Source: Fidelibacterota bacterium (lineage in GTDB: Bacteria; Fidelibacterota; UBA8477; JABMPR01). Taken from it: DNA of 64,000 nucleotides. The notes below the pieces were generated by a model, which was not told the origin of the DNA, did no database searches, and saw only the letters and a list, made by a program, of their open reading frames with translations. The stretch spans positions 1 through 64,000 of the forward strand of contig JABIFG010000082.1 of NCBI GenBank assembly GCA_018650795.1, in the 5' to 3' direction. Positions 1 to 64,000 of the stretch are shown here, in pieces. The number at the start of each line of letters is the position of its first letter. Positions within the stretch are counted from its first letter, which is position 1. Both the position numbers and the translations under genes were made by a program.

Positions 1-309
1 AAACAAAAAAACATGAAATCGCAGCACCAAGAGGTGTTTGCATAATATGTTGGATGCCCGGAAAGTGTCTCTTATTTTTTAAGCGATCTTGTCCGAATTA
101 CTTTGACGACTTACAAGATTGAACTGCCCTCAGGAAGACAAAACAAGGCTCCATCATTGGTCTCGCTGAGGGAACTCGAAGCGTGACACTAATATTATCC
201 CACCATTTCAACTCACACATTCCGGATTAGATTAAATGACCTCGAAAATGCATAGGACCTGCACTGGCATGGATGACTTTTCAAAATTCAAAACTGTCTC
301 AGCAAATAA
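1..309. other. Non-coding left edge, no gene recognised
   Basis: All frames are interrupted by stops over short distances and I see no protein family, tRNA or rRNA signature. A short hairpin (CACC-AAGA-GGTG) lies near position 27. The region presumably holds the promoter of the kinase gene that follows, but no convincing promoter hexamers stand out. Confidence 0.5.
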
Positions 310-957
310 ATGGGTGATGTTAATATGATCAAGACCTCCGTTTCATCTACAAATAACCGATCCATGTTTCTGCTTGAAGGAAATATCGGTGCCGGAAAAA
401 CCAGCCTGGGTAATATTCTAAAGAATTCGAATGAGTTTGAATTCCTGGAAGAGCCTGTGGATACCTGGCGCGAAGGTTTTGCAGGCAATCTTTTTGAGAT
501 GTTTTACACAGATATGCCGCGCTGGTCTTTCACCTTTCAGATCATGGCATTTACCACCCGGGCCAAAACCTGGTCGGAAATACTGAAGCAGGTGCAAGGG
601 GATCGTGTTGTGTTGGAAAGATCCATCTATACCGACAGGAACGTCTTTGCAAAAAATCTGTACGCTGGCGGCGCCATGAACGATTCTGAATGGCAAGTTT
701 ATCAGCAACTCTGGGAGTTTTTAGCTTCAAACTATTGTGAGAAGCCTCAAAAAATTATTTATCTGCGAACACCTGCAGAACTATGTCTGGAACGGATAAT
801 GAAACGAGGTCGCAATGAAGAGCAACAAATGCCCCTGGACTATCTGAAAAGCCTGGAAGATTTACACGATGAATGGCTCATGGATCATCCTGATGTTATC
901 CTGGTAGACGGGACACGCCGTTGGTCAGCCCCTGAAATCGAGAGGCTGCTGCTGTAA
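310..957 (+). CDS. Deoxynucleoside kinase (dAdo/dGuo kinase family)
   Basis: This 215-residue protein should phosphorylate a deoxynucleoside with ATP in the cytoplasm as part of nucleotide salvage. A P-loop, GNIGAGKTS, occupies about residues 24-32, after a hydrophobic strand. An ERS motif near residue 98 matches the DRS/ERS signature of the dNK family. The stretch IIYLRTPAELCLERI followed by a basic MKRGRNEE lid is typical of bacterial deoxyadenosine/deoxyguanosine kinases. Length is normal for the family. Substrate cannot be told from sequence alone. The start is uncertain: ATG at 310, 325 or 364 are all in frame and none has a strong Shine-Dalgarno site. The gene stands alone; its downstream neighbour is on the other strand. 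Confidence 0.88.
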   Translation: MGDVNMIKTSVSSTNNRSMFLLEGNIGAGKTSLGNILKNSNEFEFLEEPVDTWREGFAGNLFEMFYTDMPRWSFTFQIMAFTTRAKTWSEILKQVQGDRVVLERSIYTDRNVFAKNLYAGGAMNDSEWQVYQQLWEFLASNYCEKPQKIIYLRTPAELCLERIMKRGRNEEQQMPLDYLKSLEDLHDEWLMDHPDVILVDGTRRWSAPEIERLLL

Positions 958-1076
958 TTATTCCAACATTCCCACCTGATTTAAGGTGAAATGAATATGT
1001 TACGTGAGTAGCAATGGCTCAGCTACCTACAAGATAGTTATACAGGCGGTATCCCACTTATTGATCCCTAAGATTT

Positions 1077-1955
1077 TTACTTTGTTTCACCGATCAGTCT
1101 AGGTGCCCGCATCAGATAGAGAGCAATCCAGACACAAATCGAAAAATAAGCAGAGTGCCAGAGCAGAAAACCGAAACCCCAATCGCTATAAGCTTTGGAT
1201 TCATGCACAATTACGAATGAATCGCGGATGGCGGTCCAGCCAGTTTTAATTGCAGGAAGCCCCGTATCCATCTGTTGGAAGGCGCTGGGCCAGTTCTCCA
1301 GAGGCAAATGATAGAATAATCCATAACAGCAATAGATCACACACCAGACCAGGATCAGTCGGGTAGAACCTTTCAGCATCTTGAGGGATTCATCCCTAAC
1401 CGACCTCAACCGTTGCCACTGCATGAAAGCCAGCGGTAGGATGGAAACAAAGCCCAAAGACCAGAGAGATTCCTCGATGGCGAAGAGAGTCTTACTCTTC
1501 ATTATAAGACCCCCAAAGGCGAAGAACTGTGCGAAAAAGATACAGGCGATTAGAAAATAGGGACTCTGGATCGTAAGAAAGGTTTTAAACCGATTTGATT
1601 TATTATGCTCGGTAGGAAGCTCGGCATACACTCGTATCATAGCCAGCGCAAATAAACCTGCAAATGAAAGCTCAGCAGCCATGGCAAATGTGCGGATCAA
1701 AAATGAGCTATTGAGTAGCGTATCAAACCAAGCCATTTGCGTAAAATATCTCGAAACAAAAACCGCTCGGTATGCTCCTACCAGAGTAAAGATCAGACCC
1801 ATGATGCGCATGCGCTGTCGGTAAACTGCGTCACTTCCATCTCTGGGTTCCAGGGAACGTCTATATATCAGAACAGCTGCACCCAAGTTCACCGCGTTAA
1901 TCGCTACCATGATAATCCACCATGGCCAAGCCCAAGTCGTATAATCGCTAGTCAT
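1077..1955 (-). CDS. Hypothetical protein with about seven membrane segments
   Basis: A 292-residue integral membrane protein with roughly seven hydrophobic helices (about residues 10-31, 50-70, 85-112, 125-152, 160-186, 198-222 and 262-284). I do not recognise a family. There is no signal peptide distinct from helix 1. Charged loops lie between the helices, and a basic, Arg-rich segment separates helices 5 and 6. The ATG at 1955 is preceded by an AGGGGAAA ribosome site, so the start is well supported. It is divergent from the aromatic amino acid operon, sharing a 314-bp intergenic region with it, but nothing else ties it to that pathway. Function unknown. Confidence 0.7.
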   Translation of the reverse strand: MTSDYTTWAWPWWIIMVAINAVNLGAAVLIYRRSLEPRDGSDAVYRQRMRIMGLIFTLVGAYRAVFVSRYFTQMAWFDTLLNSSFLIRTFAMAAELSFAGLFALAMIRVYAELPTEHNKSNRFKTFLTIQSPYFLIACIFFAQFFAFGGLIMKSKTLFAIEESLWSLGFVSILPLAFMQWQRLRSVRDESLKMLKGSTRLILVWCVIYCCYGLFYHLPLENWPSAFQQMDTGLPAIKTGWTAIRDSFVIVHESKAYSDWGFGFLLWHSAYFSICVWIALYLMRAPRLIGETK

Positions 1956-2269
1956 AATTTCCCCTGTCCAAAATGTTTAGCCCAATATTATTCTAATTTA
2001 AAAGCTATGCGATTGAAATCGAATCAATCCATTATTTGAGCATTGCTGCATCTTAAGTAGCAATTGACTCCAAATCAATTGGTATCATTCCTGGATATGA
2101 ACTGGGAGATCGTATTGGGATAAATATTATCTTAAATCAAATCTTGTACACCCTGCCTTCGAGATTATCTTCTTCAATCCAAAAGTGGGGATAAAGTCAC
2201 TTGATAATAACAGGTTAGCGATCGATTTATAGCGTATCTACCAGTCGGTTTTAACGCTTCAGGGAGTTC
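1956..2269. other. Divergent intergenic region of the aromatic catabolism operon
   Basis: This stretch separates the orphan membrane protein from the phenylalanine hydroxylase gene and must carry the promoters for both. The only clear structure is a perfect 7-bp dyad at 2061-2081. No RNA gene or further open frame is convincing. Confidence 0.5.
2061..2081. promoter_or_regulatory. Palindrome, possible operator
   Basis: CAATTGA and TCAATTG form perfect 7-bp inverted arms around a 7-nt spacer, about 190 bp ahead of the phenylalanine hydroxylase start. The size fits a helix-turn-helix dimer site. No known regulator of this pathway is encoded next to it, so the assignment is a guess. Confidence 0.3.
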
Positions 2270-4039
2270 ATGCATAATACAATGACAGATATGGGGAATC
2301 CGATCCTGGACCGTTTACCTGTCCACCTAAAACAATTTATCAAGCCGCAAATTTATAGTGATTATAGCGCCATCGATCAGGCAGTGTGGCGTTTTGTCAT
2401 GCGTATGAATGTTCGTCATCTCCAGAAAATCGCCCATCCCAGCTATCTTGATGGACTGACTAAGACAGGCATCTCAGTAGATAATATTCCTGATATGGAA
2501 ACCATGAATGAGGTGCTTACCAGAATTGGTTGGGCTGCTGTATCCGTGGATGGATTTATTCCACCGGCTGCCTTTATGGAATTTCAGGCTTATAATGTTC
2601 TTGTAATAGCTGCTGATATTCGCCAGATCGAACATATTGAATACACTCCGGCCCCTGATATTATTCATGAAAGCGCCGGTCATGCCCCTATCATCGCCAA
2701 CCCCGAATATGCTGAATATATCAGACGTTTTGGTGAAGTGGGCTCCAAGGCCATTGGTAGCGAAAAAGATCATCAACTCTATGAAGCTGTGAGACACCTC
2801 TCAATTATCAAGGAAGCTCCTGGAACCAGGCAGGAGGAACTGCTCATCGCCGAAAAACGCATTAGTGACCTTCAGTCGAATATGGGCGAACCCAGCGAGA
2901 TGGCTCTGATTCGCAATCTGCACTGGTGGACTGTTGAGTATGGATTGATTCAGGTTGGGGAAGCAATAAAAATTTACGGTGCTGGTTTGTTGTCCTCCAT
3001 TGGAGAAAGCGGTGCATGTCTGAGTGATCAGGTTGAAAAGCGCCCCTATACTCTTGAGGCAGCCTACCAGGATTTTGACATTACCAAGCCACAACCCCAT
3101 TTGTATATCACGCCTGATTTTGCTCATCTCAGCCTTGTTCTCGAGGAATTGGCCAATAAGATGGCGCTTCGGAAGGGCGATCTCGAAGGAGTTGAAAAGC
3201 TGGTTGTATCAAAACGACTCGGCACGATAGAATTAAGTACTGGATTGCAAATATCTGGTATTTATGATGAGGTTATTGCCATCGAAGGCAAACCAGCCTA
3301 TATCCGAACTGTGGGTGCTACTGCCCTTGCTTTGCGCGATCGAGAGCTGGTAGGACATGGCAAGGCCTATCATCATGAAGGATTCGGATCTCCTCTTGGT
3401 AAGCTAAAAGGTGTGAATCTCGCCATAGAAGACATGAGTCCCAGAGATCTTATGGCTTACGATATTTATGAAGGTAAAAAGACCTCAATCGAATTTGAGA
3501 GCGGTGTCCTGGTTCAAGGAGATGTGGTCACAGGTAAAAGAAATTTACAGGGAAAAATTGTTCTCATAAGTTTTGAGAATTGCACCGTTAGCCTGGGAGA
3601 TCGCATCTTATTCGCTCCTGAATGGGGTGTTTATGATATGGCAGTTGGCAAAGATGTCATTTCTGCCTATGCAGGTCCTGCAGATAATAAAAGTTTTGAT
3701 CAAATTATCCGAGTCCCTGCAGAAAAGACGATTCAAGTAGAGCAATCACAGAAAATGGAAGAATTGGAGCAGTTATATCAGCGAGTGAGAGAAACTCGGG
3801 AAGATAGCATCTCTACCGATCTTAAGGATATTTTTACCAAGCTTAAGAAGGATCATCCTGAAGATTGGCTGCTGGGATTGGAACTGTTGGAAATGTGTGA
3901 GCCTGGAAGTGAACTATCACATACCCTGAAGACCTATCTGGATCAACAGGGGCAAAGGTCTCCACACATTAAACATTTAATCGAATTTGGAATGAAGCAT
4001 CTTATGCATGATGCTTCGTATGAACAAAGAGGGCAATGA
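2270..4039 (+). CDS. Aromatic amino acid hydroxylase, long form (phenylalanine 4-monooxygenase)
   Basis: This protein should hydroxylate phenylalanine to tyrosine with O2 and a pterin cofactor, the entry step of the operon. The 2-His-1-Glu iron triad is visible: His133 and His138 in HESAGHAP, and Glu223 in HWWTVEYGL. The protein is 589 residues, about twice the compact 260-300-residue proteobacterial enzyme. The catalytic domain ends near residue 330, and the remaining part is a C-terminal extension whose last ~80 residues are acidic and helical. Long forms are known in Bacillus and some other bacteria, so this is a recognised variant. AGGGAG precedes the ATG at 2270; ATG 2282 is an in-frame alternative. 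The TGA is one base before the next start, indicating translational coupling. Tyrosine or tryptophan hydroxylation is not excluded, but the context favours phenylalanine. Confidence 0.9.
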   Translation: MHNTMTDMGNPILDRLPVHLKQFIKPQIYSDYSAIDQAVWRFVMRMNVRHLQKIAHPSYLDGLTKTGISVDNIPDMETMNEVLTRIGWAAVSVDGFIPPAAFMEFQAYNVLVIAADIRQIEHIEYTPAPDIIHESAGHAPIIANPEYAEYIRRFGEVGSKAIGSEKDHQLYEAVRHLSIIKEAPGTRQEELLIAEKRISDLQSNMGEPSEMALIRNLHWWTVEYGLIQVGEAIKIYGAGLLSSIGESGACLSDQVEKRPYTLEAAYQDFDITKPQPHLYITPDFAHLSLVLEELANKMALRKGDLEGVEKLVVSKRLGTIELSTGLQISGIYDEVIAIEGKPAYIRTVGATALALRDRELVGHGKAYHHEGFGSPLGKLKGVNLAIEDMSPRDLMAYDIYEGKKTSIEFESGVLVQGDVVTGKRNLQGKIVLISFENCTVSLGDRILFAPEWGVYDMAVGKDVISAYAGPADNKSFDQIIRVPAEKTIQVEQSQKMEELEQLYQRVRETREDSISTDLKDIFTKLKKDHPEDWLLGLELLEMCEPGSELSHTLKTYLDQQGQRSPHIKHLIEFGMKHLMHDASYEQRGQ

Positions 4040-4040
4040 A

Positions 4041-5144
4041 ATGTCTGATTCATTAGGAATCCGTAAATATGATTATGTCGAGTTTTATGTAGGCTCGGCC
4101 AAAATGGTGGCCTACTGGTATGCCAAGGCCTTAGGTCTGAAAATTGAGGGCTACTCCGGACCTGAAACGGGTCGTCGAGACAGAATTTCCTACTATCTCA
4201 CCCAGAACAACTTGAAAATTGTGATTACTGGAAGTCTGCAGCCTAGTACAGTAGATGTGTCGAATTTTATTAATCTACATGGTGATGGACTGAAAAGATG
4301 GGCCATCGAAGTGGATGATGTAGAGAAAATATTTGATCATGCTGTCGAACAGGGTGCCGTCATTCAAAGACGTCCCAAAAGAATTGAAAATGAACATGGC
4401 TACATTACTGAAGCGGCTATCCGTTTGTATGATGATACTGAATTGGTCTACATCAATCGAGATAACTATAAACATATATTCCAGCCTGGTTTTGATCATC
4501 CAATTCAAGATATAAATCTGGAAACAGGTGATGCAGGCTTGATAGGTATCGATCACATTGTGGGTAATGTTCGAGAAAATGAGATGGACAAATGGGCAGA
4601 CTATTATGTTCGTACCATGAATTTTGAAACCTTTATTGATTTTAAAAAGGGAGATATTGGTACAAAATATTCTGCTCTTTTATCAAAGGTGGTGCGTTCA
4701 GAAAAATCCACGATCAAAAACCCCATTAATGAGCCCTATGAAGGGGAAAAGAAATCCCAGATTGAAGAATACATCGAACAATATCACGGAACGGGAGTCC
4801 AGCATATCGCCATTCAAACCGGTGATATTATTCACACAATTAGCACTTTGAGAGAGAATGGCGTGGAATTTCTCAATGTACCGGATACCTATTATGACAG
4901 CTTGAGAGCGAGAGATGACATCAACATTAAAGAGAATATTGATGAACTCCAAGAACTTAAAATTCTCTGTGATAATGAGTCAGGTGGGTATTTGCTCCAG
5001 TTATTCACCAAACCCATCGGGGATAGACCCACATTCTTCTTTGAGTTTATCCAGCGGGCTGGTGCTCAGGGATTTGGGAAGGGAAATTTTCAAGCCTTAT
5101 TTGAGGCCATTGAAGAAGACCAGGGTTTAAGAGGAAATCTATAG
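4041..5144 (+). CDS. hppD: 4-hydroxyphenylpyruvate dioxygenase
   Basis: Converts 4-hydroxyphenylpyruvate to homogentisate using Fe(II) and O2. The protein has the two-barrel vicinal-oxygen-chelate layout. Predicted iron ligands, counted from the ATG at 4041, are His172 (GIDHIVGN), His255 (VQHIAIQ) and Glu335 (FFFEFIQR). The C-terminal GFGKGNFQALFEAIE motif is diagnostic for the family. Length (367 residues) is normal. The frame stays open upstream to 4008, but AAAGAGGG just before 4041 and the one-base gap after the hydroxylase stop make 4041 the better start. Second enzyme of the operon. Confidence 0.95.
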   Translation: MSDSLGIRKYDYVEFYVGSAKMVAYWYAKALGLKIEGYSGPETGRRDRISYYLTQNNLKIVITGSLQPSTVDVSNFINLHGDGLKRWAIEVDDVEKIFDHAVEQGAVIQRRPKRIENEHGYITEAAIRLYDDTELVYINRDNYKHIFQPGFDHPIQDINLETGDAGLIGIDHIVGNVRENEMDKWADYYVRTMNFETFIDFKKGDIGTKYSALLSKVVRSEKSTIKNPINEPYEGEKKSQIEEYIEQYHGTGVQHIAIQTGDIIHTISTLRENGVEFLNVPDTYYDSLRARDDINIKENIDELQELKILCDNESGGYLLQLFTKPIGDRPTFFFEFIQRAGAQGFGKGNFQALFEAIEEDQGLRGNL

Positions 5145-5194
5145 TCATATTGTTTTGCAGAACGTTGATAATCAAGGAATAGAGGGAGTGGGGT

Positions 5195-6352
5195 ATGCCA
5201 TTTTACCATAAGCTGGGTGAGATCCCCAGGGTCAAACACACCACATTTTACAAAATAGATGGGAAAGAGTTGTACCGGGAAGAGTTGGTGTCCAGCAAGG
5301 GTTTCTCTGGTATATACTCGAACCTCTATCATCATCATCTTCCATCAGCAACACGAGAAATAAAAAAAATAGTTATAGAGGGTTCTAAAACCCTGGATGA
5401 TGCCCCCGCAGTTTATACTCATTGTGATACTGATAAAGACCCGCGTGGTGGCGACTATATCCATAGCCGGGAAAAATTATTGGAGAACAGCCAGTGTTCA
5501 ATCTCAACAGCCAAAGTCACCCAGAATTCTGAAATATTTTATCGAAATGCCAGGGCTGCAGAGCTGATTTTTGTTCATCATGGCTCAGGAGTACTAAAAA
5601 GCTCCTATGGTGCGAATCCATTTGGTTCCGGCGACCAGATTGTCATTCCCAAGGGTACGATCTATTCCATGGAATTCGAAGATTTTGATAACAATAAACT
5701 GTTAATTGTCGAGTCCAGCTCAGCTTTTGAGATCCCAAAGCATTTCCGCAACGAATATGGACAATTAAACGAGGACGCTCCCTATTGTGAAAGAGACTTT
5801 AGACCACCAGAGTTTATGGAGCCCATCAATGAAAGTGGTGAGTTCAAGCTTATCGTAAAAATGGACGCTCAGTACTCAGAACATATTCTCCCAAATCATC
5901 CCTTTGATGTAGTTGGCTGGGACGGATATCTCTATCCCTTCATATTCAACATCAAAGATTATCACCCCAAAGTGGGACGCATTCATTTGCCACCACCAGT
6001 TCACTTACTTTATACAACCAATGCGTTTGTTTTATGTAATTTTGTCCCGCGGCCATTTGATTTTCATGAAGCGGCAATTCCAGCACCATATTTCCATAAC
6101 AATGTGGATAGCGATGAAGTGCTTTACTATCTGGATGGGGATTTTATGTCACGTAAGGGCGTTAGCGCAGGTTCCCTGACCTGGCATCCTGGCGGTATTC
6201 CCCATGGTCCACAACCAGGAAGAACTGAAGCATCAGTTGGTGTAGAGCGAACGGATGAATACGCATTTATGATCGATACATTTGAGCCTCTCAAACCCAC
6301 TAAGAAGGTTCAGGAATGCCAGGACGATAATTATCCAAAATCATGGTTATAA
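5195..6352 (+). CDS. hmgA: Homogentisate 1,2-dioxygenase
   Basis: Opens the ring of homogentisate to give maleylacetoacetate, the third oxygenase of the pathway. The 385-residue protein is a cupin-fold iron enzyme of the shorter bacterial type. The C-terminal half carries the expected ligand region PYFHNNVDSDEVLYY (His about 301, Glu about 307), with a further His near 337 in GIPHGPQPG. An arginine/histidine-rich N-terminus (YHHHLPSATREI) is also seen. GAGGGAGTGGGG before ATG 5195 is a strong ribosome site. It is separated from hppD by 50 bp and followed after 6 bp by the aminotransferase, so it is well inside the operon. Confidence 0.92.
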   Translation: MPFYHKLGEIPRVKHTTFYKIDGKELYREELVSSKGFSGIYSNLYHHHLPSATREIKKIVIEGSKTLDDAPAVYTHCDTDKDPRGGDYIHSREKLLENSQCSISTAKVTQNSEIFYRNARAAELIFVHHGSGVLKSSYGANPFGSGDQIVIPKGTIYSMEFEDFDNNKLLIVESSSAFEIPKHFRNEYGQLNEDAPYCERDFRPPEFMEPINESGEFKLIVKMDAQYSEHILPNHPFDVVGWDGYLYPFIFNIKDYHPKVGRIHLPPPVHLLYTTNAFVLCNFVPRPFDFHEAAIPAPYFHNNVDSDEVLYYLDGDFMSRKGVSAGSLTWHPGGIPHGPQPGRTEASVGVERTDEYAFMIDTFEPLKPTKKVQECQDDNYPKSWL

Positions 6353-6358
6353 ACAGAT

Positions 6359-7468
6359 ATGATTAAAATACCACGCTTTGTCGAACAATTGATTCCCTAT
6401 AAAGCAGGGAAGCCCATTTCTGAATTAGCCAGAGAGAAGAATCTGACTCGTATTGTGAAACTGGCTTCAGCTGAGAATCCGCTGGGGTCAAGCCCCAAGG
6501 CGCTTAAGGCGATTGAAGAAGCCCTCTCAGGTCTGAATCGATATTCCGATCCAGCCTCCTATGATCTGGTGCAAGCTATCGCTGCGAAGTATTCAGTTCA
6601 ACCCAATCACATTATCTGCGGTCACGGCACAGATTCTCTTTTGGCTTACATCGTCTCCGCATTTACAGAAGAAAGTGATGAGATCATTACCTGCGAGGGT
6701 ACCTTTATCGGCATCTATGTATCCATCAGCAAAACCGGGCGAAAACTTATCAAATTGCCGCTCAAGGATTATGGTTTTGATCTCGAAGCCCTCCAGGGAG
6801 CAATCAACGAGAAAACCAGTATGATCTATCTGGCCAACCCCAATAATCCTACTGGCACCATGTTTTCAAGTAAGGAATTTGAAGCTTTTATGGCTCAAGT
6901 TCCAGACCATATCATGGTGATTCTCGACGAAGCCTATACGGACTATGCCAGTGAATTTGATGACTATCCCAATGGCGTCAGGTACGATTATGAGAATCTG
7001 GTGATCACTCGGACTCTTTCTAAAGCTCAAGGCCTGGCAGGCTTACGTATTGGCTTTGCAGTGGGGCCTGACAAAGTTATTGAAGCGCTCTATAAGGTTA
7101 AACTGCCCTTTGAGCCAAATCTACTGGCCCAGCAGGCTGGAATTGCAGCCCTCGACGATGTTGAATTTCTCCAAAAGACCATTGATCTGAATCGACGGTC
7201 ATTAAACATGCTGAAAGAGAACTTTGACCGTATTGGTATTCCTCAAGTCAAAACCCACACCAATTTTATATTAACTCTAATGCCCACGAAATCCGATGCT
7301 GCTCTATTTGCCGAGGAATGCGCCAATCGTGGTTTGATTGTACGTCATGTGGATAAATTCGGTGTGCCTAATGGAATCAGGGTAAATTCTGGGACTATGG
7401 ATGAAACGGAGTTTGCTGTCAACGTTATGGAAGAAGTCTATCAAATGATTATGAGTAAAGGGGAGTAG
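6359..7468 (+). CDS. HisC-type class I/II aminotransferase, probable tyrosine/phenylalanine aminotransferase
   Basis: A PLP-dependent fold-type I aminotransferase of the histidinol-phosphate aminotransferase family, 369 residues. The PLP lysine is Lys222 in RTLSKAQGLAGLRIGF. Other conserved stretches are the N-terminal AENPLGSSPKA, the NPNNPTGT loop near residue 160 and the DEAYTDYA motif near 195. HisC-family enzymes often transaminate aromatic amino acids. The position between homogentisate dioxygenase and fumarylacetoacetase genes, with no histidine biosynthesis genes near, suggests that the job here is tyrosine to 4-hydroxyphenylpyruvate. This substrate call is inferred from context. A role in histidine synthesis cannot be excluded without knowing whether another hisC exists in the genome. 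Confidence 0.85.
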   Translation: MIKIPRFVEQLIPYKAGKPISELAREKNLTRIVKLASAENPLGSSPKALKAIEEALSGLNRYSDPASYDLVQAIAAKYSVQPNHIICGHGTDSLLAYIVSAFTEESDEIITCEGTFIGIYVSISKTGRKLIKLPLKDYGFDLEALQGAINEKTSMIYLANPNNPTGTMFSSKEFEAFMAQVPDHIMVILDEAYTDYASEFDDYPNGVRYDYENLVITRTLSKAQGLAGLRIGFAVGPDKVIEALYKVKLPFEPNLLAQQAGIAALDDVEFLQKTIDLNRRSLNMLKENFDRIGIPQVKTHTNFILTLMPTKSDAALFAEECANRGLIVRHVDKFGVPNGIRVNSGTMDETEFAVNVMEEVYQMIMSKGE

Positions 7469-7473
7469 CAGAA

Positions 7474-8487
7474 TTGAAAATTGTTACATATAAATCAGGT
7501 GATTCGAGTCGAAGTGGACTCATGATCCGTGAGCAGATCTACGATATTCAAAAGGGTGGGGAGACCATCGGCGTTGAGTTGCCCTCAACAGTATTGGAAC
7601 TCCTTAACCTGGAAGAGCCAGGAATGGAGACACTCAAAACTCTGGATCAGCGGATCAAACGCGGTCTGGGAGTCTCGACGGTTAAAGATGCAGAGTTAAT
7701 AGCGCCCATTCCTAATCCCCCTTCATGTCGGGATGCCTATGCGTTTCGTCAACATGTCGCCACGGCTCGTCGTAATCGTGGGGTTCCCATGATACCCGAA
7801 TTTGATCAGTACCCCATTTTCTATTTCACAAACCATAACGCCATTTTCGGCGGTGGAGAAGTCCAGATTGAGGCAGATCATATTCATAAGCTGGATTTTG
7901 AGCTTGAAGTAGCCATCGTGATTGGCAAACGGGGAAAAAATATATCTTCCCAGGATGCTGACAACTATATCGCTGGATATACCATCATGAATGATCTGTC
8001 TGCCCGATTGCTACAAATGGAAGAGATGAAGCTCAACCTGGGACCCGCCAAAGGGAAAGACTTTGCCACCACAATTGGTCCCTGGTTGGTCACACCAGAT
8101 GAACTGGCAGAATTCAAAATTGAGAATGGTTTTGGAGTAACCTACTCCCTGGGAATGCAGGCATTCCACAATGGAACCCAGATCTCAGAAGGCAACATGA
8201 AGGATATGACCTGGACCTTTGCTGAAATCATTGAGCGGGCATCCTATGGGGTGGAGCTTTATCCAGGAGATGTGATTGGATCAGGCACGGTCGGCAGCGG
8301 ATGCTATCTGGAATTGAATGGAACTGCTGCACTGGAAGCTAAGGAGGCAGGTAAAGATTTTACGCCAACCTGGCTAGTGCCTGGAGATATGATGGAATTG
8401 CGTATTGATGGGCTGGGTGCATTAAGTAATACCATGGTAGCCAGTGGAGAGGATCACTCAATTCTGGCCATTAAGAAAATGGGCTAG
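7474..8487 (+). CDS. Fumarylacetoacetate hydrolase family protein
   Basis: Probable last enzyme of the pathway, cleaving fumarylacetoacetate to fumarate and acetoacetate. It is a 337-residue FAH-fold protein. The core HKLDFELEVAIVIGKRG contains the acidic metal ligands, followed by IAGYTIMNDLSAR and GPAKGKDFATTIGPWL, which are typical of FAH-superfamily hydrolases of this length. PGDVIGSGTVGSG forms the usual glycine-rich end of the active site. The start is a TTG at 7474, with AAAGGGGAG positioned just upstream over the end of the aminotransferase gene. Since FAH-like proteins also act as acylpyruvases or decarboxylases, the exact reaction is inferred from the operon. Confidence 0.88.
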   Translation: MKIVTYKSGDSSRSGLMIREQIYDIQKGGETIGVELPSTVLELLNLEEPGMETLKTLDQRIKRGLGVSTVKDAELIAPIPNPPSCRDAYAFRQHVATARRNRGVPMIPEFDQYPIFYFTNHNAIFGGGEVQIEADHIHKLDFELEVAIVIGKRGKNISSQDADNYIAGYTIMNDLSARLLQMEEMKLNLGPAKGKDFATTIGPWLVTPDELAEFKIENGFGVTYSLGMQAFHNGTQISEGNMKDMTWTFAEIIERASYGVELYPGDVIGSGTVGSGCYLELNGTAALEAKEAGKDFTPTWLVPGDMMELRIDGLGALSNTMVASGEDHSILAIKKMG

Positions 8488-8507
8488 CCAAACCGAGGGG
8501 AATGACT

Positions 8508-9458
8508 ATGGTAAGTTCAGAAGAAAAGGGATTCATCAGCATAGATCCTGATCAGAATCCACTCAAGGAAGTTCACAATCTCTTGCTTGGTGGAGTTAGT
8601 CCAAGACCCATTGCTCTGGTATCCACTATTTCTGAAGATGGCAATGACAACCTCGCACCTTTTTCATTCTTTAATGCCTTTGGGGCGAATCCTCCCTATG
8701 TCGCTTTCTCACCCGCATATAGTGGGAAAGATGGTTCAGCCAAAGACACCTTGCTAAATCTGGAGAAAGTACCGGAATGTGTGGTCCATGCAGTTCCCTT
8801 CGACCTATTGGATCAAGTGCTACTCTCATCAACAGCCTATAAACCAGAGCAGAGCGAGTTTATCAAAGCAGGTCTTGAGACACTTGATTCAGAGGTTGTC
8901 AAACCGAAGCGCGTTAAAAATTCACCCTTCCACATGGAATGTCAGGTCGAGCAGATTATTCCTCTGGGAGGCACAAATGGCTCTGGTAATCTGGTGCTAT
9001 GCAGAGTTGTGAGATTTCATGTCGCTGAAGCTGTGATGCAGGAAGGGAGAATCAACCCAGAGTTACTTGATCTCATCGGTCGAAATGGTTTCAATTATTA
9101 TACACGTGCATCGGGTACAGCCCTGTTTGAAGTTGATAAACCCACAGGACAGGGGCTTGGTATTGATCAATTACCTGCCCACATCAGGGATTCTGAAATT
9201 TTATCAGGAAATGATCTAGGGAAGTTGGGCCAATTAGAAACGATGCCTGATGAACAAGGGGTAAAGGAATTCATAGGCAATTTGAAAACAAGTGGGGTTG
9301 AGTTGAAGTATCATAATCTGTTTTTGCATGGATTGGATAGCGTAAACTCAAACCCAATACAGGCTAGGAAGGATATGGAGATCGCAGCGAAGGTGGCTCT
9401 TTCCGCAAACGATCCTGAGTTTGCCATCCATGCCTTATTATTTCTTGCTGATTTATAG
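8508..9458 (+). CDS. Flavin reductase-like (FMN-binding split barrel) protein
   Basis: The N-terminal ~200 residues match the flavoredoxin/flavin-reductase domain family: GGVSPRPIALVSTIS near residue 25-40, LAPFSFFNAFGANPPYVAFSP after it, and a later GRINPELLDLIGRNG. The remaining ~110 residues are helical and unassigned. The family binds FMN and has oxidoreductase or esterase-like members; the role here is unknown. It is the last gene of the aromatic operon, 14-20 bp after the FAH-family gene, and ends just before a strong hairpin. The ATG at 8502 sits one base after GAGGGG, which is too close, so the ATG at 8508 with 7-nt spacing is preferred. Confidence 0.8.
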   Translation: MVSSEEKGFISIDPDQNPLKEVHNLLLGGVSPRPIALVSTISEDGNDNLAPFSFFNAFGANPPYVAFSPAYSGKDGSAKDTLLNLEKVPECVVHAVPFDLLDQVLLSSTAYKPEQSEFIKAGLETLDSEVVKPKRVKNSPFHMECQVEQIIPLGGTNGSGNLVLCRVVRFHVAEAVMQEGRINPELLDLIGRNGFNYYTRASGTALFEVDKPTGQGLGIDQLPAHIRDSEILSGNDLGKLGQLETMPDEQGVKEFIGNLKTSGVELKYHNLFLHGLDSVNSNPIQARKDMEIAAKVALSANDPEFAIHALLFLADL

Positions 9459-9484
9459 CAAAACCAAAGCTGCAAATCGCTGAC

Positions 9485-9520
9485 AATAAAAACAGGCAGA
9501 TTATTCTGCCTGTTTTTATT
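9485..9520. terminator. Strong bidirectional rho-independent terminator
   Basis: A perfect 16-bp stem (arms 9485-9500 and 9505-9520) closes on a TTAT loop. The arms begin and end with A- and T-rich runs (AAAAACAGGCAGA / TCTGCCTGTTTTT), so it can act on both strands. It separates the aromatic operon from the convergent small gene. Confidence 0.9.
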
Positions 9521-9521
9521 G

Positions 9522-9761
9522 CTATGATCTTCTCTTGGCTTCCATGCGTGCGTCATTCAGAAAGTGGATGTGTTTCCGAATATAGCGCATGAAATAGATG
9601 GCTTTATCTTCAGCGAGGAAGGTGGCATTGCCAACTTCAGCTCGGTCTCCTACTGGAACTGGGAATTCGAAGCCACTCTCTGTGATGTACCACAAACTCC
9701 CTCGGCTATAAAAACTTATTCTTACTTTCTGTCCTCCTTTTACCATGTCTTTCAGGTTCAT
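9522..9761 (-). CDS. Small conserved hypothetical protein
   Basis: A 79-residue soluble protein with no signal peptide. It has a beta-rich first half (VRISFYSRGSLWYITESGFEFPVPV), then a short helical part, FLAEDKAIYFMRYIRKHI, and a basic tail. The pattern resembles short, widely found hypothetical proteins that combine a WY-containing sheet with the ATFLAEDKA-type segment. I know of no function. AGGAAAGGGG lies 7 nt before the ATG at 9761, and the strong terminator abuts its stop, both of which support a real gene. Confidence 0.7.
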   Translation of the reverse strand: MNLKDMVKGGQKVRISFYSRGSLWYITESGFEFPVPVGDRAEVGNATFLAEDKAIYFMRYIRKHIHFLNDARMEAKRRS

Positions 9762-9803
9762 TGTTAACCCCTTTCCTGGTTATTTGGTTGTGATTCCTGA
9801 ATC

Positions 9804-9837
9804 AAAAAAACCCCACTATCTGTTAGGATCAGCGGGG
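9804..9837 (-). terminator. Rho-independent terminator on the minus strand
   Basis: Read on the minus strand, a GCCCCGCT / AGTGGGG stem (9811-9837) is followed by seven T residues (9804-9810). It lies about 200 bp after the receptor gene stop at 10035 and upstream of the small gene at 9522-9761. A second weaker hairpin (9910-9931) lies between. Confidence 0.75.
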
Positions 9838-10034
9838 CTTTAAATACCTCAATTGGTATGTGTCAATGAATAGGTCTACCTATGGCATTCTCCACATACA
9901 TATGCTGATCCATGGGCTTGTGCGCCCACGGAATCCTGAAATAAAGCCTTAATATTTATATTTCTCATCATCGCGGCAGGATACTAAATGCGGCTCATAC
10001 TCATACCAAATACTTTCTACTGTGCTGGAGTAAC

Positions 10035-12503
10035 CTAAAAATCATCACCTTCAGCACTCTCATCGCCATTCATTCCGTCACCATTCCCATTTCTGTCTCT
10101 TGATCGGTAATTGTTGAAAATGTATTTAATAGATGCTGAAAAGATCGGCGCCACTCTATCAGAGGCTTGATAACGATACCAGCCGTCTCCACTGCTGGTA
10201 AACTCATGGTCACCAGTATCCAGGATATCGCGGACATTGAGTGAAGCACTTAGCTTATTCTCAATGATATTCAATCGAGCACCGGCATTCAGGAAGAACA
10301 TGGCTTCTCTTTCGCCCTGAGCGGTAACGGATGCACTATTGTACATGGCATTCATCTGCAACTTGATCATGCTGTTGATGGTAAAATTGTTGTTGAAGCG
10401 CACGCTATAATTGTCGCTTTCAATATTCTGCTTAAAGCTGGCGGGTTGATCATTGATTTCGTAATGATAGATGTTACCCATGAGATTAAAATCCCACCAT
10501 TCAAATGGCATGAGACGTAAGGATAGTTCACTTCCTATTGAAAGTGAATTCCCCACATTGTCAAAAGTATGCAAAATGACGTTCTCTGAATACACACTTT
10601 GAACCCTCTCCACCAAGTTGGTTGTCTCACGAGCATATACCTCAGTCGAGATCATGTTTTTGCCAAAATATTTCATGTATCCAACTTCGAAGGCATTGAT
10701 GTGTTGGGGCTGGAGATCAGGATTACCCATGCGGACATTATAAGCATTTGTCCAGGTTTCAAATGGTTCCAGATAATATCCATGGATACGACGGATTCGT
10801 TTTGAATAGCTGGTCATGAATTTTTGTGTGGGTGTGATATTATAGGATAGGTGAAGGGTCGGGAAATAGTCCCAACGATCAATCTTAAATTCTATACTAT
10901 CAATAACGCTAATGTTTCTGAATGTATATTCAGCACGGAAACCGCCTTGCACACCAAGTTTACCAATGTTTGTAGACAAAACACTAAATAGAGATTGAAT
11001 ATTTCTCTGATACTCCGTATCATAATTATAGGTATCAACTGTCACATAATTTGTAGTGGTTGTATCCCATTCTTGAAGACCACTTTCATCTGCTGAATTT
11101 CCAGAACGAATTTGATAGCCAGCTTCCAACTTGCCGTCATTGGCAATGGGTTGTTCATATTTAATTTCCAGACGCCCTCGCGTTGTGGGACCTTCTTCTG
11201 TGGTGATTTTTCCACTGATCTGGTTCCCGTCAGGATCAAACTGCTCAGTGGTACTCTCTTCATCAGATTTTCGAATACTGTAACTCCCATCAATGGCGAG
11301 GCGGTGAGTGGGGCCACTGAATTGATGCTCATAGTTGGCACCAAGTGTATAATAGACACCCCCGCGCTCAGATATGGCTTCTGAAGTGGATATTATTGGA
11401 ACCATAAAATAGTTCGTATACTCAGAGAATGAATTCTCGCCTGATCTGCTAAACCCTCTAGACCCATAGGAAAGTTTGATGCCTAAAATGTCCTTATCAG
11501 AAAGGTTGAAGTCTATTCCTGTACGAAGTCGATAGCCACCATGCTGAAAACGATTATCGCCCAGCTGGCCCACAGAAAAAAGTGTATCTCCAATGGTTGT
11601 CTGGCTAAGACTGGTATCCTGACCTTCATAAATACGGGTATGGTATGCTGCACTGAGGTAGGCAGTGTATTTATGGTTGCGATAACTGACCAGAAAATCG
11701 CCACCTCGTTGACCCAGCATGCCTGCATTCAAATTGGCAATACCGCTGACACCCTCAAGCTTACTTTTTTTTGTGATGATATTGATTATGCCGGAGACAC
11801 CGTCGGGATCATAAGCTGCGGAAGGGTTTGTGATGATCTCAATATTATCAATGGTGCTGGCAGGAATGGTCTGGAGGGCTTCATTTCCATCCAGAATGGA
11901 AGGACGATTATCAATAAGCACGGTAAAGTTACTGCTACCTCTCAACTCCACATTTCCTTCAATATCTACTTGAACAGAAGGGACGTTTTCAAGCACTTCA
12001 ACAGCGGTTCCTGAACTTGAAGTAATATCCTGCCCAACGTTGATCACTTTTTTATCTATCTTGTATTCCATGGTGGTTCGTTCTCGTTCAACCACTACGG
12101 ATTCACCCGACATGGTAGCCGGTACAATTGAGACTCGACCCAGCATGGCCATAGGTGTAGCCATGGTGATGGTGAGACTATCGATTCTCAATTCCTCATA
12201 ACCCATGAATTTGACAGTCACGAAATAGTGGCCCGGTTTGACGGGTGTAATGCGGAATCTACCCCTCTCATCAGTGATGGTACCTGTAATGGCTGCTTCA
12301 GTATCGCTATCATGCAGCATGACATTGGCGTACTGAATAGGATTTCCAGACACATCATCCAGAACTTTTCCTGCAATGCCTGAACTGGGTCTATTCCCAC
12401 CACTTCTGCGCTGGCCGTGTTGAGGTTGAGCAACAAGGATATTGGTTATTAGGGTTAGTAGTATCAGGGGGAGTGCATATTTTATGGATCGAAGAATGAA
12501 CAT
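10035..12503 (-). CDS. TonB-dependent receptor-like outer-membrane beta-barrel protein
   Basis: An 822-residue outer-membrane protein. Residues 1-25 form a signal peptide ending near VAQ. Residues about 38-125 form a carboxypeptidase-regulatory-like beta-sandwich (GKVLDDVSGNPIQYANVML). A plug domain follows (about 140-250: EVLENVPSVQVDIEGNVELR, then NPSAAYDPDGVSGIINI), and the rest is an alternating beta-barrel. This is the arrangement of Bacteroidota-style receptors without an obvious TonB box, similar to the OMP_b-brl_3 group. The substrate is not predictable and no SusD partner is adjacent. AAAGGAAA precedes the ATG at 12503. The tail is very acidic (DGMNGDESAEGDDF), unusual for a protein in which an aromatic last residue seats the barrel; it does end in Phe. 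Confidence 0.88.
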   Translation of the reverse strand: MFILRSIKYALPLILLTLITNILVAQPQHGQRRSGGNRPSSGIAGKVLDDVSGNPIQYANVMLHDSDTEAAITGTITDERGRFRITPVKPGHYFVTVKFMGYEELRIDSLTITMATPMAMLGRVSIVPATMSGESVVVERERTTMEYKIDKKVINVGQDITSSSGTAVEVLENVPSVQVDIEGNVELRGSSNFTVLIDNRPSILDGNEALQTIPASTIDNIEIITNPSAAYDPDGVSGIINIITKKSKLEGVSGIANLNAGMLGQRGGDFLVSYRNHKYTAYLSAAYHTRIYEGQDTSLSQTTIGDTLFSVGQLGDNRFQHGGYRLRTGIDFNLSDKDILGIKLSYGSRGFSRSGENSFSEYTNYFMVPIISTSEAISERGGVYYTLGANYEHQFSGPTHRLAIDGSYSIRKSDEESTTEQFDPDGNQISGKITTEEGPTTRGRLEIKYEQPIANDGKLEAGYQIRSGNSADESGLQEWDTTTTNYVTVDTYNYDTEYQRNIQSLFSVLSTNIGKLGVQGGFRAEYTFRNISVIDSIEFKIDRWDYFPTLHLSYNITPTQKFMTSYSKRIRRIHGYYLEPFETWTNAYNVRMGNPDLQPQHINAFEVGYMKYFGKNMISTEVYARETTNLVERVQSVYSENVILHTFDNVGNSLSIGSELSLRLMPFEWWDFNLMGNIYHYEINDQPASFKQNIESDNYSVRFNNNFTINSMIKLQMNAMYNSASVTAQGEREAMFFLNAGARLNIIENKLSASLNVRDILDTGDHEFTSSGDGWYRYQASDRVAPIFSASIKYIFNNYRSRDRNGNGDGMNGDESAEGDDF

Positions 12504-12624
12504 TTCCTTTTATCAAATCGAGACCCATATTTGGACAACGATTATTATTTCAATTGGTCGACAACATAACTGAGACACTACATAAGTAAAAAGGTTAAGA
12601 GGGGAATGGAAAAAAGATCGAGGA

Positions 12625-12744
12625 ATGGTCATCGTTCTCTTTATGGGTCCACTTCTGGTAAGTGGGATCATTCTACTTCGAAACCGAGTTGTTGAGGATG
12701 AATCCTGGCACACTTTTGTGGAGTACCAGTTCCCTAGCCTATAA
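12625..12744 (+). CDS. Possible 39-residue single-TM small protein
   Basis: From ATG 12625 the frame reads a hydrophobic segment (VIVLFMGPLLVSGIILL), then a charged, aromatic tail ending in QFPSL. Its TAA lies 10 bp before the start of the next gene, with the ribosome site of that gene in between. AGGA abuts the ATG directly, so initiation would be inefficient. The balance of one membrane segment and a soluble tail is protein-like, but chance cannot be excluded at this length. Confidence 0.35.
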   Translation: MVIVLFMGPLLVSGIILLRNRVVEDESWHTFVEYQFPSL

Positions 12745-12754
12745 AGGAAGTAAA

Positions 12755-13201
12755 ATGAAACTCAGATCAAAATTGATAGCAGTACTTACTCTAAGTCTTT
12801 GTTCTCAAGTTCTGGGACAAGGGGACACAGTAAACCTGGATCAATTCATCGGTGATTGGTATGGAGAGGGACACTTCTATAATGTCAACTTGAGTGCTGA
12901 GCTTGGGATCCTTCGATTTACGCTACGAGTCACTGCTGATATGAAAATCAGCGGTTCTGTGGGAAATGCTGAATTTGTAGATACTGAAATTGAGGTCGAT
13001 GAATGGAACGATGGCTACATGATCAAAGGGACTGTAACAGGGAAGATATTTCCGAATAATGAGTTTCATAAAAAACGCATTACCGTACTCCTAAAAGACG
13101 TTCACGATGATGTCATAGTTGGCGATTTCCATCTCGCTAGTAATTTCATCTTTGATTTTAGTATGCGACCGGGAGAGATAACGCTAAGAAAAAATCCTTA
13201 G
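12755..13201 (+). CDS. Small secreted hypothetical protein
   Basis: A 148-residue protein with a clear signal peptide (MKLRSKLIAVLTLSLCSQVLGQ). The mature part is beta-rich and acidic (DTVNLDQFIGDWYGEGHFY, then regular alternating strands), which suggests a lipocalin-like or other small beta-barrel fold in the periplasm; this fold call is only an impression. AAAGGAAG before ATG 12755 fixes the start, although the frame is open further upstream to 12662. It is convergent with the SGNH protein gene, with 33 bp between stops and no evident terminator. Confidence 0.7.
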   Translation: MKLRSKLIAVLTLSLCSQVLGQGDTVNLDQFIGDWYGEGHFYNVNLSAELGILRFTLRVTADMKISGSVGNAEFVDTEIEVDEWNDGYMIKGTVTGKIFPNNEFHKKRITVLLKDVHDDVIVGDFHLASNFIFDFSMRPGEITLRKNP

Positions 13202-13234
13202 CATTGATCTAATAAGAGAAGGGTCGTCGAGTAA

Positions 13235-15064
13235 TTAATTCACTAGCCTGTTCAGCAACTCTTGAGCTTTGACAAAATCTGGGCTGTCGTTTAACAATTC
13301 AGTTAATACAGAGGCTGCTTCCGAAGGTTTCTGAACCTCGAGCAAAAATCGTGCATAAGTAAACCGAACATTCGCAGCTTGTACCCGTGTCAATTCTGGA
13401 GCTTTAATGGCAAGCTCTATATAAGTCATTGCCTCTTCTATATTGCCTGTCATTCTGTGTGATATTGCTAGATTGAAATAAATCATCCCTCTTGAGGTGG
13501 TTATCTCGACCGCTTTCTCACAAGTCTGTTTTACCAGCTCCCATAAACGAGCCTGCTTTGCACATTCAACTAATTTTGAGTAATACTCTGTTTTCCCAGG
13601 AAACATCTCAATAATAGCCTGATATTCCAAACAAGCATTATTCAAATCACCCAGGTCCAAGTAATAGTCTGCCATATCGCTATGGGCTTTACTCCAGACA
13701 TGGTGATCGAAAAGATATTCCTTGGCTAGTTGGACAGTCATATCATTGTAAAGGGGGGCATAGTTAGTGTAATCAACGCTACGATTGCCAAAGGGCCAGC
13801 GCTGCATAAGTTTGAATATATGTACTGCACCGATTTCCCAGTCAAGGTCGGTAACCAATATGGGTAGCATAGTCGTATCCTGAATGGAAGTCATGGGTAG
13901 TAAATCAGTTCTATCAATAGCCTTACGAAATTCCCTTGCCATAAGATGGTAACCAATAGGGTTGGGATGGAGATGATCGCTAAATAATTCATTGCCGGGT
14001 ATACTCGAATTGGAGGCACGCCTGAAGGCAGATTTCATATCCACAATTGGATGAGCAAATCGGCCGGCTTTTACCTGCAGAATCTCGTTGAGATAGTCAT
14101 TCCCACGAAAGGGGACCTGATCATTATTTTTTGCACGGGTAAGGGAAATGTGGGCAGTTGTAGTATCACCCTGTCGAAATTCGCGGAGACCTTTGAGATA
14201 TAGCTTGTTTGCTTTGGTTGATGTTCGCTGAGGGTTGGACGTCATGTCCAGAGGTATTTGATCCTTGATATTACTAACCAGATTACTCAGGACGACGGGT
14301 ACACCGGCTGACTTACAAGCATTCAAAATAACATCCAGGTTGGCTGAAAAATTTTCTCGTGTCTTAATCCTGAGAACGGAATTGGATTCGATGAATTTAT
14401 CATCAATCACCTTCTCCATAAGGGTTGGATTAGCACCAGCAGAAAGAGGATCTGAAAAGCCACGAATTATTGAACTGATCATTTGTACAACCCGAAATTT
14501 TTGCATTTTTAAAATGAGTCGAACAATTCTCCCATCATGGCCAAGAGATATGGTCGATCCGGTACCATAAGCCCCATAAAACTCATTGTGCCCCATATAC
14601 AAAAGGATCAAGTCAGGTTGCTGCTTAAGAATATCAGGGATCCAATCCACTATAGTAAAACTGTTGATCGCAGACAGTCCCATATTGATCACCTCAAAAT
14701 CTCGACCTGGGTAATCTGCTTTTAATAGGAGAGCAAGCTGTTGAGAGAATGGAACTGTCATTTCATAGGGGAAGCCTGCGGTTGTAGAACCACCTAGACA
14801 GAATATGCGAATGGTTTCGGTACGTTTTTCGGAGCTAAACTTCTGTGGATACAGGTTGGGAACTGGCATTATGGCTTTGTCAAAATAGCGTTCACCCACT
14901 TGAGAATTGATCTGAGTATAGGATGTATCGCCCTCTGTAACGTTGTAAAAAAGTGGAGGTTGAGGATACGCATCCACAATCCAGAGAGAGAGTTCGACGA
15001 GAGCCAAGAGTGCAAAGGGAATGAACACTGGCAGCAGGTTTAAGATGATAGTCTTACTTTTCAT
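13235..15064 (-). CDS. Membrane-anchored SGNH/GDSL-type hydrolase with TPR repeats
   Basis: A probable envelope protein. From the ATG at 15064 it has one N-terminal membrane segment (about residues 8-32), then an SGNH hydrolase domain. Block I is FCLGGSTTAGFPYE (nucleophile Ser), the Asn/Gly blocks are in INMGLSAINSFTIVD and LLYMGHNEFYGAYG, and the catalytic His block is HLHPNPIGYHLMARE. A TPR-like helical C-terminus follows from about residue 440. The family removes or transfers acyl groups on polysaccharide or lipid substrates; the target here is unknown. The frame extends 20 codons further to a TTG at 15124 with another hydrophobic stretch. Neither start has a good ribosome site, so the N-terminus is uncertain. 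Confidence 0.82.
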   Translation of the reverse strand: MKSKTIILNLLPVFIPFALLALVELSLWIVDAYPQPPLFYNVTEGDTSYTQINSQVGERYFDKAIMPVPNLYPQKFSSEKRTETIRIFCLGGSTTAGFPYEMTVPFSQQLALLLKADYPGRDFEVINMGLSAINSFTIVDWIPDILKQQPDLILLYMGHNEFYGAYGTGSTISLGHDGRIVRLILKMQKFRVVQMISSIIRGFSDPLSAGANPTLMEKVIDDKFIESNSVLRIKTRENFSANLDVILNACKSAGVPVVLSNLVSNIKDQIPLDMTSNPQRTSTKANKLYLKGLREFRQGDTTTAHISLTRAKNNDQVPFRGNDYLNEILQVKAGRFAHPIVDMKSAFRRASNSSIPGNELFSDHLHPNPIGYHLMAREFRKAIDRTDLLPMTSIQDTTMLPILVTDLDWEIGAVHIFKLMQRWPFGNRSVDYTNYAPLYNDMTVQLAKEYLFDHHVWSKAHSDMADYYLDLGDLNNACLEYQAIIEMFPGKTEYYSKLVECAKQARLWELVKQTCEKAVEITTSRGMIYFNLAISHRMTGNIEEAMTYIELAIKAPELTRVQAANVRFTYARFLLEVQKPSEAASVLTELLNDSPDFVKAQELLNRLVN

Positions 15065-15180
15065 GACAAAGCCAATAGGGTTGAATATAAGAAAAAAGAT
15101 GGAAGCTGTGATAATTGAGATCAAAATTAACTTAAGTATTCTAGTGTAGTGGGAGGTTTGGATGTATGCGAATAGGAGAA

Positions 15181-15235
15181 TGAACGATTATCAGTAAATT
15201 GTATAATAATCGTAAAATAAATGTTGAATCGTTCA
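15181..15235. promoter_or_regulatory. Inverted repeat ahead of a TetR gene, candidate operator
   Basis: TGAACGATT (15181-15189) and AATCGTTCA (15227-15235) are perfect 9-bp inverted copies. Further partial half-sites (AATCGTAA, GTTCAT, AGAACGG) follow before the TetR start at 15293. Autoregulation by the TetR protein through these sites is a reasonable inference. Confidence 0.45.
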
Positions 15236-15292
15236 AAATATTGTTCATATTCCATACGGTTCTAAAATAAAAGAACGGAAAGCGTACATTTT

Positions 15293-15916
15293 ATGCCACA
15301 TCGAATACTGTCAGAAGTCAAACTACCAGACTTTCAAGAACGACCAAAAAAGGAGGGAGACATCCTCCGCACTGCGGAAGACCTGTTTATGCAGTTTGGT
15401 TATGATAAGGTAACCGTTGAAGAGATCTGCAGGGAAGCAGGCGTTTCAAAAGTTACCTTCTATAAATATTTCAAGAACAAACTTGAAGTTCTCAAGGACT
15501 ATATGACGGTTCGGCTTGAATTAGGGATGGAAGTCTTCACTAGAATCCGTACAGCTGATGCCAGCCTTCCCAAGAAGATGAAGGCATTGATAGCAATGAA
15601 GGAATCGGCAATCAGTCATTTCACGCCCGTCTTTTACAAAAGCCTGCTCAATGGGGATGAACAGGTTCAGGGCTTTATGCATGAGTGGGGGGCAATTAGC
15701 CTGAGCTCAATGCGTGACTTCCTGGAAGACGGACAGAAAAGCGGTGAAATTCATCCCGATTATTCTATAGATTTTTTACTCCATGTCTGGAATTCACTGG
15801 CAGAATCAGCTAGATCCGAGGATATGATGATAATGTTCAACGATGATTTGGTAAAACTTTCCAAAGACTTCTTGAATTTCCTCTGTTACGGGACTACGGG
15901 ACCACCCCAGGAATAA
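15293..15916 (+). CDS. TetR family transcriptional regulator
   Basis: A 207-residue regulator. Residues about 17-70 form a TetR N-terminal helix-turn-helix (AEDLFMQFGYDKVTVEEI, then REAGVSKVTFYKYFKNK), and the rest is the ligand-binding helical domain, which has no recognised ligand. It is the first gene of the envelope operon: its stop is one base before the start of the barrel-like protein. That suggests it controls the operon, presumably by derepression on binding a membrane-active or lipid compound. The region upstream carries an inverted repeat that may be its operator. Confidence 0.9.
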   Translation: MPHRILSEVKLPDFQERPKKEGDILRTAEDLFMQFGYDKVTVEEICREAGVSKVTFYKYFKNKLEVLKDYMTVRLELGMEVFTRIRTADASLPKKMKALIAMKESAISHFTPVFYKSLLNGDEQVQGFMHEWGAISLSSMRDFLEDGQKSGEIHPDYSIDFLLHVWNSLAESARSEDMMIMFNDDLVKLSKDFLNFLCYGTTGPPQE

Positions 15917-15917
15917 T

Positions 15918-17030
15918 ATGCGTAAGCTTGCGATCATATCAGGATTGTTGATTCTCCATTTATCGGTGATGGCTGCACCATACCTCGGTGAGTTATCACT
16001 ATTCACCACTGCAGCTGGAGCAGAGGCTGATGATATTCAGGTGATTGCACGCTATCTTCCTGCTTATGAAACTCAGGGGGCATATTCAGAAACATGGGAC
16101 TACGATGTAGAAATGCGCTATCAAGTACAGTGGAATAGTTCCCTGGATACTGATGAAATATCAGCGTCATCTCTAGTAGTCGAACCCTATCGATTGGCTT
16201 TAAACCTGCAAAGTACCAATACCGAGCATATCATAGGACTACAAAAAATCAATTTTGGTCCTGCTCGTATTCTCAGATCGCTCATGTGGTTTGACTCAGT
16301 TAATCCAATGGATCCCCTCGAGTTGACTCCAGGGGTGACAGGCATCTCGACAACGCATTTCTATCCTTCAGGTAGATCTTCACAGGCCTGGCTTTTAACC
16401 CCGGGAGATCCAATTGGATGGGAAGCATTTGCTGATCAAAGCGGAACTTTTGAAACAGGGGGACGGATAACTTTGCCCAACAATCACGGCCAGTTGGGAG
16501 TAACCACTCATTGGCGTGTTGCAGACATATCAAGTTTATACCCTGATGACCCTGATCTATATGAGGGGCGTATCGGATTTGATGGATTCTGGGATATAGG
16601 AATTGGTCTCTGGATTGAATCTGTCTATAAGAATCAGCGACTGAGTGAGGACCCCTTTCTGGAGCAACTCCAAACCACCCTGGGGGCAGATTATACTATC
16701 TGGATTGGAAATGGGCTTTTGATTACCACTGAGCATATGATGATCAATATGTGGAATAGTCCGATCGTCGATGATAATGACATCATTCTCAGCACGGTGA
16801 TGGCAAACTACTCACCAACCATGTTCGATCAGCTCAGCTTGATGTTCTACCTGGATTGGGAAACCGAGACCCCGCTGGCATATCTAAGCTGGGGACAAAC
16901 CTATGACTCATTTCGTTTCACGTTGGGGGCGTTTTATACAGACGCAAGCACTACACAGGGCTCAGATGAGAGTCTTAATTCAAATTTTTCTGGAAAAGGA
17001 ATACAACTGATAGTGGCCTATAACCACTAG
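15918..17030 (+). CDS. Predicted outer-membrane barrel-like protein
   Basis: A 370-residue protein with a signal peptide (about residues 1-19) and a mature part of alternating polar and hydrophobic strands, rich in Trp and Tyr. The final strand (GIQLIVAYNH) is compatible with a barrel end, though it lacks a terminal Phe. I do not recognise a family. It starts two bases after the TetR stop and is followed after 25 bp by an ABC ATPase. It is therefore likely the outer-membrane or periplasmic component of the system encoded here, but this is inference from order only. Confidence 0.68.
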   Translation: MRKLAIISGLLILHLSVMAAPYLGELSLFTTAAGAEADDIQVIARYLPAYETQGAYSETWDYDVEMRYQVQWNSSLDTDEISASSLVVEPYRLALNLQSTNTEHIIGLQKINFGPARILRSLMWFDSVNPMDPLELTPGVTGISTTHFYPSGRSSQAWLLTPGDPIGWEAFADQSGTFETGGRITLPNNHGQLGVTTHWRVADISSLYPDDPDLYEGRIGFDGFWDIGIGLWIESVYKNQRLSEDPFLEQLQTTLGADYTIWIGNGLLITTEHMMINMWNSPIVDDNDIILSTVMANYSPTMFDQLSLMFYLDWETETPLAYLSWGQTYDSFRFTLGAFYTDASTTQGSDESLNSNFSGKGIQLIVAYNH

Positions 17031-17055
17031 ACTGGAAATTAAATAGGAGTCGAAA

Positions 17056-17748
17056 ATGACTGAAGCAAAACTTATCCACACCCATGATCTTGTGAAAGCC
17101 TATCCAGTGGCGGATCGTGAGTTTGTGGCACTTAAGAATGTGAATCTGGAGATCGAAAGAGGCGAATTTGCTGGGTTGGTGGGTCCCAGTGGTTCTGGGA
17201 AAACCACGCTCTTGAATGTCATTGGATCCCTGGACATACCAACTAGCGGTTCAGTAACTGTACTGGATTCCAAAATTGAGGTCCTCTCGCATAAACAGGC
17301 GGCTAATCTGAGGAATCTCCACATTGGATTTATCTTCCAAACCTACAACCTTTTGCCTGTCTATACCGTGGCTGAAAATGTTGAATTTCCCCTGCTCCTT
17401 CTGGGCAAATCATCAGATGAAAGAAGATCCATGGTGGAGGATGCACTTGAATGGGTGGGACTCACAGACAAGGCCGAAATGCGCCCAGCACAACTTTCAG
17501 GTGGTGAATCACAACGGGTTGCCATCGCCAGGGCCATGGTGAAAAAGCCGGCTCTGGTTCTGGCAGATGAACCCACGGCTAACCTGGATGCAAAGAACTC
17601 TCACCGCATTCTGGAAACCATGGAAAAACTCAATGCTGAACTGGACACAACGTTCCTCTTTGCCACCCACGATGAAAAGGTCATGCAGTATATGAAACGC
17701 ATCATTTCCCTGGAAGATGGAGAAGTGGTGAAAGACGAAACCAAATAA
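17056..17748 (+). CDS. ABC transporter ATPase, LolD/MacB type
   Basis: A 230-residue ATPase with all expected motifs: Walker A GPSGSGKT at residues 43-50, a Q-loop region [13 protein letters not shown], the signature [15 protein letters not shown], Walker [13 protein letters not shown], and the switch His in FATHDE. The family powers FtsX-like permeases that move lipoproteins, peptides or drugs away from the inner membrane without classical translocation. Two FtsX-type permease genes follow directly, so they form the transporter. GGAGTCG precedes the start. Confidence 0.95.
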
Positions 17749-17761
17749 AGGAGGACTTAAA

Positions 17762-18937
17762 ATGGTCATCCTCAAATTAGCGTATAGAAACTTAAAAGGA
17801 GCAGGTATCCGAACCTGGCTCAACATTTTTGTGCTATCCATTGCCTTCCTGGCTATTGTTTATCTCAAAGGTATGTACAACGGAATGCAGGATCAGTCCA
17901 TTCGTATTTCCGAAGATACAGATAAAGGAAGTGGTCAGTACTGGTGCGAGATCTACGATCCATACGACCCGTTATCACTTCCTGACGCCCATGATGTGAT
18001 CCCAGCAGTCCTGGATCCATTGCGTGAAGCAGGTGTCATGACACCGGTGATGCTCTATCAAGGTGCCATATATCCAGACAATCGAATGAAGAATGTCATG
18101 CTGAGGGGTGCTGATCAGGCACAAACCGTGATGAACATTCCAACCTCTGAACTCAATGTGGAAGCTGATGGATATTTACCGGTCATTCTGGGTCAGCGTA
18201 TGGCAAAGAGTATCAATGTCAATGAAGGCGACATCTTTACCATGCAATGGCGTGATGGAAATGGGGCTTATGATGCCCGAGATGCTAAAGTCGTGCACGT
18301 TATGGTAACTGACAATTCAACCATCGATGTTGGTAGTGTCTGGCTGGACCTAGCGCTTTTGCAGGAAATTACACGTCTTGAGAATCAGGCAACCATGATG
18401 GTCGTTGATAAATCCTATTCAGGAGAATTACCGGAATCAAATTGGACCTATCACAGTCTCTTTGATCTAACTTTAGATATTCGCACCATGGTAGAAATGA
18501 AAAGTAATGGTGGTAGTATCTTCTATGGAGTTCTCATGGCGCTTGCTCTCCTGGCTGTATTTGACACCCAGGTCTTATCCATCTGGAGAAGACGGAAGGA
18601 AATGGGCACGCTTATGGCGCTGGGCATGACAAGGCTTGCACTCATCAAGCTTTTTACCTTGGAAGGCAGTATGTACGGCATATTCGCTGCCATCCTGGCA
18701 ACGATCTATGGTGCTCCACTACTCTACCTGAATAACATGAACGGTCTTACCATGCCCATGGATATTGATAATTTCGGTATGGTGCTTCCTCAGACCCTTT
18801 ATCCAGAATATTCACTTGGACTGATTCTTGGTACCATCATCGTCGTATTGATAACGGTGACAATTACCAGCTACATTCCAGTAAGAAAACTGGCGCAATT
18901 GAAACCAACAGATGCGCTGCGGGGGAAGATGTCATGA
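17762..18937 (+). CDS. FtsX/LolC-like ABC permease, copy A
   Basis: A 391-residue permease: one N-terminal membrane segment (about 20-40), a large periplasmic domain (about 45-250), then three C-terminal helices, and the end motif PVRKLAQLKPTDALRG typical of FtsX/MacB family members. A GGAGG site precedes the ATG. It overlaps the next permease by 4 bp. A paralogue of exactly the same length lies at 20993-22168, with most residues identical or similar and no indel needed. Together with the ATPase it should form a mechanotransmission-type exporter or lipoprotein extractor. Confidence 0.92.
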   Translation: MVILKLAYRNLKGAGIRTWLNIFVLSIAFLAIVYLKGMYNGMQDQSIRISEDTDKGSGQYWCEIYDPYDPLSLPDAHDVIPAVLDPLREAGVMTPVMLYQGAIYPDNRMKNVMLRGADQAQTVMNIPTSELNVEADGYLPVILGQRMAKSINVNEGDIFTMQWRDGNGAYDARDAKVVHVMVTDNSTIDVGSVWLDLALLQEITRLENQATMMVVDKSYSGELPESNWTYHSLFDLTLDIRTMVEMKSNGGSIFYGVLMALALLAVFDTQVLSIWRRRKEMGTLMALGMTRLALIKLFTLEGSMYGIFAAILATIYGAPLLYLNNMNGLTMPMDIDNFGMVLPQTLYPEYSLGLILGTIIVVLITVTITSYIPVRKLAQLKPTDALRGKMS

Positions 18938-20220
18938 TCAAATTTCTATTAGACGGAATTCTACGTGACCGATCCAGAAGTCTATTTCCCGTTCTAACGG
19001 TGTTCATTGGAACGGCGATCACCGTGCTCATGGCTGGGTATATCGGTGGAGTCATGCCTGATATGATCCGCATGAGTGCTCACCTGGATGCTGGACATGT
19101 GAAGGTGACATCACAGGGATATTTCGAGGATCGCACCCAGATGCCTCTGGATATGGCCCTGGATGATGCTGAAGAGATCATTGTACAGCTTGAGGACCAG
19201 TTCCCGGATATGATGTGGAAAGCTCGCACTCGCTTCGGTGGTCTTCTGGATATCCCCGATGAGAATGGCGAAACCCGTGCACAAACGACGGTTTCAGCGC
19301 AAGCTGCAGACCTGATCACACCTGGAAGCACAGAGTTGGATTATCTAAAGATTCGATCATCGGTCAGGAATGGTTCATTACCAACAGATCCATTTGATAT
19401 CGTGATCTCAGAGAATATGGCTGATGCCTACGGATTGGATATTGGTGATATGGTCACCCTCATGACATCCACCATCAATGGGTCCATGTCTTTCCAGAAC
19501 TTCAGGGTTGCCGGTACAGTTGTATTTGGTGTAGCTGCCCTGGATAAGGGTGGAGCCATCTTTGCGGACATTGAAGGAGCTCGCATGGTTCTGAATATGA
19601 ATGGTGGCAGTACGGAAATACTGGGCTTTTTCAAGGATGACGAGTATACCGGTGAACGGGCTCAGATTGTTACAGATTGGATCAATACCAACCTGAGTGT
19701 GGAAGGAGATCCCTATTCTCCCATCGCGTTCCGATTTGAAGATGTCAACGAATTTGCCGCCATGATGCAATGGGCAGGTGCATTCATTTTTATCATTTCT
19801 GGTGTATTCATCGCCATCATGTTCATCGTGCTCTGGAACTCTGGCCTGATGAATGGTCTGCGGCGGTATGGAGAGATTGGCTTACGTTTAGCCATTGGTG
19901 AAGCCAAGGGTCATGTCTACCGAAGCATGTTGGTAGAGGCAACCCTGATCGGAACCATCGGAACCATATTGGGAACCGCTCTGGGAGTATTTTTTGTATA
20001 TCTGCTTCAGGAATACGGACTCGATATCAGCGGTATGGGTGTTACCGATACAGGCAATGGTATTTACTATCCTGATGTCATACGAGGAAAGGTAATTCCA
20101 GCCTGTTTCTATGTCGGTTTTATACCTGGTATCATCGCACCATTTCTAGGGGCGTTGGTCTCTGGAAGGGGCATTTATAAACGGCAAACCGCCTCATTAT
20201 TCAAGGAATTAGAAACATGA
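18934..20220 (+). CDS. FtsX/LolE-like ABC permease, copy B
   Basis: A 428-residue permease with the same topology: N-terminal helix (about 13-38), periplasmic domain, and three C-terminal helices from about residue 275. It is not closely similar to the flanking permeases A and A', so it is probably the hetero-partner in the complex, as LolC and LolE are. It overlaps copy A at ATGA and overlaps the LolA-like gene by 4 bp, indicating coupled translation. Substrate unknown. Confidence 0.9.
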   Translation: MIKFLLDGILRDRSRSLFPVLTVFIGTAITVLMAGYIGGVMPDMIRMSAHLDAGHVKVTSQGYFEDRTQMPLDMALDDAEEIIVQLEDQFPDMMWKARTRFGGLLDIPDENGETRAQTTVSAQAADLITPGSTELDYLKIRSSVRNGSLPTDPFDIVISENMADAYGLDIGDMVTLMTSTINGSMSFQNFRVAGTVVFGVAALDKGGAIFADIEGARMVLNMNGGSTEILGFFKDDEYTGERAQIVTDWINTNLSVEGDPYSPIAFRFEDVNEFAAMMQWAGAFIFIISGVFIAIMFIVLWNSGLMNGLRRYGEIGLRLAIGEAKGHVYRSMLVEATLIGTIGTILGTALGVFFVYLLQEYGLDISGMGVTDTGNGIYYPDVIRGKVIPACFYVGFIPGIIAPFLGALVSGRGIYKRQTASLFKELET

Positions 20221-20975
20221 TGAAATATAGATTACTGATACTCACAGCCGTCATGCTGCTGATGTTTCCACCTGAGTCAGCCATGGCTCAAGATTGGCCG
20301 GATGGATTGGAGGTCATGAAGCATATTGACCGAAACATGGTCTCAGAGAACCAGGTGATCGAATCCACCATGATCGTCCATGGACGTCGCAGTAGCCGTA
20401 CCATTACCTCCAGAGGTTACATGATTAGTGATGAGAAATCCTTTAGCGAATATCTTTCACCTCCCCGTGAAAAGGGAACCAAGATGTTAAAACTGGAGGA
20501 TAAGCTCTGGATCTATTCTCCCAGCACGAATCGAGTCATCCAGATCGCTGGACATATGTTGCGGCAGTCAGTTATGGGATCTGACCTTTCATATGAAGAC
20601 TTCACCGAGGCTGATGAGCTGGAGGAAGCATACGACTGCACAGTCATTGGGGAGGAGCAAGTCCGTGACCGACCTGCTTATGTAGTAGAGTTGATCGGTA
20701 AGAAGGACGACCTGGCCTATGCCAAGCGCAAGGTCTGGGTTGACTCAGAAAGATGGGTCGCTCTCAGAGAAGAGCGTTTCGCCCGTAGTGGTAAGCTTCT
20801 CAAAACAACGGATATCACAGAGGTCTTTAAAGTGCAAGATCGCTGGTATCCCAAACATATGATCTTTAAGGACGTGCTGAAGAAGGGGAAGGGTACGGAA
20901 TTCATTATCGACTCTATCAAGTTCGATCAGGATATTCCGGAACACCTCTTTACCAAAGCGGCTTTGAGGAAGTAG
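20217..20975 (+). CDS. Outer-membrane lipoprotein-sorting (LolA-like) protein
   Basis: A 252-residue periplasmic protein with a signal peptide (about residues 1-24, ending SAMAQ). The mature part is a LolA/LolB-like half-barrel fold. Recognisable stretches are the SRTITSRGYMI strand pair, EKGTKMLKLEDKLWIYSP, and RKVWVDSERWVALREE. Proteins of this group often accompany FtsX permeases or RND-like exporters and are annotated as outer membrane lipoprotein-sorting proteins. It probably binds the lipid or lipoprotein released by the transporter and carries it across the periplasm. It is flanked by permease genes on both sides. Confidence 0.85.
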   Translation: MMKYRLLILTAVMLLMFPPESAMAQDWPDGLEVMKHIDRNMVSENQVIESTMIVHGRRSSRTITSRGYMISDEKSFSEYLSPPREKGTKMLKLEDKLWIYSPSTNRVIQIAGHMLRQSVMGSDLSYEDFTEADELEEAYDCTVIGEEQVRDRPAYVVELIGKKDDLAYAKRKVWVDSERWVALREERFARSGKLLKTTDITEVFKVQDRWYPKHMIFKDVLKKGKGTEFIIDSIKFDQDIPEHLFTKAALRK

Positions 20976-20992
20976 CGGTCTAGAGGGTCACT

Positions 20993-22168
20993 ATCGTCAT
21001 TTTCAAGCTGGCTTTTCGAAATCTATTGGGTGCGGGCATTAGGACCTGGCTGAACGTTTTCGTTCTCTCCCTGGCTTTCCTGTCCATCGTGTACCTCAAA
21101 GGAATGTATAATGGTATGGAGGCCCAGAGCCTCCATATCTCAGTGGATACAGACTATGGTAGTGGTCAGATCTGGTGTGAGAAGTATGACCCATATGATC
21201 CATTGTCCCTTCCTACTGCACATAGCTGGATACCAGAGGTATATGCACCACTCATGGAGACAGGAACTGCGACACCGATGCTACTTTTCCAGGGTGCTAT
21301 CTATCCGAATAGCCGTATGAAAAATGTCCTGTTGCGTGGGGTGGATCCCCATCAAACAGTCATGAATGTCTCGACCTCAGCACTGGCAACAACGACTGAG
21401 GGACACATACCCATTGCAGTTGGTCATCGGATGGCTGAGATCATCGATGTCCGTGATGGTGATGTGTTCACCATGCAGTGGCGTGACGGTCAGGGCACCT
21501 ACGATGCCAGGGATGCCGAGGTCGTTCACATCTTCATGACGGAAAATTCAACTATTGATATTGGAAACATCTGGGTTGACCTGACTGTGCTTCAGGAAAT
21601 AACGCGACTGGAGAATGAAGCGACCATGTTGGTGGTAGATAAAACCTACAGGGGAGACATCCCAGAATCAAGCTGGACCTACATGAGCCTGTATGTACTA
21701 ACCACAGACCTCCGTGAAATGATGAAAATGGAGAATGCTGGTGGCAGTATCATGTACGGTATTCTTATGGCCTTCGCATTGCTGGCGATCTTCGATACAC
21801 AGGTTCTGGCCATCTGGAGAAGGAAGAAAGAGATGGGCACGCTGTTAGCCCTGGGTATGACCCGAACCATGCTCATCAAACTCTTCACGCTTGAGGGCTC
21901 ATTATATGGGCTTTTTGCAGTCATCCTAGCTACGCTTTATGGAACACCACTGCTGGTCTGGAATAACTGGGTCGGTCTGACCATGCCAATGGATGTAGAT
22001 TCACTGGGAATGGCCTTTCCACAGACCCTATTCCCTGAATATTCAGTGGGATTGATCCTCGGAACTATCATCGTCGCCCTATTCTCAGTGACCATAACCA
22101 GCTATCTCCCAGTACGGAAGCTGGCAAAGCTGAATCCAACAGATGCACTAAGAGGCAAGATCGACTAA
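20993..22168 (+). CDS. FtsX/LolC-like ABC permease, copy A' with non-canonical start
   Basis: A 391-codon paralogue of permease A, collinear over its whole length with no gap. Placing the first codons on those of copy A (MVILKLAYRNL) puts an ATC at 20993 (IVIFKLAFRNL) where copy A has ATG. AGAGGG lies 5 nt upstream of that ATC, in the right place for a ribosome site. The first canonical start in frame is a TTG at 21026, which would remove 11 conserved residues. Either initiation occurs on ATC, or it is a lost start, or the base is a sequencing error. All conserved helices and the end motif PVRKLAKLNPTDALRG are intact, so the protein is probably still under selection. It may be an alternative partner to permease B. 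Confidence 0.85.
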   Translation: MVIFKLAFRNLLGAGIRTWLNVFVLSLAFLSIVYLKGMYNGMEAQSLHISVDTDYGSGQIWCEKYDPYDPLSLPTAHSWIPEVYAPLMETGTATPMLLFQGAIYPNSRMKNVLLRGVDPHQTVMNVSTSALATTTEGHIPIAVGHRMAEIIDVRDGDVFTMQWRDGQGTYDARDAEVVHIFMTENSTIDIGNIWVDLTVLQEITRLENEATMLVVDKTYRGDIPESSWTYMSLYVLTTDLREMMKMENAGGSIMYGILMAFALLAIFDTQVLAIWRRKKEMGTLLALGMTRTMLIKLFTLEGSLYGLFAVILATLYGTPLLVWNNWVGLTMPMDVDSLGMAFPQTLFPEYSVGLILGTIIVALFSVTITSYLPVRKLAKLNPTDALRGKID

Positions 22169-22205
22169 CCCACCCAGAGAATATTAAATTATTGGATTGA
22201 ATGAC

Positions 22206-22241
22206 ATTGCCCCGTCCTGTTGATGGGGCAATTTTTATTTC
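22206..22241 (+). terminator. Rho-independent terminator of the envelope operon
   Basis: ATTGCCCC and GGGGCAAT form an 8-bp stem around an 11-nt loop, followed by TTTTATTT. It lies 38 bp after the last permease stop and overlaps the convergent gene end. Confidence 0.88.
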
Positions 22242-23275
22242 AGGAGCAGCAATCGCTCGACGGAGCTAACTGAACCATAGTGGAATACCAGTAGATACAC
22301 ACCTGAGCTAACAGGTCGCCCTTTAGAATCATTCCCGGTCCAGGAAATATTATAATAACCTGGTTGAGCCGGAGCAGGCTGGGCTAATGTCTGTACCAGA
22401 CCACCCTCAAGGTTGTAGATTTGAATATCCAGATCAACCATATCAAGAACTCGATAAGTAATCATTGTCTGTGAGTTAAAGGGGTTGGGGTAGGCTTCAA
22501 TATCCATTAAAGCTCTATTGGGTGTCTGTTCATCCAGCTCCTCATGAATAGCAGTGACGTTATAACATGGACTCTGATAATCGTCTGAGATTGACAGACC
22601 ATCTCGTAGACCAGAAATGTCGAATTGCGGATAGCCGTATTCCCCATACCAAAAATCAAGGGTGTAAGTCCCAGGTGCAAATGAAGCAAATGAAACCTCA
22701 ACCTCAAAGGGACAGATACAATCTACCGGTGGTCCTGTATCTATCATGGTCACGTGAAATGTATCTGCCTCCAGCCAGCCACTCCAGACCGGCATAAAAA
22801 TACAATTGAGCATTGGCGTGTTCCAGAACAGGTTCAATGTATCTCCATTGACAGACAATTCTACAAAGGAAGTATCATCACGCATATTGAGACACTCAGA
22901 TTCTGTTTGTCCTGTAGTTGAAAGATTTCCCCAGTCCTGGTTGAGTGATCCATGAAAAATAGGATCCGATCCAATATCATTACTCCACACATCAATCTGA
23001 TAAGCCCCTGGATCTAAGCCTGTCAGACCTACTTCGAGATCAAAGTAGCACATACACCAGGCCTGATCACCTGTATCGACCTCGGTTAGGGTAATGAGGT
23101 TGTCTACAATATTGACATCCCAGGTAAATAGCGCAGCACAATTGCGCTCTGTCCCATCATGATGAATTTTTAATGTATCATCTGAAATAGTTGTATAGAG
23201 AGAGTCCTGAGCACAGGACGGTGAGGCAAGAATGAGTGCTAAGAGAGTGGTAAGTAGTAATATTTTCTTGTACAT
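22235..23275 (-). CDS. Secreted protein with type IX sorting domain
   Basis: A 346-residue secreted protein. A signal peptide covers residues 1-22 (ends SPSCAQ). The mature part contains two similar beta-rich repeats (about 25-140 and 145-235), each with Cys residues and an acidic CxCxFxxE-type segment (MCYFDLEVGLTGLDPGAY and ICPFEVEVSFASFAPGTY). The C-terminal ~85 residues are a sorting domain (AYPNPFNSQTMITYRV to VERLLLLK). The protein is likely exported and attached at the cell surface. No enzymatic motif is visible. The repeats may bind metal or protein. Its ribosome site GGGGG is inside a short hairpin (23280-23296). Confidence 0.78.
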   Translation of the reverse strand: MYKKILLLTTLLALILASPSCAQDSLYTTISDDTLKIHHDGTERNCAALFTWDVNIVDNLITLTEVDTGDQAWCMCYFDLEVGLTGLDPGAYQIDVWSNDIGSDPIFHGSLNQDWGNLSTTGQTESECLNMRDDTSFVELSVNGDTLNLFWNTPMLNCIFMPVWSGWLEADTFHVTMIDTGPPVDCICPFEVEVSFASFAPGTYTLDFWYGEYGYPQFDISGLRDGLSISDDYQSPCYNVTAIHEELDEQTPNRALMDIEAYPNPFNSQTMITYRVLDMVDLDIQIYNLEGGLVQTLAQPAPAQPGYYNISWTGNDSKGRPVSSGVYLLVFHYGSVSSVERLLLLK

Positions 23276-23296
23276 ATAACCCCCTTTATTCGGGGG
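23276..23296 (-). promoter_or_regulatory. Hairpin covering the ribosome site
   Basis: On the minus strand CCCCC and GGGGG pair around a 7-nt loop. The GGGGG arm (23284-23280) is the ribosome site for the ATG at 23275. A similar structure precedes the next gene upstream (24055-24070). Temperature- or protein-dependent opening is possible but unproven. Confidence 0.45.
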
Positions 23297-23364
23297 AATC
23301 TACAATAAAGCCCAAGCACAATCAATGATAAACAGCAAGTAATAATTGGAATCTTTCAAGAGAA

Positions 23365-24048
23365 TCATTGGTTTCTTGATTTCCAATCTGGCAATTCTGT
23401 TTCCCCTCTAGGCGAAAGTGTGTACACACCTTGTCCGAGGCGATCGAACCAACCATAGACATTATCATACAGAATGCTGCGAGTTTTGGGCTCTTCCAAT
23501 ACTTTGGCTATGACCGCCGCCTTGGTTGCACCATACTCCAGAAGATATCCAGCGATGGCAATGGCTTTTTGCCGATAAGCTGTCATGATACCCCGTTGCA
23601 TACTGCTCCCACCTCTGTTGGGATCGCCCACACGCTCCTGGAATTCTCTCAACAACCGCTGGGTCTGTTTTTTAACCTGTCGCGGTTTGTACTCACCTGG
23701 ATCACAGAGGACATCCACATTTCCAATCCTGGATTTTGGATCAATCACTATGAGACCGAGACCCAGCATACGCATGAGTTTCACTATCTGTTTGCGCCGC
23801 TTCTTTAGGACTGCTAATCCCTTAGGAACACCGATGTAGATAGTATTGGAGATTTTTAGCCGATCCACGGCCTGAAGCAGAATGGTAAGATTCAATGATA
23901 GCTTGAGCTCAACGATGATTGCAATTTCATCTTCGCGAAGCGCCACGACATCGCAATTAAGGATCTCGCTTTTTACTTCATAACCCTGGTTTTCCAGGTA
24001 AGCTTTTAGTGGAGGGTATAAATCGATTTCCTGCATATCAAGTCCCAA
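23365..24048 (-). CDS. DUF2161-type protein, PD-(D/E)XK nuclease-like
   Basis: A 227-residue protein. The first half resembles the restriction-endonuclease-like fold: LYPPLKAYLENQGYEVK, then CDVVALREDEIAIIVELKLS, which gives D-(x)n-E-x-K residues typical of PD-(D/E)XK domains. The second half has RQKAIAIAGYLLEYGATKAA, an HTH-like segment. This matches the uncharacterised DUF2161 family. A nuclease or nucleic-acid-binding role is inferred from the fold only. The TTG at 24048 has AAAGGGGG at a good distance, so it is preferred over the ATG at 24036. No methyltransferase or other defence partner is nearby. Confidence 0.78.
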   Translation of the reverse strand: MGLDMQEIDLYPPLKAYLENQGYEVKSEILNCDVVALREDEIAIIVELKLSLNLTILLQAVDRLKISNTIYIGVPKGLAVLKKRRKQIVKLMRMLGLGLIVIDPKSRIGNVDVLCDPGEYKPRQVKKQTQRLLREFQERVGDPNRGGSSMQRGIMTAYRQKAIAIAGYLLEYGATKAAVIAKVLEEPKTRSILYDNVYGWFDRLGQGVYTLSPRGETELPDWKSRNQ

Positions 24049-24054
24049 AATTTG

Positions 24055-24070
24055 CCCCCTTTCACAGGGG
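24055..24070 (-). promoter_or_regulatory. Second hairpin covering a ribosome site
   Basis: CCCC and GGGGG can pair around a 7-nt loop on the minus strand, with the GGGGG arm serving as ribosome site for the TTG at 24048. The layout is like that at 23280-23296, 0.8 kb away. Confidence 0.4.
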
Positions 24071-24242
24071 AATTAATTCATGTGAATGTCTACTACCAGT
24101 GATGATAATGAATTCAGATATGTCAGGTCCTTCATAGCCAATCACAGGATTCAACGAAGAATATATATCACAGAATACAGATAAATACTTAGATTGTCCA
24201 GATGTTAAAATTTGATCTCTAATTGATGTGGGAAGGGAATTT

Positions 24243-24806
24243 ATGCTTGCGTATCTGAAGAACAATCCAGCAAAAAAGTTAAATCGAAATATACTTATTC
24301 TCGGTTTACTCATTTTCATTCCAGTTTACACCTATATCTTCCAATTATTTGGAAAAATGGGAATTGATACTACTGAGTTTAACGAGGTCTGGCTTTCTTT
24401 TGATGCCTCAACCTTTAAAGTATTCTTCCTGAAGTTAGAGGATCTGGGTCAAATGGAAGTCTTTCTGTGGACCTTTAACCTGAATCTCATTTCCATGGTT
24501 GGTTTTATGCTCACCTTTTTTTCATTAAGCTTGATGCTAGCTCGTCAGTTACCTGAAGGTTCCCGTCTGGCTAAATCTTCTTTTATATTCCCACTGGTGG
24601 CTATTGCCATTGCTGTTCTGGATATTATCCCAACTCTGGTCTTTTTGATGGCTTCCTCCAGCATCCCCACCTTATCCAATATGGTTATTTTTACCATAAG
24701 TGGAGGCTACATCACTAGAGTTATTCTATTATACACTCTTCTGCTATGGATGATTGTTGCAGGAATCTCCCTGTTGGTTAGCAAGATCCGAAGCGCAAAG
24801 ACCTAG
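24243..24806 (+). CDS. Hypothetical protein with four membrane segments
   Basis: A 187-residue inner-membrane protein with four hydrophobic helices (about residues 18-38, 75-98, 113-136 and 150-175). No family is recognised. GGAAGGGA before the ATG at 24243 favours this start over an upstream GTG at 24228. It lies just ahead of the TetR/Lnt-like pair on the same strand, with 41 bp to the TetR TTG, and might be co-regulated. Function unknown. Confidence 0.65.
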   Translation: MLAYLKNNPAKKLNRNILILGLLIFIPVYTYIFQLFGKMGIDTTEFNEVWLSFDASTFKVFFLKLEDLGQMEVFLWTFNLNLISMVGFMLTFFSLSLMLARQLPEGSRLAKSSFIFPLVAIAIAVLDIIPTLVFLMASSSIPTLSNMVIFTISGGYITRVILLYTLLLWMIVAGISLLVSKIRSAKT

Positions 24807-24847
24807 AATGTTTCCGTAATTATTTGTAGAAATACAGGAAAAAGTGT

Positions 24848-25489
24848 TTGGACATACACCGAACAGTGTTTAGTATATACCCGATGTTAGGAAATGAAAA
24901 TAAAACAACAAGACAACGACGTCATGAAAAAAATAGACGCTATATCCTGATTGAGGCAAAAAAGCTGATCAGGAAAAATGGCGTTGAAAATTTTTCACTA
25001 AGAGGACTTGCCGCAATTTGCGATTATAGTCCAGCCGCTCTATATGAATATTTTTCAAATAAAGAAGACATCCTGAAAACCATCGCTCTCCAAATTGAAA
25101 AAGAAATGCGGGAGTCTCTTATCCATGATGGGAATACCCTCAATGATCTGATTGCACTTGGATCCCGGTATATTGCATTTGCGAAAAATCAACCAGAAGA
25201 TTACCTGCTCCTGTTTACTTCCTTTTCCTCAGGGAGAAGAAGCGAAAATGAAGCATTACCTGAAACTTCAGCTTATATGGTTCTATTCAATCTGGTGTCT
25301 GAACTGGTGGAGTCTGGACAGCTTATTCTCGCTAAAGATGTAGGGGTGGAGGAAATATGCTACACGTATTGGGTATTCCTTCATGGTCATGTCATGATGC
25401 AACTCACCCATTTAAAAGGATATGATGCTGACTTTGAATCTATGGAGACTCGTATGCTATCGCGTTTCGTGAACAGCTTTAGCAGCTAA
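24848..25489 (+). CDS. TetR family transcriptional regulator
   Basis: A regulator with an N-terminal TetR HTH (about residues 30-75: IEAKKLIRKNGVENFSLRGL, then DYSPAALYEYFSNKEDIL) and a helical sensor domain of the TetR_C_33-like style. Two starts compete. TTG 24848 has AGGAA at 7 nt, giving 213 residues. ATG 24884 has no ribosome site and would give 201 residues, but it avoids translating a sequence block that also occurs before the next gene. It likely regulates itself and the Lnt-like gene 55 bp downstream through that block. Confidence 0.88.
   Translation: MDIHRTVFSIYPMLGNENKTTRQRRHEKNRRYILIEAKKLIRKNGVENFSLRGLAAICDYSPAALYEYFSNKEDILKTIALQIEKEMRESLIHDGNTLNDLIALGSRYIAFAKNQPEDYLLLFTSFSSGRRSENEALPETSAYMVLFNLVSELVESGQLILAKDVGVEEICYTYWVFLHGHVMMQLTHLKGYDADFESMETRMLSRFVNSFSS
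24862..24894. promoter_or_regulatory. Shared 5' block, copy 1 (candidate TetR operator)
   Basis: AACAGTGTT (an AACA-N-TGTT dyad, 24862-24870), then GTTAGGAAA (24886-24894) exactly 24 bp downstream, start to start. The same two elements with the same spacing occur at 25508-25540. A further GTGT-N8-ACAC dyad lies just upstream (24844-24859). Confidence 0.55.
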
Positions 25490-25507
25490 AAATTTTTACC
25501 AAAACCA

Positions 25508-25540
25508 AACAGTGTTCAATAAACATATAACGTTAGGAAA
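25508..25540. promoter_or_regulatory. Shared 5' block, copy 2 (candidate TetR operator)
   Basis: AACAGTGTT (25508-25516) and GTTAGGAAA (25532-25540), matching copy 1 in sequence and spacing, with TATAAC between. The second element here also serves as ribosome site for the ATG at 25545. Confidence 0.55.
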
Positions 25541-25544
25541 AACA

Positions 25545-26954
25545 ATGAAAACTATTAAACCTATATACCTGCTCATCCTGGCCGCTGCCATCACAGCAGC
25601 CACCCATATGAGATTCGGATTTGGAATCCTCATCTTTTTAGAGGCAATCCCCGTTCTTTTTTATCTCGATCGGACAAGTGGCTGGCGATCTAAAGCGCTG
25701 CTCTTTACCTTCCTGATTTTAGGGTGGACTCTGACCACCCTGAAAATAGTGACTGCCCCACTGCCATGGTTTATTGCTTTTGGATACGGACTGCCGCTGG
25801 CGACAACCAGATTTGCCTCCTATCTGGCATTTACATCATTCCGAAATAGTAAAAAAGCACACTGGGTGTTTCCCACACTTATGGTAATGGGTGAATGGCT
25901 CCAGTCAAGCCTTACCCCCTTCGGATCATGGGGCTCTGCAGCCTATACACAGATCAATAACATCGTTTGGCTCCAAATACTTTCCATCGGTGGAATATGG
26001 TTATTGTCTTTTGGAATCTACTTCATTAGCTATCAGATGTATGATGGTATCAGAAACGGATTCGCAAAAACACATCTGGCGAGAATTGCTATTCCAATCG
26101 TGTTATTGAGCATCTTTGGGACTGCAAGACTGACCTGGGCTGACAATAGTGAATATGCCAGTCTATCCGTTGCAACCGTGGGCACAAACTCCACCATTGG
26201 TGGGCCTGAGTTGCCTTCATCAGAAATACGCAGGCAGAACCGCCTAAAAATATTTGACCGAATGCGTAAAGCCAGTGATGCTGGTTCAAAGCTGGTTGTT
26301 TGGACTGAAGGTGCAACTGGTCTCCTGCCAGATGAAGAGGCCGGTTTCCAATCACAGGTCGCACAGCTCACTGACTCCCTGAATATCACGGCGATGGTTA
26401 GCTATGTCATTCTTCTGAGTACCGAACCATTCTTCTATGAAAACAAATACATCATCATTGATTCAGAAGGTTCTATTCAGAGCACCTATCTTAAGCACGA
26501 ACCTGTTCCAGGGGAGCCTTGTACCAAAGGGGTTGAACCACACACCTTGTTCCAGATGGATGATGTTTCCCTGGGAGGAGCCATCTGCTATGATCTGGAT
26601 TTTCCTGCACTCGCTCGTGAAATATCAAAAATGGGGGCTGACGTGGTAGCCGTCCCATCATCAGATTGGCGGGGAATTGACCCTATTCATACACAAATGG
26701 CAGGCATGCGTGCCATTGAAGGTGGCTTTAGTATGATACGATCTACCCGTTGGGGGCTTTCAGCCACAGTAGATCCATATGGGCGCGTCATTGGTCAACT
26801 AAGCGATTTCAATTCAGATGAAAAAATTCTAGTATCCAGTGTCCCCAAAAATGGAAAAAGAACGATATACTCCGTTCTTGGGGATTGGGTTATTCTTGCT
26901 GGTCTCGTCCTACTGGCTTATGAAATCTGGAAGGCTAAATCGAAGTCTGCATAA
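25545..26954 (+). CDS. Apolipoprotein N-acyltransferase-like membrane nitrilase
   Basis: A 469-residue protein with six or so N-terminal membrane helices (residues 5-205), then a carbon-nitrogen hydrolase domain. The catalytic Glu-Lys-Cys triad is visible: Glu in VVWTEGATG, Lys in YLKHEPVPGEP, and Cys in GGAICYDLDFP. A last helix lies near residue 450. This is the layout of Lnt, which N-acylates the lipid-modified Cys of lipoproteins. Its place behind a TetR gene, rather than with housekeeping genes, suggests a dedicated paralogue with a specialised amide-forming role. TTAGGAAA precedes the ATG at 25545; the frame is open to 25512. Confidence 0.85.
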   Translation: MKTIKPIYLLILAAAITAATHMRFGFGILIFLEAIPVLFYLDRTSGWRSKALLFTFLILGWTLTTLKIVTAPLPWFIAFGYGLPLATTRFASYLAFTSFRNSKKAHWVFPTLMVMGEWLQSSLTPFGSWGSAAYTQINNIVWLQILSIGGIWLLSFGIYFISYQMYDGIRNGFAKTHLARIAIPIVLLSIFGTARLTWADNSEYASLSVATVGTNSTIGGPELPSSEIRRQNRLKIFDRMRKASDAGSKLVVWTEGATGLLPDEEAGFQSQVAQLTDSLNITAMVSYVILLSTEPFFYENKYIIIDSEGSIQSTYLKHEPVPGEPCTKGVEPHTLFQMDDVSLGGAICYDLDFPALAREISKMGADVVAVPSSDWRGIDPIHTQMAGMRAIEGGFSMIRSTRWGLSATVDPYGRVIGQLSDFNSDEKILVSSVPKNGKRTIYSVLGDWVILAGLVLLAYEIWKAKSKSA

Positions 26955-26971
26955 TCAAGTGGGGAGTTAAT

Positions 26972-27022
26972 GATAATGGAAGAATAGAGTCTTCACCGAA
27001 AACATTCTATTCTTCCATTATC
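26972..27022. terminator. Long hairpin between convergent genes
   Basis: A perfect 17-bp stem (26972-26988 / 27006-27022) closes on a 17-nt loop between two converging genes. There is no clear T-run, so it may act as an mRNA 3' end stabiliser as well as a terminator. Confidence 0.7.
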
Positions 27023-27033
27023 TGACTTGAGAT

Positions 27034-28593
27034 TTATTTTAGCAATAGCATTCGTCCTACTTCCCGATATCCATCTGAATCAAATACATAGAAGTAAGAT
27101 CCACTGCTGAGCTCTGTAGGATTAAATACCTGGCTATGTGTCCCAGCCTCCTGATATTCGTTGACAAGAGTTGCGACTTTCTCTCCCAACATATTATAGA
27201 CCCTGATCTCAACTTGAGCGCCAACTGGTAGGCTATATTCTAGCGTGGTTGAGGGATTAAATGGATTGGGGTAATTTTGCTTCAGAGAAAATGACTTCGG
27301 AGACTGCGCTTCTGGGTCGTCGTTCAGACCTGTCGAACTCTGGATATCACGAACCAACCTTACAAAATTATCAATTCTCACCACATCGCCCTGAGGACCA
27401 TGTCCCTGGGGATAATCATCTGCATCACCCGTTTTTGGATCACTGCGCTGAGAGCCGGCGCCATGGACATCCAAAAGCGTGACATCAAAAGGGGGGAAGG
27501 GAGCAGCCATGAAGCCCAGTGCTTCACCAAAGCACACATAGGCTCCCCAGGCACCATTGTTCATGTTTACATGGGTTGAGCTGGACCAGTAAAAGGGATA
27601 ATCGTTCTCTCCACCCTCATCTATGATAGACGTACTGAAAAATACAGGATCAATGGCAGCAGAATTGGTGGTTGCTGGCGAACGAGTATAATCCAGGATA
27701 CTCTGCAATTCCTTGCTATTCGGCACCCGCCAGTCATCGTAGCCAAGATGAATCTCGGCATTTTTTGTCTGTGCATACGCAAGGGCTGCCTCCCAATTCA
27801 TCCCGACCTGACTATCATCCTGCATCCACATGAGGCCGGTAGCCAGATCACTCACCGTACTATCGCCATTCTCTACAAAATCATTGACGCCATAGGCTTC
27901 ATTGCCGCGGACATACAACACATAGAATTGCTTATCCTCGGTTTGACCAGGCATGGGACCCATGGGATAGCCTTTAATGCGGCCATCTACGAAATTGACT
28001 CCGAACATGGTAGCATCCCCATTCATGGTCGTGCTCACATACACAGTTGAGCTGGCATACTGCCCATCGATAATGCGTTCACCGGCATCAACATCACCAT
28101 AGGCCACATCAAAGAAATCTGTGTTCACAAAAGGGATTAGATTTTCAGTATCTGTACCACTATATCCACTGGGGTCCTCACCAGAGAACATGAAAAGTGA
28201 ATATGCTTCCTTGATGGTGGGTAAGCGCCAATCTGAGTAGCCTGCCAGACTAAAGGTATCAGCTCCTGCCAGCGCTTCGGTCTGACTCATCTTGTCTGCT
28301 ATATTAGCAACGCCGTCACCATTTATGTCCGTACTTTGCTGCCACATGAGTCCAGTGACATTATCTGTGACGGTACCGTCCCCATTGTCCGTGTAGTCAG
28401 GTTGATGCCCGTCAATGGAAGCATCCTGACCATAAAATGCGGTGCCCATTGCTGGGGCTGCAATCTCATCCTGATTATTATAGAAGATGGTTTGCCCGGT
28501 ATCCACAACCTTATAGGATTGGGCTGAGACGGTGAGTGTGCTAATTAATATCAGATTGACTAGTTTTATCATGAGCTTTAAGTTCCTTTTCAA
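27034..28593 (-). CDS. Secreted DUF1566 (Lcl) repeat protein with type IX sorting domain
   Basis: A 519-residue exported protein. A signal peptide ends near VSAQ, and two DUF1566/Lcl-C domains follow: one with GTVTDNVTGLMWQQS and YSDWRLPTIKEAYSL, and a second with STVSDLATGLMWMQD and YDDWRVPNSKELQSIL. The last ~85 residues are a sorting domain (NYPNPFNPSTTLEYSL to VGRMLLLK). DUF1566 is related to the lectin-like/formylglycine-enzyme fold and is common on cell surfaces. The start is TTG at 28593, or ATG at 28572. Upstream on the same strand lies a radical SAM maturase, perhaps a functional partner. Confidence 0.82.
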   Translation of the reverse strand: MKRNLKLMIKLVNLILISTLTVSAQSYKVVDTGQTIFYNNQDEIAAPAMGTAFYGQDASIDGHQPDYTDNGDGTVTDNVTGLMWQQSTDINGDGVANIADKMSQTEALAGADTFSLAGYSDWRLPTIKEAYSLFMFSGEDPSGYSGTDTENLIPFVNTDFFDVAYGDVDAGERIIDGQYASSTVYVSTTMNGDATMFGVNFVDGRIKGYPMGPMPGQTEDKQFYVLYVRGNEAYGVNDFVENGDSTVSDLATGLMWMQDDSQVGMNWEAALAYAQTKNAEIHLGYDDWRVPNSKELQSILDYTRSPATTNSAAIDPVFFSTSIIDEGGENDYPFYWSSSTHVNMNNGAWGAYVCFGEALGFMAAPFPPFDVTLLDVHGAGSQRSDPKTGDADDYPQGHGPQGDVVRIDNFVRLVRDIQSSTGLNDDPEAQSPKSFSLKQNYPNPFNPSTTLEYSLPVGAQVEIRVYNMLGEKVATLVNEYQEAGTHSQVFNPTELSSGSYFYVFDSDGYREVGRMLLLK

Positions 28594-28740
28594 ATAATAT
28601 TTTCTCCTGTTAGAGGGGAAGATGACAAAAAAGGTTAAGAAACAAGTCTAGAACAGAAAAATTATGCTGATGCCCCAGTCTGATCAAAGAGCAGGGTCTG
28701 AAAAGTATGCAACAACCTACAGTCGATGAATATTAATCTT

Positions 28741-30051
28741 CTAAATATTATTGCGTTTGATGAAACAACAATCCTTGAAAGCAAGGCTACTCCCGCAAGG
28801 ACAGGTCTCTGATAATTCAACCTCGATGTTGGGAAAACCCTGGTCTTTTTCCTGCATCCATGCCACAATATTTGTGGCAGGTTGACCCAGCTCAAGGATT
28901 TCCTTAAAAACCCCCAATTCTGGTCGAATTGATGAGAAAAACTGTTTGTACCCCGAGCACAGATAATTGTGTCCTTGTTCCCCATTGGGTCCCTCTACAA
29001 AGCGATGTTTGGGACACTCCCCATGACAGAGGTAGAGTACCTCGCAATCCCTGCATATTTGAGGTAAGCCATTAAATTTATCTTTTCCAAATTCTTGCTG
29101 AGCTGTAGAATGAACCAGACTCAGGATTGGAAATTCAAGAATGTTTCCTAATCGATATTCTGGAAAGACATAATGATCACATGAGTATAAGTCCCCATTA
29201 TGCTCGACTGCCAGTGCCTGCCCACAATTAGCATTCCAGACACAAACGCCGGCAGGTCTGCCCATCTCATTAGCCAAGGCGGCTTCAAACTGCTGCACAA
29301 AGATGCTACCGACATCCTCACGGACCCAACGCTGAAATATCTCGCTTAAAAATTGACCATAGGCTTCAGGCTCTACGGACCACTCAGCCATATCAAGATT
29401 GTCCGCTTCATGGGGTGCTGCCAATGATCCATTTGGTCTTGCTCGCTCAACGGCGGGAATAAACTGCCAATACCCACTACCAATGGATTTCAGGAAATTA
29501 TAGATGACAATGGCCTCACTCTGATTGCCCCGGTTCACTACCGTGAGTGTGTTAAATTCAATCTTATACTTTTTTAGGATTTCGAGTCCTATCATAACCT
29601 TTTCAAACGTACCATTGTCATCGTGGCCTATTCGATACTGATCATGTAATGCCTTGGGTCCATCGATGGAAATACCGACGAGAAAGTTGTTTTCAAACAG
29701 GAATTGACCCCAGTCCTCATCCAGAAGGATACCATTGGTCTGAATGGCATTGGTGATCTGTTTATCCCCGGAGTGTTTCTGCTGTAATTTAACAATTTCC
29801 TCAAAATAGGGGATACCAAGTAAGGTGGGTTCACCGCCCTGCCAGGTGAATTGGGCGGCGTTGGTGGGCTGGGATTCAATATATTGAATAATAAATGATT
29901 CCAGAACATCAGGCTCCATTTTGAAAGTAGCTTCGCTAGGAAACAGGGACTCTTTCTCCAGATAAAAACAGTAGTCGCAGCTCATGTTGCAGGCCGGACC
30001 AACAGGTTTAGCCAGGATATGAAAAGGTGATTTGACAGGAGTGTTGGTCAC
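28741..30051 (-). CDS. Radical SAM/SPASM maturase, anaerobic sulfatase-maturating enzyme-like
   Basis: A 436-residue enzyme. The radical SAM cluster motif is Cys21, Cys25, Cys28 in CNMSCDYC. The fold continues with FTWQGGEPTLLG and GISIDGP. A C-terminal SPASM region has Cys-rich auxiliary-cluster motifs (CVWNANCGQ, SCDHYVFPEYRLGN, CRDCEVLYLCHGECPKHR). The protein ends with a SEC-C-like metal motif, CPCGSSLAFKDCC, which is an uncommon addition. Family members convert a Cys or Ser of a target to formylglycine. No sulfatase gene is in the window. The GTG start at 30051 is 16 bp after the TerC gene, so the two are probably co-transcribed. Confidence 0.9.
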   Translation of the reverse strand: MTNTPVKSPFHILAKPVGPACNMSCDYCFYLEKESLFPSEATFKMEPDVLESFIIQYIESQPTNAAQFTWQGGEPTLLGIPYFEEIVKLQQKHSGDKQITNAIQTNGILLDEDWGQFLFENNFLVGISIDGPKALHDQYRIGHDDNGTFEKVMIGLEILKKYKIEFNTLTVVNRGNQSEAIVIYNFLKSIGSGYWQFIPAVERARPNGSLAAPHEADNLDMAEWSVEPEAYGQFLSEIFQRWVREDVGSIFVQQFEAALANEMGRPAGVCVWNANCGQALAVEHNGDLYSCDHYVFPEYRLGNILEFPILSLVHSTAQQEFGKDKFNGLPQICRDCEVLYLCHGECPKHRFVEGPNGEQGHNYLCSGYKQFFSSIRPELGVFKEILELGQPATNIVAWMQEKDQGFPNIEVELSETCPCGSSLAFKDCCFIKRNNI

Positions 30052-30067
30052 GGAAATCTGGTTGGGC

Positions 30068-30784
30068 TCAGCTTACTTCGCTAGCTTTTAGGGCTTTATT
30101 TTTTCTGTTCTGTTCAAAACGCATCTGCAGCATTTCAACCACAATGGCAAATCCCATGGGGAGATATATCAAGGTTCTGGGAACATGCTGGTGCAGACCT
30201 TCAATAAACAGCGTCACTCCAATGGTAACCAGAAATGAGAGTGCCAAAATCTTAAGGGAAGGTCGGGCTAGAATGAATTCACCGATGGGTTTGGCAAAGG
30301 CTAAAATCGCCAGGAATGATACAATAACAGCTGGAATGATTACCCATATTTCTCGTGTGAGTCCAATGGCTGTAATAACAGAATCCAGGGAGAAAACGAT
30401 ATCGAGCAGAACGATATCCCTGATCGCTTTGGCAAAATTTGCCGATCCCGCTGATATTGAATGCTCACCATCTTCAATTATTTCTACAGTATGATGAATC
30501 TCCTTGATGGCTTTCCATAGCAGAAACATGCCACCCGCCAGCATGATTAGATCGCGGACAGATAGGCCAAAGACAATGGATTGTTTGATACCAGTAATGG
30601 CGAGGAGCAATGCCAATATAGCTATTCGGAGGACGAGGGCAAAAAGAAGACCGAGATATCTTGCTCGTTCGCGTCGAGCTTCCTCAATACGTCCAACCAT
30701 AATGGAAATGACCAGAATATTATCTATTCCTAATACTAACTCCAAGCCAAGGATAAGTGCAAATGTGGCGATATGATCAATCAT
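30068..30784 (-). CDS. TerC family integral membrane protein
   Basis: A 238-residue protein with about seven helices and the TerC hallmarks: LELVLGIDNILVISIMVGR near the N-terminus and DIVFSLDSVITAIGLT in the middle, each with the Asp residues conserved in the family. TerC relatives have been linked to tellurite resistance, metal export during secretion, and metalation of exported proteins. The adjacency to a protein maturase and a secreted DUF1566 protein is compatible with a role in metalating exported proteins, but this is inference. Confidence 0.9.
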   Translation of the reverse strand: MIDHIATFALILGLELVLGIDNILVISIMVGRIEEARRERARYLGLLFALVLRIAILALLLAITGIKQSIVFGLSVRDLIMLAGGMFLLWKAIKEIHHTVEIIEDGEHSISAGSANFAKAIRDIVLLDIVFSLDSVITAIGLTREIWVIIPAVIVSFLAILAFAKPIGEFILARPSLKILALSFLVTIGVTLFIEGLHQHVPRTLIYLPMGFAIVVEMLQMRFEQNRKNKALKASEVS

Positions 30785-31015
30785 TTTTATTCCAATCAGG
30801 TTTTTTTGATGAGGACGCTCATATAGTGAAATAGGGTTCCAGCGTCAGATAAATTCTACATTGAAGATTTAAAGATACCCACTGACCTCTCTGCGTCAAG
30901 TCTTAAGGCTGGGGCCATATTCTCTGTTGATGGTTCAATACAATTATCTAACTTTCAAAGCTCAAATCTGTATAAATTACTGGTTCTTAATTAACAATAA
31001 AATTAAGTTGAACCA

Positions 31016-32254
31016 ATGTCTGTTCTAAAAAATTTAAATATTCATGTGGTTGATGACGACGCTGATGTGCTACTAGTCGTAAAAGCTTTACTTGAGGATT
31101 TTGGTGCCAAGGTTAAAACCAGCACTTCCAGTAAAAAGGCCTTAGGAGAAATCATAGAAGATAAGCCTGATCTGGCAATCCTCGATTTGATGATGCCTGA
31201 AATGGATGGCCTGGATTTGACCCGTCTCCTACGCAAAGAGACAGACCTGGAAAATCTAAAAATAGTGATCTTTTCCGGAAAGTCTTATGAGCAGGACCAG
31301 CAGCGTGCCTTTTCTTTTGGGGCAGATGGTTATCTGACTAAACCCCTTATCACTGATGAATTTATCCAAAAACTGCAGGACATTGTCGAAGAAAAAGTCG
31401 AAGTAACATACTGGGGCGTTCGTGGCACACTGCCTGTCCCAGGTGAGAAGTCATTACTCTATGGTGGCAATACAATTTGCACCACTATCCAATTTCCCAA
31501 GGATAACCTGTTTATCCTTGATGCTGGATCCGGGATTAAGCAACTATCTGATCATTTGATGAATCAACAGATTGAAGGTCTCCACGCTAAAATCCTCATT
31601 TCACACCCTCATTGGGATCATATCAATGCACTCCCATTTTTTGTTCCGCTATATATTCCTGGGAATGAATTTGAAATTTTTGGTGCGTCACATGGGCACG
31701 TTAGCATGCGTGAGTTGATCTCAGCCCAGATGGATGGTGTTTATTTTCCCATCAGGATTAAGGAATTTGCTGCCAGGACATATTTCCGTGATCTCAAAGA
31801 AGAGGAATTCAGAGTTAATGATATCCTGGTTAAAACCATGTTGCTTTCCCATCCGGGGATTTGCCTTGGATACCGTATGGAATACAAGAATCGATCGATT
31901 TGCTATATTACAGACAATGAGTTGTTTCCAGAAGGATCCAGGGAATACAACTCAAATTACTGGGATAAACTGACAACATTTATACATGCTACTGACATTC
32001 TCATTACAGATGCTACTTATACCGATGAGGAATACCTTAGGAAAAGCAAATGGGGTCATTCCGCCGTATCTCAAGTCACTAAACTTGCTCATGATGCAGA
32101 AGTCAAAGAATTACACCTGATTCACCATGATCCTGATCAAAGCGATGATGATATTGAAGCCAAACTGAAAACTGCGCAAGACCTTCTGGCAGAGTGGAAT
32201 TCGAAAACCAGATGTGTAGCCCCCAAGGAACGTGAAAGTTTCAAAGTAACCTGA
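31016..32254 (+). CDS. Response regulator receiver fused to metallo-beta-lactamase-fold domain
   Basis: A 412-residue cytoplasmic protein. Residues 1-122 form a receiver domain with acidic pocket DDDAD near residue 14 and phospho-acceptor Asp in LAILDLMMPEMDG (about residue 59), plus the conserved Lys in GYLTKPL. From residue 128 (YWGVRGTLPVPG) to the end is an MBL-fold hydrolase of the PhnP/cyclic-nucleotide phosphodiesterase-like style, with the metal motif HPHWDHINALPFF, the later ITDATYTDEEY, and a terminal His in HLIHHDPDQSDDD. Phosphorylation presumably controls a hydrolase, perhaps a cyclic-nucleotide or phosphodiester hydrolase. No kinase gene is adjacent. Confidence 0.88.
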   Translation: MSVLKNLNIHVVDDDADVLLVVKALLEDFGAKVKTSTSSKKALGEIIEDKPDLAILDLMMPEMDGLDLTRLLRKETDLENLKIVIFSGKSYEQDQQRAFSFGADGYLTKPLITDEFIQKLQDIVEEKVEVTYWGVRGTLPVPGEKSLLYGGNTICTTIQFPKDNLFILDAGSGIKQLSDHLMNQQIEGLHAKILISHPHWDHINALPFFVPLYIPGNEFEIFGASHGHVSMRELISAQMDGVYFPIRIKEFAARTYFRDLKEEEFRVNDILVKTMLLSHPGICLGYRMEYKNRSICYITDNELFPEGSREYNSNYWDKLTTFIHATDILITDATYTDEEYLRKSKWGHSAVSQVTKLAHDAEVKELHLIHHDPDQSDDDIEAKLKTAQDLLAEWNSKTRCVAPKERESFKVT

Positions 32255-32403
32255 TACTCCCTGGCTATAAGAGAACAAGTTCACAAAAAACCTATCACCT
32301 ACCTCTCAATAAAATTTTTCTAATTTGCAGTGACAAGAATTGCCAGATTGGAATTGCATCTACGCTTACTATCTTAATACTCGCGAAAAGGAGCTATTGC
32401 TAA

Positions 32404-33114
32404 ATGGAAAATGATATGTCAAGCTTGGTTACTGCAGCGGCGACGATTGGTTTTGTCCACACCGTATTGGGTCCCGATCACTATTTACCTTTTGTGGCTA
32501 TGTCGAAATCCGGCCAATGGAGTTTAATTAAAACAGCCGTAATCACTTTTATTTGTGGAGTGGGACACGTGGCCGGTTCCATCATACTTGGACTCCTCGG
32601 CGTCTCTCTGGGGTTGGCTCTGGCGAAGCTGGAGACCTTTGAATCATTCCGGGGTGATCTGGCTGCCTGGGGTCTAATAATTCTTGGGTTATTATATACA
32701 GGCTGGGGTGTCATGCACGCGCTAAAGAATCGCCCCCATACGCATATTCATCATCATGATGATGGAGAACATGAGCATTTTCATGGTCATGTTGATGAGC
32801 ATGGTCATGTTCACAAGGTTAAAGGCAAGGCCTTGTTTTCACCCTGGGCACTTTTCATCATTTTTGTATTTGGTCCCTGTGAATCCTTGATCCCTCTTCT
32901 TATGTACCCAGCCTCCGAAGGGAGCACGATCGGCTTGGTTCTGGTAACTCTTGTATTCGCCATAGCGACCATCGGAACCATGTTGGTCATCGTTCTTGGT
33001 GCAAGTTATGGACTTAAAATGATCCCCATGAAAAAGCTGGAGCGGTTTACCCATGCCATCGCCGGCGTGACCATTCTGCTGTGTGGTGTTTCCATACAGT
33101 TTCTGGGCCTTTAG
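32404..33114 (+). CDS. UreH/NicO-like metal transporter with His-rich loop
   Basis: A 236-residue inner-membrane protein with about six helices. Helix 1 carries FVHTVLGPDHYLPFVA, close to the HX4DH motif of nickel/cobalt transporters, and helix 2 has CGVGHVAGS. A cytoplasmic loop (about residues 113-140) is packed with His (THIHHHDDGEHEHFHGHVDE). The second half holds FGPCESLIPLLMY. This is a member of the UreH/sulfite-exporter-like group; nickel or cobalt is likely, copper is possible. AAAGGAG lies upstream of ATG 32404, with a rather long spacing. No urease or hydrogenase genes are near. Confidence 0.83.
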   Translation: MENDMSSLVTAAATIGFVHTVLGPDHYLPFVAMSKSGQWSLIKTAVITFICGVGHVAGSIILGLLGVSLGLALAKLETFESFRGDLAAWGLIILGLLYTGWGVMHALKNRPHTHIHHHDDGEHEHFHGHVDEHGHVHKVKGKALFSPWALFIIFVFGPCESLIPLLMYPASEGSTIGLVLVTLVFAIATIGTMLVIVLGASYGLKMIPMKKLERFTHAIAGVTILLCGVSIQFLGL

Positions 33115-33283
33115 CCCCCAGCTCATCCTCCTCACAGTTATTCCGATTAACCTCCTAATCATCGGGGGGTGAGGTAATGATGCAACCCTGAGAAACATCT
33201 TTGCAACCTCCTTGGTAGTCGCGTGCCGTCGGCTTTCGCTACCTTCTGTCAATCAATCGCAGAAAACCCATAAGGAGGGAAAG
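33115..33283 (+). other. Possible structured leader of the M28 peptidase gene
   Basis: This 169-nt gap contains GGTAG / CTACC arms (33214-33218 and 33239-33243) around an inner GCCG-TC-GGC stem. It also has two TGCAACC repeats (33181-33187 and 33202-33208) and G/C tracts that can pair. I could not match it to a known riboswitch class. It may simply be a 3' hairpin of the transporter gene plus the promoter of the next. Confidence 0.3.
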
Positions 33284-35899
33284 ATGAATCGAATGACACT
33301 GTTAATCTTATTTGTGGTCGGTCAGATCTGGGCTCAAAACAATACGCCTGTTATTACCAATCTCAACACACTTGTTGACAACCAAAATGGATTGGTGACC
33401 ATTAGTTACGATTTGTGGGATGATGAAGATGACGAGATGTCAGTCGCTCTGAAAATTTCAAATGATGATGGTCTTACTTACCTCTTTGCAGGTGATTCTG
33501 TATCTGGTGATGTGGGCTATCCAATTACCTCCGGCAATGACAAACAAATCCTATGGTATTATCAGACTGATCTCACCCGGACTTTCAGAGCCAAAATTGT
33601 AGCAGATGATTTTTACGAAATTGACATTGCAGATCTCGTTGCTGAAGTAGACAGTCTGAATTTATTTAATGATTTGACTCAAATAGAAGGGGTCAGACAC
33701 AGGACGAGTGGGATCGCCAAACTTGAAGAGACGAAGGCCTTAATCTCATCCAGGTTCGCAGAGTATAATTTACAGGAATCCAGACACGAATTCATGTATG
33801 GCGCCTATGAGGCGGTGAATCTTATTGGTAGAAAGTCTGGTCAGGCTGATGAAGAAATTGTCTACATCGTAGATGGACATTTTGATACCGTAATTGGTTC
33901 ACCAGGTGCTGACGACAATGGATCTGCTGTGGTTGGTATGTTGGAGGCCATACGGGTATTATCTGCCTACAATTTTAATCATACCATCAAGTTTATTGGT
34001 TTTGATCTGGAGGAGCCCTGGCCCCCAGGATTGATAGGAAGCAGTCGTTTTGTTTCTGAGGCTCTGCTACCCTATGAGCAAATTGAAGGTGTGTTTAATT
34101 TTGAAATGATTGGTTACGCCAGCGATGAGCCAGGTAGCCAAACTTTTCCAGAAGGCTTTGAACTTCTTTTCCCAGATATGGTTGATAGCTCCGCCGCGTA
34201 CGACCATCGAGGTGATTTTCTGTTCAATTTTGCCAATGAAAATTCAAACTTTCTGAAAAATGAATTTGACAACCACGCTGCTCTTTATGTTCCCGAATTT
34301 AGAGTGCTTTCAGGTTCTGTGACAGGAAATGGTGAAATAGCTCCCGATTTGAGGAGGAGTGATCATGCGCCTTTCTGGGATGCAGGATATCAAGCATTAT
34401 TTATAACTAATGGGGGGAACTTCAGAAACCCCAATTATCATACTGCAAACGATACGGTTGGCTCTCTTGATTTCAATTTCATGAGCAATGTGGTTAAAGC
34501 CACTGTGGCCACCGTGGCCGATCTTGCTGGCATCATGCATTGTGGCGTGTCTGAAAGTGAAAGCTTTGAGTTATCAGTGCATATAAACATTGTCCATGTC
34601 CCGGCGGATTCCTCGACGATTCAATCTGCAATCAACGGGGCTTGGGGGGGTGACACAATCTTGGTGGCAGCTGGAACCTATGTTGAGAACATCAATTTTA
34701 ACGGTAAAGATGTGGTTGTACGCTCGGTTGAAGGACGTGAAGTGACCATCATTGATGGTAATCAAAATGGGAGCACGGTTCTCATGATAGGCGGTGAAAC
34801 AGAAGCGGCAGTTCTGGATGGTTTCACCATCACCAACGGCAATGGCACTTTTCACAATGGAAATATTTATGGAGGAGGAATCATTGTCTCGGATAATTCA
34901 TCCCCAATCCTGAAAAACCTGATTATCAGCGGGAACTCAATACCTGATGACGAGATGAATGGTGGCGGGGGAATTAGCATTACTTACAATTCTCATCCCA
35001 CACTCAGTGATATAATTATCACAGATAATCAGTCCGGTTTTGCAGGTGGTGGTCTCTCAATGGGTTTTAACTCAAATCCTGTAATTGAATCAGTCACAAT
35101 CCATGGCAATTCGTCAGTATTATATGGTGGTGGCGTGATGCTCTTTGATCACTGTGCTCCCCTGTTTAACAACGTAACGGTTGCCAATAATAGTTGTGAC
35201 ACTGAAGCCGGCGGCGTTCAAATGTCACACGCCAACACCCCTGTATTCATAAACTCGGTTTTCTGGGGCAATAGTAGCTGGCAAATTGCCCAGGGAGGGG
35301 TCACAGCTTATTTACCAGACACGACTCACATTGCTTATTCAAATGTTCAGGATGGAGCTGATGATATTTGGCAGGGAGTAGGTCGAGTAAACTGGTTGGA
35401 AGGAAATCTGAGTTTAGATCCATTATTCAGTGAACCTCTTGCCGGTGATTTTACATTGCTCGAGACATCACCCTGCATAGACGCCGGTACCGAATTCTAC
35501 GTCTTGAACGGTGATACATTAGTAAACCTGAGTGCAGACGATTACCATGGCGTTGCCCCAGATATGGGTGCCTGGGAATATGTCCCAGCTGTGGCAACAA
35601 GTAATGCAAATCAACTGCCGATAGCATATTCTCTGGCACAAAATTATCCCAACCCTTTCAACCCATCTACAACGATCAATTATGAATTACCTGTCCAGTC
35701 AGAGGTGAGTATTGTCATCTATGACATCCTTGGACAGGAGGTCGCGACATTGGTTTCAGAAGTCCAAACTACTGGCTGCAAATCGATCATCTGGAATGGG
35801 ACCAACAAGTCAGGTAATCAGGTGAGTGCCGGAATGTATCTATACAAAATTCAAGCTGGTCATTTTTCTCAGACCCGGAAAATGCTTCTATTGAAATAG
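33284..35899 (+). CDS. Secreted M28 metallopeptidase fused to beta-helix and type IX sorting domain
   Basis: An 871-residue exported protein. The ATG at 33284 follows GGAGGG; an open frame extends upstream to 33212. Residues 1-18 are a signal peptide (ends WAQ). A small beta domain follows, then an M28 zinc aminopeptidase-like domain with GHFDTVIGSPGADDNGSA, FDLEEPWPPG, EMIGYASDE and RRSDHAPFWDAG plus NYHTANDT, which supply the expected metal and catalytic residues. Next is a right-handed beta-helix (from about residue 440: VPADSSTIQSAINGAWGGDTI), and the sorting domain ends QTRKMLLLK. The helix probably binds a carbohydrate or protein surface; the peptidase acts outside the cell. Confidence 0.88.
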   Translation: MNRMTLLILFVVGQIWAQNNTPVITNLNTLVDNQNGLVTISYDLWDDEDDEMSVALKISNDDGLTYLFAGDSVSGDVGYPITSGNDKQILWYYQTDLTRTFRAKIVADDFYEIDIADLVAEVDSLNLFNDLTQIEGVRHRTSGIAKLEETKALISSRFAEYNLQESRHEFMYGAYEAVNLIGRKSGQADEEIVYIVDGHFDTVIGSPGADDNGSAVVGMLEAIRVLSAYNFNHTIKFIGFDLEEPWPPGLIGSSRFVSEALLPYEQIEGVFNFEMIGYASDEPGSQTFPEGFELLFPDMVDSSAAYDHRGDFLFNFANENSNFLKNEFDNHAALYVPEFRVLSGSVTGNGEIAPDLRRSDHAPFWDAGYQALFITNGGNFRNPNYHTANDTVGSLDFNFMSNVVKATVATVADLAGIMHCGVSESESFELSVHINIVHVPADSSTIQSAINGAWGGDTILVAAGTYVENINFNGKDVVVRSVEGREVTIIDGNQNGSTVLMIGGETEAAVLDGFTITNGNGTFHNGNIYGGGIIVSDNSSPILKNLIISGNSIPDDEMNGGGGISITYNSHPTLSDIIITDNQSGFAGGGLSMGFNSNPVIESVTIHGNSSVLYGGGVMLFDHCAPLFNNVTVANNSCDTEAGGVQMSHANTPVFINSVFWGNSSWQIAQGGVTAYLPDTTHIAYSNVQDGADDIWQGVGRVNWLEGNLSLDPLFSEPLAGDFTLLETSPCIDAGTEFYVLNGDTLVNLSADDYHGVAPDMGAWEYVPAVATSNANQLPIAYSLAQNYPNPFNPSTTINYELPVQSEVSIVIYDILGQEVATLVSEVQTTGCKSIIWNGTNKSGNQVSAGMYLYKIQAGHFSQTRKMLLLK

Positions 35900-35920
35900 A
35901 GGGCTTGGGGGGAAACCAAA

Positions 35921-35966
35921 CGGTAGCCGGGCGACTCTGTCATCGATGGGTGCCCGGCTCCGATTT
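35921..35966 (+). terminator. Rho-independent terminator after the M28 peptidase gene
   Basis: CGG(T)AGCCGGGC and GCCCGGCTCCG form an 11-bp GC-rich stem with one bulge, followed by ATTTT, 22 bp after the stop. Confidence 0.75.
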
Positions 35967-36098
35967 TAGCTGAGATAATTTTTAGGGAAATAATTTGAAA
36001 TCTAAAAAAAATGCCAATGTAAAGATTTAGTAAAGATGTGCATTCTCCACACAGAATTAACTTTTACCAGTATTTAATGAAACCGAGGAGACATATCC

Positions 36099-39000
36099 AT
36101 GAAGCTGGAATGTTTTAAATCAAGCCTACTTATTGCAATCGTTTCAACACTTTTTGTTGGGTGCCCAACCATCCAGAGTTTGGAGCAACCAGATCTGGTT
36201 GCCACCAACAGCTCCTTTACATCAACCATCACTGTGACACTCGATTCAACATTGATTGAAAATGTTGTACCAAATTTTGCAGTTAAACTTCCCATCGGCT
36301 GGACCGTAATTGATTCAGTCCCATTTGATGGGAGTGTAAATGGCTTTTTCGTTTTTGATTCGATCATCACCGATAGCGTAAATGTACTTTGGCCCTGTGA
36401 TCCCGATGAATATTGGTGGGGAGCAAGAGCCGCCGACACAACGGATTACATTTATGCCGATACAGTGCATGTTACACCCTCAATGATCTCAGGCACCCAG
36501 TTCGGGTTTCATGAACTTACATACAGAGTTGGTGACGATAAACTCCGGGCTGGTGGAATGGGAGGAGAAATCCCTGGTTTTCTTAATATGGTAGTCTCAG
36601 AGACTATGTTTGTGACACCAGATCCAAGTCCCCTCGATGGGGAGGTTTACATAAGCCCTACGGGAGATTGGGGTACTGATGGGAGTGAGTCCGCACCCTT
36701 GAAGACCGTCCGGGAAGCCCTGGCTAGAATATCCGCAGATAGTCTGAATTCAGCCACTATACATCTGGCTGATGGTACCTACTCCCCCTCTACAAACGGT
36801 GAAATGTTTCCCCTTGAGTTGACCAGCTATATGACCATTGCGGGACAATCCCAGGATCAAGTGATATTAGATGCTGAGGGGTCAAGTCGTGTGATGAGTG
36901 TTGTCAATGCTCCTCACTGTTTCATTTCAAATATGACTATTACGGGAGGACTTATATTTCAAGGGAGCGGAGGAGGAATCTATGTGGCTTTTTCGGACCC
37001 GGAAATTTCAAGTGTAAGTATCACCGACAATTCGGCCAGATATGGAGCAGGCATCTATTGTGACAGCTCAGATGTGCTGCTAAGCGGCGTATCCATCACT
37101 GAAAATGTTCAAACAGGAGCAGAGTATATTGGTGCAGCGGGGATGTATAGCGTTCGCTCAAATCCCATTCTTCAAGATGTCACAATCAGTGACAATTCTG
37201 GTATTGGGATCTACCTGGAACGTTCCAGTGCTGTTCTGCAAAATGTAGATATTTTGCAGAACACAATGACTGGACTATGGTGTGCCGAATCGCATCCCAC
37301 TATCATAGATGTCTCAATCACTGGCAATTCTGGCATTGGGATCCGCTTAGAGGATTCCAGCCCATCTCTGCAAAATGTAAACATTATGAATAATGCGGAT
37401 GGTGGATTACGTTGTATTGAATCGGGCCCCACTCTAAATACTGTTAGAATATCTAGGAATAGTGCCTTCACTGGTGCCGGAATGCACTGCACTGCCTCTC
37501 AACCAATCCTGGAAAATGTCACTATATCTCATAATATTGCTACTGGGTTTGGGGGAGGGATATATTCATATCAAAATTCGTCAATCACCTTTTCCGGAGA
37601 GGAGAGGAGCAACATTTACTACAACGTTTCACTGAACCAACGTATTGGCTCAGACATCTTTACTACGAGTCCAATTGAGGTGATTGTTGATACATTTACA
37701 GTACTACAACCCAATGAGTATCATGCATCACCTCTGGCATATTTCACCTTTGATGTACTCAATTTTGTCTATGAACAGATCGATGCAGATTTTTATGTGT
37801 CACCTAGCGGTGATGATGCCAATGATGGTATGACGCCAGAAACACCCCTGAAGACCATTATGCACGCAGGTGAACGTATATTGGGAACGAGTGAACAACC
37901 ACGTACTATTTTCCTAGCGGATGGTGTTTACAGTCCCAGTAGCACGGGGGAATTTTTCCCGGTCTATTTACGGGCTCACATTTCACTGGTAGGCGAATCA
38001 GAATTAGGTGTCGTTCTGGATGGAGAGCTATCATCAAATGTAATCTCAATTGGTGATATGAATGATGAGCAGGTTTCAAATATGACAATTACTGGTGGGC
38101 AAGGACAGGGGATATTGTGTCAGAATTCAAGCCCAAGACTCAAGAATCTCACAATTCATGATAATTCTGGAACCGGGATACTCTGTGAAAGTTCTAATCC
38201 TCAAATGGAGCATCTCAATATTCATGATAATTCTGCCAGTGGACTAATTATTCGAGATCAATCACGACCAGAGATAAAACATGTAACAATCTCAGCTAAT
38301 CAGGGGGTTGGTATCGGAATTACGAATGGTTCGTCGGTGAGAATGGACAGTTTGGATATCAATGAGAATATCTCAAGTGGAATATTTTGCTCCTGGTCAG
38401 AGTTAATCCTCACCAATGCGAGTATCTTGAATAATGGAGCGGATGGCATAGCCTTAAATGCCTCCCCAAACTCCCTTTTGGATAGAGTAATTATAGCAGG
38501 CAATGCCGATCATGGAGTCAGCTGTGCAGAATCCAATCCAATCCTGACCTCAATAACCATAGCAGATAATGGTCGATATGGTCTTCGCATAGCCGGTTCT
38601 GCCCACCCAATGTTAACCAACTCGATTGCCTGGAATAATTCAAATGGAACAATTTCCTTTCTAGGGGTTGGTGACCCAGGTTCATTGTTAGTTGCGCATA
38701 GTGCTCTTGAAGGAGGTTCGCTCGGGGGAATATTTGATGGTGGTTATTATACCATCGATTGGTCAGAAGGGAATACCAACATTGATCCCCTGTTTGTCGA
38801 CCAAGAAAATGGAGACTATTCACTTCAGGAAGGATCCCCCTGTATTAATACAGGCACAAGCTTCTTTGTCTGGGCTGGAGATACCATTGTTAATATTCCT
38901 GATTCTACATATCAAGGTGGAGAAGTGGACATGGGTTGCTTTGAGTCGCCATATAGCACAGTATCCATCAGCTTGGAGCATCAATTACCCCTAAAGTTTT

Positions 39001-39269
39001 CTCTGGACCAGAACTACCCCAATCCCTTCAACCCAAGTACAACAATCAGGTATGAGCTGCCTCATCAATCGGATGTGCAGATCATTGTGTACGATGTTCT
39101 GGGTCAGATAGTAGCTACCCTGGTTTCAGAAAATCAGGCTGCGGGGTATGGGTCCGTTCAATGGGATGGTAAAGATAAGTTGGGTCACCAGGTGAGTACC
39201 GGGATGTTCCTATATGTAATCCATGCAGGAGAGTTCACCCAGACCAGAAAAATGCTGTTATTAAAATAA
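36099..39269 (+). CDS. Beta-helix (DUF1565-like) lipoprotein with type IX sorting domain
   Basis: A 1056-residue extracellular protein. The N-terminus (MKLECFKSSLLIAIVSTLFVGC) ends in a lipobox with Cys22. After a ~150-residue beta domain come two right-handed beta-helix modules, each beginning with a DUF1565-type motif (EVYISPTGDWGTDGSESAPL near 180 and DFYVSPSGDDANDG near 565) and continuing through many NS/NN-rich turns (for example ISDNSGIGIYLE, IHDNSGTGILCE). The last ~85 residues are the sorting domain (NYPNPFNPSTTIRYELP to RKMLLLK). It may be an adhesin or polysaccharide-binding or -cleaving protein; no catalytic Asp/Lys set can be named. A lipobox together with a type IX domain is unusual. 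Confidence 0.82.
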   Translation: MKLECFKSSLLIAIVSTLFVGCPTIQSLEQPDLVATNSSFTSTITVTLDSTLIENVVPNFAVKLPIGWTVIDSVPFDGSVNGFFVFDSIITDSVNVLWPCDPDEYWWGARAADTTDYIYADTVHVTPSMISGTQFGFHELTYRVGDDKLRAGGMGGEIPGFLNMVVSETMFVTPDPSPLDGEVYISPTGDWGTDGSESAPLKTVREALARISADSLNSATIHLADGTYSPSTNGEMFPLELTSYMTIAGQSQDQVILDAEGSSRVMSVVNAPHCFISNMTITGGLIFQGSGGGIYVAFSDPEISSVSITDNSARYGAGIYCDSSDVLLSGVSITENVQTGAEYIGAAGMYSVRSNPILQDVTISDNSGIGIYLERSSAVLQNVDILQNTMTGLWCAESHPTIIDVSITGNSGIGIRLEDSSPSLQNVNIMNNADGGLRCIESGPTLNTVRISRNSAFTGAGMHCTASQPILENVTISHNIATGFGGGIYSYQNSSITFSGEERSNIYYNVSLNQRIGSDIFTTSPIEVIVDTFTVLQPNEYHASPLAYFTFDVLNFVYEQIDADFYVSPSGDDANDGMTPETPLKTIMHAGERILGTSEQPRTIFLADGVYSPSSTGEFFPVYLRAHISLVGESELGVVLDGELSSNVISIGDMNDEQVSNMTITGGQGQGILCQNSSPRLKNLTIHDNSGTGILCESSNPQMEHLNIHDNSASGLIIRDQSRPEIKHVTISANQGVGIGITNGSSVRMDSLDINENISSGIFCSWSELILTNASILNNGADGIALNASPNSLLDRVIIAGNADHGVSCAESNPILTSITIADNGRYGLRIAGSAHPMLTNSIAWNNSNGTISFLGVGDPGSLLVAHSALEGGSLGGIFDGGYYTIDWSEGNTNIDPLFVDQENGDYSLQEGSPCINTGTSFFVWAGDTIVNIPDSTYQGGEVDMGCFESPYSTVSISLEHQLPLKFSLDQNYPNPFNPSTTIRYELPHQSDVQIIVYDVLGQIVATLVSENQAAGYGSVQWDGKDKLGHQVSTGMFLYVIHAGEFTQTRKMLLLK

Positions 39270-39307
39270 TTAGAGTCCTCCGCTCTATATAGACGCACGC
39301 TACAAAT

Positions 39308-39342
39308 GGCCTGGTATGATATGTAGAATGTCATACTGGGCC
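39308..39342 (+). terminator. Hairpin after the beta-helix lipoprotein gene
   Basis: GGCCTGGTATGATA and TGTCATACTGGGCC pair with a few mismatches around a 7-nt loop, 39 bp after the stop. No T-run follows, so the terminator role is moderate. Confidence 0.5.
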
Positions 39343-39374
39343 TGTGTGGGTTGGGTACTAAACCTCCTGGCATC

Positions 39375-39396
39375 ATCCCTAGCGGAGTCGAAGGAT
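39375..39396 (+). repeat. Single arm of a dispersed palindromic repeat
   Basis: This contains AGCGGAGTCGAAGGAT, nearly the same as the arms of the inverted repeat at 61054-61120 (AGCGGAGTCGAGGGAT). Both sit between genes. No matching inverted arm is close to this copy, so it is probably a degraded element. Confidence 0.55.
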
Positions 39397-39412
39397 GAAT
39401 TGTCCAAATTTC

Positions 39413-42316
39413 TTATGATCCAGGACTATACTTGGAGGGGGAGACCCCAAATTCTTTCTTGAAACTGGTGGCAAAATGGGCAGGATTCTGGAAGCCCACC
39501 ATGTAGGCGATTTCAGTCACATTCCCTGAATGCTGTTCCAGGAGGCTGGCAGCACGTTTTAATCGTTGAGTTCTAATGAAATCTGTGGGACTTAAATTGG
39601 TCAGAGCCGTGAGCTTTCTGAAGAGTTGGGAGCGACTCATATAGACCTGCTCACTGAGTTCCTTAACACCAAATTCCATATCAGCTATGTTAATCTCAAT
39701 ACTGTCCATAATACTGCGCAGAAATTTTTCATCCATGGAGCTTACCGTGACCTCTTTTAAGTCTTGAGCCTGATCAAGTATAAATCTCTCACGTAAACGC
39801 TGTCGCTGACGGATCAGATTGGCAACTCGGATGCGTAACTCGCGTGTGTTAAATGGCTTTAACAAATAGTCATCAGCACCTGTTTCAAGACCCTTGAATT
39901 TTGCTTCATCAGTGGATAGAGCTGTTAGCATGATGATGGGAATGTGGCACAATAGCGGATCTTGACGTGCATTTTCCAGGAAGGTAAAACCATCCATCTC
40001 TGGCATCATCACATCAGAGATAATCAGATCAGGAATAGCTTCTCTGGCGGTATCCAGACCAAGACGACCATTAACAGCTGTACTGATAGCATAAGCATCT
40101 GCCAGTTCCTCTGAAATAAATGCTCGCATATCAGCATTATCCTCAACAATCAGGATCTGAGGTAGCTCCTTGTCTGGTGTTGATTCAATTGTTTCCCCCA
40201 GAGCAGCTTCAGAGATTTGATGGGGTTCATCTGTTTCAGCGGCCTTAGGATCACTTTCCATGTGGATCTCATCGGGCTTAAAATGATCGCTACCCAGCTT
40301 AAAACTGGCGGTAAAGCAAATATATTCACCGGGTACACTACGTAGCTGGATTTGACCATGATGGAGACCCAGCAGATCATTCACCAGAGCCAGGCCCACA
40401 CCGGAGCCTTCGATCTGACCATCAGCGCTTTCAATGCGTTGGAAATGATCAAAAATACGCTCCTGGTCTTCAGGTGATATTGGCTCCCCGCTGTTCTCAA
40501 TCTTTAAATCGACGGTATTCTCATTTTGAAGCACTGACAGGATTACATCACCGCCAGTTTCACAATACTTAAAGGCATTGGAAAGCAGGTTGTTGACGAT
40601 CTTGTTCATCATCTCGCGATCATAGTAAAGGGGTAATTCACTTCTAGGGATACTGATCTTGAAACTGACCCCCTTGCTGTCTGCCAGAGATTCATGAGCG
40701 GAAGAGATCGTTCTGATGTGTTTGGAAAAATTGTGCTCAGATACTCTGAGCTGCATTTTACTGCTCTGAATCTTGGCCAGATCGAGGATTTGGGAAATCA
40801 GATTCTGCATACGCCTGGCATTACGCAGGATCATCTGTAAACGATCCCTCACTTTTGTAGATTTTGTCTCATCAACTAGTTTTTCCAGAGGACTCACAAT
40901 CAGAGTCAAGGGGGTGCGGAATTCATGGGAGATGGAGGTAAAGAAGGATGTTTTCATGGCATCCAATTCTGTGGCAGCCTGCAGATCAGCATCAATCCGC
41001 ACCACCTCACCTTCCATAGAACGCATTCTAAGCGCCAGAGCCAGAGCAAAGGTCACCAGCATGAGAGCCGTTCCCCACTGATCTATAGTTCCCAGGAATG
41101 GACCTGAAATGAAGTTCATAGAGAGGGTGTGAAGTACGAGACCGGTAACATTAAAAATGTTACCCAACAGGTATATGCCGGCCATGGGGACCTTTTTGAT
41201 GGTCAGATGGATACCCACTCCCAGATAGGGAATTAACATTAAAGCAATCCCACCATTGACCATTTGCCAGCCCAGGATATGGATTTGAAAGTGATGAGGT
41301 GAAATGAAAAATCGAAGAAGAAAGTCAGTCACAATAATACCTACCAAAACGACTGTAGCCCATTTGAAAACACGATACCAACCAGGGGCTATTTCTTTGA
41401 GTTTCAGGAATACGATGACATAGAAGTAGAAGGCTATTACCCTAACGGCAACCAGGATGTATTCACCAATTTCATAGGGCCCGGTTTTGGAGGAAGTTGA
41501 AGCAAGGAATGTAGTAAATAGAAGACCCTTTGTGTAAAGGTACCACATCAAAGCAGTTAACGCTAATAAGGCGAGAGCAAAAAAGGCCGGCTCCCTATAA
41601 ATGGAGTAAAAAATGAACAAGAAAGCTGTAATGGCCACGATGATTCCCATGACGAATGCAAAACTAATGTTCTCTCCATTAACCCTATCTTGTCTTTGCT
41701 GGAGATACTCTTCATTTACCAGGTAGCCTGCCAGCGATCTACTGTAGCGTTTCCAGAAATCTGGGAAGGTTGAGTGCCAGTATAGTGTTTTGATCTCATG
41801 GGCATCCAGGTGCACTAGTATGAGCTGTCTGTGTGGGTAGAGACTGTTGGGTAAGTATTTTTGTCCCTCAGTGTACGGAAGGTTTCTTCCACCAGCGTGA
41901 ACTGTGAAATCATGCTCACCTATATCATCAAACATCAATGTGTGGGTTGCACCAGAATAAAACCATAAATCCACAGCCACTGAGTGGGTGTTCTGAATGA
42001 TGACCTGATGCCAGTATTTTGAGACCCCAGGCGTTTCCCTCATGATCTCCCTGTGATAGGGGACGAATTGTGCTTGCTGTTCAGGCGTTGTTATTTGCTG
42101 TATACTCAGGATTCCTGAAGTGTCAGGCAGTACCGTTGATAAATCATGAAGATAGGAGAAGTTTTGGGCTTCAAGACCACCACCTACTTTAAGCGTGTCT
42201 GTTCCAGCCAGCAAGTGAACCGGTGAAAGCATGAGACCAAAGAGACCTAGAGATACCAGGAGACAAATTCTTCGCCAGGATTGAGTAATTAGATAAACCC
42301 TCAGTTTTTTAGACAA
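39413..42316 (-). CDS. One-protein hybrid two-component system (7TMR-DISM, kinase, receiver, AraC)
   Basis: A 967-residue sensor-regulator. A signal-anchor (residues 10-38) is followed by a 7TMR-DISM extracellular domain (about 45-190) and seven membrane helices (about 205-425). Then come a HisKA domain with His464 in SISHEFRTPLT, a HATPase domain (NKIVNNLLSNAFKYC, EGSGVGLALVND), a receiver with Asp768 (LIISDVMMPEMDG), and a C-terminal AraC-type HTH (YMVGFQNPAHFATSFKKEFG). It therefore senses an outside ligand, phosphorylates itself and binds DNA from one chain. Such hybrids in Bacteroidota often control carbohydrate use. The start is a TTG at 42316 with a poor ribosome site. No obvious target operon is adjacent. 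Confidence 0.92.
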   Translation of the reverse strand: MSKKLRVYLITQSWRRICLLVSLGLFGLMLSPVHLLAGTDTLKVGGGLEAQNFSYLHDLSTVLPDTSGILSIQQITTPEQQAQFVPYHREIMRETPGVSKYWHQVIIQNTHSVAVDLWFYSGATHTLMFDDIGEHDFTVHAGGRNLPYTEGQKYLPNSLYPHRQLILVHLDAHEIKTLYWHSTFPDFWKRYSRSLAGYLVNEEYLQQRQDRVNGENISFAFVMGIIVAITAFLFIFYSIYREPAFFALALLALTALMWYLYTKGLLFTTFLASTSSKTGPYEIGEYILVAVRVIAFYFYVIVFLKLKEIAPGWYRVFKWATVVLVGIIVTDFLLRFFISPHHFQIHILGWQMVNGGIALMLIPYLGVGIHLTIKKVPMAGIYLLGNIFNVTGLVLHTLSMNFISGPFLGTIDQWGTALMLVTFALALALRMRSMEGEVVRIDADLQAATELDAMKTSFFTSISHEFRTPLTLIVSPLEKLVDETKSTKVRDRLQMILRNARRMQNLISQILDLAKIQSSKMQLRVSEHNFSKHIRTISSAHESLADSKGVSFKISIPRSELPLYYDREMMNKIVNNLLSNAFKYCETGGDVILSVLQNENTVDLKIENSGEPISPEDQERIFDHFQRIESADGQIEGSGVGLALVNDLLGLHHGQIQLRSVPGEYICFTASFKLGSDHFKPDEIHMESDPKAAETDEPHQISEAALGETIESTPDKELPQILIVEDNADMRAFISEELADAYAISTAVNGRLGLDTAREAIPDLIISDVMMPEMDGFTFLENARQDPLLCHIPIIMLTALSTDEAKFKGLETGADDYLLKPFNTRELRIRVANLIRQRQRLRERFILDQAQDLKEVTVSSMDEKFLRSIMDSIEINIADMEFGVKELSEQVYMSRSQLFRKLTALTNLSPTDFIRTQRLKRAASLLEQHSGNVTEIAYMVGFQNPAHFATSFKKEFGVSPSKYSPGS

Positions 42317-42429
42317 TGAGATAAGATAGAAGAATATTCAGTGCTTATAAGAGATATTTATCCCTATTGACCAGAGAGATACTATTTACGTTTATGGATT
42401 ATCTTTAATAATGCAGGTGTTGAAGCGAA

Positions 42430-42642
42430 TCAGCTGAGTTTCTGCTTTAATTTGGTGACATACCAACGACTCATGACGTAGGGTTCATCGATGTCTTTCA
42501 TATATACGCGATAAGAATTATCCCTGAAAGCTTGAACCCTGCATAACATTAGTCCTCCATCGGGGTTCAAGGTGGATCGAAAAGCATAGACATTTGAACC
42601 ACTAGAAAGAGAATCATAGCAACGACCATCGTTTTGCAACAA
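42430..42642 (-). pseudogene. LytTR response regulator C-terminal fragment
   Basis: The last ~30 codons read NSYRVYMKDIDEPYVMSRWY, then VTKLKQKLS, nearly the same as the end of the intact LytTR regulator at 45955-46680. By hand alignment about 77 of 92 bases match between 42430-42521 and 45955-46046, after which similarity falls away abruptly. The remaining upstream part (RSTLNPDGG-like) is only faintly LytTR-like. It lacks the receiver and most of the DNA-binding domain, so it is a remnant of a duplication or of recombination. Confidence 0.72.
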
Positions 42643-42892
42643 ACTTATTACTCCATCCTGTCAGCGAACACCATCCATGTCTCGGTAGATTTACTGACTA
42701 ATTAGGGGACTTATTATTGATATCAATACTTGGATAGTTCGAACCTTATAAAGCTTAATAACAAATAAGAAATACAAGCGTTTACATGGCCCGTATATAT
42801 GGTAAATATTATTGACATCGCCTCTATTCTTAAGCACTTTCCCAAGGATCGGGATTTCACCAAATTATTTAGCAATGTTTCCATAATTTCTT

Positions 42893-43126
42893 ATGAATAG
42901 ATCAACACGGAAACTCACAACAATTGTACTTACTGATATGGTCGGGTTGACAGCTATTTCTGCTGTAGATGAAGAAATAGCTCTTGATCTTATCCTGAAA
43001 CAGCGTGAACTATTAAAACCAATTGCTGAGCATTTTGATGGCAAAGGGTTAAAGGAAATAGGGGGTGATTTGCTACTAAGTTTCTCAAACTCCATAAAAA
43101 CTGTCAGATGTTCTATCCAACATTAG
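42893..43126 (+). pseudogene. Truncated class III cyclase N-terminal fragment
   Basis: A 77-residue frame that aligns with the first ~75 residues of the intact cyclase directly downstream: RKLTTIVLTDMVGLTAIS against RKLAAIVFTDIAGFTKLA, and KGLKEIGGDLLLSFS against KWLKEIGDGVLLSFS. It stops 7 bp before the next start, where the rest of a catalytic domain should be. The first metal Asp is kept, but a fold this short cannot be a cyclase. Divergence at the DNA level is high, so it is an old paralogue fragment. Expression as a short regulatory peptide is possible but unproven. Confidence 0.7.
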
Positions 43127-43133
43127 ACCAAAC

Positions 43134-45461
43134 ATGACCGAATTCTCAAGAAAACTAGCGGCTATTGTTTTCACAGATATTGCTGGTTTCACCAAGCTGG
43201 CTGGATCTGATGAAACACATGCTGCAGAGCTCCTGCAAACACAACGTGATATTCTCAAGCCCATTGTCGCATCCAAGGATGGGAAATGGCTGAAAGAGAT
43301 TGGCGATGGTGTTCTTCTGAGCTTCTCCAGTACCACATCAGCCTTGGATTGTGCCGTTCAAATTCAGAATGCAACCAAAGAAATACCTGACCTGAACCTA
43401 CGTATCGGGATACATCAGGGCGAAGTGATAGAACAATATAATGACATCATTGGTGATGATGTAAATATCGCCTCCCGGCTGGAACCTTTCGCTGCAATTG
43501 GTGGAATTGTTGTTTCTGACAAAATCTATCGGGACCTGGTAAGCAATACCCGCTTCAGTTTCAAACTTATTGGACAACCAAAGCTCAAAGGTGTTGTCCA
43601 CCCACTTATTCTTTACAGTGTCATTTCCCATGGCCTTCCTGATACAAATATCTCAGAAGTATCAGCCAAACTTGAAAAGGAATATAAAAACTGGAGTCGA
43701 TACCTCATTCCAGCTGTGGTAATTTTATTGTGGATTGTTTATCAGAACTTTGTCCGTGTTAACGCCCCACCTTCTGTGGCAATACTTATGATGGAAAACA
43801 TGGGTGATCCAGTTGATGAATTCTGGGCTCAAGGGATATCGGAAGACCTGATTATCAACGTAGCCAGTGCAGGTCTCATTAACGTTGCTTCCCTGAGAGA
43901 TGTTAGAGATTTGACCAATATGGAACTCACCACCAAGGAGATTGGTCGGCGACTTAACTCCCGATATGTCCTCACAAGCAGCGTATTGAAACAGGTTAAC
44001 TCTTTTGCTCTACGATGCCAATTACTGGATACAAGATCCGATAATATCCTGTTTTCTCTGAAATGGAGCGAACCACTGACCAATGTGGGATCGATCACAT
44101 ACACGCTTACAGAAAACATCTTGAAAAATTTAGATGTCAGCGCAGGGGTCAAATCTCCAAGTTATGATCATGTTGATCCCCTCGCTTATGAATATTATTT
44201 AAAGGGCAAATACACCTGGGATAAACGTCAGAACCAAGAAGACATGGAGATCGCGCGAGGCTTTTTGCAGCAGGCACTCGAAATTGATGAGCATTTTCTT
44301 CAAGCAAAACTGTTCCTGGGTCAAACTCACCGGGAATCTTACGATTTCGACAAAGCCAACCAACTGTTCGCTGAATGTATCGAATTGAGTAAGACTACTG
44401 GAGATGAACTAATCGGTGCGCGCGCCCAGAAGCAACTGGGTGATATGCACTTGGCTTTGGAAGAAACTGAGGAAGCCCTTAAATACTACCAAATTGCGCT
44501 AATGCAATCTCGAGACTTGGGTGATTTGAATAGTGAGGAACAGATTCTACGCAATATTGGTAACGCTTACTATATAAGTGGGGATAATGAGACAGCTTTA
44601 AAATTCTACACTGAGTCCCTTAGCTTGGCAAAAAAACTGGGACACAAGCGCAGTGAAGGTGAATCCTTGCATAGTTTTGGTAATATCTACGAGCAGACTG
44701 GTGAGTTGGAGCAGGCGCTGGATTCCTACGCGAGGTCCCTGGAGATATTCCGGGAGCTCGGTGAAAAGAATCGTGAATCCTACGCACTCCTGACGATGGG
44801 ACTGGTCAATTCCGATAAAGGCAATTATACAGAGGCCATCGACTACCTGGCTCAGTCTCTGCAGATATCCAGCGAGTTAAATGACCATCATGTCAAGGCT
44901 TACACATTGAACTATCTAGGTGATGTGCACCGTGAAATAGGCATGTTGGATGAATCCCGGGAGTATTATAGCCAGTCACTACAAATATGTGAGGCTATCA
45001 ATGCTGAATACCTTGGAGCTATTATTCATCAGAGTCTGGGTGAAATGCACATGGAGGCATCAGAGTATGACAGCTCCTATACCCACTTCTTGAGGAGCAT
45101 ACCCATTTGGATTAAGCATGAAGAAACCCAGCAACATCTGGAGACACTTTCCCTGCTTGCCCTGGCAGAACTGCGTGGAGGTCAACCTGAACCAGCAATG
45201 GAGAAGGTTCATGAATTAGAAACCATCCTCGGTGTTTTACGTCTGCCCATTGATGAGATGGTTACAAGCCACTGGAATCTTTTCAATATTTATAGGGAGC
45301 GGGAAATGGAGGTGGAAGCAGATAAATATCTGGATAAGGCCTACAATGGGCTCATGATTTTGGCGGATAATATTAAAAATGTTAAGGATCGTGATTCATT
45401 CCTAAACGGGGTGGAGAAAAACCGGTCCATTATCGAATCATATAAAAAAAAGGGAGAGTGA
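43134..45461 (+). CDS. Class III adenylate/guanylate cyclase with TolB-like and TPR domains
   Basis: A 775-residue protein. Residues 1-170 form a class III cyclase domain: metal Asp in VFTDIAGFTKLAG, KEIGDGVLLSF, the LRIGIHQGEVIE strand, and GDDVNIASRLEPFA. One membrane helix lies near residues 186-204. A FlgO/TolB-like alpha/beta domain follows (about 210-340: SVAILMMENMG, EFWAQGISEDL), then at least eight TPRs (from about 345: GDMHLALEETEEALKYYQIA and similar). Such proteins are common in Neomarinimicrobiota-like and Calditrichota-like genomes. The product, cAMP or cGMP, should signal in the cytoplasm with TPR-mediated partner binding. It ends 3 bp before a small gene. Confidence 0.9.
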   Translation: MTEFSRKLAAIVFTDIAGFTKLAGSDETHAAELLQTQRDILKPIVASKDGKWLKEIGDGVLLSFSSTTSALDCAVQIQNATKEIPDLNLRIGIHQGEVIEQYNDIIGDDVNIASRLEPFAAIGGIVVSDKIYRDLVSNTRFSFKLIGQPKLKGVVHPLILYSVISHGLPDTNISEVSAKLEKEYKNWSRYLIPAVVILLWIVYQNFVRVNAPPSVAILMMENMGDPVDEFWAQGISEDLIINVASAGLINVASLRDVRDLTNMELTTKEIGRRLNSRYVLTSSVLKQVNSFALRCQLLDTRSDNILFSLKWSEPLTNVGSITYTLTENILKNLDVSAGVKSPSYDHVDPLAYEYYLKGKYTWDKRQNQEDMEIARGFLQQALEIDEHFLQAKLFLGQTHRESYDFDKANQLFAECIELSKTTGDELIGARAQKQLGDMHLALEETEEALKYYQIALMQSRDLGDLNSEEQILRNIGNAYYISGDNETALKFYTESLSLAKKLGHKRSEGESLHSFGNIYEQTGELEQALDSYARSLEIFRELGEKNRESYALLTMGLVNSDKGNYTEAIDYLAQSLQISSELNDHHVKAYTLNYLGDVHREIGMLDESREYYSQSLQICEAINAEYLGAIIHQSLGEMHMEASEYDSSYTHFLRSIPIWIKHEETQQHLETLSLLALAELRGGQPEPAMEKVHELETILGVLRLPIDEMVTSHWNLFNIYREREMEVEADKYLDKAYNGLMILADNIKNVKDRDSFLNGVEKNRSIIESYKKKGE

Positions 45462-45464
45462 ATC

Positions 45465-45818
45465 ATGGCCAAAGCAAGACCACCGATCATTATTTCAAAT
45501 GGGTCAATTGCAGCGCTACTGACCGAAGGATTAATTGCCAATCCAGAAGGGGAAAGGGGATCAGATCCTATTGCCATCATACGTGAAAATATAGACAATA
45601 TGAATACGAAACATTACGTAGCTGTGAAAGCTCGCGAAAGTGGCCAAGAATACGAAGAAGCGGATATTATGATCGCGGCAACACTGGAAGAAACTAATGA
45701 CCAAGTGCCCAGGGTTTATTGGCGAAGACAATTAGACAAGAAAGTGCAAAATCATCCAATTTTTGGGCAGAGTGGTCGAAACTATTATGAGGTTGGACCA
45801 GAAGAAACGGAGATTTGA
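45465..45818 (+). CDS. Small hypothetical protein coupled to the cyclase gene
   Basis: A 117-residue soluble, mildly acidic protein with no signal peptide or helix. It starts three bases after the cyclase stop, with GGAGAG upstream. A mixed alpha/beta pattern is likely (IIISNGSIAALLTEGLI, then MNTKHYVAVKARESGQEYEE). I do not recognise a family. The tight coupling suggests a role with the cyclase, for instance as a target or a modulator. Confidence 0.65.
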   Translation: MAKARPPIIISNGSIAALLTEGLIANPEGERGSDPIAIIRENIDNMNTKHYVAVKARESGQEYEEADIMIAATLEETNDQVPRVYWRRQLDKKVQNHPIFGQSGRNYYEVGPEETEI

Positions 45819-45916
45819 TTCGACTTCCATGTAAATAGTATTTAGGACTCCATATTTGGCCATCTCGATCGGTCGTCGTTCTGCAAACTATGACCCGGTG
45901 AGAGACCTCAATGTCT

Positions 45917-45946
45917 TGTAGCCACGCAGCATGCTGTGTGGCTACA
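45917..45946. terminator. 30-nt near-perfect palindrome, bidirectional hairpin
   Basis: The element is self-complementary over its whole length apart from one G-T wobble (outer arms TGTAGCCAC / GTGGCTACA, inner GCAGCATGCTGT). It lies between the converging small gene and the LytTR gene, 9 bp from the latter's stop. No T-run is present. Confidence 0.65.
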
Positions 45947-45954
45947 GATAATGA

Positions 45955-46680
45955 TCAACTAAGTTTCTGCTTTAGTTTTGTAACATAACGGCGGCTCATG
46001 ACGTAAGGCTCTTCGATGCCTTTCATATAGACGCGATATGAATTATTAAACCACTCTTCCAGTCGATCCACGAACTCCATATTGACAATCGTCGTACGGT
46101 GGATCCGATTGAAAAATGCATCAGGCAAACGGGTTTCCCACTCGGCCATGGATTTATGAACCAGGACCTTCTTCTTGTTTGTGCACAGAACTTCAGAGTA
46201 ATCTCCTGCAGATGTAATGCAGACGATCGTAGAGATTTTCAGGAAGCCGAGGTGAGTATCCAACTTGAGGAGCAGACGGTCATGATATTCCAATTCTCTT
46301 AAATCATCTTCAGCTTCATCAGGGACAAGTTCGAGACGCTCGATGGATTGCTGGAGTCTGTCATTGCTCACTGGTTTGAGTAAATAATCCAGAGCATTGA
46401 CTTCAAAGGCGCGTAGGGCGTACTCATCAAAAGCGGTAACAAAAATAACATTTACATTTGAGTCAAGATGTTCCAGGACATCAAATCCATTCATTCCAGG
46501 CATTTGAATATCCAGAAAAACGAGATCGGGTTCCAACTCCTTAACCATATCAAGTGCATCCTGACCATTGGAGGCTTCTCCTAAAACTTCAATATTCGCA
46601 TGATCTTTTAGAAGCAGGCGTAAATCATTGCGGGCTAAACGCTCATCATCAACCACAATGGTTCGATAAACTTTAGACAT
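45955..46680 (-). CDS. LytTR family response regulator
   Basis: A 241-residue regulator: a receiver domain with Asp57 in LVFLDIQMPGMNG and DDERLARNDL at the acidic pocket, then a LytTR DNA-binding domain from about residue 140 (FLKISTIVCITSAGDYSEV, RIHRTTIVNMEFVDRLEEW). It starts 2 bp after the stop of its sensor kinase, so they form a classical pair. Its 3' end is duplicated at 42430-42521. Targets unknown. Confidence 0.94.
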   Translation of the reverse strand: MSKVYRTIVVDDERLARNDLRLLLKDHANIEVLGEASNGQDALDMVKELEPDLVFLDIQMPGMNGFDVLEHLDSNVNVIFVTAFDEYALRAFEVNALDYLLKPVSNDRLQQSIERLELVPDEAEDDLRELEYHDRLLLKLDTHLGFLKISTIVCITSAGDYSEVLCTNKKKVLVHKSMAEWETRLPDAFFNRIHRTTIVNMEFVDRLEEWFNNSYRVYMKGIEEPYVMSRRYVTKLKQKLS

Positions 46681-46682
46681 AA

Positions 46683-47771
46683 TTACCCCTCAACATTTCT
46701 TGAAATTGAAATTTTTATGACCACACAATCATCTTCTTCAGAAGTTGTCAGCTTATGGTTGCCCGGGAATCTATTTTCGAGACGTTCCTTAACATTCTTT
46801 AAGCCAGTTCCAGTGCCTGCTGGCCGGCTACGATCCTCAGCATCTTCAGATAACCAACTGCCGCTGTTTCTCACAGAAATAGACAGTTCATTGTCTTTTA
46901 CTTTTGCCTCAATTTTGATCTTGAGCGGCATGCTGGAAGTTTTCATGCCGTATTTTACGGCATTCTCAACCAATGGATGCACGAGGAAGCTGGGAATAGG
47001 ATACTCCTCGGCCAGAGGGTCAATTTCGAAACTGACCTGCAGATTATCCTCATAACGTTTCTCTTCTATGGCAAAGTAGTGTTTGATAGCAGTTATCTCT
47101 TCACTAAGGGGCACATCCCCATTGTTTTTGCTCACCAGTGAATAACGTAAAAGTTCTGCGAGTTCTGTTACCATATCCCGAGCTTTGGTCTGGTCTTCCA
47201 GGATGAGGGCTCGAATAGAATTCAGGGAGTTAAACAGAAAATGGGGGTTGAGTTGATATCTCAACATCTGGAGCTGGGCGCTGTGAGCCAAGAGTTCAGC
47301 TTTTTCGGTACGGGCAACCTGCTCATTCCATTGTCTCCAGAAATTGATGAGAAAATAGAGTGTGGACCAGGTAAACAGGATAAATGAATTCCAGTATATT
47401 TGGCTGATGTTGCTACGCATCGAAATCTTGTCCAAAGCCCTTTGAAATTTTTCTATTCCATATATGGGATAGGACACAAACCGATCCAGATAAACCCAGA
47501 TTACTGCAAAAGTTATAGATGTAAGGATGACAATGCCTGAGACATTGAGGATAGATCGATGCTGGTAATCCAGCCTCTGATAGATTTTACGCATGGCGAT
47601 TGTTACCACAAAGGCCACCATATAGGTCACTGCGAATCCGAAAGTGTTGGCGAGATCCAGATCCTTATAAGAATAAAATATAAGGTAATAGATCACACCG
47701 TAGAGGAGCCATCCAGATATTTGGAGGACCCAGAATAGTGATAGTTTTCCAGGATCGGTTTTGGGTATCAT
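46683..47771 (-). CDS. LytS/YehU-type sensor histidine kinase
   Basis: A 362-residue membrane kinase with four N-terminal helices (about 12-34, 45-62, 75-98 and 127-145), a short coiled coil and a His_kinase domain with phospho-acceptor His177 in YQLNPHFLFNSLNSIRAL. The ATP-binding part follows (PSFLVHPLVENAVKYGM, GTGTGLKNVKERL). It lacks an extracellular sensor domain, so it may sense a membrane signal. It is transcribed ahead of the LytTR regulator, separated by 2 bp. Confidence 0.94.
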   Translation of the reverse strand: MIPKTDPGKLSLFWVLQISGWLLYGVIYYLIFYSYKDLDLANTFGFAVTYMVAFVVTIAMRKIYQRLDYQHRSILNVSGIVILTSITFAVIWVYLDRFVSYPIYGIEKFQRALDKISMRSNISQIYWNSFILFTWSTLYFLINFWRQWNEQVARTEKAELLAHSAQLQMLRYQLNPHFLFNSLNSIRALILEDQTKARDMVTELAELLRYSLVSKNNGDVPLSEEITAIKHYFAIEEKRYEDNLQVSFEIDPLAEEYPIPSFLVHPLVENAVKYGMKTSSMPLKIKIEAKVKDNELSISVRNSGSWLSEDAEDRSRPAGTGTGLKNVKERLENRFPGNHKLTTSEEDDCVVIKISISRNVEG

Positions 47772-47909
47772 ATGAAAAGATAACTTTCGTGTGAGGGATT
47801 AAAAATAATATGTACAAAAATAGGTTTCATCAATGCTGAGCCCAATTTAGACGAGGAGTTCACCATAATATTCTGAATTAGCTCAACGGTTTATAAGTAC
47901 GGCAAGCGG

Positions 47910-49175
47910 TTATGATAGAAATTCAAGTAGCTGTTTTAGGTTAGCCACCAGTGGAATGATGTGGATATCCGGGTTACTCCAGAGGTTGATGAGACCGATT
48001 CCAGCAATAGTGATTGAGGCTATCACCAGGCTCAATAATACGGGTTTATTCCAGCGCAGCTCCAGGGTGTCCAGATCGAAAAGATAAAAGAAAATAAGTG
48101 GCAGAACAGGCACGAACCAGCGGATGCTATAGCTCCAGCCTCCATAATTGGAACTGAATAGAAAGTAATATGACATCAGGATAAATGTGCCCAACAGGAT
48201 GACCAGGGTTTCGAGCTGCAGGAATTTTGTCCTACGGACATTGCTTATAACCAGAGGCGTGAGGATCAAGAGCAGGGGGTTATACCAGACAAAACCTTTG
48301 GGTCCGAATAAACTGATGAATGCGTATTGAGCAGTGAAGAGAGCCGAATTGATATTTACCCCTGAGAGATCGTTTGATTCAGTCCAGACAGAGCCCTCAA
48401 AAACAAAAAACTCAGGCTTGATCTGCAGCGGCAACAGGGTTCCACCGATGGAGTAATTCACTGTGAGATGTATGCTCAGAGGGATGAGAGCCGCGGCTGA
48501 GAATAGTAATGCCTTGGTAGAAAAGCGCCATTTATGTATGACCAACAGACCAAAACCCAATAGAAATATTGCCGTAGGTATATCCATACTGGCTGCCAGT
48601 CCGAAAAACAATCCTGACCAGAATAAGGCTTGGTGCTCATCATCGTTCTTTCCCCTCAAATAAAAATAGAACGCAATCATCAGACTGGAAGCGGCCAGGC
48701 TGTGATTGTTAAAGCTGGATGACCAGCAAAATGCAAGGGATGCGAAGGCGTAGATGACGATAAGTAGGGGGATCCTCTCCCTCAGCGTTGGTGTAAAAGC
48801 CAGGGCTCCGCGGAAGGCCAGAATGCTGGCAATCCAAAAGGTCTTTATAGTGAAAAGAATGATGAGGTAATAACTCAGATTCCAGCCATAATCCAAGTTC
48901 AAACCCAGCTTATGCAGTGGTGCGTATACAGCCGCAGCCAACAAGGCAGGCAGGGCCGGTTTATCTGAATAGAAATGACCCTTGATGAAGACTTTGTCGC
49001 CACTGTTCACAAATACGCTCTCATCAATAATAAAAGTGTGTTGCTCAACCAGTGATTGAGTCAAAGCCATCCTGCTGGCCTCGTTCCAACCATTAATGCG
49101 AGGATTGATGGTAATTAGCGATACTGCAACCAGTAGGAGCAGGAGTAATTTGGGGGATTCAAGTATTTGTTTCAT
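47910..49175 (-). CDS. Polytopic membrane protein, GT39/GT83-like glycosyltransferase style
   Basis: A roughly 421-residue protein with about ten helices, from the ATG at 49175 (the frame is open to 49247). The first extracytoplasmic loop holds NGWNEASRMALTQSLVEQ and YSDKPALPALLAAAVY, which resembles the DxxE-like and SDKPP-like features of dolichyl-phosphate mannosyltransferase-like (PMT_2) proteins. If so, it transfers a sugar from a lipid carrier on the outer face of the inner membrane. The usual Asp-Glu pair is only partly recognisable, so the call is tentative. Confidence 0.65.
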   Translation of the reverse strand: MKQILESPKLLLLLLVAVSLITINPRINGWNEASRMALTQSLVEQHTFIIDESVFVNSGDKVFIKGHFYSDKPALPALLAAAVYAPLHKLGLNLDYGWNLSYYLIILFTIKTFWIASILAFRGALAFTPTLRERIPLLIVIYAFASLAFCWSSSFNNHSLAASSLMIAFYFYLRGKNDDEHQALFWSGLFFGLAASMDIPTAIFLLGFGLLVIHKWRFSTKALLFSAAALIPLSIHLTVNYSIGGTLLPLQIKPEFFVFEGSVWTESNDLSGVNINSALFTAQYAFISLFGPKGFVWYNPLLLILTPLVISNVRRTKFLQLETLVILLGTFILMSYYFLFSSNYGGWSYSIRWFVPVLPLIFFYLFDLDTLELRWNKPVLLSLVIASITIAGIGLINLWSNPDIHIIPLVANLKQLLEFLS

Positions 49176-49300
49176 GCTTAGGCTCGGACCCAAAATAGTA
49201 ATCTGAAATTGAACTGCAAGATGGCATCCAGGTTCTCTACCCTCCAAAGTTCCTTATTTTCCGCTTCCACTGTGAACTCAAACTGGCTAGACTACCCAGC

Positions 49301-50014
49301 ATGAACCTGATCTTGTTAAATCATGATGATTTCATCGCCGAAGACCGAGTCCGTCTGAGCGGTCGCAGATTAGAACACATCAGCACGGTTCATCGAGCAG
49401 AACCTGATACTCAACTACGAGTTGGGTTACTCAATGGCAAGACGGGTCACGGATTGATCACACAGATTGATCCCGATTTTATCGAATTGACGGTTGTGTT
49501 ATCGCAACCACCACCAGCAAAACTCCCGGTTACCCTCCTTTTGGCCCTGCCACGACCTAAAATGCTAAAGCGGGTGCTGCAAAGTGTCACCTCCCTCGGG
49601 GTCAAGCAGATCTATCTGATCAACAGTTTCCGAGTGGAAAAGAGCTTCTGGAGCAGCCCCCTGTTGCAGCCGGATAACCTGCATGAACAGCTCCTGCTCG
49701 GTCTGGAGCAGGCCAGGGATACAATTTTACCTGAAGTCCACTTACGCCAGCGTTTTAAACCTTTTGTAGAGGATGAATTACTGGAATTATGCAAGGGAAC
49801 CAAAGCTTTGGTCGCCCATCCAGCCAGCGAAAAGAAGGCCTTGCTGAAACCTGACCAGCCCACCACCCTCGCCATCGGCCCAGAAGGGGGTTTTATCCCT
49901 TACGAGGTCGACAAGTTGATATCCTGTGGTTTTTCACCTTTCAGTCTCGGTGAGAGAATCCTACGGGTCGAAACCGCCGTACCAGTGCTGCTCTCAAAAA
50001 TGTTGCCAATTTAA
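49301..50014 (+). CDS. rsmE: 16S rRNA (uracil(1498)-N(3))-methyltransferase
   Basis: A 237-residue SPOUT-class methyltransferase. The N-terminal PUA-like domain covers residues 1-75, and the trefoil-knot domain follows with LALPRPKMLKRVLQSVTSLG, LGLEQARDTILPEVHLRQ, LAIGPEGGF and SLGERILRVETAVP, the family's SAM-binding and dimer motifs. It methylates U1498 of 16S rRNA using S-adenosylmethionine. A housekeeping gene with no clear operon partner here. The start lacks a good ribosome site but is supported by the family N-terminus. Confidence 0.95.
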   Translation: MNLILLNHDDFIAEDRVRLSGRRLEHISTVHRAEPDTQLRVGLLNGKTGHGLITQIDPDFIELTVVLSQPPPAKLPVTLLLALPRPKMLKRVLQSVTSLGVKQIYLINSFRVEKSFWSSPLLQPDNLHEQLLLGLEQARDTILPEVHLRQRFKPFVEDELLELCKGTKALVAHPASEKKALLKPDQPTTLAIGPEGGFIPYEVDKLISCGFSPFSLGERILRVETAVPVLLSKMLPI

Positions 50015-50206
50015 TACTAGCAAGTCCTCTCTTGCAGCGCAGGATGAATAACTGCTTTGCGTATCAAGGGGATGAGTAATTCCCAGCCATCCCAATCGCC
50101 CCCACTGACCACTTGAAGAAAATGACAACCATTTGAAGATGAATTCAAAGGAGTAGATCAATCCCAATTAAAATAGCAGCATGATATTCGAGGGAGGGAT
50201 TAACCC

Positions 50207-51313
50207 GTGAAGACAAATAGAAAAAAATTAACTCAACTTATTATTATTGTTCTCCTGGGATCTCTGATTCTGGGTTGCAGCGGGATTCAGCATGGCAAAG
50301 CACTTGTTTTTAAAAAAGTGAATCGTGCTCAGCTCCTCACAGATGCCGCAGTAGCCTATCGTACCGGGGATTTTGATAAGGCAGGTCAATACTATAAAAA
50401 GGCACTCATCCACAATCAGGATGATGCGGTAATTGCCTATAACCTGGCCTGTTGTTACGCACTCCAGGGTGACGCCAGTAATGCTGCATTATTTGTTACT
50501 CACGCCTTCGAAAATGGCTTCAGGGGTCTGGCAATCTTTTTTGAGGACAAAGACTTTGATCCTGTTAGAAAGGATCCAGAATTTCAGAAGGCAACCCAGA
50601 AAATTCAAGAACGTTTCCGGTCCATTGGCACCAAAGATTATGTGGAAGCTACCACACTCCAGCCCTATCGGATTCGTTTTCCCAAGGATTATGATGCCAG
50701 CAAAAGTTATCCGCTATTGATTGGGATGCATGGGATGGGTGGCAATTCTGAAGGGTTTATCAGCCATTATGATAAGCTGGAAAATCCACAGGTAATTTAT
50801 GTAACTCCTGAGGGGCAATATCCACTGTCCATGCATGTTGGGCCACAATGGCATCGACGTACATGGTCTGTCACAGATGTTGGCAATAAGGCCTGGAAGT
50901 CCGCTGATAAAATGGTCAGCAACTATATTTTAAAAACGATCAAGAAGGTCTCAAAAGAATATAAGGTCTCAGATGTCTATCTCATGGGGTTCTCACAAGG
51001 GGCAGTCTATGCCTATACCATTGGTCTCCAAAATCCTGATATGATCAAGGGCGTGATTGGATTCAGCGGGTATCTCATGGATACTGAAGGAGATAAATCA
51101 ATTCTTACTCAACAGGATATTGAGGAAGGGAAGGCAGTACGACTATTTATTGCACATGGTATTGATGATGCTGCTATTAAGGTGGAGACCGCTCGCAAGC
51201 TGAAAGCTATGTTTGAATCTCAAGGTTTCGATCTGACCTATACAGAGTTCGAGGGGCGTCACGGGATCGAGGCAGCTATTTTCAATGATGCTGTAAATTG
51301 GATGCAATTATAA
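50207..51313 (+). CDS. Lipoprotein alpha/beta-hydrolase (esterase) with TPR-like N-terminus
   Basis: A 368-residue envelope protein starting at GTG 50207, after AGGGAGG. The signal peptide ends in a lipobox LILGC, with Cys near residue 24. Residues about 40-125 are TPR-like (AYRTGDFDKAGQYYKKALI, AYNLACCYALQGDASNAALF). The alpha/beta-hydrolase domain has YPLLIGMHGMGGNSEGF (oxyanion region), the nucleophile elbow GFSQGAVYAY and a terminal His in GRHGIE, like phospholipase/carboxylesterase family enzymes. It likely hydrolyses an ester at the periplasmic side of a membrane. Substrate unknown. Confidence 0.87.
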   Translation: MKTNRKKLTQLIIIVLLGSLILGCSGIQHGKALVFKKVNRAQLLTDAAVAYRTGDFDKAGQYYKKALIHNQDDAVIAYNLACCYALQGDASNAALFVTHAFENGFRGLAIFFEDKDFDPVRKDPEFQKATQKIQERFRSIGTKDYVEATTLQPYRIRFPKDYDASKSYPLLIGMHGMGGNSEGFISHYDKLENPQVIYVTPEGQYPLSMHVGPQWHRRTWSVTDVGNKAWKSADKMVSNYILKTIKKVSKEYKVSDVYLMGFSQGAVYAYTIGLQNPDMIKGVIGFSGYLMDTEGDKSILTQQDIEEGKAVRLFIAHGIDDAAIKVETARKLKAMFESQGFDLTYTEFEGRHGIEAAIFNDAVNWMQL

Positions 51314-51349
51314 AAATTTCGGGGTTCATTCTAGGTTGAATGAATACAG

Positions 51350-51384
51350 GAAGCCACCTCTCGGGGTGGCTTCTTTGGTTTTCT
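51350..51384 (+). terminator. Rho-independent terminator of the esterase gene
   Basis: GAAGCCACC and GGTGGCTTC pair over 9 bp around a 6-nt loop, followed by TTTGGTTTTCT, 36 bp after the stop. Confidence 0.88.
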
Positions 51385-51392
51385 AATGGGTA

Positions 51393-51737
51393 CTAGGAAT
51401 GAACCAGAAGACTCTGTTTAAGAATCTTTTGACAATAGACGTTTAAGCTTTCTTCAGCTCCTAAAGCTTTGATGGCCAGAGCTTTATGTAACTCTGGATC
51501 GATACGAAGTAAAAATTTACCTGAGTAAGTCTTCCCGGCAGTACCAGGGGGTAGGACCAGTGAGTCTCGTTTATAGATTGCGATCCATTCATCAACGATA
51601 TCACATAATTCTAGATATACCTTATGCTCATCATCTCCATGGCAGCATTTTCCAATCCAACCAGGAACAGACCCTACATAGCATTGATCAGCTTCTGACC
51701 AATCTACAATTTTAAAATATTTGTCATGATCTTTCAT
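51393..51737 (-). CDS. hicB: HicB family antitoxin
   Basis: A 114-residue protein. The N-terminal ~60 residues are the partly degraded RNase-H-like HicB fold (YFKIVDWSEADQCYVGSVPG, CHGDDEHKVYLELCDIVDEW). The C-terminus is an Arc/CopG-like ribbon-helix-helix segment (GKFLLRIDPELHKALAIKAL, ESLNVYCQKIL) that should bind the operator. It overlaps the end of hicA by 4 bp at ATGA, so this is a normal toxin-first hicAB order on the minus strand. It should neutralise HicA and repress the pair. Confidence 0.9.
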   Translation of the reverse strand: MKDHDKYFKIVDWSEADQCYVGSVPGWIGKCCHGDDEHKVYLELCDIVDEWIAIYKRDSLVLPPGTAGKTYSGKFLLRIDPELHKALAIKALGAEESLNVYCQKILKQSLLVHS

Positions 51738-51928
51738 GAGCGGGAGACCTCAATTTGTTTTGCTACCAGCTTTTCCTGATAGGGTTTTGCATAAGTTCCA
51801 CTCTTACCGGACAGCGTCAAAATTACGCCCCTGGGGTGAATGAAGTTCCGATGACTGCCCTTTCCGCCTCTGTCTACAAACCCGGCTGCCTTTAATTCAG
51901 CGATGAGTTCTCTAATTTTTCCTGGTAT
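51734..51928 (-). CDS. hicA: HicA family toxin with non-canonical start (ATA)
   Basis: The minus strand between hicB and recQ reads a HicA protein: PGKIRELIAELKAAGFVDRG, then GKGSHRNFIHPRG with the catalytic His, and SGKSGTYAKPYQEK, ending SRS with the TGA overlapping the hicB ATG. HicA relatives of this type begin MPGKIRE, but here the first codon aligns with ATA (51928-51926). No ATG, GTG or TTG lies between this point and the upstream in-frame stop at 51952. That stop is the recQ TAG, 24 bp before. The mRNA interferase could be made by coupled reinitiation on ATA, by stop readthrough from recQ, or not at all. About 64 residues. Confidence 0.78.
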   Translation of the reverse strand: MPGKIRELIAELKAAGFVDRGGKGSHRNFIHPRGVILTLSGKSGTYAKPYQEKLVAKQIEVSRS

Positions 51929-51930
51929 AG

Positions 51931-51952
51931 CTATGATACTACTATGATACTA
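51931..51952. repeat. 11-bp tandem duplication between recQ and hicA
   Basis: CTATGATACTA occurs twice head to tail (51931-51941 and 51942-51952). The second copy on the plus strand contains the recQ stop codon. The repeat fills the space where a hicA ribosome site and start would be expected. Confidence 0.9.
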
Positions 51953-54115
51953 CTGTTGCAATAGCAAATACAGTCGTATAATTTTCAATTCTTCATAACT
52001 GACTCGCTCATGCAGGGCTTCATAAATTGGGCGAAGGGCTGTTGTTCCATGCTGCGCGAAAGACTTTTGTGCAGCATGTTGTTCCTCTATAGACAATTGA
52101 GATATCTCCAGAAAATTTTGGCTAAAAAGTAAAGGATTTCCCTCCGAACTAAACTTGTATAAATGATCAACAATGGTCTTCACTTGCACCTGGAATTCCT
52201 CTGTGAGCTCTAAAATTGATGAACCCGCGTTAAATTTTTCACCCACAACCTGATGGCGTGGTTTGCCAATCCTTTTAGTCCCCGGTATAGATTTCCCACT
52301 AGTCTTCTGCTTTGGTGTTTCAGCCAATTGATTAGCCTGGCAGAACTCGGTAATTTTCTGTATAAAGGGATCAGCATATTTAGCAAACTTCACTGAGCCA
52401 ACACCATGTAATTGCATCATAATTTCTTTTGTTTGAGGGAAATAGACAGCCATCTCTATCAACGTTTTGTCTGGGAAGATCACATACGGTGGTACCTTGG
52501 ATTGATCAGCCATATTTTTACGCAAAGTCCTCAATATACCAAATAGGTCTGAATCATATTTTTGCTCTGTTTTAGGCTGGGGGCGAATATCCTGCTGTGC
52601 CTCCAGTTTGGCTGAAATACTCTCATTGCCCCTCATTACAGCCCAGGCTTTGGCCGTTAATTTGAGGCTACCGTGTTGCATGTCCTGGGTCAAGAGTCCT
52701 TTCTGTACAAAATTTCTAGAAAGAAAAAACCACTGCTTTTTTGAGAGTTCTTTTCCAATACCATATGTAGAGAGATCGTGGTGGGCAAATTTCTTGATTT
52801 TCTGAGACTTTGAACCTCGTAGAATGTCAATAATATGACCAGCCCCAAAAATTTCTTTGGAGTGTTTGACACAGGACAAAAATTGTTGCGCTGGAATTGT
52901 CACATCCACAGTGGGTTGAGCTTCTGATAAACAGTTATCGCACATACCGCAATTTGTTCCGGGGTAGTCCTCTCCAAAATATTCCAACAGGGGGATGCGT
53001 CTACAATCTTCTGTTTCAGCGAAACCAACTAGCGCATTCAACTGGGTTGTAGCAATGACTTGTTCACCAGCTTGCTTCTGTTGAATAAAAAATTTGATCT
53101 TGCGAATATCGCCATATCCAAAAAGGAAAAGACAATCTGCTCGGAGTCCATCTCTACCAGCCCGGCCAATTTGCTGGTAATAGCTTTCAATATTGCTGGG
53201 TAGGTCGAAGTGTAAAATAAACCGAACGTTGGGTTTATTAATTCCCATACCAAAAGCAATGGTTGCAACCATGATTTGAGTGTCATCACTGATAAAACTG
53301 GCCTGGTTCAGTTGACGTACTTCATTGGGGAGTCCTGCATGATAAGGTTTTACGGAATAACCTTCTTCTTCGAGAAACTCAGCCATTTCGTCCACTTGTT
53401 TTCGAGAGAGACAGTAAATTATGCCTGATTGATTAGGGAATTTTTCAAGAAAAGTGAGGGTTTGTTGGGCAGATTGAGATTTTTGTTTTATCTCCAGAAA
53501 GAGGTTTTCCCTATTAAAACTGGCCACAAAACTGGCCGAAGCCTCAAACTGAAGCGATTTTCTAATGTCTTGCTGAACCCGCTGGGTAGCGGTTGCGGTT
53601 AAAGCCAGACACACTGCTTCAGGAAATTTATTTCTGAGATTCATGAGTTGACGATATTCCGGCCGGAAATCATGACCCCATTCACTAATACAGTGAGCCT
53701 CATCAATCGTAAAACAGGATACTTTTTGGGAGGCGAGTAGCGCAAGAGTCCTCTCCATGAGTAGGGTTTCAGGAGCCAGATAGAGCAGACGCACTTTATT
53801 CTGCCGGATGGCTTCGACATTTGTCCGATACTCATCTCTTGATAAAGAACTATTTAACATACGTGCTTCAATGCCCAGGGCATCAAGCTGTTTTACTTGA
53901 TCTTCCATGAGTGAAATCAGAGGGGAGACGACAATAGTCAATCCCTCAAAAAGCAGTGCTGGTATTTGGTAGCATAGAGATTTCCCACCACCCGTAGGCA
54001 TAATGCAAAGGGTATCTTTTTTATCAATAACATTTTGAATCACCTCTTTTTGCAAGGGGCGGAATTCATCGTAACCAAAGATTTCCTTGAGAATTAAGTG
54101 GGCATCTTTAATCAT
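51950..54115 (-). CDS. recQ: ATP-dependent DNA helicase RecQ
   Basis: A 721-residue helicase. Walker A PTGGGKS is at about residues 40-46. The Walker B DEAH box is in FTIDEAHCISEWGHDFRPEY. Motif VI is QQIGRAGRDG. The zinc-binding region has CRRIPLLEYFG and CGMCDNC, then an RQC winged helix, an HRDC domain near residues 520-600 and a C-terminal helical part, also seen in longer RecQ proteins. It unwinds DNA in recombination and repair. Its TAG is in frame with and 24 bp ahead of the aligned first codon of hicA. Confidence 0.95.
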   Translation of the reverse strand: MIKDAHLILKEIFGYDEFRPLQKEVIQNVIDKKDTLCIMPTGGGKSLCYQIPALLFEGLTIVVSPLISLMEDQVKQLDALGIEARMLNSSLSRDEYRTNVEAIRQNKVRLLYLAPETLLMERTLALLASQKVSCFTIDEAHCISEWGHDFRPEYRQLMNLRNKFPEAVCLALTATATQRVQQDIRKSLQFEASASFVASFNRENLFLEIKQKSQSAQQTLTFLEKFPNQSGIIYCLSRKQVDEMAEFLEEEGYSVKPYHAGLPNEVRQLNQASFISDDTQIMVATIAFGMGINKPNVRFILHFDLPSNIESYYQQIGRAGRDGLRADCLFLFGYGDIRKIKFFIQQKQAGEQVIATTQLNALVGFAETEDCRRIPLLEYFGEDYPGTNCGMCDNCLSEAQPTVDVTIPAQQFLSCVKHSKEIFGAGHIIDILRGSKSQKIKKFAHHDLSTYGIGKELSKKQWFFLSRNFVQKGLLTQDMQHGSLKLTAKAWAVMRGNESISAKLEAQQDIRPQPKTEQKYDSDLFGILRTLRKNMADQSKVPPYVIFPDKTLIEMAVYFPQTKEIMMQLHGVGSVKFAKYADPFIQKITEFCQANQLAETPKQKTSGKSIPGTKRIGKPRHQVVGEKFNAGSSILELTEEFQVQVKTIVDHLYKFSSEGNPLLFSQNFLEISQLSIEEQHAAQKSFAQHGTTALRPIYEALHERVSYEELKIIRLYLLLQQ

Positions 54116-54243
54116 ACTATGCTTCGATGGTTGGGAAATTTTATTGCTGTATAATTACAACAATCAATTTGTTGATTCATTTTATTGATCCGATTGTTTT
54201 TGGGTTGGCTGGAAATTATCTAACAACCCGGCATAATCACAGA

Positions 54244-54289
54244 TAAAAAATATTTGGAAGCCTACAATCGTAATCGTGGACTTCCAAAT
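54244..54289 (-). terminator. Rho-independent terminator of the aconitase gene
   Basis: ATTTGGAAG and CTTCCAAAT form a stem (54252-54289) with partial pairing inside; on the minus strand it is followed by ATTTTTTATCT. It lies 55 bp after the aconitase stop. Confidence 0.8.
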
Positions 54290-54344
54290 CGAATGGAACG
54301 ATCTTATCAAAAGCCCAGGAATTCAATAATGGGTACTCTCGTTA

Positions 54345-57023
54345 TCAGTCCAGTAAAGATCTCATCACATACTGAAGGATGCCACCATGACGATAGTATT
54401 CCAGTTCGTTGGGAGTGTCAATCCGAGTAGTCGCGGTAAATGAGAACTGACTGCCGTCTGTTCTGGTGCATTTAACTTCCAACTCTTTCCCTGGTTTAAG
54501 CCCCTCTGAGATTCCAGCGATAGAGAAGGTCTCTTCACCAGTCAATCCAAAACTGACCCGGCCCTCACCATCATTGAATTGAAGGGGTAAGACACCCATT
54601 CCAATGAGGTTGCTGCGATGAATTCGCTCAAAACTCTCGGCAATTACAGCTTTGACACCAAGCAGGTAAGTGCCTTTGGCAGCCCAGTCCCGACTTGAAC
54701 CCGTTCCATATTCTTTACCAGCAATAACTACCAGGGCAGTACCTTCAGCTTTGTATGCCATGGCTCCATCGAAAATGGTAGTTACATCACCCTCTGGCAT
54801 CTTCTTGGTGAAGCCACCTTCAGTACCTGGAGCCAGTAGGTTGCGAAGACGAATATTGGCAAACGTCCCACGCATCATGACCTCATGATTACCACGTCGG
54901 CTTCCATATGAGTTGAAATCCCTCACATCAGTTCCGTTGTCGATCAGATATTTTCCTGCTGGAGTATCTGCTGTGAAAGAGCCAGCGGGTGAAATGTGAT
55001 CTGTGGTGACCGAGTCACCTAAAAGAGCCAACAAGCGGGCATCTTGGATATCATCCAATTCACCAAAATCACGACTCATTCCTTCAAAGAAGGATGGTTT
55101 GCGGATGTAGGTTGAATCTGCTTCCCAGACAAAAGTATTTCCGTCAGGTGTATCCAGGTTTTGCCAGGCCGCATCACCAGCAAAGACATCAGCATACTTA
55201 GCTTTGAATTGCTCCGGTTTCACTGCTTTCGCCACAGCATCAGCAATTTCCTGGGAGCTGGGCCAAACATCCCTAAGGAAAACATCATTCCCATTTTTAT
55301 CCTGCCCCAGGGCATCATTATACATGTCGAAATCCATGGTGCCGGCCAGAGCATAAGCTACTACCAGAGGCGGTGAAGCCAGATAATTGGCTTTGACGTG
55401 GGGACTGATGCGACCCTCAAAATTTCGGTTACCAGACAGGACTGAGGTTGCTACCAGATCTCCATCTTCAACAGCAGCTGCGATGGGTGTTGGTAGGGGA
55501 CCGCTATTACCAATGCAGGTTGTACAACCGTACCCCACCAGGTTGAATTTCAATTGGTCGAGGTAGGGTGTTAAGCCAGCGGCATCAAGGTATTCAGTAA
55601 CCACTTTTGACCCTGGTCCAAGGCTGGGTTTAACCCATGGTTTTATATTCAAGCCAAGTTCAACGGCCTTTTTGGCCAGCAGACCAGCCCCAATCAAAAC
55701 GCTGGGGTTAGACGTGTTAGTACATGAGGTGATGGCTGCAATAACGACTGCTCCGTCCTTCATCTCAAAATCTGCGTCAGCTACGGCAGCGGTACCTTTA
55801 CTGTTTCCCCGTAGAACTTCCAGATCTCTGACCCAGGTAGTTTTTGATTTGCTCAACTCGATCCGATCCTGGGGACGTTTAGGTCCAGAGATGGAGGGTA
55901 CTACTGTACTCATATCCAGTGCAAGTGTGGCAGAGTAAACAGCATCTTCAACGCCGGCTTCATAGTACATGCCCTGAGCTTTGGTATAAGCTTCAACCAA
56001 CTCAACCTGTTCATCATCTCGACCAGTAAAGCGTAGGTAATTCAGGGTGGCAGCATTTACTGGGAAGTAACCCATGGTAGCGCCATACTCAGGTGCCATG
56101 TTAGCTATAGTAGCCTGGTCTTCCAGACTGAGGTGGGCAATACCATCACCATAAAATTCTACAAATTTTCCAACCACGCCTTCTGCACGGAGCATTTCAA
56201 CAACTGTCAAAACCAGATCGGTAGCCGTAGTGCCTTCGGCCATCTTTCCACTAAGCTTAAAGCCTACAACCTGGGGGATCAGCATGGAGATTGGTTGTCC
56301 CAGCATGGCGGCTTCAGCTTCAATACCACCGACACCCCAACCCATGACTCCCAGTCCATTGATCATGGTGGTGTGTGAGTCAGTACCCACTAGGGAATCA
56401 GGATAGATTTGGATGCCATCCTCAGTCTCATTCTTGAAGACAACCTGTGCCAGGTATTCCAGGTTGATCTGGTGAATAATACCTGTATCAGGTGGAACCA
56501 CATTAAAATTCTTAAATGCACCCTGTCCCCAGCGCAAAAAGCCATAGCGCTCGCGGTTGCGTTCCATTTCAATTGAAGCATTCTCAGCAAAGGCTGAGTT
56601 TGAGCCGAACTTATCGACTTGAACCGAGTGATCAATGACCAGGTCTGCTGGTTGCAGGGGATTGATTTTCTCAGGGTTACCGCCGAGATCGGCCATGGTG
56701 TCGCGCATTACAGCCAGATCTACTACTGCAGGGACACCGGTGAAATCCTGGAGCAAAACACGACTGGGGCGAAGCTGAATTTCATGTGAAGGTTTAGCTT
56801 GTGCATCCCAGTTAAGAATTGCGGTAACATCATCTTTGCTAACTGTGACATCATCTTCAAAGCGCAGCATGTTTTCCAGCAAGACTTTATGAGCAATGGG
56901 TAATTGTCTAAGCTCTTCATCTGCATTCAGTTTTGAGAGGGCAAAATATTCATGGTCTTTGCCATTAAGATTGAGATTTGACCGGGTCTGGAAACTGTCC
57001 AGAGATTTGGTTTTATTGGCCAT
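54345..57023 (-). CDS. acnA: Aconitate hydratase A
   Basis: An 892-residue TCA-cycle enzyme that isomerises citrate to isocitrate. The [4Fe-4S] ligands are visible: Cys434 in [10 protein letters not shown], and Cys500 and Cys503 in [15 protein letters not shown]. Other family blocks are [38 protein letters not shown], the swivel domain [19 protein letters not shown], and [18 protein letters not shown]. Length and motifs match AcnA/IRP1-type enzymes. CAGGAG precedes the ATG at 57023. It is divergent from a dicarboxylate transporter gene (256 bp apart), which may be shared metabolic logic. Confidence 0.97.
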
Positions 57024-57279
57024 GGGAACTCCTGAAATTTATTGGGTTAATCAATGATATGTCTGTGGAAAGATTGCTATATTTAAAGATGCAAAGCACC
57101 TTACAAACTAAGATTTTACTTACCAAAATCAATCGCCATCAGAATTGTAAGAAGAAAACTCCCTCTACCCAACTAATGAATACAGGTGTATTAAATCCTG
57201 TTATGAAAGGTTTTAAATTGACTGATTTAAGACCATATTTCAGCCTTCATGTTTGAATCTGAAAAACAGGGAAGTTAAG

Positions 57280-58680
57280 TTGACTATATATATTGATGTA
57301 TTGTTCTGGATGCGTCAGAAGCGATGGTTCCTCTTTGCCATTGCATATGGTTTGGTCATGCATTTTGTAGTGACACCCCCAACTGACCTAAATCCCGCGG
57401 CTTTTGACGCCCTCATAATTATCTCAATGGCATTAATCTTAATAGTTACCGAGCCATTACCTCTCCCGGCAATAGCCATGTTTATGCTGTTTATGCAAGT
57501 AGTTTTGGGAATTGACACAGCCAATAATGTGGCATCGTCGTTTATGAATGATGCAGTGTTCTTTATTATGGGTTCTCTCATGCTAGCAGTGGCCATTGTG
57601 AGTCAGGGGCTGGACAAACGATTGGCCCTTGGGATCATCACTTTAACGGGACACAAAACATGGCGGATTATTGCTGGATTTACCACCATCTCAGCTATCC
57701 TGGCCTCCTTTATTGGAGAGCACACAGTCGCAGCCATGATGATGCCTGTTGGACTTACACTTGTTAGATATGCCCACAAAGATCCAAAGAAAGTAGCAGG
57801 ACTCACGGCAGCCCTGCTCTTCTCTATAGCTTATGGGGCCACCATCGGATCTATTGGAACACCTTCGGGAGGTGGACGCAATGTGATCATGATGAATTAC
57901 TGGGCTGAATTTGGGGATGGATCTGTGACCTATCTGGAATGGATAAAATATGTATATCCCATGGTGTTGATCCAAATACCATTCACCGTTCTCATTTTGT
58001 TATGGACATTTAAACCGGAGCATAGCAATCTGGATTCGGCGGTTCGAAAATTGGTAATTGATGTGGCTCATGCTGGTAAGATCAAGGGACGCGAATGGCT
58101 AGCCATTTTCCTGTTTGTTTTGGTTTTTCTCGGCTGGGTCTTTCTCAGTGAGGATTTTGGATTGGGGATTATCGCTCTCCTTGGTGTTTTCCTATATCTG
58201 GCCTTCGGACTGGTTGAATGGCAGGAGCTCAATCGGAAAACCAACTGGGGTGTCATTCTACTTTTTGGAGCTGCCATTTCCATCGGAATTCAAATGAATG
58301 AAACCGGTGCCGCGCAATGGATAGCCCAAGTGATCATAACCAATCTGGGGAGGGTTATCGATAGCCCCGCAGTCCTCCAGGGCAGCGTTTCAGTTCTCCT
58401 GACTGGCATCATGTCAAATATATTAAGTAGTTCGGCGACAGTGGCAGTTGTGGGTCCTATAGTACTTGATCTTGGAGGAGATAAAATTCTCATCGGATAT
58501 GCCACAGCCATTGCTTCAGCCTTTGGCTATTTCACTGCAGTAGCAGCTCCAGCCTGTACCATCATCTATTCCAGTGGGCTGGTAAAATCAAAAGACTTTC
58601 TACGAGCGGGTTGGAAAATGGGGGTTTTATCCCTTGTTAGCCTACTCGGTTTATCCTTAATATGGTGGCCATTATTATGA
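57280..58680 (+). CDS. SLC13/DASS family transporter, copy 1
   Basis: A 466-residue membrane protein with about 11-12 helices. DASS hallmarks: LPLPAIAM near residue 63, the re-entrant SNT-like region in ASFIGEHTVAAMMMPVGLT, GTPSGGGRNVIM, and the second SNT-like repeat NILSSSATVAVVGPIVL. It probably takes up dicarboxylates or related anions with sodium. The TTG at 57280 is preferred: AGGGAA is 8 nt upstream, and the N-terminus then aligns without gap with the copy 2 protein (MTIYIDVLFWMRQKRW against MHISADMLFWVQQKRW). The frame is open to 57253. Confidence 0.9.
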   Translation: MTIYIDVLFWMRQKRWFLFAIAYGLVMHFVVTPPTDLNPAAFDALIIISMALILIVTEPLPLPAIAMFMLFMQVVLGIDTANNVASSFMNDAVFFIMGSLMLAVAIVSQGLDKRLALGIITLTGHKTWRIIAGFTTISAILASFIGEHTVAAMMMPVGLTLVRYAHKDPKKVAGLTAALLFSIAYGATIGSIGTPSGGGRNVIMMNYWAEFGDGSVTYLEWIKYVYPMVLIQIPFTVLILLWTFKPEHSNLDSAVRKLVIDVAHAGKIKGREWLAIFLFVLVFLGWVFLSEDFGLGIIALLGVFLYLAFGLVEWQELNRKTNWGVILLFGAAISIGIQMNETGAAQWIAQVIITNLGRVIDSPAVLQGSVSVLLTGIMSNILSSSATVAVVGPIVLDLGGDKILIGYATAIASAFGYFTAVAAPACTIIYSSGLVKSKDFLRAGWKMGVLSLVSLLGLSLIWWPLL

Positions 58681-59597
58681 CAAAAAAGAAACCCTTATTC
58701 GATCCTAAATCACTCAAGTTTCTTACTGCAGTCAGTAGTGTAGAATATTCAAAACCAACATTGAAAATGGGTGCACTGATTGCCTCGGTCTTTGATGCCA
58801 GCCATGGTGTTGTATATGTTGGTGAGCGTGCCAGTGAGTTTCATGGCAGTTCAGTTAACCTGACTCGCACGAATCTGGACAACTGGAATATTATCCACCC
58901 TGGTCTTGAAGTCTTGGAATGGGCATTACAAGAATTGAAGAAATTGTCGCCTGAAAACAATGAGTTGGCTAAAATTCAGTTTAACCCTGATCATGTCTAT
59001 GAAGAAGATGGTCGTGTCCGAGTCATGCTGCCTGAAGAAAAAGGCTGCCGAATAGAGCTAGTTCTACGCGAAGGAGAACTGGTTGACCAATTGAGGAAGG
59101 AAATCCAACTGGAGAATTATGACCTTGCCATTATTGGTGGCAGTCAGAATAAACGACATCTTGCACATTCGCTCATCCAATACCTACCATCCTCTATATT
59201 TATACTTCAAAAATTTAATCCCAGGAAAAAATATAAACTATTACTTCTAGTCGATGATTCAATAGCTACAAACAAGTCCGTCGAGTGGGGAGCTTTGATT
59301 GCCGAAAAATTGGGATGGCCTGTACGCACGCTTACGGTTTCAAAAACCAAGCGTTTTGGAGCAGGGTATCAAGGAGCCGCAGATAAGGCGAAAGCATATT
59401 TTGATTCCAGAGGTATAGAAGTTGAACAATTTTTCCTCACGGGTGATCCAGTAAGAACTTTTGTAGATTTTGCAGGAGACAATCATTTCGTGATCATGGG
59501 TGCCTCTACTCTGAATCCGGTAAAGCAGCTCTTGTTTGGAAGTAAGCCTATCAAGACACTCGAACAAAGTGATGTCCCGATTCTGATCGTCCGATAG
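58677..59597 (+). CDS. Universal stress protein family protein
   Basis: A 306-residue cytoplasmic protein. The ATG at 58677 overlaps the transporter stop (ATGA); the open frame begins at 58662. The second half (from about residue 185) is a Usp domain: KLLLLVDDSIATNKSVEWG, then VIMGASTLNPVKQLLFGSKP near the C-terminus, the G-x2-G-x9-G(S/T)-like nucleotide-binding segment. The first half has a degenerate second Usp-like fold. Such tandem USPs are often encoded beside transporters and may gate them. It lies between two DASS genes. Confidence 0.85.
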   Translation: MTKKKPLFDPKSLKFLTAVSSVEYSKPTLKMGALIASVFDASHGVVYVGERASEFHGSSVNLTRTNLDNWNIIHPGLEVLEWALQELKKLSPENNELAKIQFNPDHVYEEDGRVRVMLPEEKGCRIELVLREGELVDQLRKEIQLENYDLAIIGGSQNKRHLAHSLIQYLPSSIFILQKFNPRKKYKLLLLVDDSIATNKSVEWGALIAEKLGWPVRTLTVSKTKRFGAGYQGAADKAKAYFDSRGIEVEQFFLTGDPVRTFVDFAGDNHFVIMGASTLNPVKQLLFGSKPIKTLEQSDVPILIVR

Positions 59598-59610
59598 CTA
59601 GACTTCTCCA

Positions 59611-61014
59611 ATGCATATCTCTGCCGACATGCTATTTTGGGTCCAACAAAAACGTTGGCTCCTGGTCGCATTGGTCGTTGGAGCTATTCTCTATTTTTTT
59701 GTTCCACATCCACAATCTCTTGGCCCGGATGGTTATCACATTCTCATCATCATTTTAATGACCCTCATTCTCATTTTGAAAGAACCCATACCCCTTCCAG
59801 CCATTGCTCTCCAGTTAATATTCTGGCAGGTCATGATCGGGGGCAGTACAGCCAATGAGGTTGGTGGCTATTTTATGAATGATGCTGTTTTCTTTATCAT
59901 GGGCTCGCTCATGTTGGCTGTAGCCATTGTGAGTCAGGGTCTCGATAAACGGCTAGCTCTGGGGATTATCCATCTTACCGGCAATAAAAGCTGGCGCATT
60001 GTTGCTGGTTTTACTGCAATCTCGGCCATTCTTTCAAGCTTTGTGGGTCCCCATATGGTGACAGCCATGATGCTTCCTGTCGCATTGACCCTGATTCGAT
60101 ATACCTCTGATAAAGGGCGTTCAAACACAGGACTTATTGCCGCTTTACTCTTTTCAATCGCGTACGGAGCAACCATTGGCTCCATCGGAACACCCAGTGG
60201 AGGTGGGCGCAATGTGATTATGATGAATTACTGGGCTGAATTTGGATCAGGCAGCCTAAGCTACATCGAATGGATGAAAATGGTTTACCCCATGGTGCTA
60301 ATTGAAATTCCCATCACCACTTTTATTATCTTAAAGACATTTCCGCCGGAATGGCAGAATCTTGACACAGCTGTGCGACGACTTTCTGTGGAAGTTGCGC
60401 ATGCCGGTAAGATGTCGGCCAAAGAGATTTTCTCACTCTTCTTGTTTGCAGGAGTTCTTTATGGCTGGATTGTGCTAAGCGAAGATTATGGACTGGGCAG
60501 TATCGCACTTATAGGAATTTTCCTCTTCATGGCATTTGGTCTGGTTTCCTGGAAGGATCTCAGTAGAGGGGTCAATTGGGGAGTGATTCTGTTGTTTGGG
60601 GCGACCATTTCCATTGGTGTCCAGATGAAAAATACTGGAGGAGCCGCCTGGCTGGCAGAGGGCAGTGTCAATCTTCTCCAGAACTTGATTCCTAATATTG
60701 ATGCATTACGTGCCGTTGTCTCTGTAGCATTGAGTGGGGTTTTATCAAATTTACTGAGTAGTTCAGCGACTGTGGCTGTGGTTGGTCCTGTTGTTCTTAA
60801 CCTGGGGGGTGACCCCATCTTATTGGGACTTGCCTCAGTGATATCTTCTGCCTTTGGATATTTTACTGCGGTAGCAGCACCGGCTTGCACCATTATATAT
60901 TCCAGTGGACTGGTCAAAGCGCCTGACTTTCTCCGGGCAGGCTGGAAGATGGCCATTATGTCTGTCATTTCCCTGGCTCTAGTGGCCCTGGTTTGGTGGC
61001 CGCTTTTGCGATAG
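59611..61014 (+). CDS. SLC13/DASS family transporter, copy 2
   Basis: A 467-residue paralogue of the transporter at 57280-58680, with the same helix layout and the motifs GTPSGGGRNVIMMNYWAEFG and NLLSSSATVAVVGPVVL. Differences concentrate at the N-terminus and in loop regions. It starts 13 bp after the universal stress protein stop, so the three genes are one operon. The two copies may differ in substrate or may form heteromers. ATG 59611 is the first start in frame. Confidence 0.9.
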   Translation: MHISADMLFWVQQKRWLLVALVVGAILYFFVPHPQSLGPDGYHILIIILMTLILILKEPIPLPAIALQLIFWQVMIGGSTANEVGGYFMNDAVFFIMGSLMLAVAIVSQGLDKRLALGIIHLTGNKSWRIVAGFTAISAILSSFVGPHMVTAMMLPVALTLIRYTSDKGRSNTGLIAALLFSIAYGATIGSIGTPSGGGRNVIMMNYWAEFGSGSLSYIEWMKMVYPMVLIEIPITTFIILKTFPPEWQNLDTAVRRLSVEVAHAGKMSAKEIFSLFLFAGVLYGWIVLSEDYGLGSIALIGIFLFMAFGLVSWKDLSRGVNWGVILLFGATISIGVQMKNTGGAAWLAEGSVNLLQNLIPNIDALRAVVSVALSGVLSNLLSSSATVAVVGPVVLNLGGDPILLGLASVISSAFGYFTAVAAPACTIIYSSGLVKAPDFLRAGWKMAIMSVISLALVALVWWPLLR

Positions 61015-61053
61015 ACAAGCTCCCTTCAAAAACATTAAAAAAATCATTTATGC

Positions 61054-61120
61054 CATCCCGAGCGGAGTCGAGGGATACAAATTTAACTAATTACCATGTC
61101 CCTCGACTCCGCTCGGGATG
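61054..61120. repeat. Palindromic dispersed repeat
   Basis: Two perfect 22-nt inverted arms (61054-61075 and 61099-61120) with the core GAGCGGAGTCGAGGGA flank a 23-nt spacer. A related single arm occurs at 39375-39396. The arrangement suits a REP-like dispersed element or a transcription terminator for the upstream operon. Confidence 0.75.
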
Positions 61121-61182
61121 ACGGCGGGGAGTTTCTAAAAACTGGTTTCGTTTATCCCATATAAATGCATTATCTTTCACCT

Positions 61183-62301
61183 ATGCAAAACTATGATGTG
61201 ATCGTGCTGGGAGCCGGTATCAATGGCTGCGGCATTGCAGAAAATCTGGCACAATCAGGTAAACAGGTGCTGCTCCTAGATAAGGAAGGTGTCGGACAGG
61301 GAACTTCCTCAAAATCCTCAAGGCTCATTCACGGTGGACTACGCTATCTGGAAACAGGTCAAATTCACCTTGTGTATGAAGCCCTCCATGATCGCCAAAG
61401 ACTCATTTCTAAATATCCAGGTCTGGTAGAGCCCAGACGATTCATTCTGCCCATTTATAAGAGTAGTCCCAGACCAGCCTGGATGATTAGAATTGGTTTA
61501 TGGATGTATGATCTGCTCTCGGGCTCACGTAAAGTTGGACGTTCCCAAACAGAGGATATCTCAACATTTAAATCAAGTTTCCCGGCATTCATAGAAGACG
61601 GTTTAACGTCGGTCCTCTCCTATGTTGATGCCAAGACCCATGATCGTGAATTGACCCGCAGAGTAGCCGATGATTTTCAGAAGCTTGGTGGGACGGTCAT
61701 CGTTCATTGCGAAATTGAAAGTGTCCATTGGAATAATGAAGGATTTGAGCTGCGGTCAAGTACTGGAGATTTCTCCGCACCCGTTCTGGTTAATGCCACC
61801 GGTCCCTGGCTCAATGAAGTGAATGAAAAATTTGATTTGCCAGCCCGCTTCCAAATCCGCAAGGTGAGCGGGATACATCTCATATTTGATGGTCTCATGG
61901 TGCCCGAACTCATGTTTATGCAAACCAGAGAAAAACGGATATTTTTTATCATTCCAGAGCCTGAAAATGACCAGACCCTTATCGGTACAACAGAGCGGGA
62001 GGAAGACTGCAACATGGATGACCTCCATGCCCAGGAAAGTGATATTCAGTATCTATTGGATCAAGTAAATGCTTATCTCAAGCCAGATCATCAATTTCAG
62101 AGAAAAGATGTGAGAGATATCTATATCGGTGTCAGGCCACTGGTTCGCAGAAAAGGTGATGTCACTGATGTCAGTCGTGAATACAAGCTAGATTTACATA
62201 CCCGGGGAGACACCAAATTGCTCCATATTTTTGGTGGTAAACTGACAACCTATTTATCCCTGGCTGAGAATGTGGCGAAGGTTTTGGGGGTTAGGAGTTA
62301 G
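61183..62301 (+). CDS. GlpD-like FAD-dependent oxidoreductase, short form
   Basis: A 372-residue protein. The dinucleotide fold is VIVLGAGINGCGIAENLA near residue 5, then SSKSSRLIHGGLRYLETGQ, a strong glycerol-3-phosphate dehydrogenase signature. VNATGPW and a final GGKLTTYLSLAENVAK match the substrate and FAD domains. It oxidises glycerol-3-phosphate to dihydroxyacetone phosphate in the family. It is about 130 residues shorter than the ~500-residue E. coli GlpD and lacks the C-terminal cap. Its electron acceptor is unknown. An ATG at 61165 is an alternative start; neither has a good ribosome site. Confidence 0.87.
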   Translation: MQNYDVIVLGAGINGCGIAENLAQSGKQVLLLDKEGVGQGTSSKSSRLIHGGLRYLETGQIHLVYEALHDRQRLISKYPGLVEPRRFILPIYKSSPRPAWMIRIGLWMYDLLSGSRKVGRSQTEDISTFKSSFPAFIEDGLTSVLSYVDAKTHDRELTRRVADDFQKLGGTVIVHCEIESVHWNNEGFELRSSTGDFSAPVLVNATGPWLNEVNEKFDLPARFQIRKVSGIHLIFDGLMVPELMFMQTREKRIFFIIPEPENDQTLIGTTEREEDCNMDDLHAQESDIQYLLDQVNAYLKPDHQFQRKDVRDIYIGVRPLVRRKGDVTDVSREYKLDLHTRGDTKLLHIFGGKLTTYLSLAENVAKVLGVRS

Positions 62302-62473
62302 GGGTTAGGCTCTTCTCTGGAGTGGAATTCACCTCACGACGACCTCAGCGTCTCTTTTTGAAAATAGGTTTAGGCTGACACAACCAATTCTAGAAATAGA
62401 AAAATGATTTCATTCAAACATTTCCTCAGCTAATCTATTCCCATCATTAAATGAAGCTGTAAAAGGGGTGATC

Positions 62474-64000
62474 ATGACTAAGAAAATCATTGTTGGCGTT
62501 ATTGTGATAATTGTTTTAGGTGTTTCCTTTCTCAATCATTATTTGAAAATTGGTATTCCAGATCATGAAGGCAGCCTTTCTGTAAAAGGACTTAACAGTG
62601 AAGTGCCCATTTTGAGAGATGTGGCAGGTATCCCTCATATTATGGCTGCAACAGAGGGGGATGCTTATTTCGCTCTGGGATATACTATGGCCCAAGACAG
62701 ACTATTCCAGATGGAATTCCTGCGTGCAGCTGGGAATGGAAGTCTCAGTGAAATTCTCGGGGAAAGCATGTTGAAGTCGGACAAGTTTTTACGCCGCATC
62801 ATGTTGAGACCAAGAAATCCCAAGGAGATATTTGATAATTACCCCCCACGAGTTAAGACCATGTTGAACGCCTTCAGAGATGGTATCAATACATTTATTA
62901 AAGATGATCCGGACTTGCCCATCGAGTTCCGACTCCTGGGGCATGCTCCCATGTTGTGGAGTATTGCTGACATGATGGCTATCGTCAAACTCCAAAGCTG
63001 GCAACTCTCTTACAATTATGACATGGAGTTAATTTATCGTCAGCTTAATGCGAAACTCGGTGTGGAAAAAGCGGCGGAGCTATTTCCATACTATTCTCCA
63101 AAACATTTGAAGATTCTGGATGCATTTGGTAAGAGCAAACCAGGAGATGCTGAATTGATCTCCCAGGCCACTCAATTGAGGAAACTGCTGGGAACCAATG
63201 GGGGTAGTAATAACTGGGTGGTTTCAGGAGAACGCTCTGTCTCAGGGAAACCTCTGCTGGCATCCGATCCACATCTGCATGGATCCAGACTTCCAGGACC
63301 CTGGTATTTTGCCCATCTCAGCGCTCCAGGTCTGGATGTGGCAGGAGGCTTCTTTCCCGGTTTACCCACGGCATTGATCGGACATAACCGCAATATTGCC
63401 TGGGGTATCACCAATATGGGTCCTGATGTTCAGGATTTATTTATTGAGGAAGTCAATCCCGATGATGCGACTCAATACATGTATCAGGATGAATGGTTGA
63501 ATTTTGAATTTATTCCTCAAGCTATTCGAATCAAAGACAGTAAGCAAGAAGATGGATTCAGGATTGAAGATCTTGAGATTCGTAAAACGATACATGGACC
63601 TATAATTAAAGAGGATGATGAACTTCTGGCTTTGGCTTGGACAGGACATCAGTTCAATGGGGAGATGGAAGCATTTTACCGTCTAAATCATGCTCAGGAC
63701 TGGGGCGAGTTTTCACTGGCTCTAGCCCACTTTTCCACTGCTCCACAGAATTTTGTGTATGCGGATATTGATGGGAATATTGGGTATTACGGTGCAGGTA
63801 AGGTGCCCCTCCGTAAAAATGGATCTGGTATTTTCCCAGTACCTGGTTGGACCGGTGAGTATGACTGGGATGGCTATATTCCCTTCGAGGATATGCCTCA
63901 TATATATAATCCCGGGGGTGGTATGATCGTTACAGCTAATGCGGAACCCTACAGCTCGGATTACTCCTATCCCATGCCAGGAGTCTATGCACCAGACTAT
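62474..64000 (+). CDS. Penicillin amidase family hydrolase, 3' end outside window
   Basis: An open frame from ATG 62474 to the window end (509 codons, no stop). AAAAGGGGTG lies upstream. It has an N-terminal membrane segment or signal peptide (about residues 4-20), then the alpha part of an N-terminal-nucleophile amidase (ALGYTMAQDRLFQMEFLRA). The autocleavage site falls before Ser245 in TNGGSNNWVVSG, and the beta part begins ASDPHLHGS. APQNFVYADIDGNIGYYGAG is a typical family block. Penicillin acylases and acyl-homoserine-lactone acylases share this fold, so it may cleave acyl amides in the periplasm. The family is normally 750-850 residues, so about a third is missing. Confidence 0.92.
   Translation, partial: MTKKIIVGVIVIIVLGVSFLNHYLKIGIPDHEGSLSVKGLNSEVPILRDVAGIPHIMAATEGDAYFALGYTMAQDRLFQMEFLRAAGNGSLSEILGESMLKSDKFLRRIMLRPRNPKEIFDNYPPRVKTMLNAFRDGINTFIKDDPDLPIEFRLLGHAPMLWSIADMMAIVKLQSWQLSYNYDMELIYRQLNAKLGVEKAAELFPYYSPKHLKILDAFGKSKPGDAELISQATQLRKLLGTNGGSNNWVVSGERSVSGKPLLASDPHLHGSRLPGPWYFAHLSAPGLDVAGGFFPGLPTALIGHNRNIAWGITNMGPDVQDLFIEEVNPDDATQYMYQDEWLNFEFIPQAIRIKDSKQEDGFRIEDLEIRKTIHGPIIKEDDELLALAWTGHQFNGEMEAFYRLNHAQDWGEFSLALAHFSTAPQNFVYADIDGNIGYYGAGKVPLRKNGSGIFPVPGWTGEYDWDGYIPFEDMPHIYNPGGGMIVTANAEPYSSDYSYPMPGVYAPDY

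Follow-up and report, generated by a model that had tools for sequence, protein, structure and literature searches.

A homogentisate-pathway operon in Fidelibacterota with a flavin-reductase-family protein as a possible glutathione-free stand-in for maleylacetoacetate isomerase

Homogentisate catabolism is a textbook pathway, and when considering a genome that apparently runs it without the glutathione-dependent isomerase MaiA, the question arises: which protein takes over the isomerase step? In the DNA of a Fidelibacterota bacterium analyzed here (a stretch of 64,000 nucleotides, hereafter the window), an operon may encode the enzymes that turn phenylalanine into fumarate and acetoacetate, with its last product, a protein of the flavin reductase family (FR), possibly serving as a glutathione-free stand-in for MaiA, and with an unrelated protein, X, doing the same in other lineages; judging from gene content and neighborhood, we see for this reading a chance not far below even. 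A tentative and broader proposal is that the FR branch of the FMN split-barrel proteins and X could be two unrelated, previously unrecognized kinds of glutathione-independent isomerases that replace MaiA, and mostly each other, in eight phylum-level groups. There is strong evidence that FR belongs to the homogentisate pathway; that FR and X act on maleylacetoacetate, and do so by isomerization, we infer.

An ORF check of the window agrees with the order, coordinates and families proposed in the initial annotation: positions 2270-9458 hold six genes in one compact operon, with no GST-type gene (MaiA) among them, followed by a hairpin.

2270..4039, + strand: two-domain aromatic amino acid (phenylalanine) hydroxylase, PAH; 589 aa; NF010657/PRK14056 786 bits (cut-off 346); Biopterin_H PF00351
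4041..5144, + strand: 4-hydroxyphenylpyruvate dioxygenase, HPPD; 367 aa from ATG 4041; TIGR01263 390 bits (cut-off 277)
5195..6352, + strand: divergent homogentisate 1,2-dioxygenase, HGD; 385 aa; TIGR01015 51 bits; HgmA_N/HgmA_C
6359..7468, + strand: HisC-type aminotransferase; 369 aa; TIGR01141 292.5 bits (cut-off 276.55)
7474..8487, + strand: small FAH-family hydrolase; 337 aa, TTG start; PF01557 178 bits
8502..9458, + strand: flavin-reductase-family protein, FR; 318 aa; PF01613 66.5 bits (cut-off 27)
9485..9520, + strand: intrinsic-terminator-like hairpin; perfect 15-bp inverted repeat, T-rich 3' arm

The intergenic gaps are 1, 50, 6, 5 and 14 bases. A longer ORF for HPPD starts at 4008; the start and frame of the version beginning with the ATG at 4041 were verified. 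The predicted hairpin (RNA fold of -25.4 kcal/mol, z -8.9), which is absent from the list of the terminator pattern scan, is the intrinsic-terminator-like end of the operon. By its score, PAH is a member of the Bacillus-type aromatic amino acid hydroxylases (NF010657). HGD is called divergent because it scores far under the TIGR01015 cut-off of 510.75 bits; its H301, E308 and H337 align with the His, Glu and His of HRNCMSEF and PHGPD in human HGD, which we take to be the iron ligands. The operon hydrolase is, likewise, outside the classical fumarylacetoacetases (TIGR01266, 76.5 bits vs a cut-off of 375.3).

The aminotransferase, which matches the putative phenylalanine aminotransferase 4r2n with 154 bits, is the only protein of the genome above the hisC cut-off; three others score lower, the next at 117 bits (locus L185) being an aminotransferase that adjoins a Rho-like ORF, as judged by eye. 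A second hisC in a histidine operon can be set aside, since profile searches of the genome (91% complete) yielded no other match above the hisC cut-off and none to hisD. As the only HisC above the cut-off in a genome without a hisD match, the operon enzyme probably serves Tyr/Phe. Thus, the presence of a HisC-type enzyme in place of the usual aminotransferase stands, but it is less of an oddity than had been suggested: aminotransferases of the same family (30-69% identity) are found in homogentisate operons of Bacillus/Cytobacillus and of a Calditrichota MAG, and Priestia homogentisate operons contain a gene annotated hisC.

The initial annotation called for a search for zeta-class GST/MaiA-like genes, and a maiA elsewhere, together with the second hisC, would have made the operon ordinary; neither turned up. 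In the window's own genome, where the check was by GST_N (PF02798), there were no matches at the same completeness, so that a maiA outside the operon was dropped as a candidate; the MaiA model TIGR01262, applied to genomes outside the own phylum, was above its cut-off in 0 of 247 (0/50 in a multi-phylum set, 0/198 in Bacteroidota). Nor do the two candidate proteins belong to the MaiA/zeta-class GST family: the sole family match of FR is PF01613, with none among the NCBIfam models, and X reaches the cut-off of no family. Among plasmids, 163 records carry a classical hmgA, and in the eight Pseudomonadota loci read, maiA adjoins hmgA/fahA in four, FR and X in none. Three alternatives were considered at the outset: an isomerase encoded elsewhere, spontaneous or glutathione-free isomerization, and a last gene product that has acquired a new step. 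The first is disfavored by the GST_N search, and the third is favored by the comparative data, because, from phylum to phylum, FR goes along with homogentisate degradation and seldom shares a genome with the fahA-adjoining X.

The distribution of FR follows that of HGD closely. In the own phylum (FR at least 100 bits, HGD at least 40 bits; the weaker HGD matches of G019 and G032 dropped), FR occurs in 51 of the 52 HGD-bearing genomes vs 12 of the 97 others, and in G116, which has HGD and no FR, HGD is cut by the contig end. In the window's genus, the respective counts are 8/8 and 0/11, and in a Bacteroidota sample, 97/112 and 2/86 (FR matches below 180 bits and HGD matches of about 19-26 bits dropped). 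Of the Bacteroidota whose hmgA was assigned to the classical type on the basis of weak scores and a long ORF, 9 of 10 have FR. Of the 30 best-scoring FR loci in the own phylum, counting the window, 29 have HGD, FAH or HPPD no more than about 1.5 kb from FR. Among 80 HGD loci, 32 have FR at a distance of up to 10 kb, and these include loci of Bacteroidota, Bacillota, Nitrospinota, Chloroflexota and Calditrichota. FR is found next to both FAH types, small and classical. The recurring neighbors of FR are FAH, HGD, HPPD, PAH, the aminotransferase and an acetyl/acetoacetyl-CoA-synthetase-like gene, the next most shared one (18 of 60 FR loci).

The AlphaFold2 model of FR (mean pLDDT 87) shows an FMN-binding-type split barrel, the fold expected from its PF01613 membership, with a helical C-terminal extension. 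The best structural match of the core is 3bpk (Z 23.9; 168 residues superposed with an rmsd of 1.6), and 1eje and 4z85 also rank at the top; fold families missing from this match list are not counted as excluded. Among proteins of known structure, the nearest relatives of FR bind FMN or are reductases, NbaA being one of them, and a more distant family member, 3zod, was solved with benzene-1,4-diol. Cys147 is invariant in FR but common to NbaA, 3bpk and 1eje, so it was dropped as an isomerase mark; hence, with such a fold and such relatives, no residue of FR marks an isomerase. Gly162, which follows the shared Glu-Cys pair, is kept in the pathway FRs (27/27, 29/30 and 28/28) and occurs in 9 of 19 short FRs and in 0 of 8 FR-family genes from other contexts. 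FR-family genes on plasmids adjoin ring-cleaving dioxygenases, once near wrbA. An analogy with gentisate degradation was given up, as none of the eight plasmid contexts read, out of 293 records with FR-family genes, showed a gentisate cluster.

X has no match in Pfam, NCBIfam or the PDB, and its single-sequence structure model (pLDDT 41) was left out of the interpretation. In Bacteroidota, X is present in 14 of 15 genomes with HGD but no FR and, at full score, in 7 of 97 with both; in the other set, of 50 genomes, it is present in 3 of 5 without FR (one being the source of a query row) and in 0 of 45 with FR, so that the distribution is near-exclusive, not absolute. Under a strict, post hoc definition of FR by Gly162, X is found in 2 of 87 FR-bearing Bacteroidota and in 19 of the remaining 25, which leaves six with neither gene; here, 20 low-scoring or doubtful FRs were examined (19 by alignment row, G267 by score and place), of which 10 lack Gly162, and the other 77 FR-bearing genomes are taken to have it by assumption. 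In 19 of the 26 loci with a full-scoring X, the next gene downstream is a classical fahA, and X is found immediately before fahA in five phyla. A plasmid search with the Priestia X returned 12 records, and in every one of them X is accompanied by HGD and/or fahA; the harvest is incomplete, inasmuch as L192 and L193 carry X outside these records. No X was found in viral contigs. Seven loci in six genomes, with scores of 46-106 bits, were treated as paralogs and left out, since R191, H227 and H228 (except for two rows) and C309 are missing from them; residue conservation in X reaches at best 30 of 31 rows, row L215 being represented by only 4 residues. Three genomes, G220, G302 and G310, carry both genes, FR adjoining HGD and X adjoining fahA, which could mean that the two have different jobs, and three more (G166, G187, G334) have HGD without FR, X or MaiA above threshold. 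A DinB thiol-dependent enzyme was rejected as a general answer, being seen in a single case (L032).

The proposed pathway can be envisaged as follows. PAH would convert Phe to Tyr, the HisC-type enzyme would transaminate Tyr, and HPPD and HGD would carry the product on to maleylacetoacetate. FR, in place of MaiA, would then turn the cis double bond of maleylacetoacetate into trans without glutathione, for the FAH-family hydrolase to release fumarate and acetoacetate; in other MaiA-less lineages, this would be the job of X, whose gene mostly sits right before fahA. Chemically, by reasoning alone, a nucleophile of the enzyme could add reversibly to the maleyl double bond, followed by rotation and elimination, the candidates being, in FR, either reduced FMN or the invariant Cys147 and, in X, Cys309 together with His227/His228 (residue numbers as in the L033 X). 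A point against this reading is that other low-molecular thiols might isomerize maleylacetoacetate without an enzyme.

The main rival of the isomerase reading is that FR is a quinone reductase which, with FMN and NAD(P)H, reduces benzoquinone acetate, the product of homogentisate oxidation by air, and so protects the pathway, isomerization being non-enzymatic or due to another protein. The FMN-reductase fold shared with 3bpk, 1eje and 4z85, the benzene-1,4-diol in 3zod and the plasmid genes next to ring-cleaving dioxygenases and wrbA all fit this role, which we regard as doubtful but by no means far-fetched: it gives no reason for X, a protein without a known domain, to stand in where FR is missing, it leaves unexplained the absence of FR from the eight Pseudomonadota hmgA loci, and the plasmid genes lack the Gly162 that nearly all long pathway FRs checked have kept. 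A flavoprotein fold is also fit for hydride transfer, so that FR might be an ene-reductase yielding succinylacetoacetate, which the FAH-family protein would split into succinate and acetoacetate. An isomerase would no longer be needed, and the operon FAH is, indeed, not a classical fumarylacetoacetase; yet FR also adjoins classical fahA and is replaced by X, which has no recognized reductase domain, making this option rather improbable. The same neighborhoods weigh against direct hydrolysis of maleylacetoacetate to maleate and acetoacetate by the small FAH, with a side role for FR: as both FR and X are found beside classical fahA, the extra gene appears independent of the small FAH. Hence, we consider this improbable to a still higher degree, even though the operon FAH is of the small type, the maleylpyruvate hydrolase 6jvv is its distant relative (28.8 bits), and an older report, as cited in PMC4457819, describes a maleylacetoacetate hydrolase in some Bacillus.

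There is little to be said for a third protein as the isomerase, with FR as an accessory. In the Bacteroidales cluster described in PMC8674449, an isomerase/cyclase-like protein is encoded, and expressed, side by side with HGD, HPPD, fumarylacetoacetase and a flavin reductase; the window operon, however, consists of six genes only, and neither a cyclase-like ORF nor any other extra pathway-like gene was seen to recur near FR in the 80 named loci (10 kb) and 60 FR loci (1.5 kb) examined. The chances are equally slim that FR and X have unrelated accessory roles, their exclusion reflecting the shared ancestry of a few clades. The labels are clustered on the HGD tree, and a test on independent pairs taken from it falls short of significance (median p 0.25 with 6 supported pairs; X opposite to FR in 3.3 pairs on average and the same way in 0), which also counts against the isomerase reading; FR and X coexist in 7 of 112 HGD-bearing Bacteroidota. 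Against the accessory roles stand the recurrent switches, in which, given the starred branches, the FR-only label changed at least 7 times and the X-only label at least 5 times, X row L033 being sister to FR row L047 (99*), as well as the position of X directly before fahA in five phyla.

Many Phe/Tyr-degrading bacteria seem to lack the glutathione-dependent isomerase, and FR and X offer two concrete, testable genes for the gap. If the isomerase reading holds, the pathway could be annotated as complete in Bacteroidota, Actinomycetota, Cyanobacteriota, Chloroflexota and others, and X, now annotated 'hypothetical protein', would gain a possible function; the label 'flavin reductase' beside hmgA is not to be trusted at face value.

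The fate of maleylacetoacetate without a GST-type isomerase was left open in the consulted parts of the reports on both Bacillus anthracis (PMC4457819) and Bacteroidales (PMC8674449). The linkage of FR in Bacteroidales is anticipated by the latter (2021): as far as its accessible text goes, the cassette shares with the window the lack of a maleylacetoacetate isomerase and a flavin reductase beside HGD, HPPD and fumarylacetoacetase, but has the isomerase/cyclase-like gene that the window lacks; the authors pointed to that adjacent protein for the gap step, calling its function unclear, and neither put forward FR for it nor described an FR/X exclusion. B. anthracis BAS0226-0228 resembles the window in its HPPD-FAH-HGD linkage without the isomerase, the next steps being called unclear, whereas the window adds FR, PAH and the aminotransferase; the portions of PMC4457819 available to us mention neither FR nor X for this operon. 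Maleylacetoacetate does not appear in the main text of PMC9007349, and no prior mention of X or of the FR/X exchange was found in a literature mostly outside subscription journals, including the accessible parts of PMC4457819, PMC8674449, PMC9007349, PMC11012174 and PMC10950700. With the PF01613 flavin reductases, NbaA and B. cereus 3bpk, FR has the fold and the family motifs in common, and differs in Gly162, kept in the pathway FRs, and, in many of these, in the helical C-terminal extension. At the analogous step of gentisate degradation, mycothiol-dependent maleylpyruvate isomerases of the DinB family are a glutathione-free solution; neither FR nor X has a DinB match. The hppD-hmgA-fahA-maiA operons of Pseudomonadota (compare L203) keep the PAH, HPPD, HGD and FAH genes together just as the window does, but the window, lacking maiA, has a divergent HGD, a small FAH, FR and a HisC-type aminotransferase.

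The genes for phenylalanine and tyrosine degradation through homogentisate form one compact operon, preceded by a gene of the deoxynucleoside kinase family (PF01712) at 310-957 of the window:

2270-9458, forward strand: Phe/Tyr (homogentisate) operon, with gaps of 1-50 bases between genes
End of the operon: terminator-like hairpin, perfect over 15 bp, with a T-rich 3' arm

As judged from family scans, the operon comprises a two-domain phenylalanine hydroxylase, 4-hydroxyphenylpyruvate dioxygenase (HPPD), a divergent homogentisate 1,2-dioxygenase (HGD), a HisC-type aminotransferase, a small hydrolase of the fumarylacetoacetase (FAH, fahA) family and a PF01613 flavin-reductase-family protein (hereafter FR). 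The HGD falls far below the TIGR01015 cut-off; nonetheless, the His/Glu/His positions of human HGD are retained in the alignment. Such divergent HGDs make up a wide family: a scan with an alignment from the same phylum yielded at least 579 confirmed stretches, from which a named set of 80 loci was kept. Elsewhere in the window, an M28 peptidase and a right-handed beta-helix protein (33212-39269) both show C-terminal matches to FlgD_ig and Por_Secre_tail, the latter match being under cut-off in the beta-helix protein, and a DAO-family oxidoreductase lies near two sodium:sulfate/citrate-type transporters (57253-62301).

The initial annotation had considered two features of this operon unusual, the HisC-type aminotransferase and the lack of a GST-type maleylacetoacetate isomerase (MaiA). 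The aminotransferase gene is the only one in its genome to exceed the hisC cut-off, and hisD found no match there in a search that was positive in 13 of 14 control genomes. Hence, the simplest reading is that the enzyme is a Tyr/Phe aminotransferase in a host that does not synthesize histidine, the genome being 91% complete, so that this is no proof. Since homogentisate operons of other bacteria likewise contain aminotransferases of this family, its presence is confirmed, but there is nothing unusual about it, and this half of the observation is ordinary.

A GST_N search of the genome gave no matches, in agreement with the view that no MaiA-type gene is located elsewhere in it. The MaiA model TIGR01262 exceeded its cut-off in none of the 50 genomes with divergent HGD, two of which (one a cyanobacterium) gave weak GST matches, and matched none of 198 Bacteroidota at E 0.001 (247 genomes in total, one being common to both sets); among the controls in both searches, 1 of 14 genomes was over cut-off and 3 gave a signal. 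A study on B. anthracis likewise describes this gap as unclear (PMC4457819), and no isomerase gene was reported for a Bacteroidales bin in which the HGD, HPPD and fumarylacetoacetase genes are next to one for a flavin reductase and another for an isomerase/cyclase-like protein (PMC8674449).

Several lines of evidence indicate that FR belongs to the homogentisate pathway. Across 149 genomes drawn from the window's phylum, FR scored at least 100 bits in 51 of the 52 genomes with HGD versus 12 of the 97 others, and the HGD of the single exception is truncated by a contig end; within the genus, FR is found in 8/8 members with HGD and in 0/11 without it. The 198 Bacteroidota divide into 97 genomes with both genes, 15 with HGD only, 2 with FR only and 84 with neither; Fisher p values for such co-occurrence tables ignore kinship. 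Among the 50 genomes with divergent HGD, 45 encode, anywhere in the genome, an FR of at least 290 bits. Pathway genes adjoin FR in 29 of the best 30 loci of the window's phylum (the exception is L019), and FR and HGD are no more than 10 kb apart in 32 of the 80 named loci; these 32 belong to Bacteroidota, Bacillota, Nitrospinota, Chloroflexota, Calditrichota and one unclassified bacterium. The commonest neighbours in the short flanks of 60 FR loci were FAH (41), a CoA-synthetase-like gene (18), which could use acetoacetate, and HGD (16); no recurring cyclase-like gene was seen in these flanks or in the 80 named loci.

An Anaerolineae homogentisate cluster with FR carries, between FAH and HGD, a 293-aa ORF (L093:9091-9969) that matches neither Pfam nor the family X described below. 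FR-family genes adjoin ring-cleaving dioxygenases on Priestia and Enterococcus plasmids (L158:6001-6609, L165:5001-5621), in Priestia also near wrbA, and in Ensifer (L162:3133-4634) such a gene immediately follows one of the Asp/Glu racemase family, as it does, by annotation, on Sinorhizobium plasmids.

Inspection of the gene content of FR-less organisms revealed a second, unrelated family, X, as an unannotated gene that separates HGD from classical fahA in a Chloroflexi MAG. The X proteins stay below all Pfam and NCBIfam cut-offs, and for the Chloroflexi protein the PDB gave no match; an alignment of the X proteins shows the common motifs K-x-R-x-G-G, T-A-G-L-H-H and G-x-C-S. Of 26 full-scoring X loci, 19 have the gene immediately before classical fahA, and one further locus has it next to HPPD-HGD; plasmids of Priestia, Streptomyces, Tsukamurella and Pseudonocardia also carry X adjoining fahA. 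When 72,556 plasmid records were searched with the Priestia protein, 12 were retrieved, all with HGD and/or fahA adjoining (neighbours were assigned by coordinates or tblastn in the unannotated Nonomuraea and Kovacikia records, and by feature names in four Priestia records). Seven plasmid loci with divergent HGD were read, of which six contain X and none FR; from 163 plasmid records with hmgA, eight loci of Pseudomonadota were read, of which four contain maiA and none FR or X. A group of X paralogs (L228-L234) from FR-bearing Bacteroidota is devoid of the Arg, the Cys and, for the most part, the His-His of X, and is not beside fahA.

With the FR status of each genome fixed before X was searched, X was found in 14 of the 15 Bacteroidota with HGD without FR, versus full-score X in 7 of the 97 with both, and in 3 of 5 FR-less genomes of the named set (the Chloroflexi MAG, Herpetosiphon and a cyanobacterium) versus 0 of 45 with FR, one of the five X query rows coming from the Chloroflexi genome counted here. 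A few genomes with HGD lack FR, X and MaiA altogether. X also lies beside fahA in two Bacteroidota without HGD. FR and X occur together in seven Bacteroidota, three of which (G220, G302, G310) have X next to fahA and FR next to HGD. As noticed post hoc, Gly162, a residue kept in nearly all long pathway FRs checked, is missing from the FR of five of these seven genomes. The HGD tree requires several FR/X switches, such as the grouping of L033 (X) with L047 (FR); in a second apparent switch, L177 (X) groups with L248-L251, whose FRs lack Gly162 and may be paralogs. An independent-pair test on the 85-row tree yielded only six supported pairs (median p 0.25), with X changing opposite to FR in 3.3 pairs on average and in the same direction in 0.0.

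Other arrangements were encountered among the Bacteroidota. A Bacteroidetes MAG without FR and X has an HPPD-HGD-AT-FAH operon as in the window (AT, aminotransferase), with a DinB-family gene (L032:15465-15947) as the second gene after FAH, preceded by a CoA-synthetase-like gene. The DinB family includes thiol-dependent isomerases, and this gene may be a further solution to the missing isomerase. In an FR-less clade (L170-L177 and L184), HGD-HPPD adjoins a conserved gene set that, judging by the sequences, appears similar to paaABCD. The classical-type hmgA of some Bacteroidota (L180, L186, L187) has a conserved neighbourhood with at least four unidentified genes and no FAH match nearby.

maiA, FR and X fill one and the same slot of the pathway, with FR and X being mostly mutually exclusive, and a shared task would explain this most simply. 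The task of MaiA is to render the ring-fission product suitable for FAH; FR and X would take it over, and from the shared slot and the mutual exclusion we infer that both act as isomerases. Against this reading stand the genomes with both genes, the few with HGD and none of the three, and the outcome of the independent-pair test. The FR model (pLDDT 87) displays an FMN-binding-type split barrel that is extended by helices at the C-terminus; the core matches 3bpk with Z 23.9 and an rmsd of 1.6 over 168 residues. Since FR is closest, among solved structures, to FMN-binding proteins and reductases, it may instead be a quinone reductase or an ene-reductase.

The homogentisate pathway itself is known, and a flavin reductase gene linked to a cluster without MaiA has already been published for Bacteroidota (PMC8674449); X is not named in the literature found, which covered few subscription journals. 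What is added here is the breadth of the FR linkage, the co-occurrence of FR with HGD and the exchange of FR with X. Compared with the known pathway, a bypass of the missing isomerase by two unrelated candidate enzymes appears to be new.

Follow-up and report, generated by a model that had tools for sequence, protein, structure and literature searches.

Probable recent loss of the HicA toxin through its start codon in a chromosomal hicAB module behind recQ of a marine bacterium

What becomes of a toxin gene whose reading frame is otherwise regular and whose first codon is ATA? This question is raised by a hicA gene lying behind recQ in an uncultured marine bacterium of the Candidatus Neomarinimicrobiota, represented by a metagenome-assembled genome in which window-type hicA and hicB are each present in a single copy (the window being the whole stretch of 64,000 nucleotides analysed). 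The three genes recQ, hicA and hicB follow one another on the minus strand (table 1), and recQ matches RecQ domains. The HicA frame matches the PF07927 profile across the whole domain (E = 1.6e-9; 38.2 bits for a cut-off of 27), and H26 of the G-S-H motif, the catalytic histidine according to the HicA literature, is present in the window and invariant in relatives. The hicB ATG (51737) overlaps the hicA TGA (51736-51734) as ATGA, and HicB matches PF05534 (E = 1e-11), i.e. the RHH class, with a weak UPF0150-like match in its N-terminal part. An Rfam search of the recQ-hicA junction returned no known RNA element.

Table 1. Features of the recQ-hicA-hicB locus, with positions in the window.
Feature	Position	Strand	Remarks
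recQ	51950..54115	-	the 11-bp repeat opens with its TAG (51952-51950)
Candidate -35 TTGCAA	51956..51961	-	relatives have TTGACT, TTGTAA or TTGACA at the same distance from the -10
Two exact head-to-tail copies of TAGTATCATAG	51952-51942, 51941-51931	-	11 bp apart; putative HicB (RHH) operator
Candidate -10 TATCAT	51933..51938	-	spacer of 17; four bases upstream of the hicA ATA
hicA	51734..51928	-	64 codons; first codon ATA; residue 46 Tyr, near-invariant Asp elsewhere
hicB	51393..51737	-	open frame; ATG start; C-terminal RHH domain; GAGG ribosome-site core 10 bases upstream
Terminator-like hairpin	51348..51375	not assigned	between hicB and the convergent gene 50207-51313

The first codon of hicA (51928-51926, minus strand) is ATA, and the frame is open from there to its TGA. 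After the in-frame TAG of recQ, the codons read TAT CAT AGT AGT ATC ATA GCT ATA CCA GGA: ATG, GTG and TTG are all absent between this TAG and the HicA frame on the minus strand of the window, and the first canonical start within the frame is a TTG located 3' of the conserved GSHRNF motif. The window sequence thus bears out the first-pass annotation, which had described hicA as lacking a canonical start and sitting in frame behind the recQ stop.

To place this codon in context, starts were tallied with one row per locus, for alignable starts only, over 51 loci from many phyla retrieved by a contig scan and ten loci outside the genus retrieved by a search of the phylum. The 57 other alignable loci start with ATG (48) or GTG (9), including the four same-genus genomes in which hicAB lies directly behind recQ, where the aligned codon is GTG (G006) or ATG (G011, G012 and G013). 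The only exceptions to ATG or GTG are the window and a locus of Geobacter sp. L1geo (ACG), and a usable start for HicA is missing from the window alone among intact alignable loci. Relatives with ATG at the position of the ATA, which the first-pass annotation had named as what would refute its observation, do exist within the genus and behind recQ; they confirm that the frame had been read correctly and that the change to ATA is specific to this lineage. Bacterial initiation at AUA is possible, but its efficiency is low. AUA is listed as a rare, non-canonical start codon discriminated against by IF3 (PMC4611024), and among 61,358 ancestral AUG starts in 36 genome groups, where annotation seldom permits AUA, zero switches to AUA were reported (PMC5622118). 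Judging from the relatives, the loss of the start codon is genuine and specific to this lineage, in a hicAB module that is in other respects ordinary.

The sequence just upstream of hicA is an exact tandem repeat of 11 bp that includes the recQ TAG. This much of the earlier description stands, but the repeat had also been taken for a duplication replacing the ribosome-site region, and that part does not hold: relatives display the same boxes and have no ribosome site either. Neither a chance duplication nor a lineage-specific one is compatible with the presence of the boxes in relatives, where they form a conserved element. Indeed, self-identity at lag 11 upstream of hicA reaches 0.434 in 26 loci with RHH-type HicB outside the genus, versus 0.287 (s.d. 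0.015) in shuffled sequence, and this signal is absent at loci whose HicB has no RHH part. Nine held-out loci of the same phylum gave 0.452 versus 0.318 (s.d. 0.027), with a less clear -35/-10 assignment in most of them.

A promoter-like site accompanies these boxes. At many loci, relatives share a layout consisting of a TTGACA-like hexamer, 17 bases, TATCAT or TACTAT, 4-7 bases and then the start codon. In the window, the corresponding TTGCAA-17-TATCAT-4-ATA, whose -35 box is formed by the last two recQ codons (TTG CAA), would on its own be a match within chance in a simple scan; it carries weight because relatives share the layout. A promoter score of at least 9 out of 12 was obtained for 24 of 49 loci (2.7 expected from shuffled sequence), and a score of at least 8 for 29 of the 31 loci with RHH-type HicB versus 0 of 17 others (Fisher's exact test, 4e-11, a value too optimistic for loci that are related). 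In RHH-type loci from several phyla, paired boxes 11 bp apart are thus found directly 5' of hicA, usually with a sigma70-like promoter. Most likely, the paired boxes are the HicB operator and the promoter of RHH-type hicAB modules, with HicB predicted to bind there, and the position of the promoter suggests a transcription start that most likely coincides with the hicA start codon or lies close to it.

Ribosome sites are distributed unevenly between the two genes. Among the 31 RHH-type loci (from L001-L005 and L019-L066), a Shine-Dalgarno core was found upstream of hicA in none and upstream of hicB in 21. In the nine held-out loci (from L079-L092), neither gene displays such a core, so that the hicB ribosome site is not a universal trait. 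Loci with a short HicB have no operator, and a hicA ribosome site is often present there.

These features suggest how the module may operate. The promoter would overlap the two-box HicB operator, and the transcript would begin with the hicA start codon or only a few bases away from it, with no Shine-Dalgarno sequence. From this promoter, HicA would be produced poorly, as from a leaderless mRNA, or not at all, and HicB, often provided with its own ribosome site, would be produced well and would in turn shut the promoter down. Translation of leaderless mRNAs depends on a 5'-terminal AUG, and in E. coli only AUG works well at this position (PMC4611024); the window ATA would thus be expected to silence HicA on such a transcript, its synthesis being abolished or nearly so. 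Since operator, promoter and hicB all remain, HicB is probably still produced in the window, as a self-limiting repressor with no toxin left to neutralise.

The substitutions accumulated in the two genes bear on when such a loss could have occurred. At HicA position 46, for which the window has Tyr, 49 of 50 relatives carry Asp, the exception being the broken copy of G011; Glu is found there in one held-out locus. Among the 50 other frames, only this broken copy and one further locus (L058) have at least two near-invariant HicA positions broken. Matches to the solved structures 1whz, 5yrz and 4p78 were weak and partial and did not convincingly reach residue 46, and give no role for it. Start codon aside, the window hicA has undergone 8 silent changes and 2 replacements since its split from G011, whereas the broken G011 copy counts 6 silent changes and 18 replacements (Fisher's exact test, p = 0.006). 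Under simple assumptions, the neutral share of the window branch is at most about 10-21%. The window hicA was accordingly under constraint for most of this branch, and any loss must be recent.

On the window branch, hicB has acquired 7 replacement changes against 6 silent ones. Five of the replacements affect the N-terminal, toxin-binding part, among them a change to Ala of Glu16, which is almost invariant in relatives; small as the numbers are, they hint that selection for toxin binding has been relaxed. As HicA Asp46 and HicB Glu16 have both changed in the window, a co-adaptation of the two residues was considered. It was rejected as not required, because at locus L034 the HicB residue has changed and the HicA residue has not.

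The state of the same module in the genus also points to decay. Sister genome G011, whose recQ tail is 84% identical to that of the window, shares with it the TAG and the 24-base recQ-hicA spacing; its hicA (466-657 of locus L005) keeps its ATG and is interrupted by three stops, and its hicB (657-987) is interrupted by one stop and has suffered a deletion. An alteration also affects the second operator box. In G007, hicAB is reduced to a scar behind recQ (locus L073, about 1790-1950) made of a single 11-bp box and the initial codons of hicA, followed by a deletion reaching to the shared terminator. Divergence within the genus is similar for the recQ core (about 82%) and for HicA and HicB (80-86%); this similarity disfavours a horizontal replacement of hicAB and makes vertical inheritance, with an old presence and repeated losses, the simpler history.

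The explanation that we consider probable is a recent inactivation of hicA, through loss of its start codon, in a chromosomal type II hicAB module in which hicB and the operator have been retained. Of the options put forward by the first-pass annotation, toxin loss with hicB kept is the best supported, the start change being confined to the window, a near-invariant residue being altered and hicB being open. Against it, hicA has an intact frame beyond its first codon, retains the catalytic His and has mostly silent changes, as would also be expected if ATA works. Indeed, weak synthesis of HicA from the ATA (or from an ATC or ATA just upstream), with the start codon setting a low toxin dose, is the alternative that deserves most attention, even though we regard it as unlikely. 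It is further consistent with exact operator copies and a promoter-like site in the window, and with the listing of AUA among rare bacterial starts (PMC4611024). However, wherever the start of another intact locus could be aligned, it is ATG or GTG, the predicted transcripts begin with the very codon that in E. coli has to be AUG for good initiation, no Shine-Dalgarno site is available to help initiation at ATA, and Asp46 has been lost from the window HicA. A functional HicA initiated at AUA on a leaderless or nearly leaderless transcript, with the start codon holding the toxin at trace level and HicB still regulating the promoter, appears somewhat less likely again. Recent loss would fit all the substitution data, and a functioning AUA start would fit all of them except residue 46.

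Two other explanations find little room beside recent loss. The ATA could stem from faulty sequencing or assembly, or represent a minor allele of the metagenome-assembled genome, as it involves a single base in a draft assembly of 355 contigs; but the contig is 84 kb long, the hicA frame is otherwise clean, and the same gene carries an independent replacement at a near-invariant residue, making an artefact improbable. Finally, readthrough of the recQ stop or reinitiation behind it, which had been proposed to yield a RecQ-HicA fusion or a HicA coupled to RecQ, is very improbable. The recQ stop is indeed in frame with hicA, 24 bases upstream, in both the window and G011. However, in G006 hicA does not share the recQ frame, and in G013 two in-frame stops lie between the genes; a readthrough fusion would require one leaky stop and a frame relation maintained among relatives, and as this is absent the fusion reading is removed. 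Reinitiation has no positive evidence in its favour: recQ-hicA spacing varies among lineages, there is no Shine-Dalgarno site, and the identical upstream design occurs in distant phyla.

Comparison with characterized modules clarifies what is specific to this layout. The hicAB module of E. coli (Turnbull and Gerdes 2017), as related in PMC7167474, PMC6957337, PMC10865869 and PMC11594946, has promoters P1 and P2; the accounts in PMC7167474 and PMC6957337 describe the transcript from the HicB-repressed promoter as truncated at the hicA ribosome site, hence giving HicB only. As in E. coli, the toxin gene comes first, and the predicted promoter may lie too near hicA to allow HicA translation. In contrast, the E. 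coli HicB has an HTH domain and hicA has a separate upstream promoter, whereas HicB is of the RHH type here, and at window-type loci neither a hicA ribosome site nor a second promoter was found. Window-type layout would thus predict either an E. coli-like outcome, with HicB only, or a leaderless hicA that is poorly read. In Yersinia pestis hicA3B3, an RHH-type HicB binds its own promoter, the main site overlapping the -10 box (reviewed in PMC11594946). The window module resembles it in its RHH-type HicB and in two operator sites, which are predicted here from sequence. However, in Y. pestis the promoter is flanked by operators in the form of 15-bp inverted repeats, compared with two boxes placed head to tail 11 bp apart here, and hicA3 and hicB3 are 174 bp apart, whereas the window genes overlap. 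Leaderless toxin-antitoxin modules of Mycobacterium tuberculosis likewise form operons without a 5' leader (PMC3898074); starts were mapped there by RNA-seq, whereas the transcript start is a prediction in the present module, which also has the toxin as its first gene.

According to a 2024 review (PMC11594946), a promoter serving the antitoxin and not the toxin has been shown among HicAB modules only in E. coli. The more general finding is that, in RHH-type hicAB of several phyla, a shared putative operator and promoter abuts the toxin start, leaving no place for a ribosome site. Such a conserved switch would generalize the toxin-sparing promoter of E. coli hicAB and predicts that the principle is common, which is directly testable.

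As for the window itself, the hicAB pair is probably caught at an early stage of decay, in which the toxin would be disabled first and the antitoxin and its switch survive; the order of events is given by comparing the window with a sister in which both genes are broken and a cousin that retains just a scar. Damage to hicA is shared with the broken copies of G011 and of Geobacter sp. L1geo (locus L066), the latter also keeping an open hicB and an intact operator and promoter. Those copies contain stops or a frameshift, whereas the damage in the window is limited to the start codon and the residue change. The Geobacter copy (about 2960-3530 of L066), with its ACG and frameshift, is an independent case. 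A further degenerate hicAB was found in a metagenome-assembled genome of Deltaproteobacteria (3001-3465 of L067), with a frameshifted hicA without a start and a truncated hicB.
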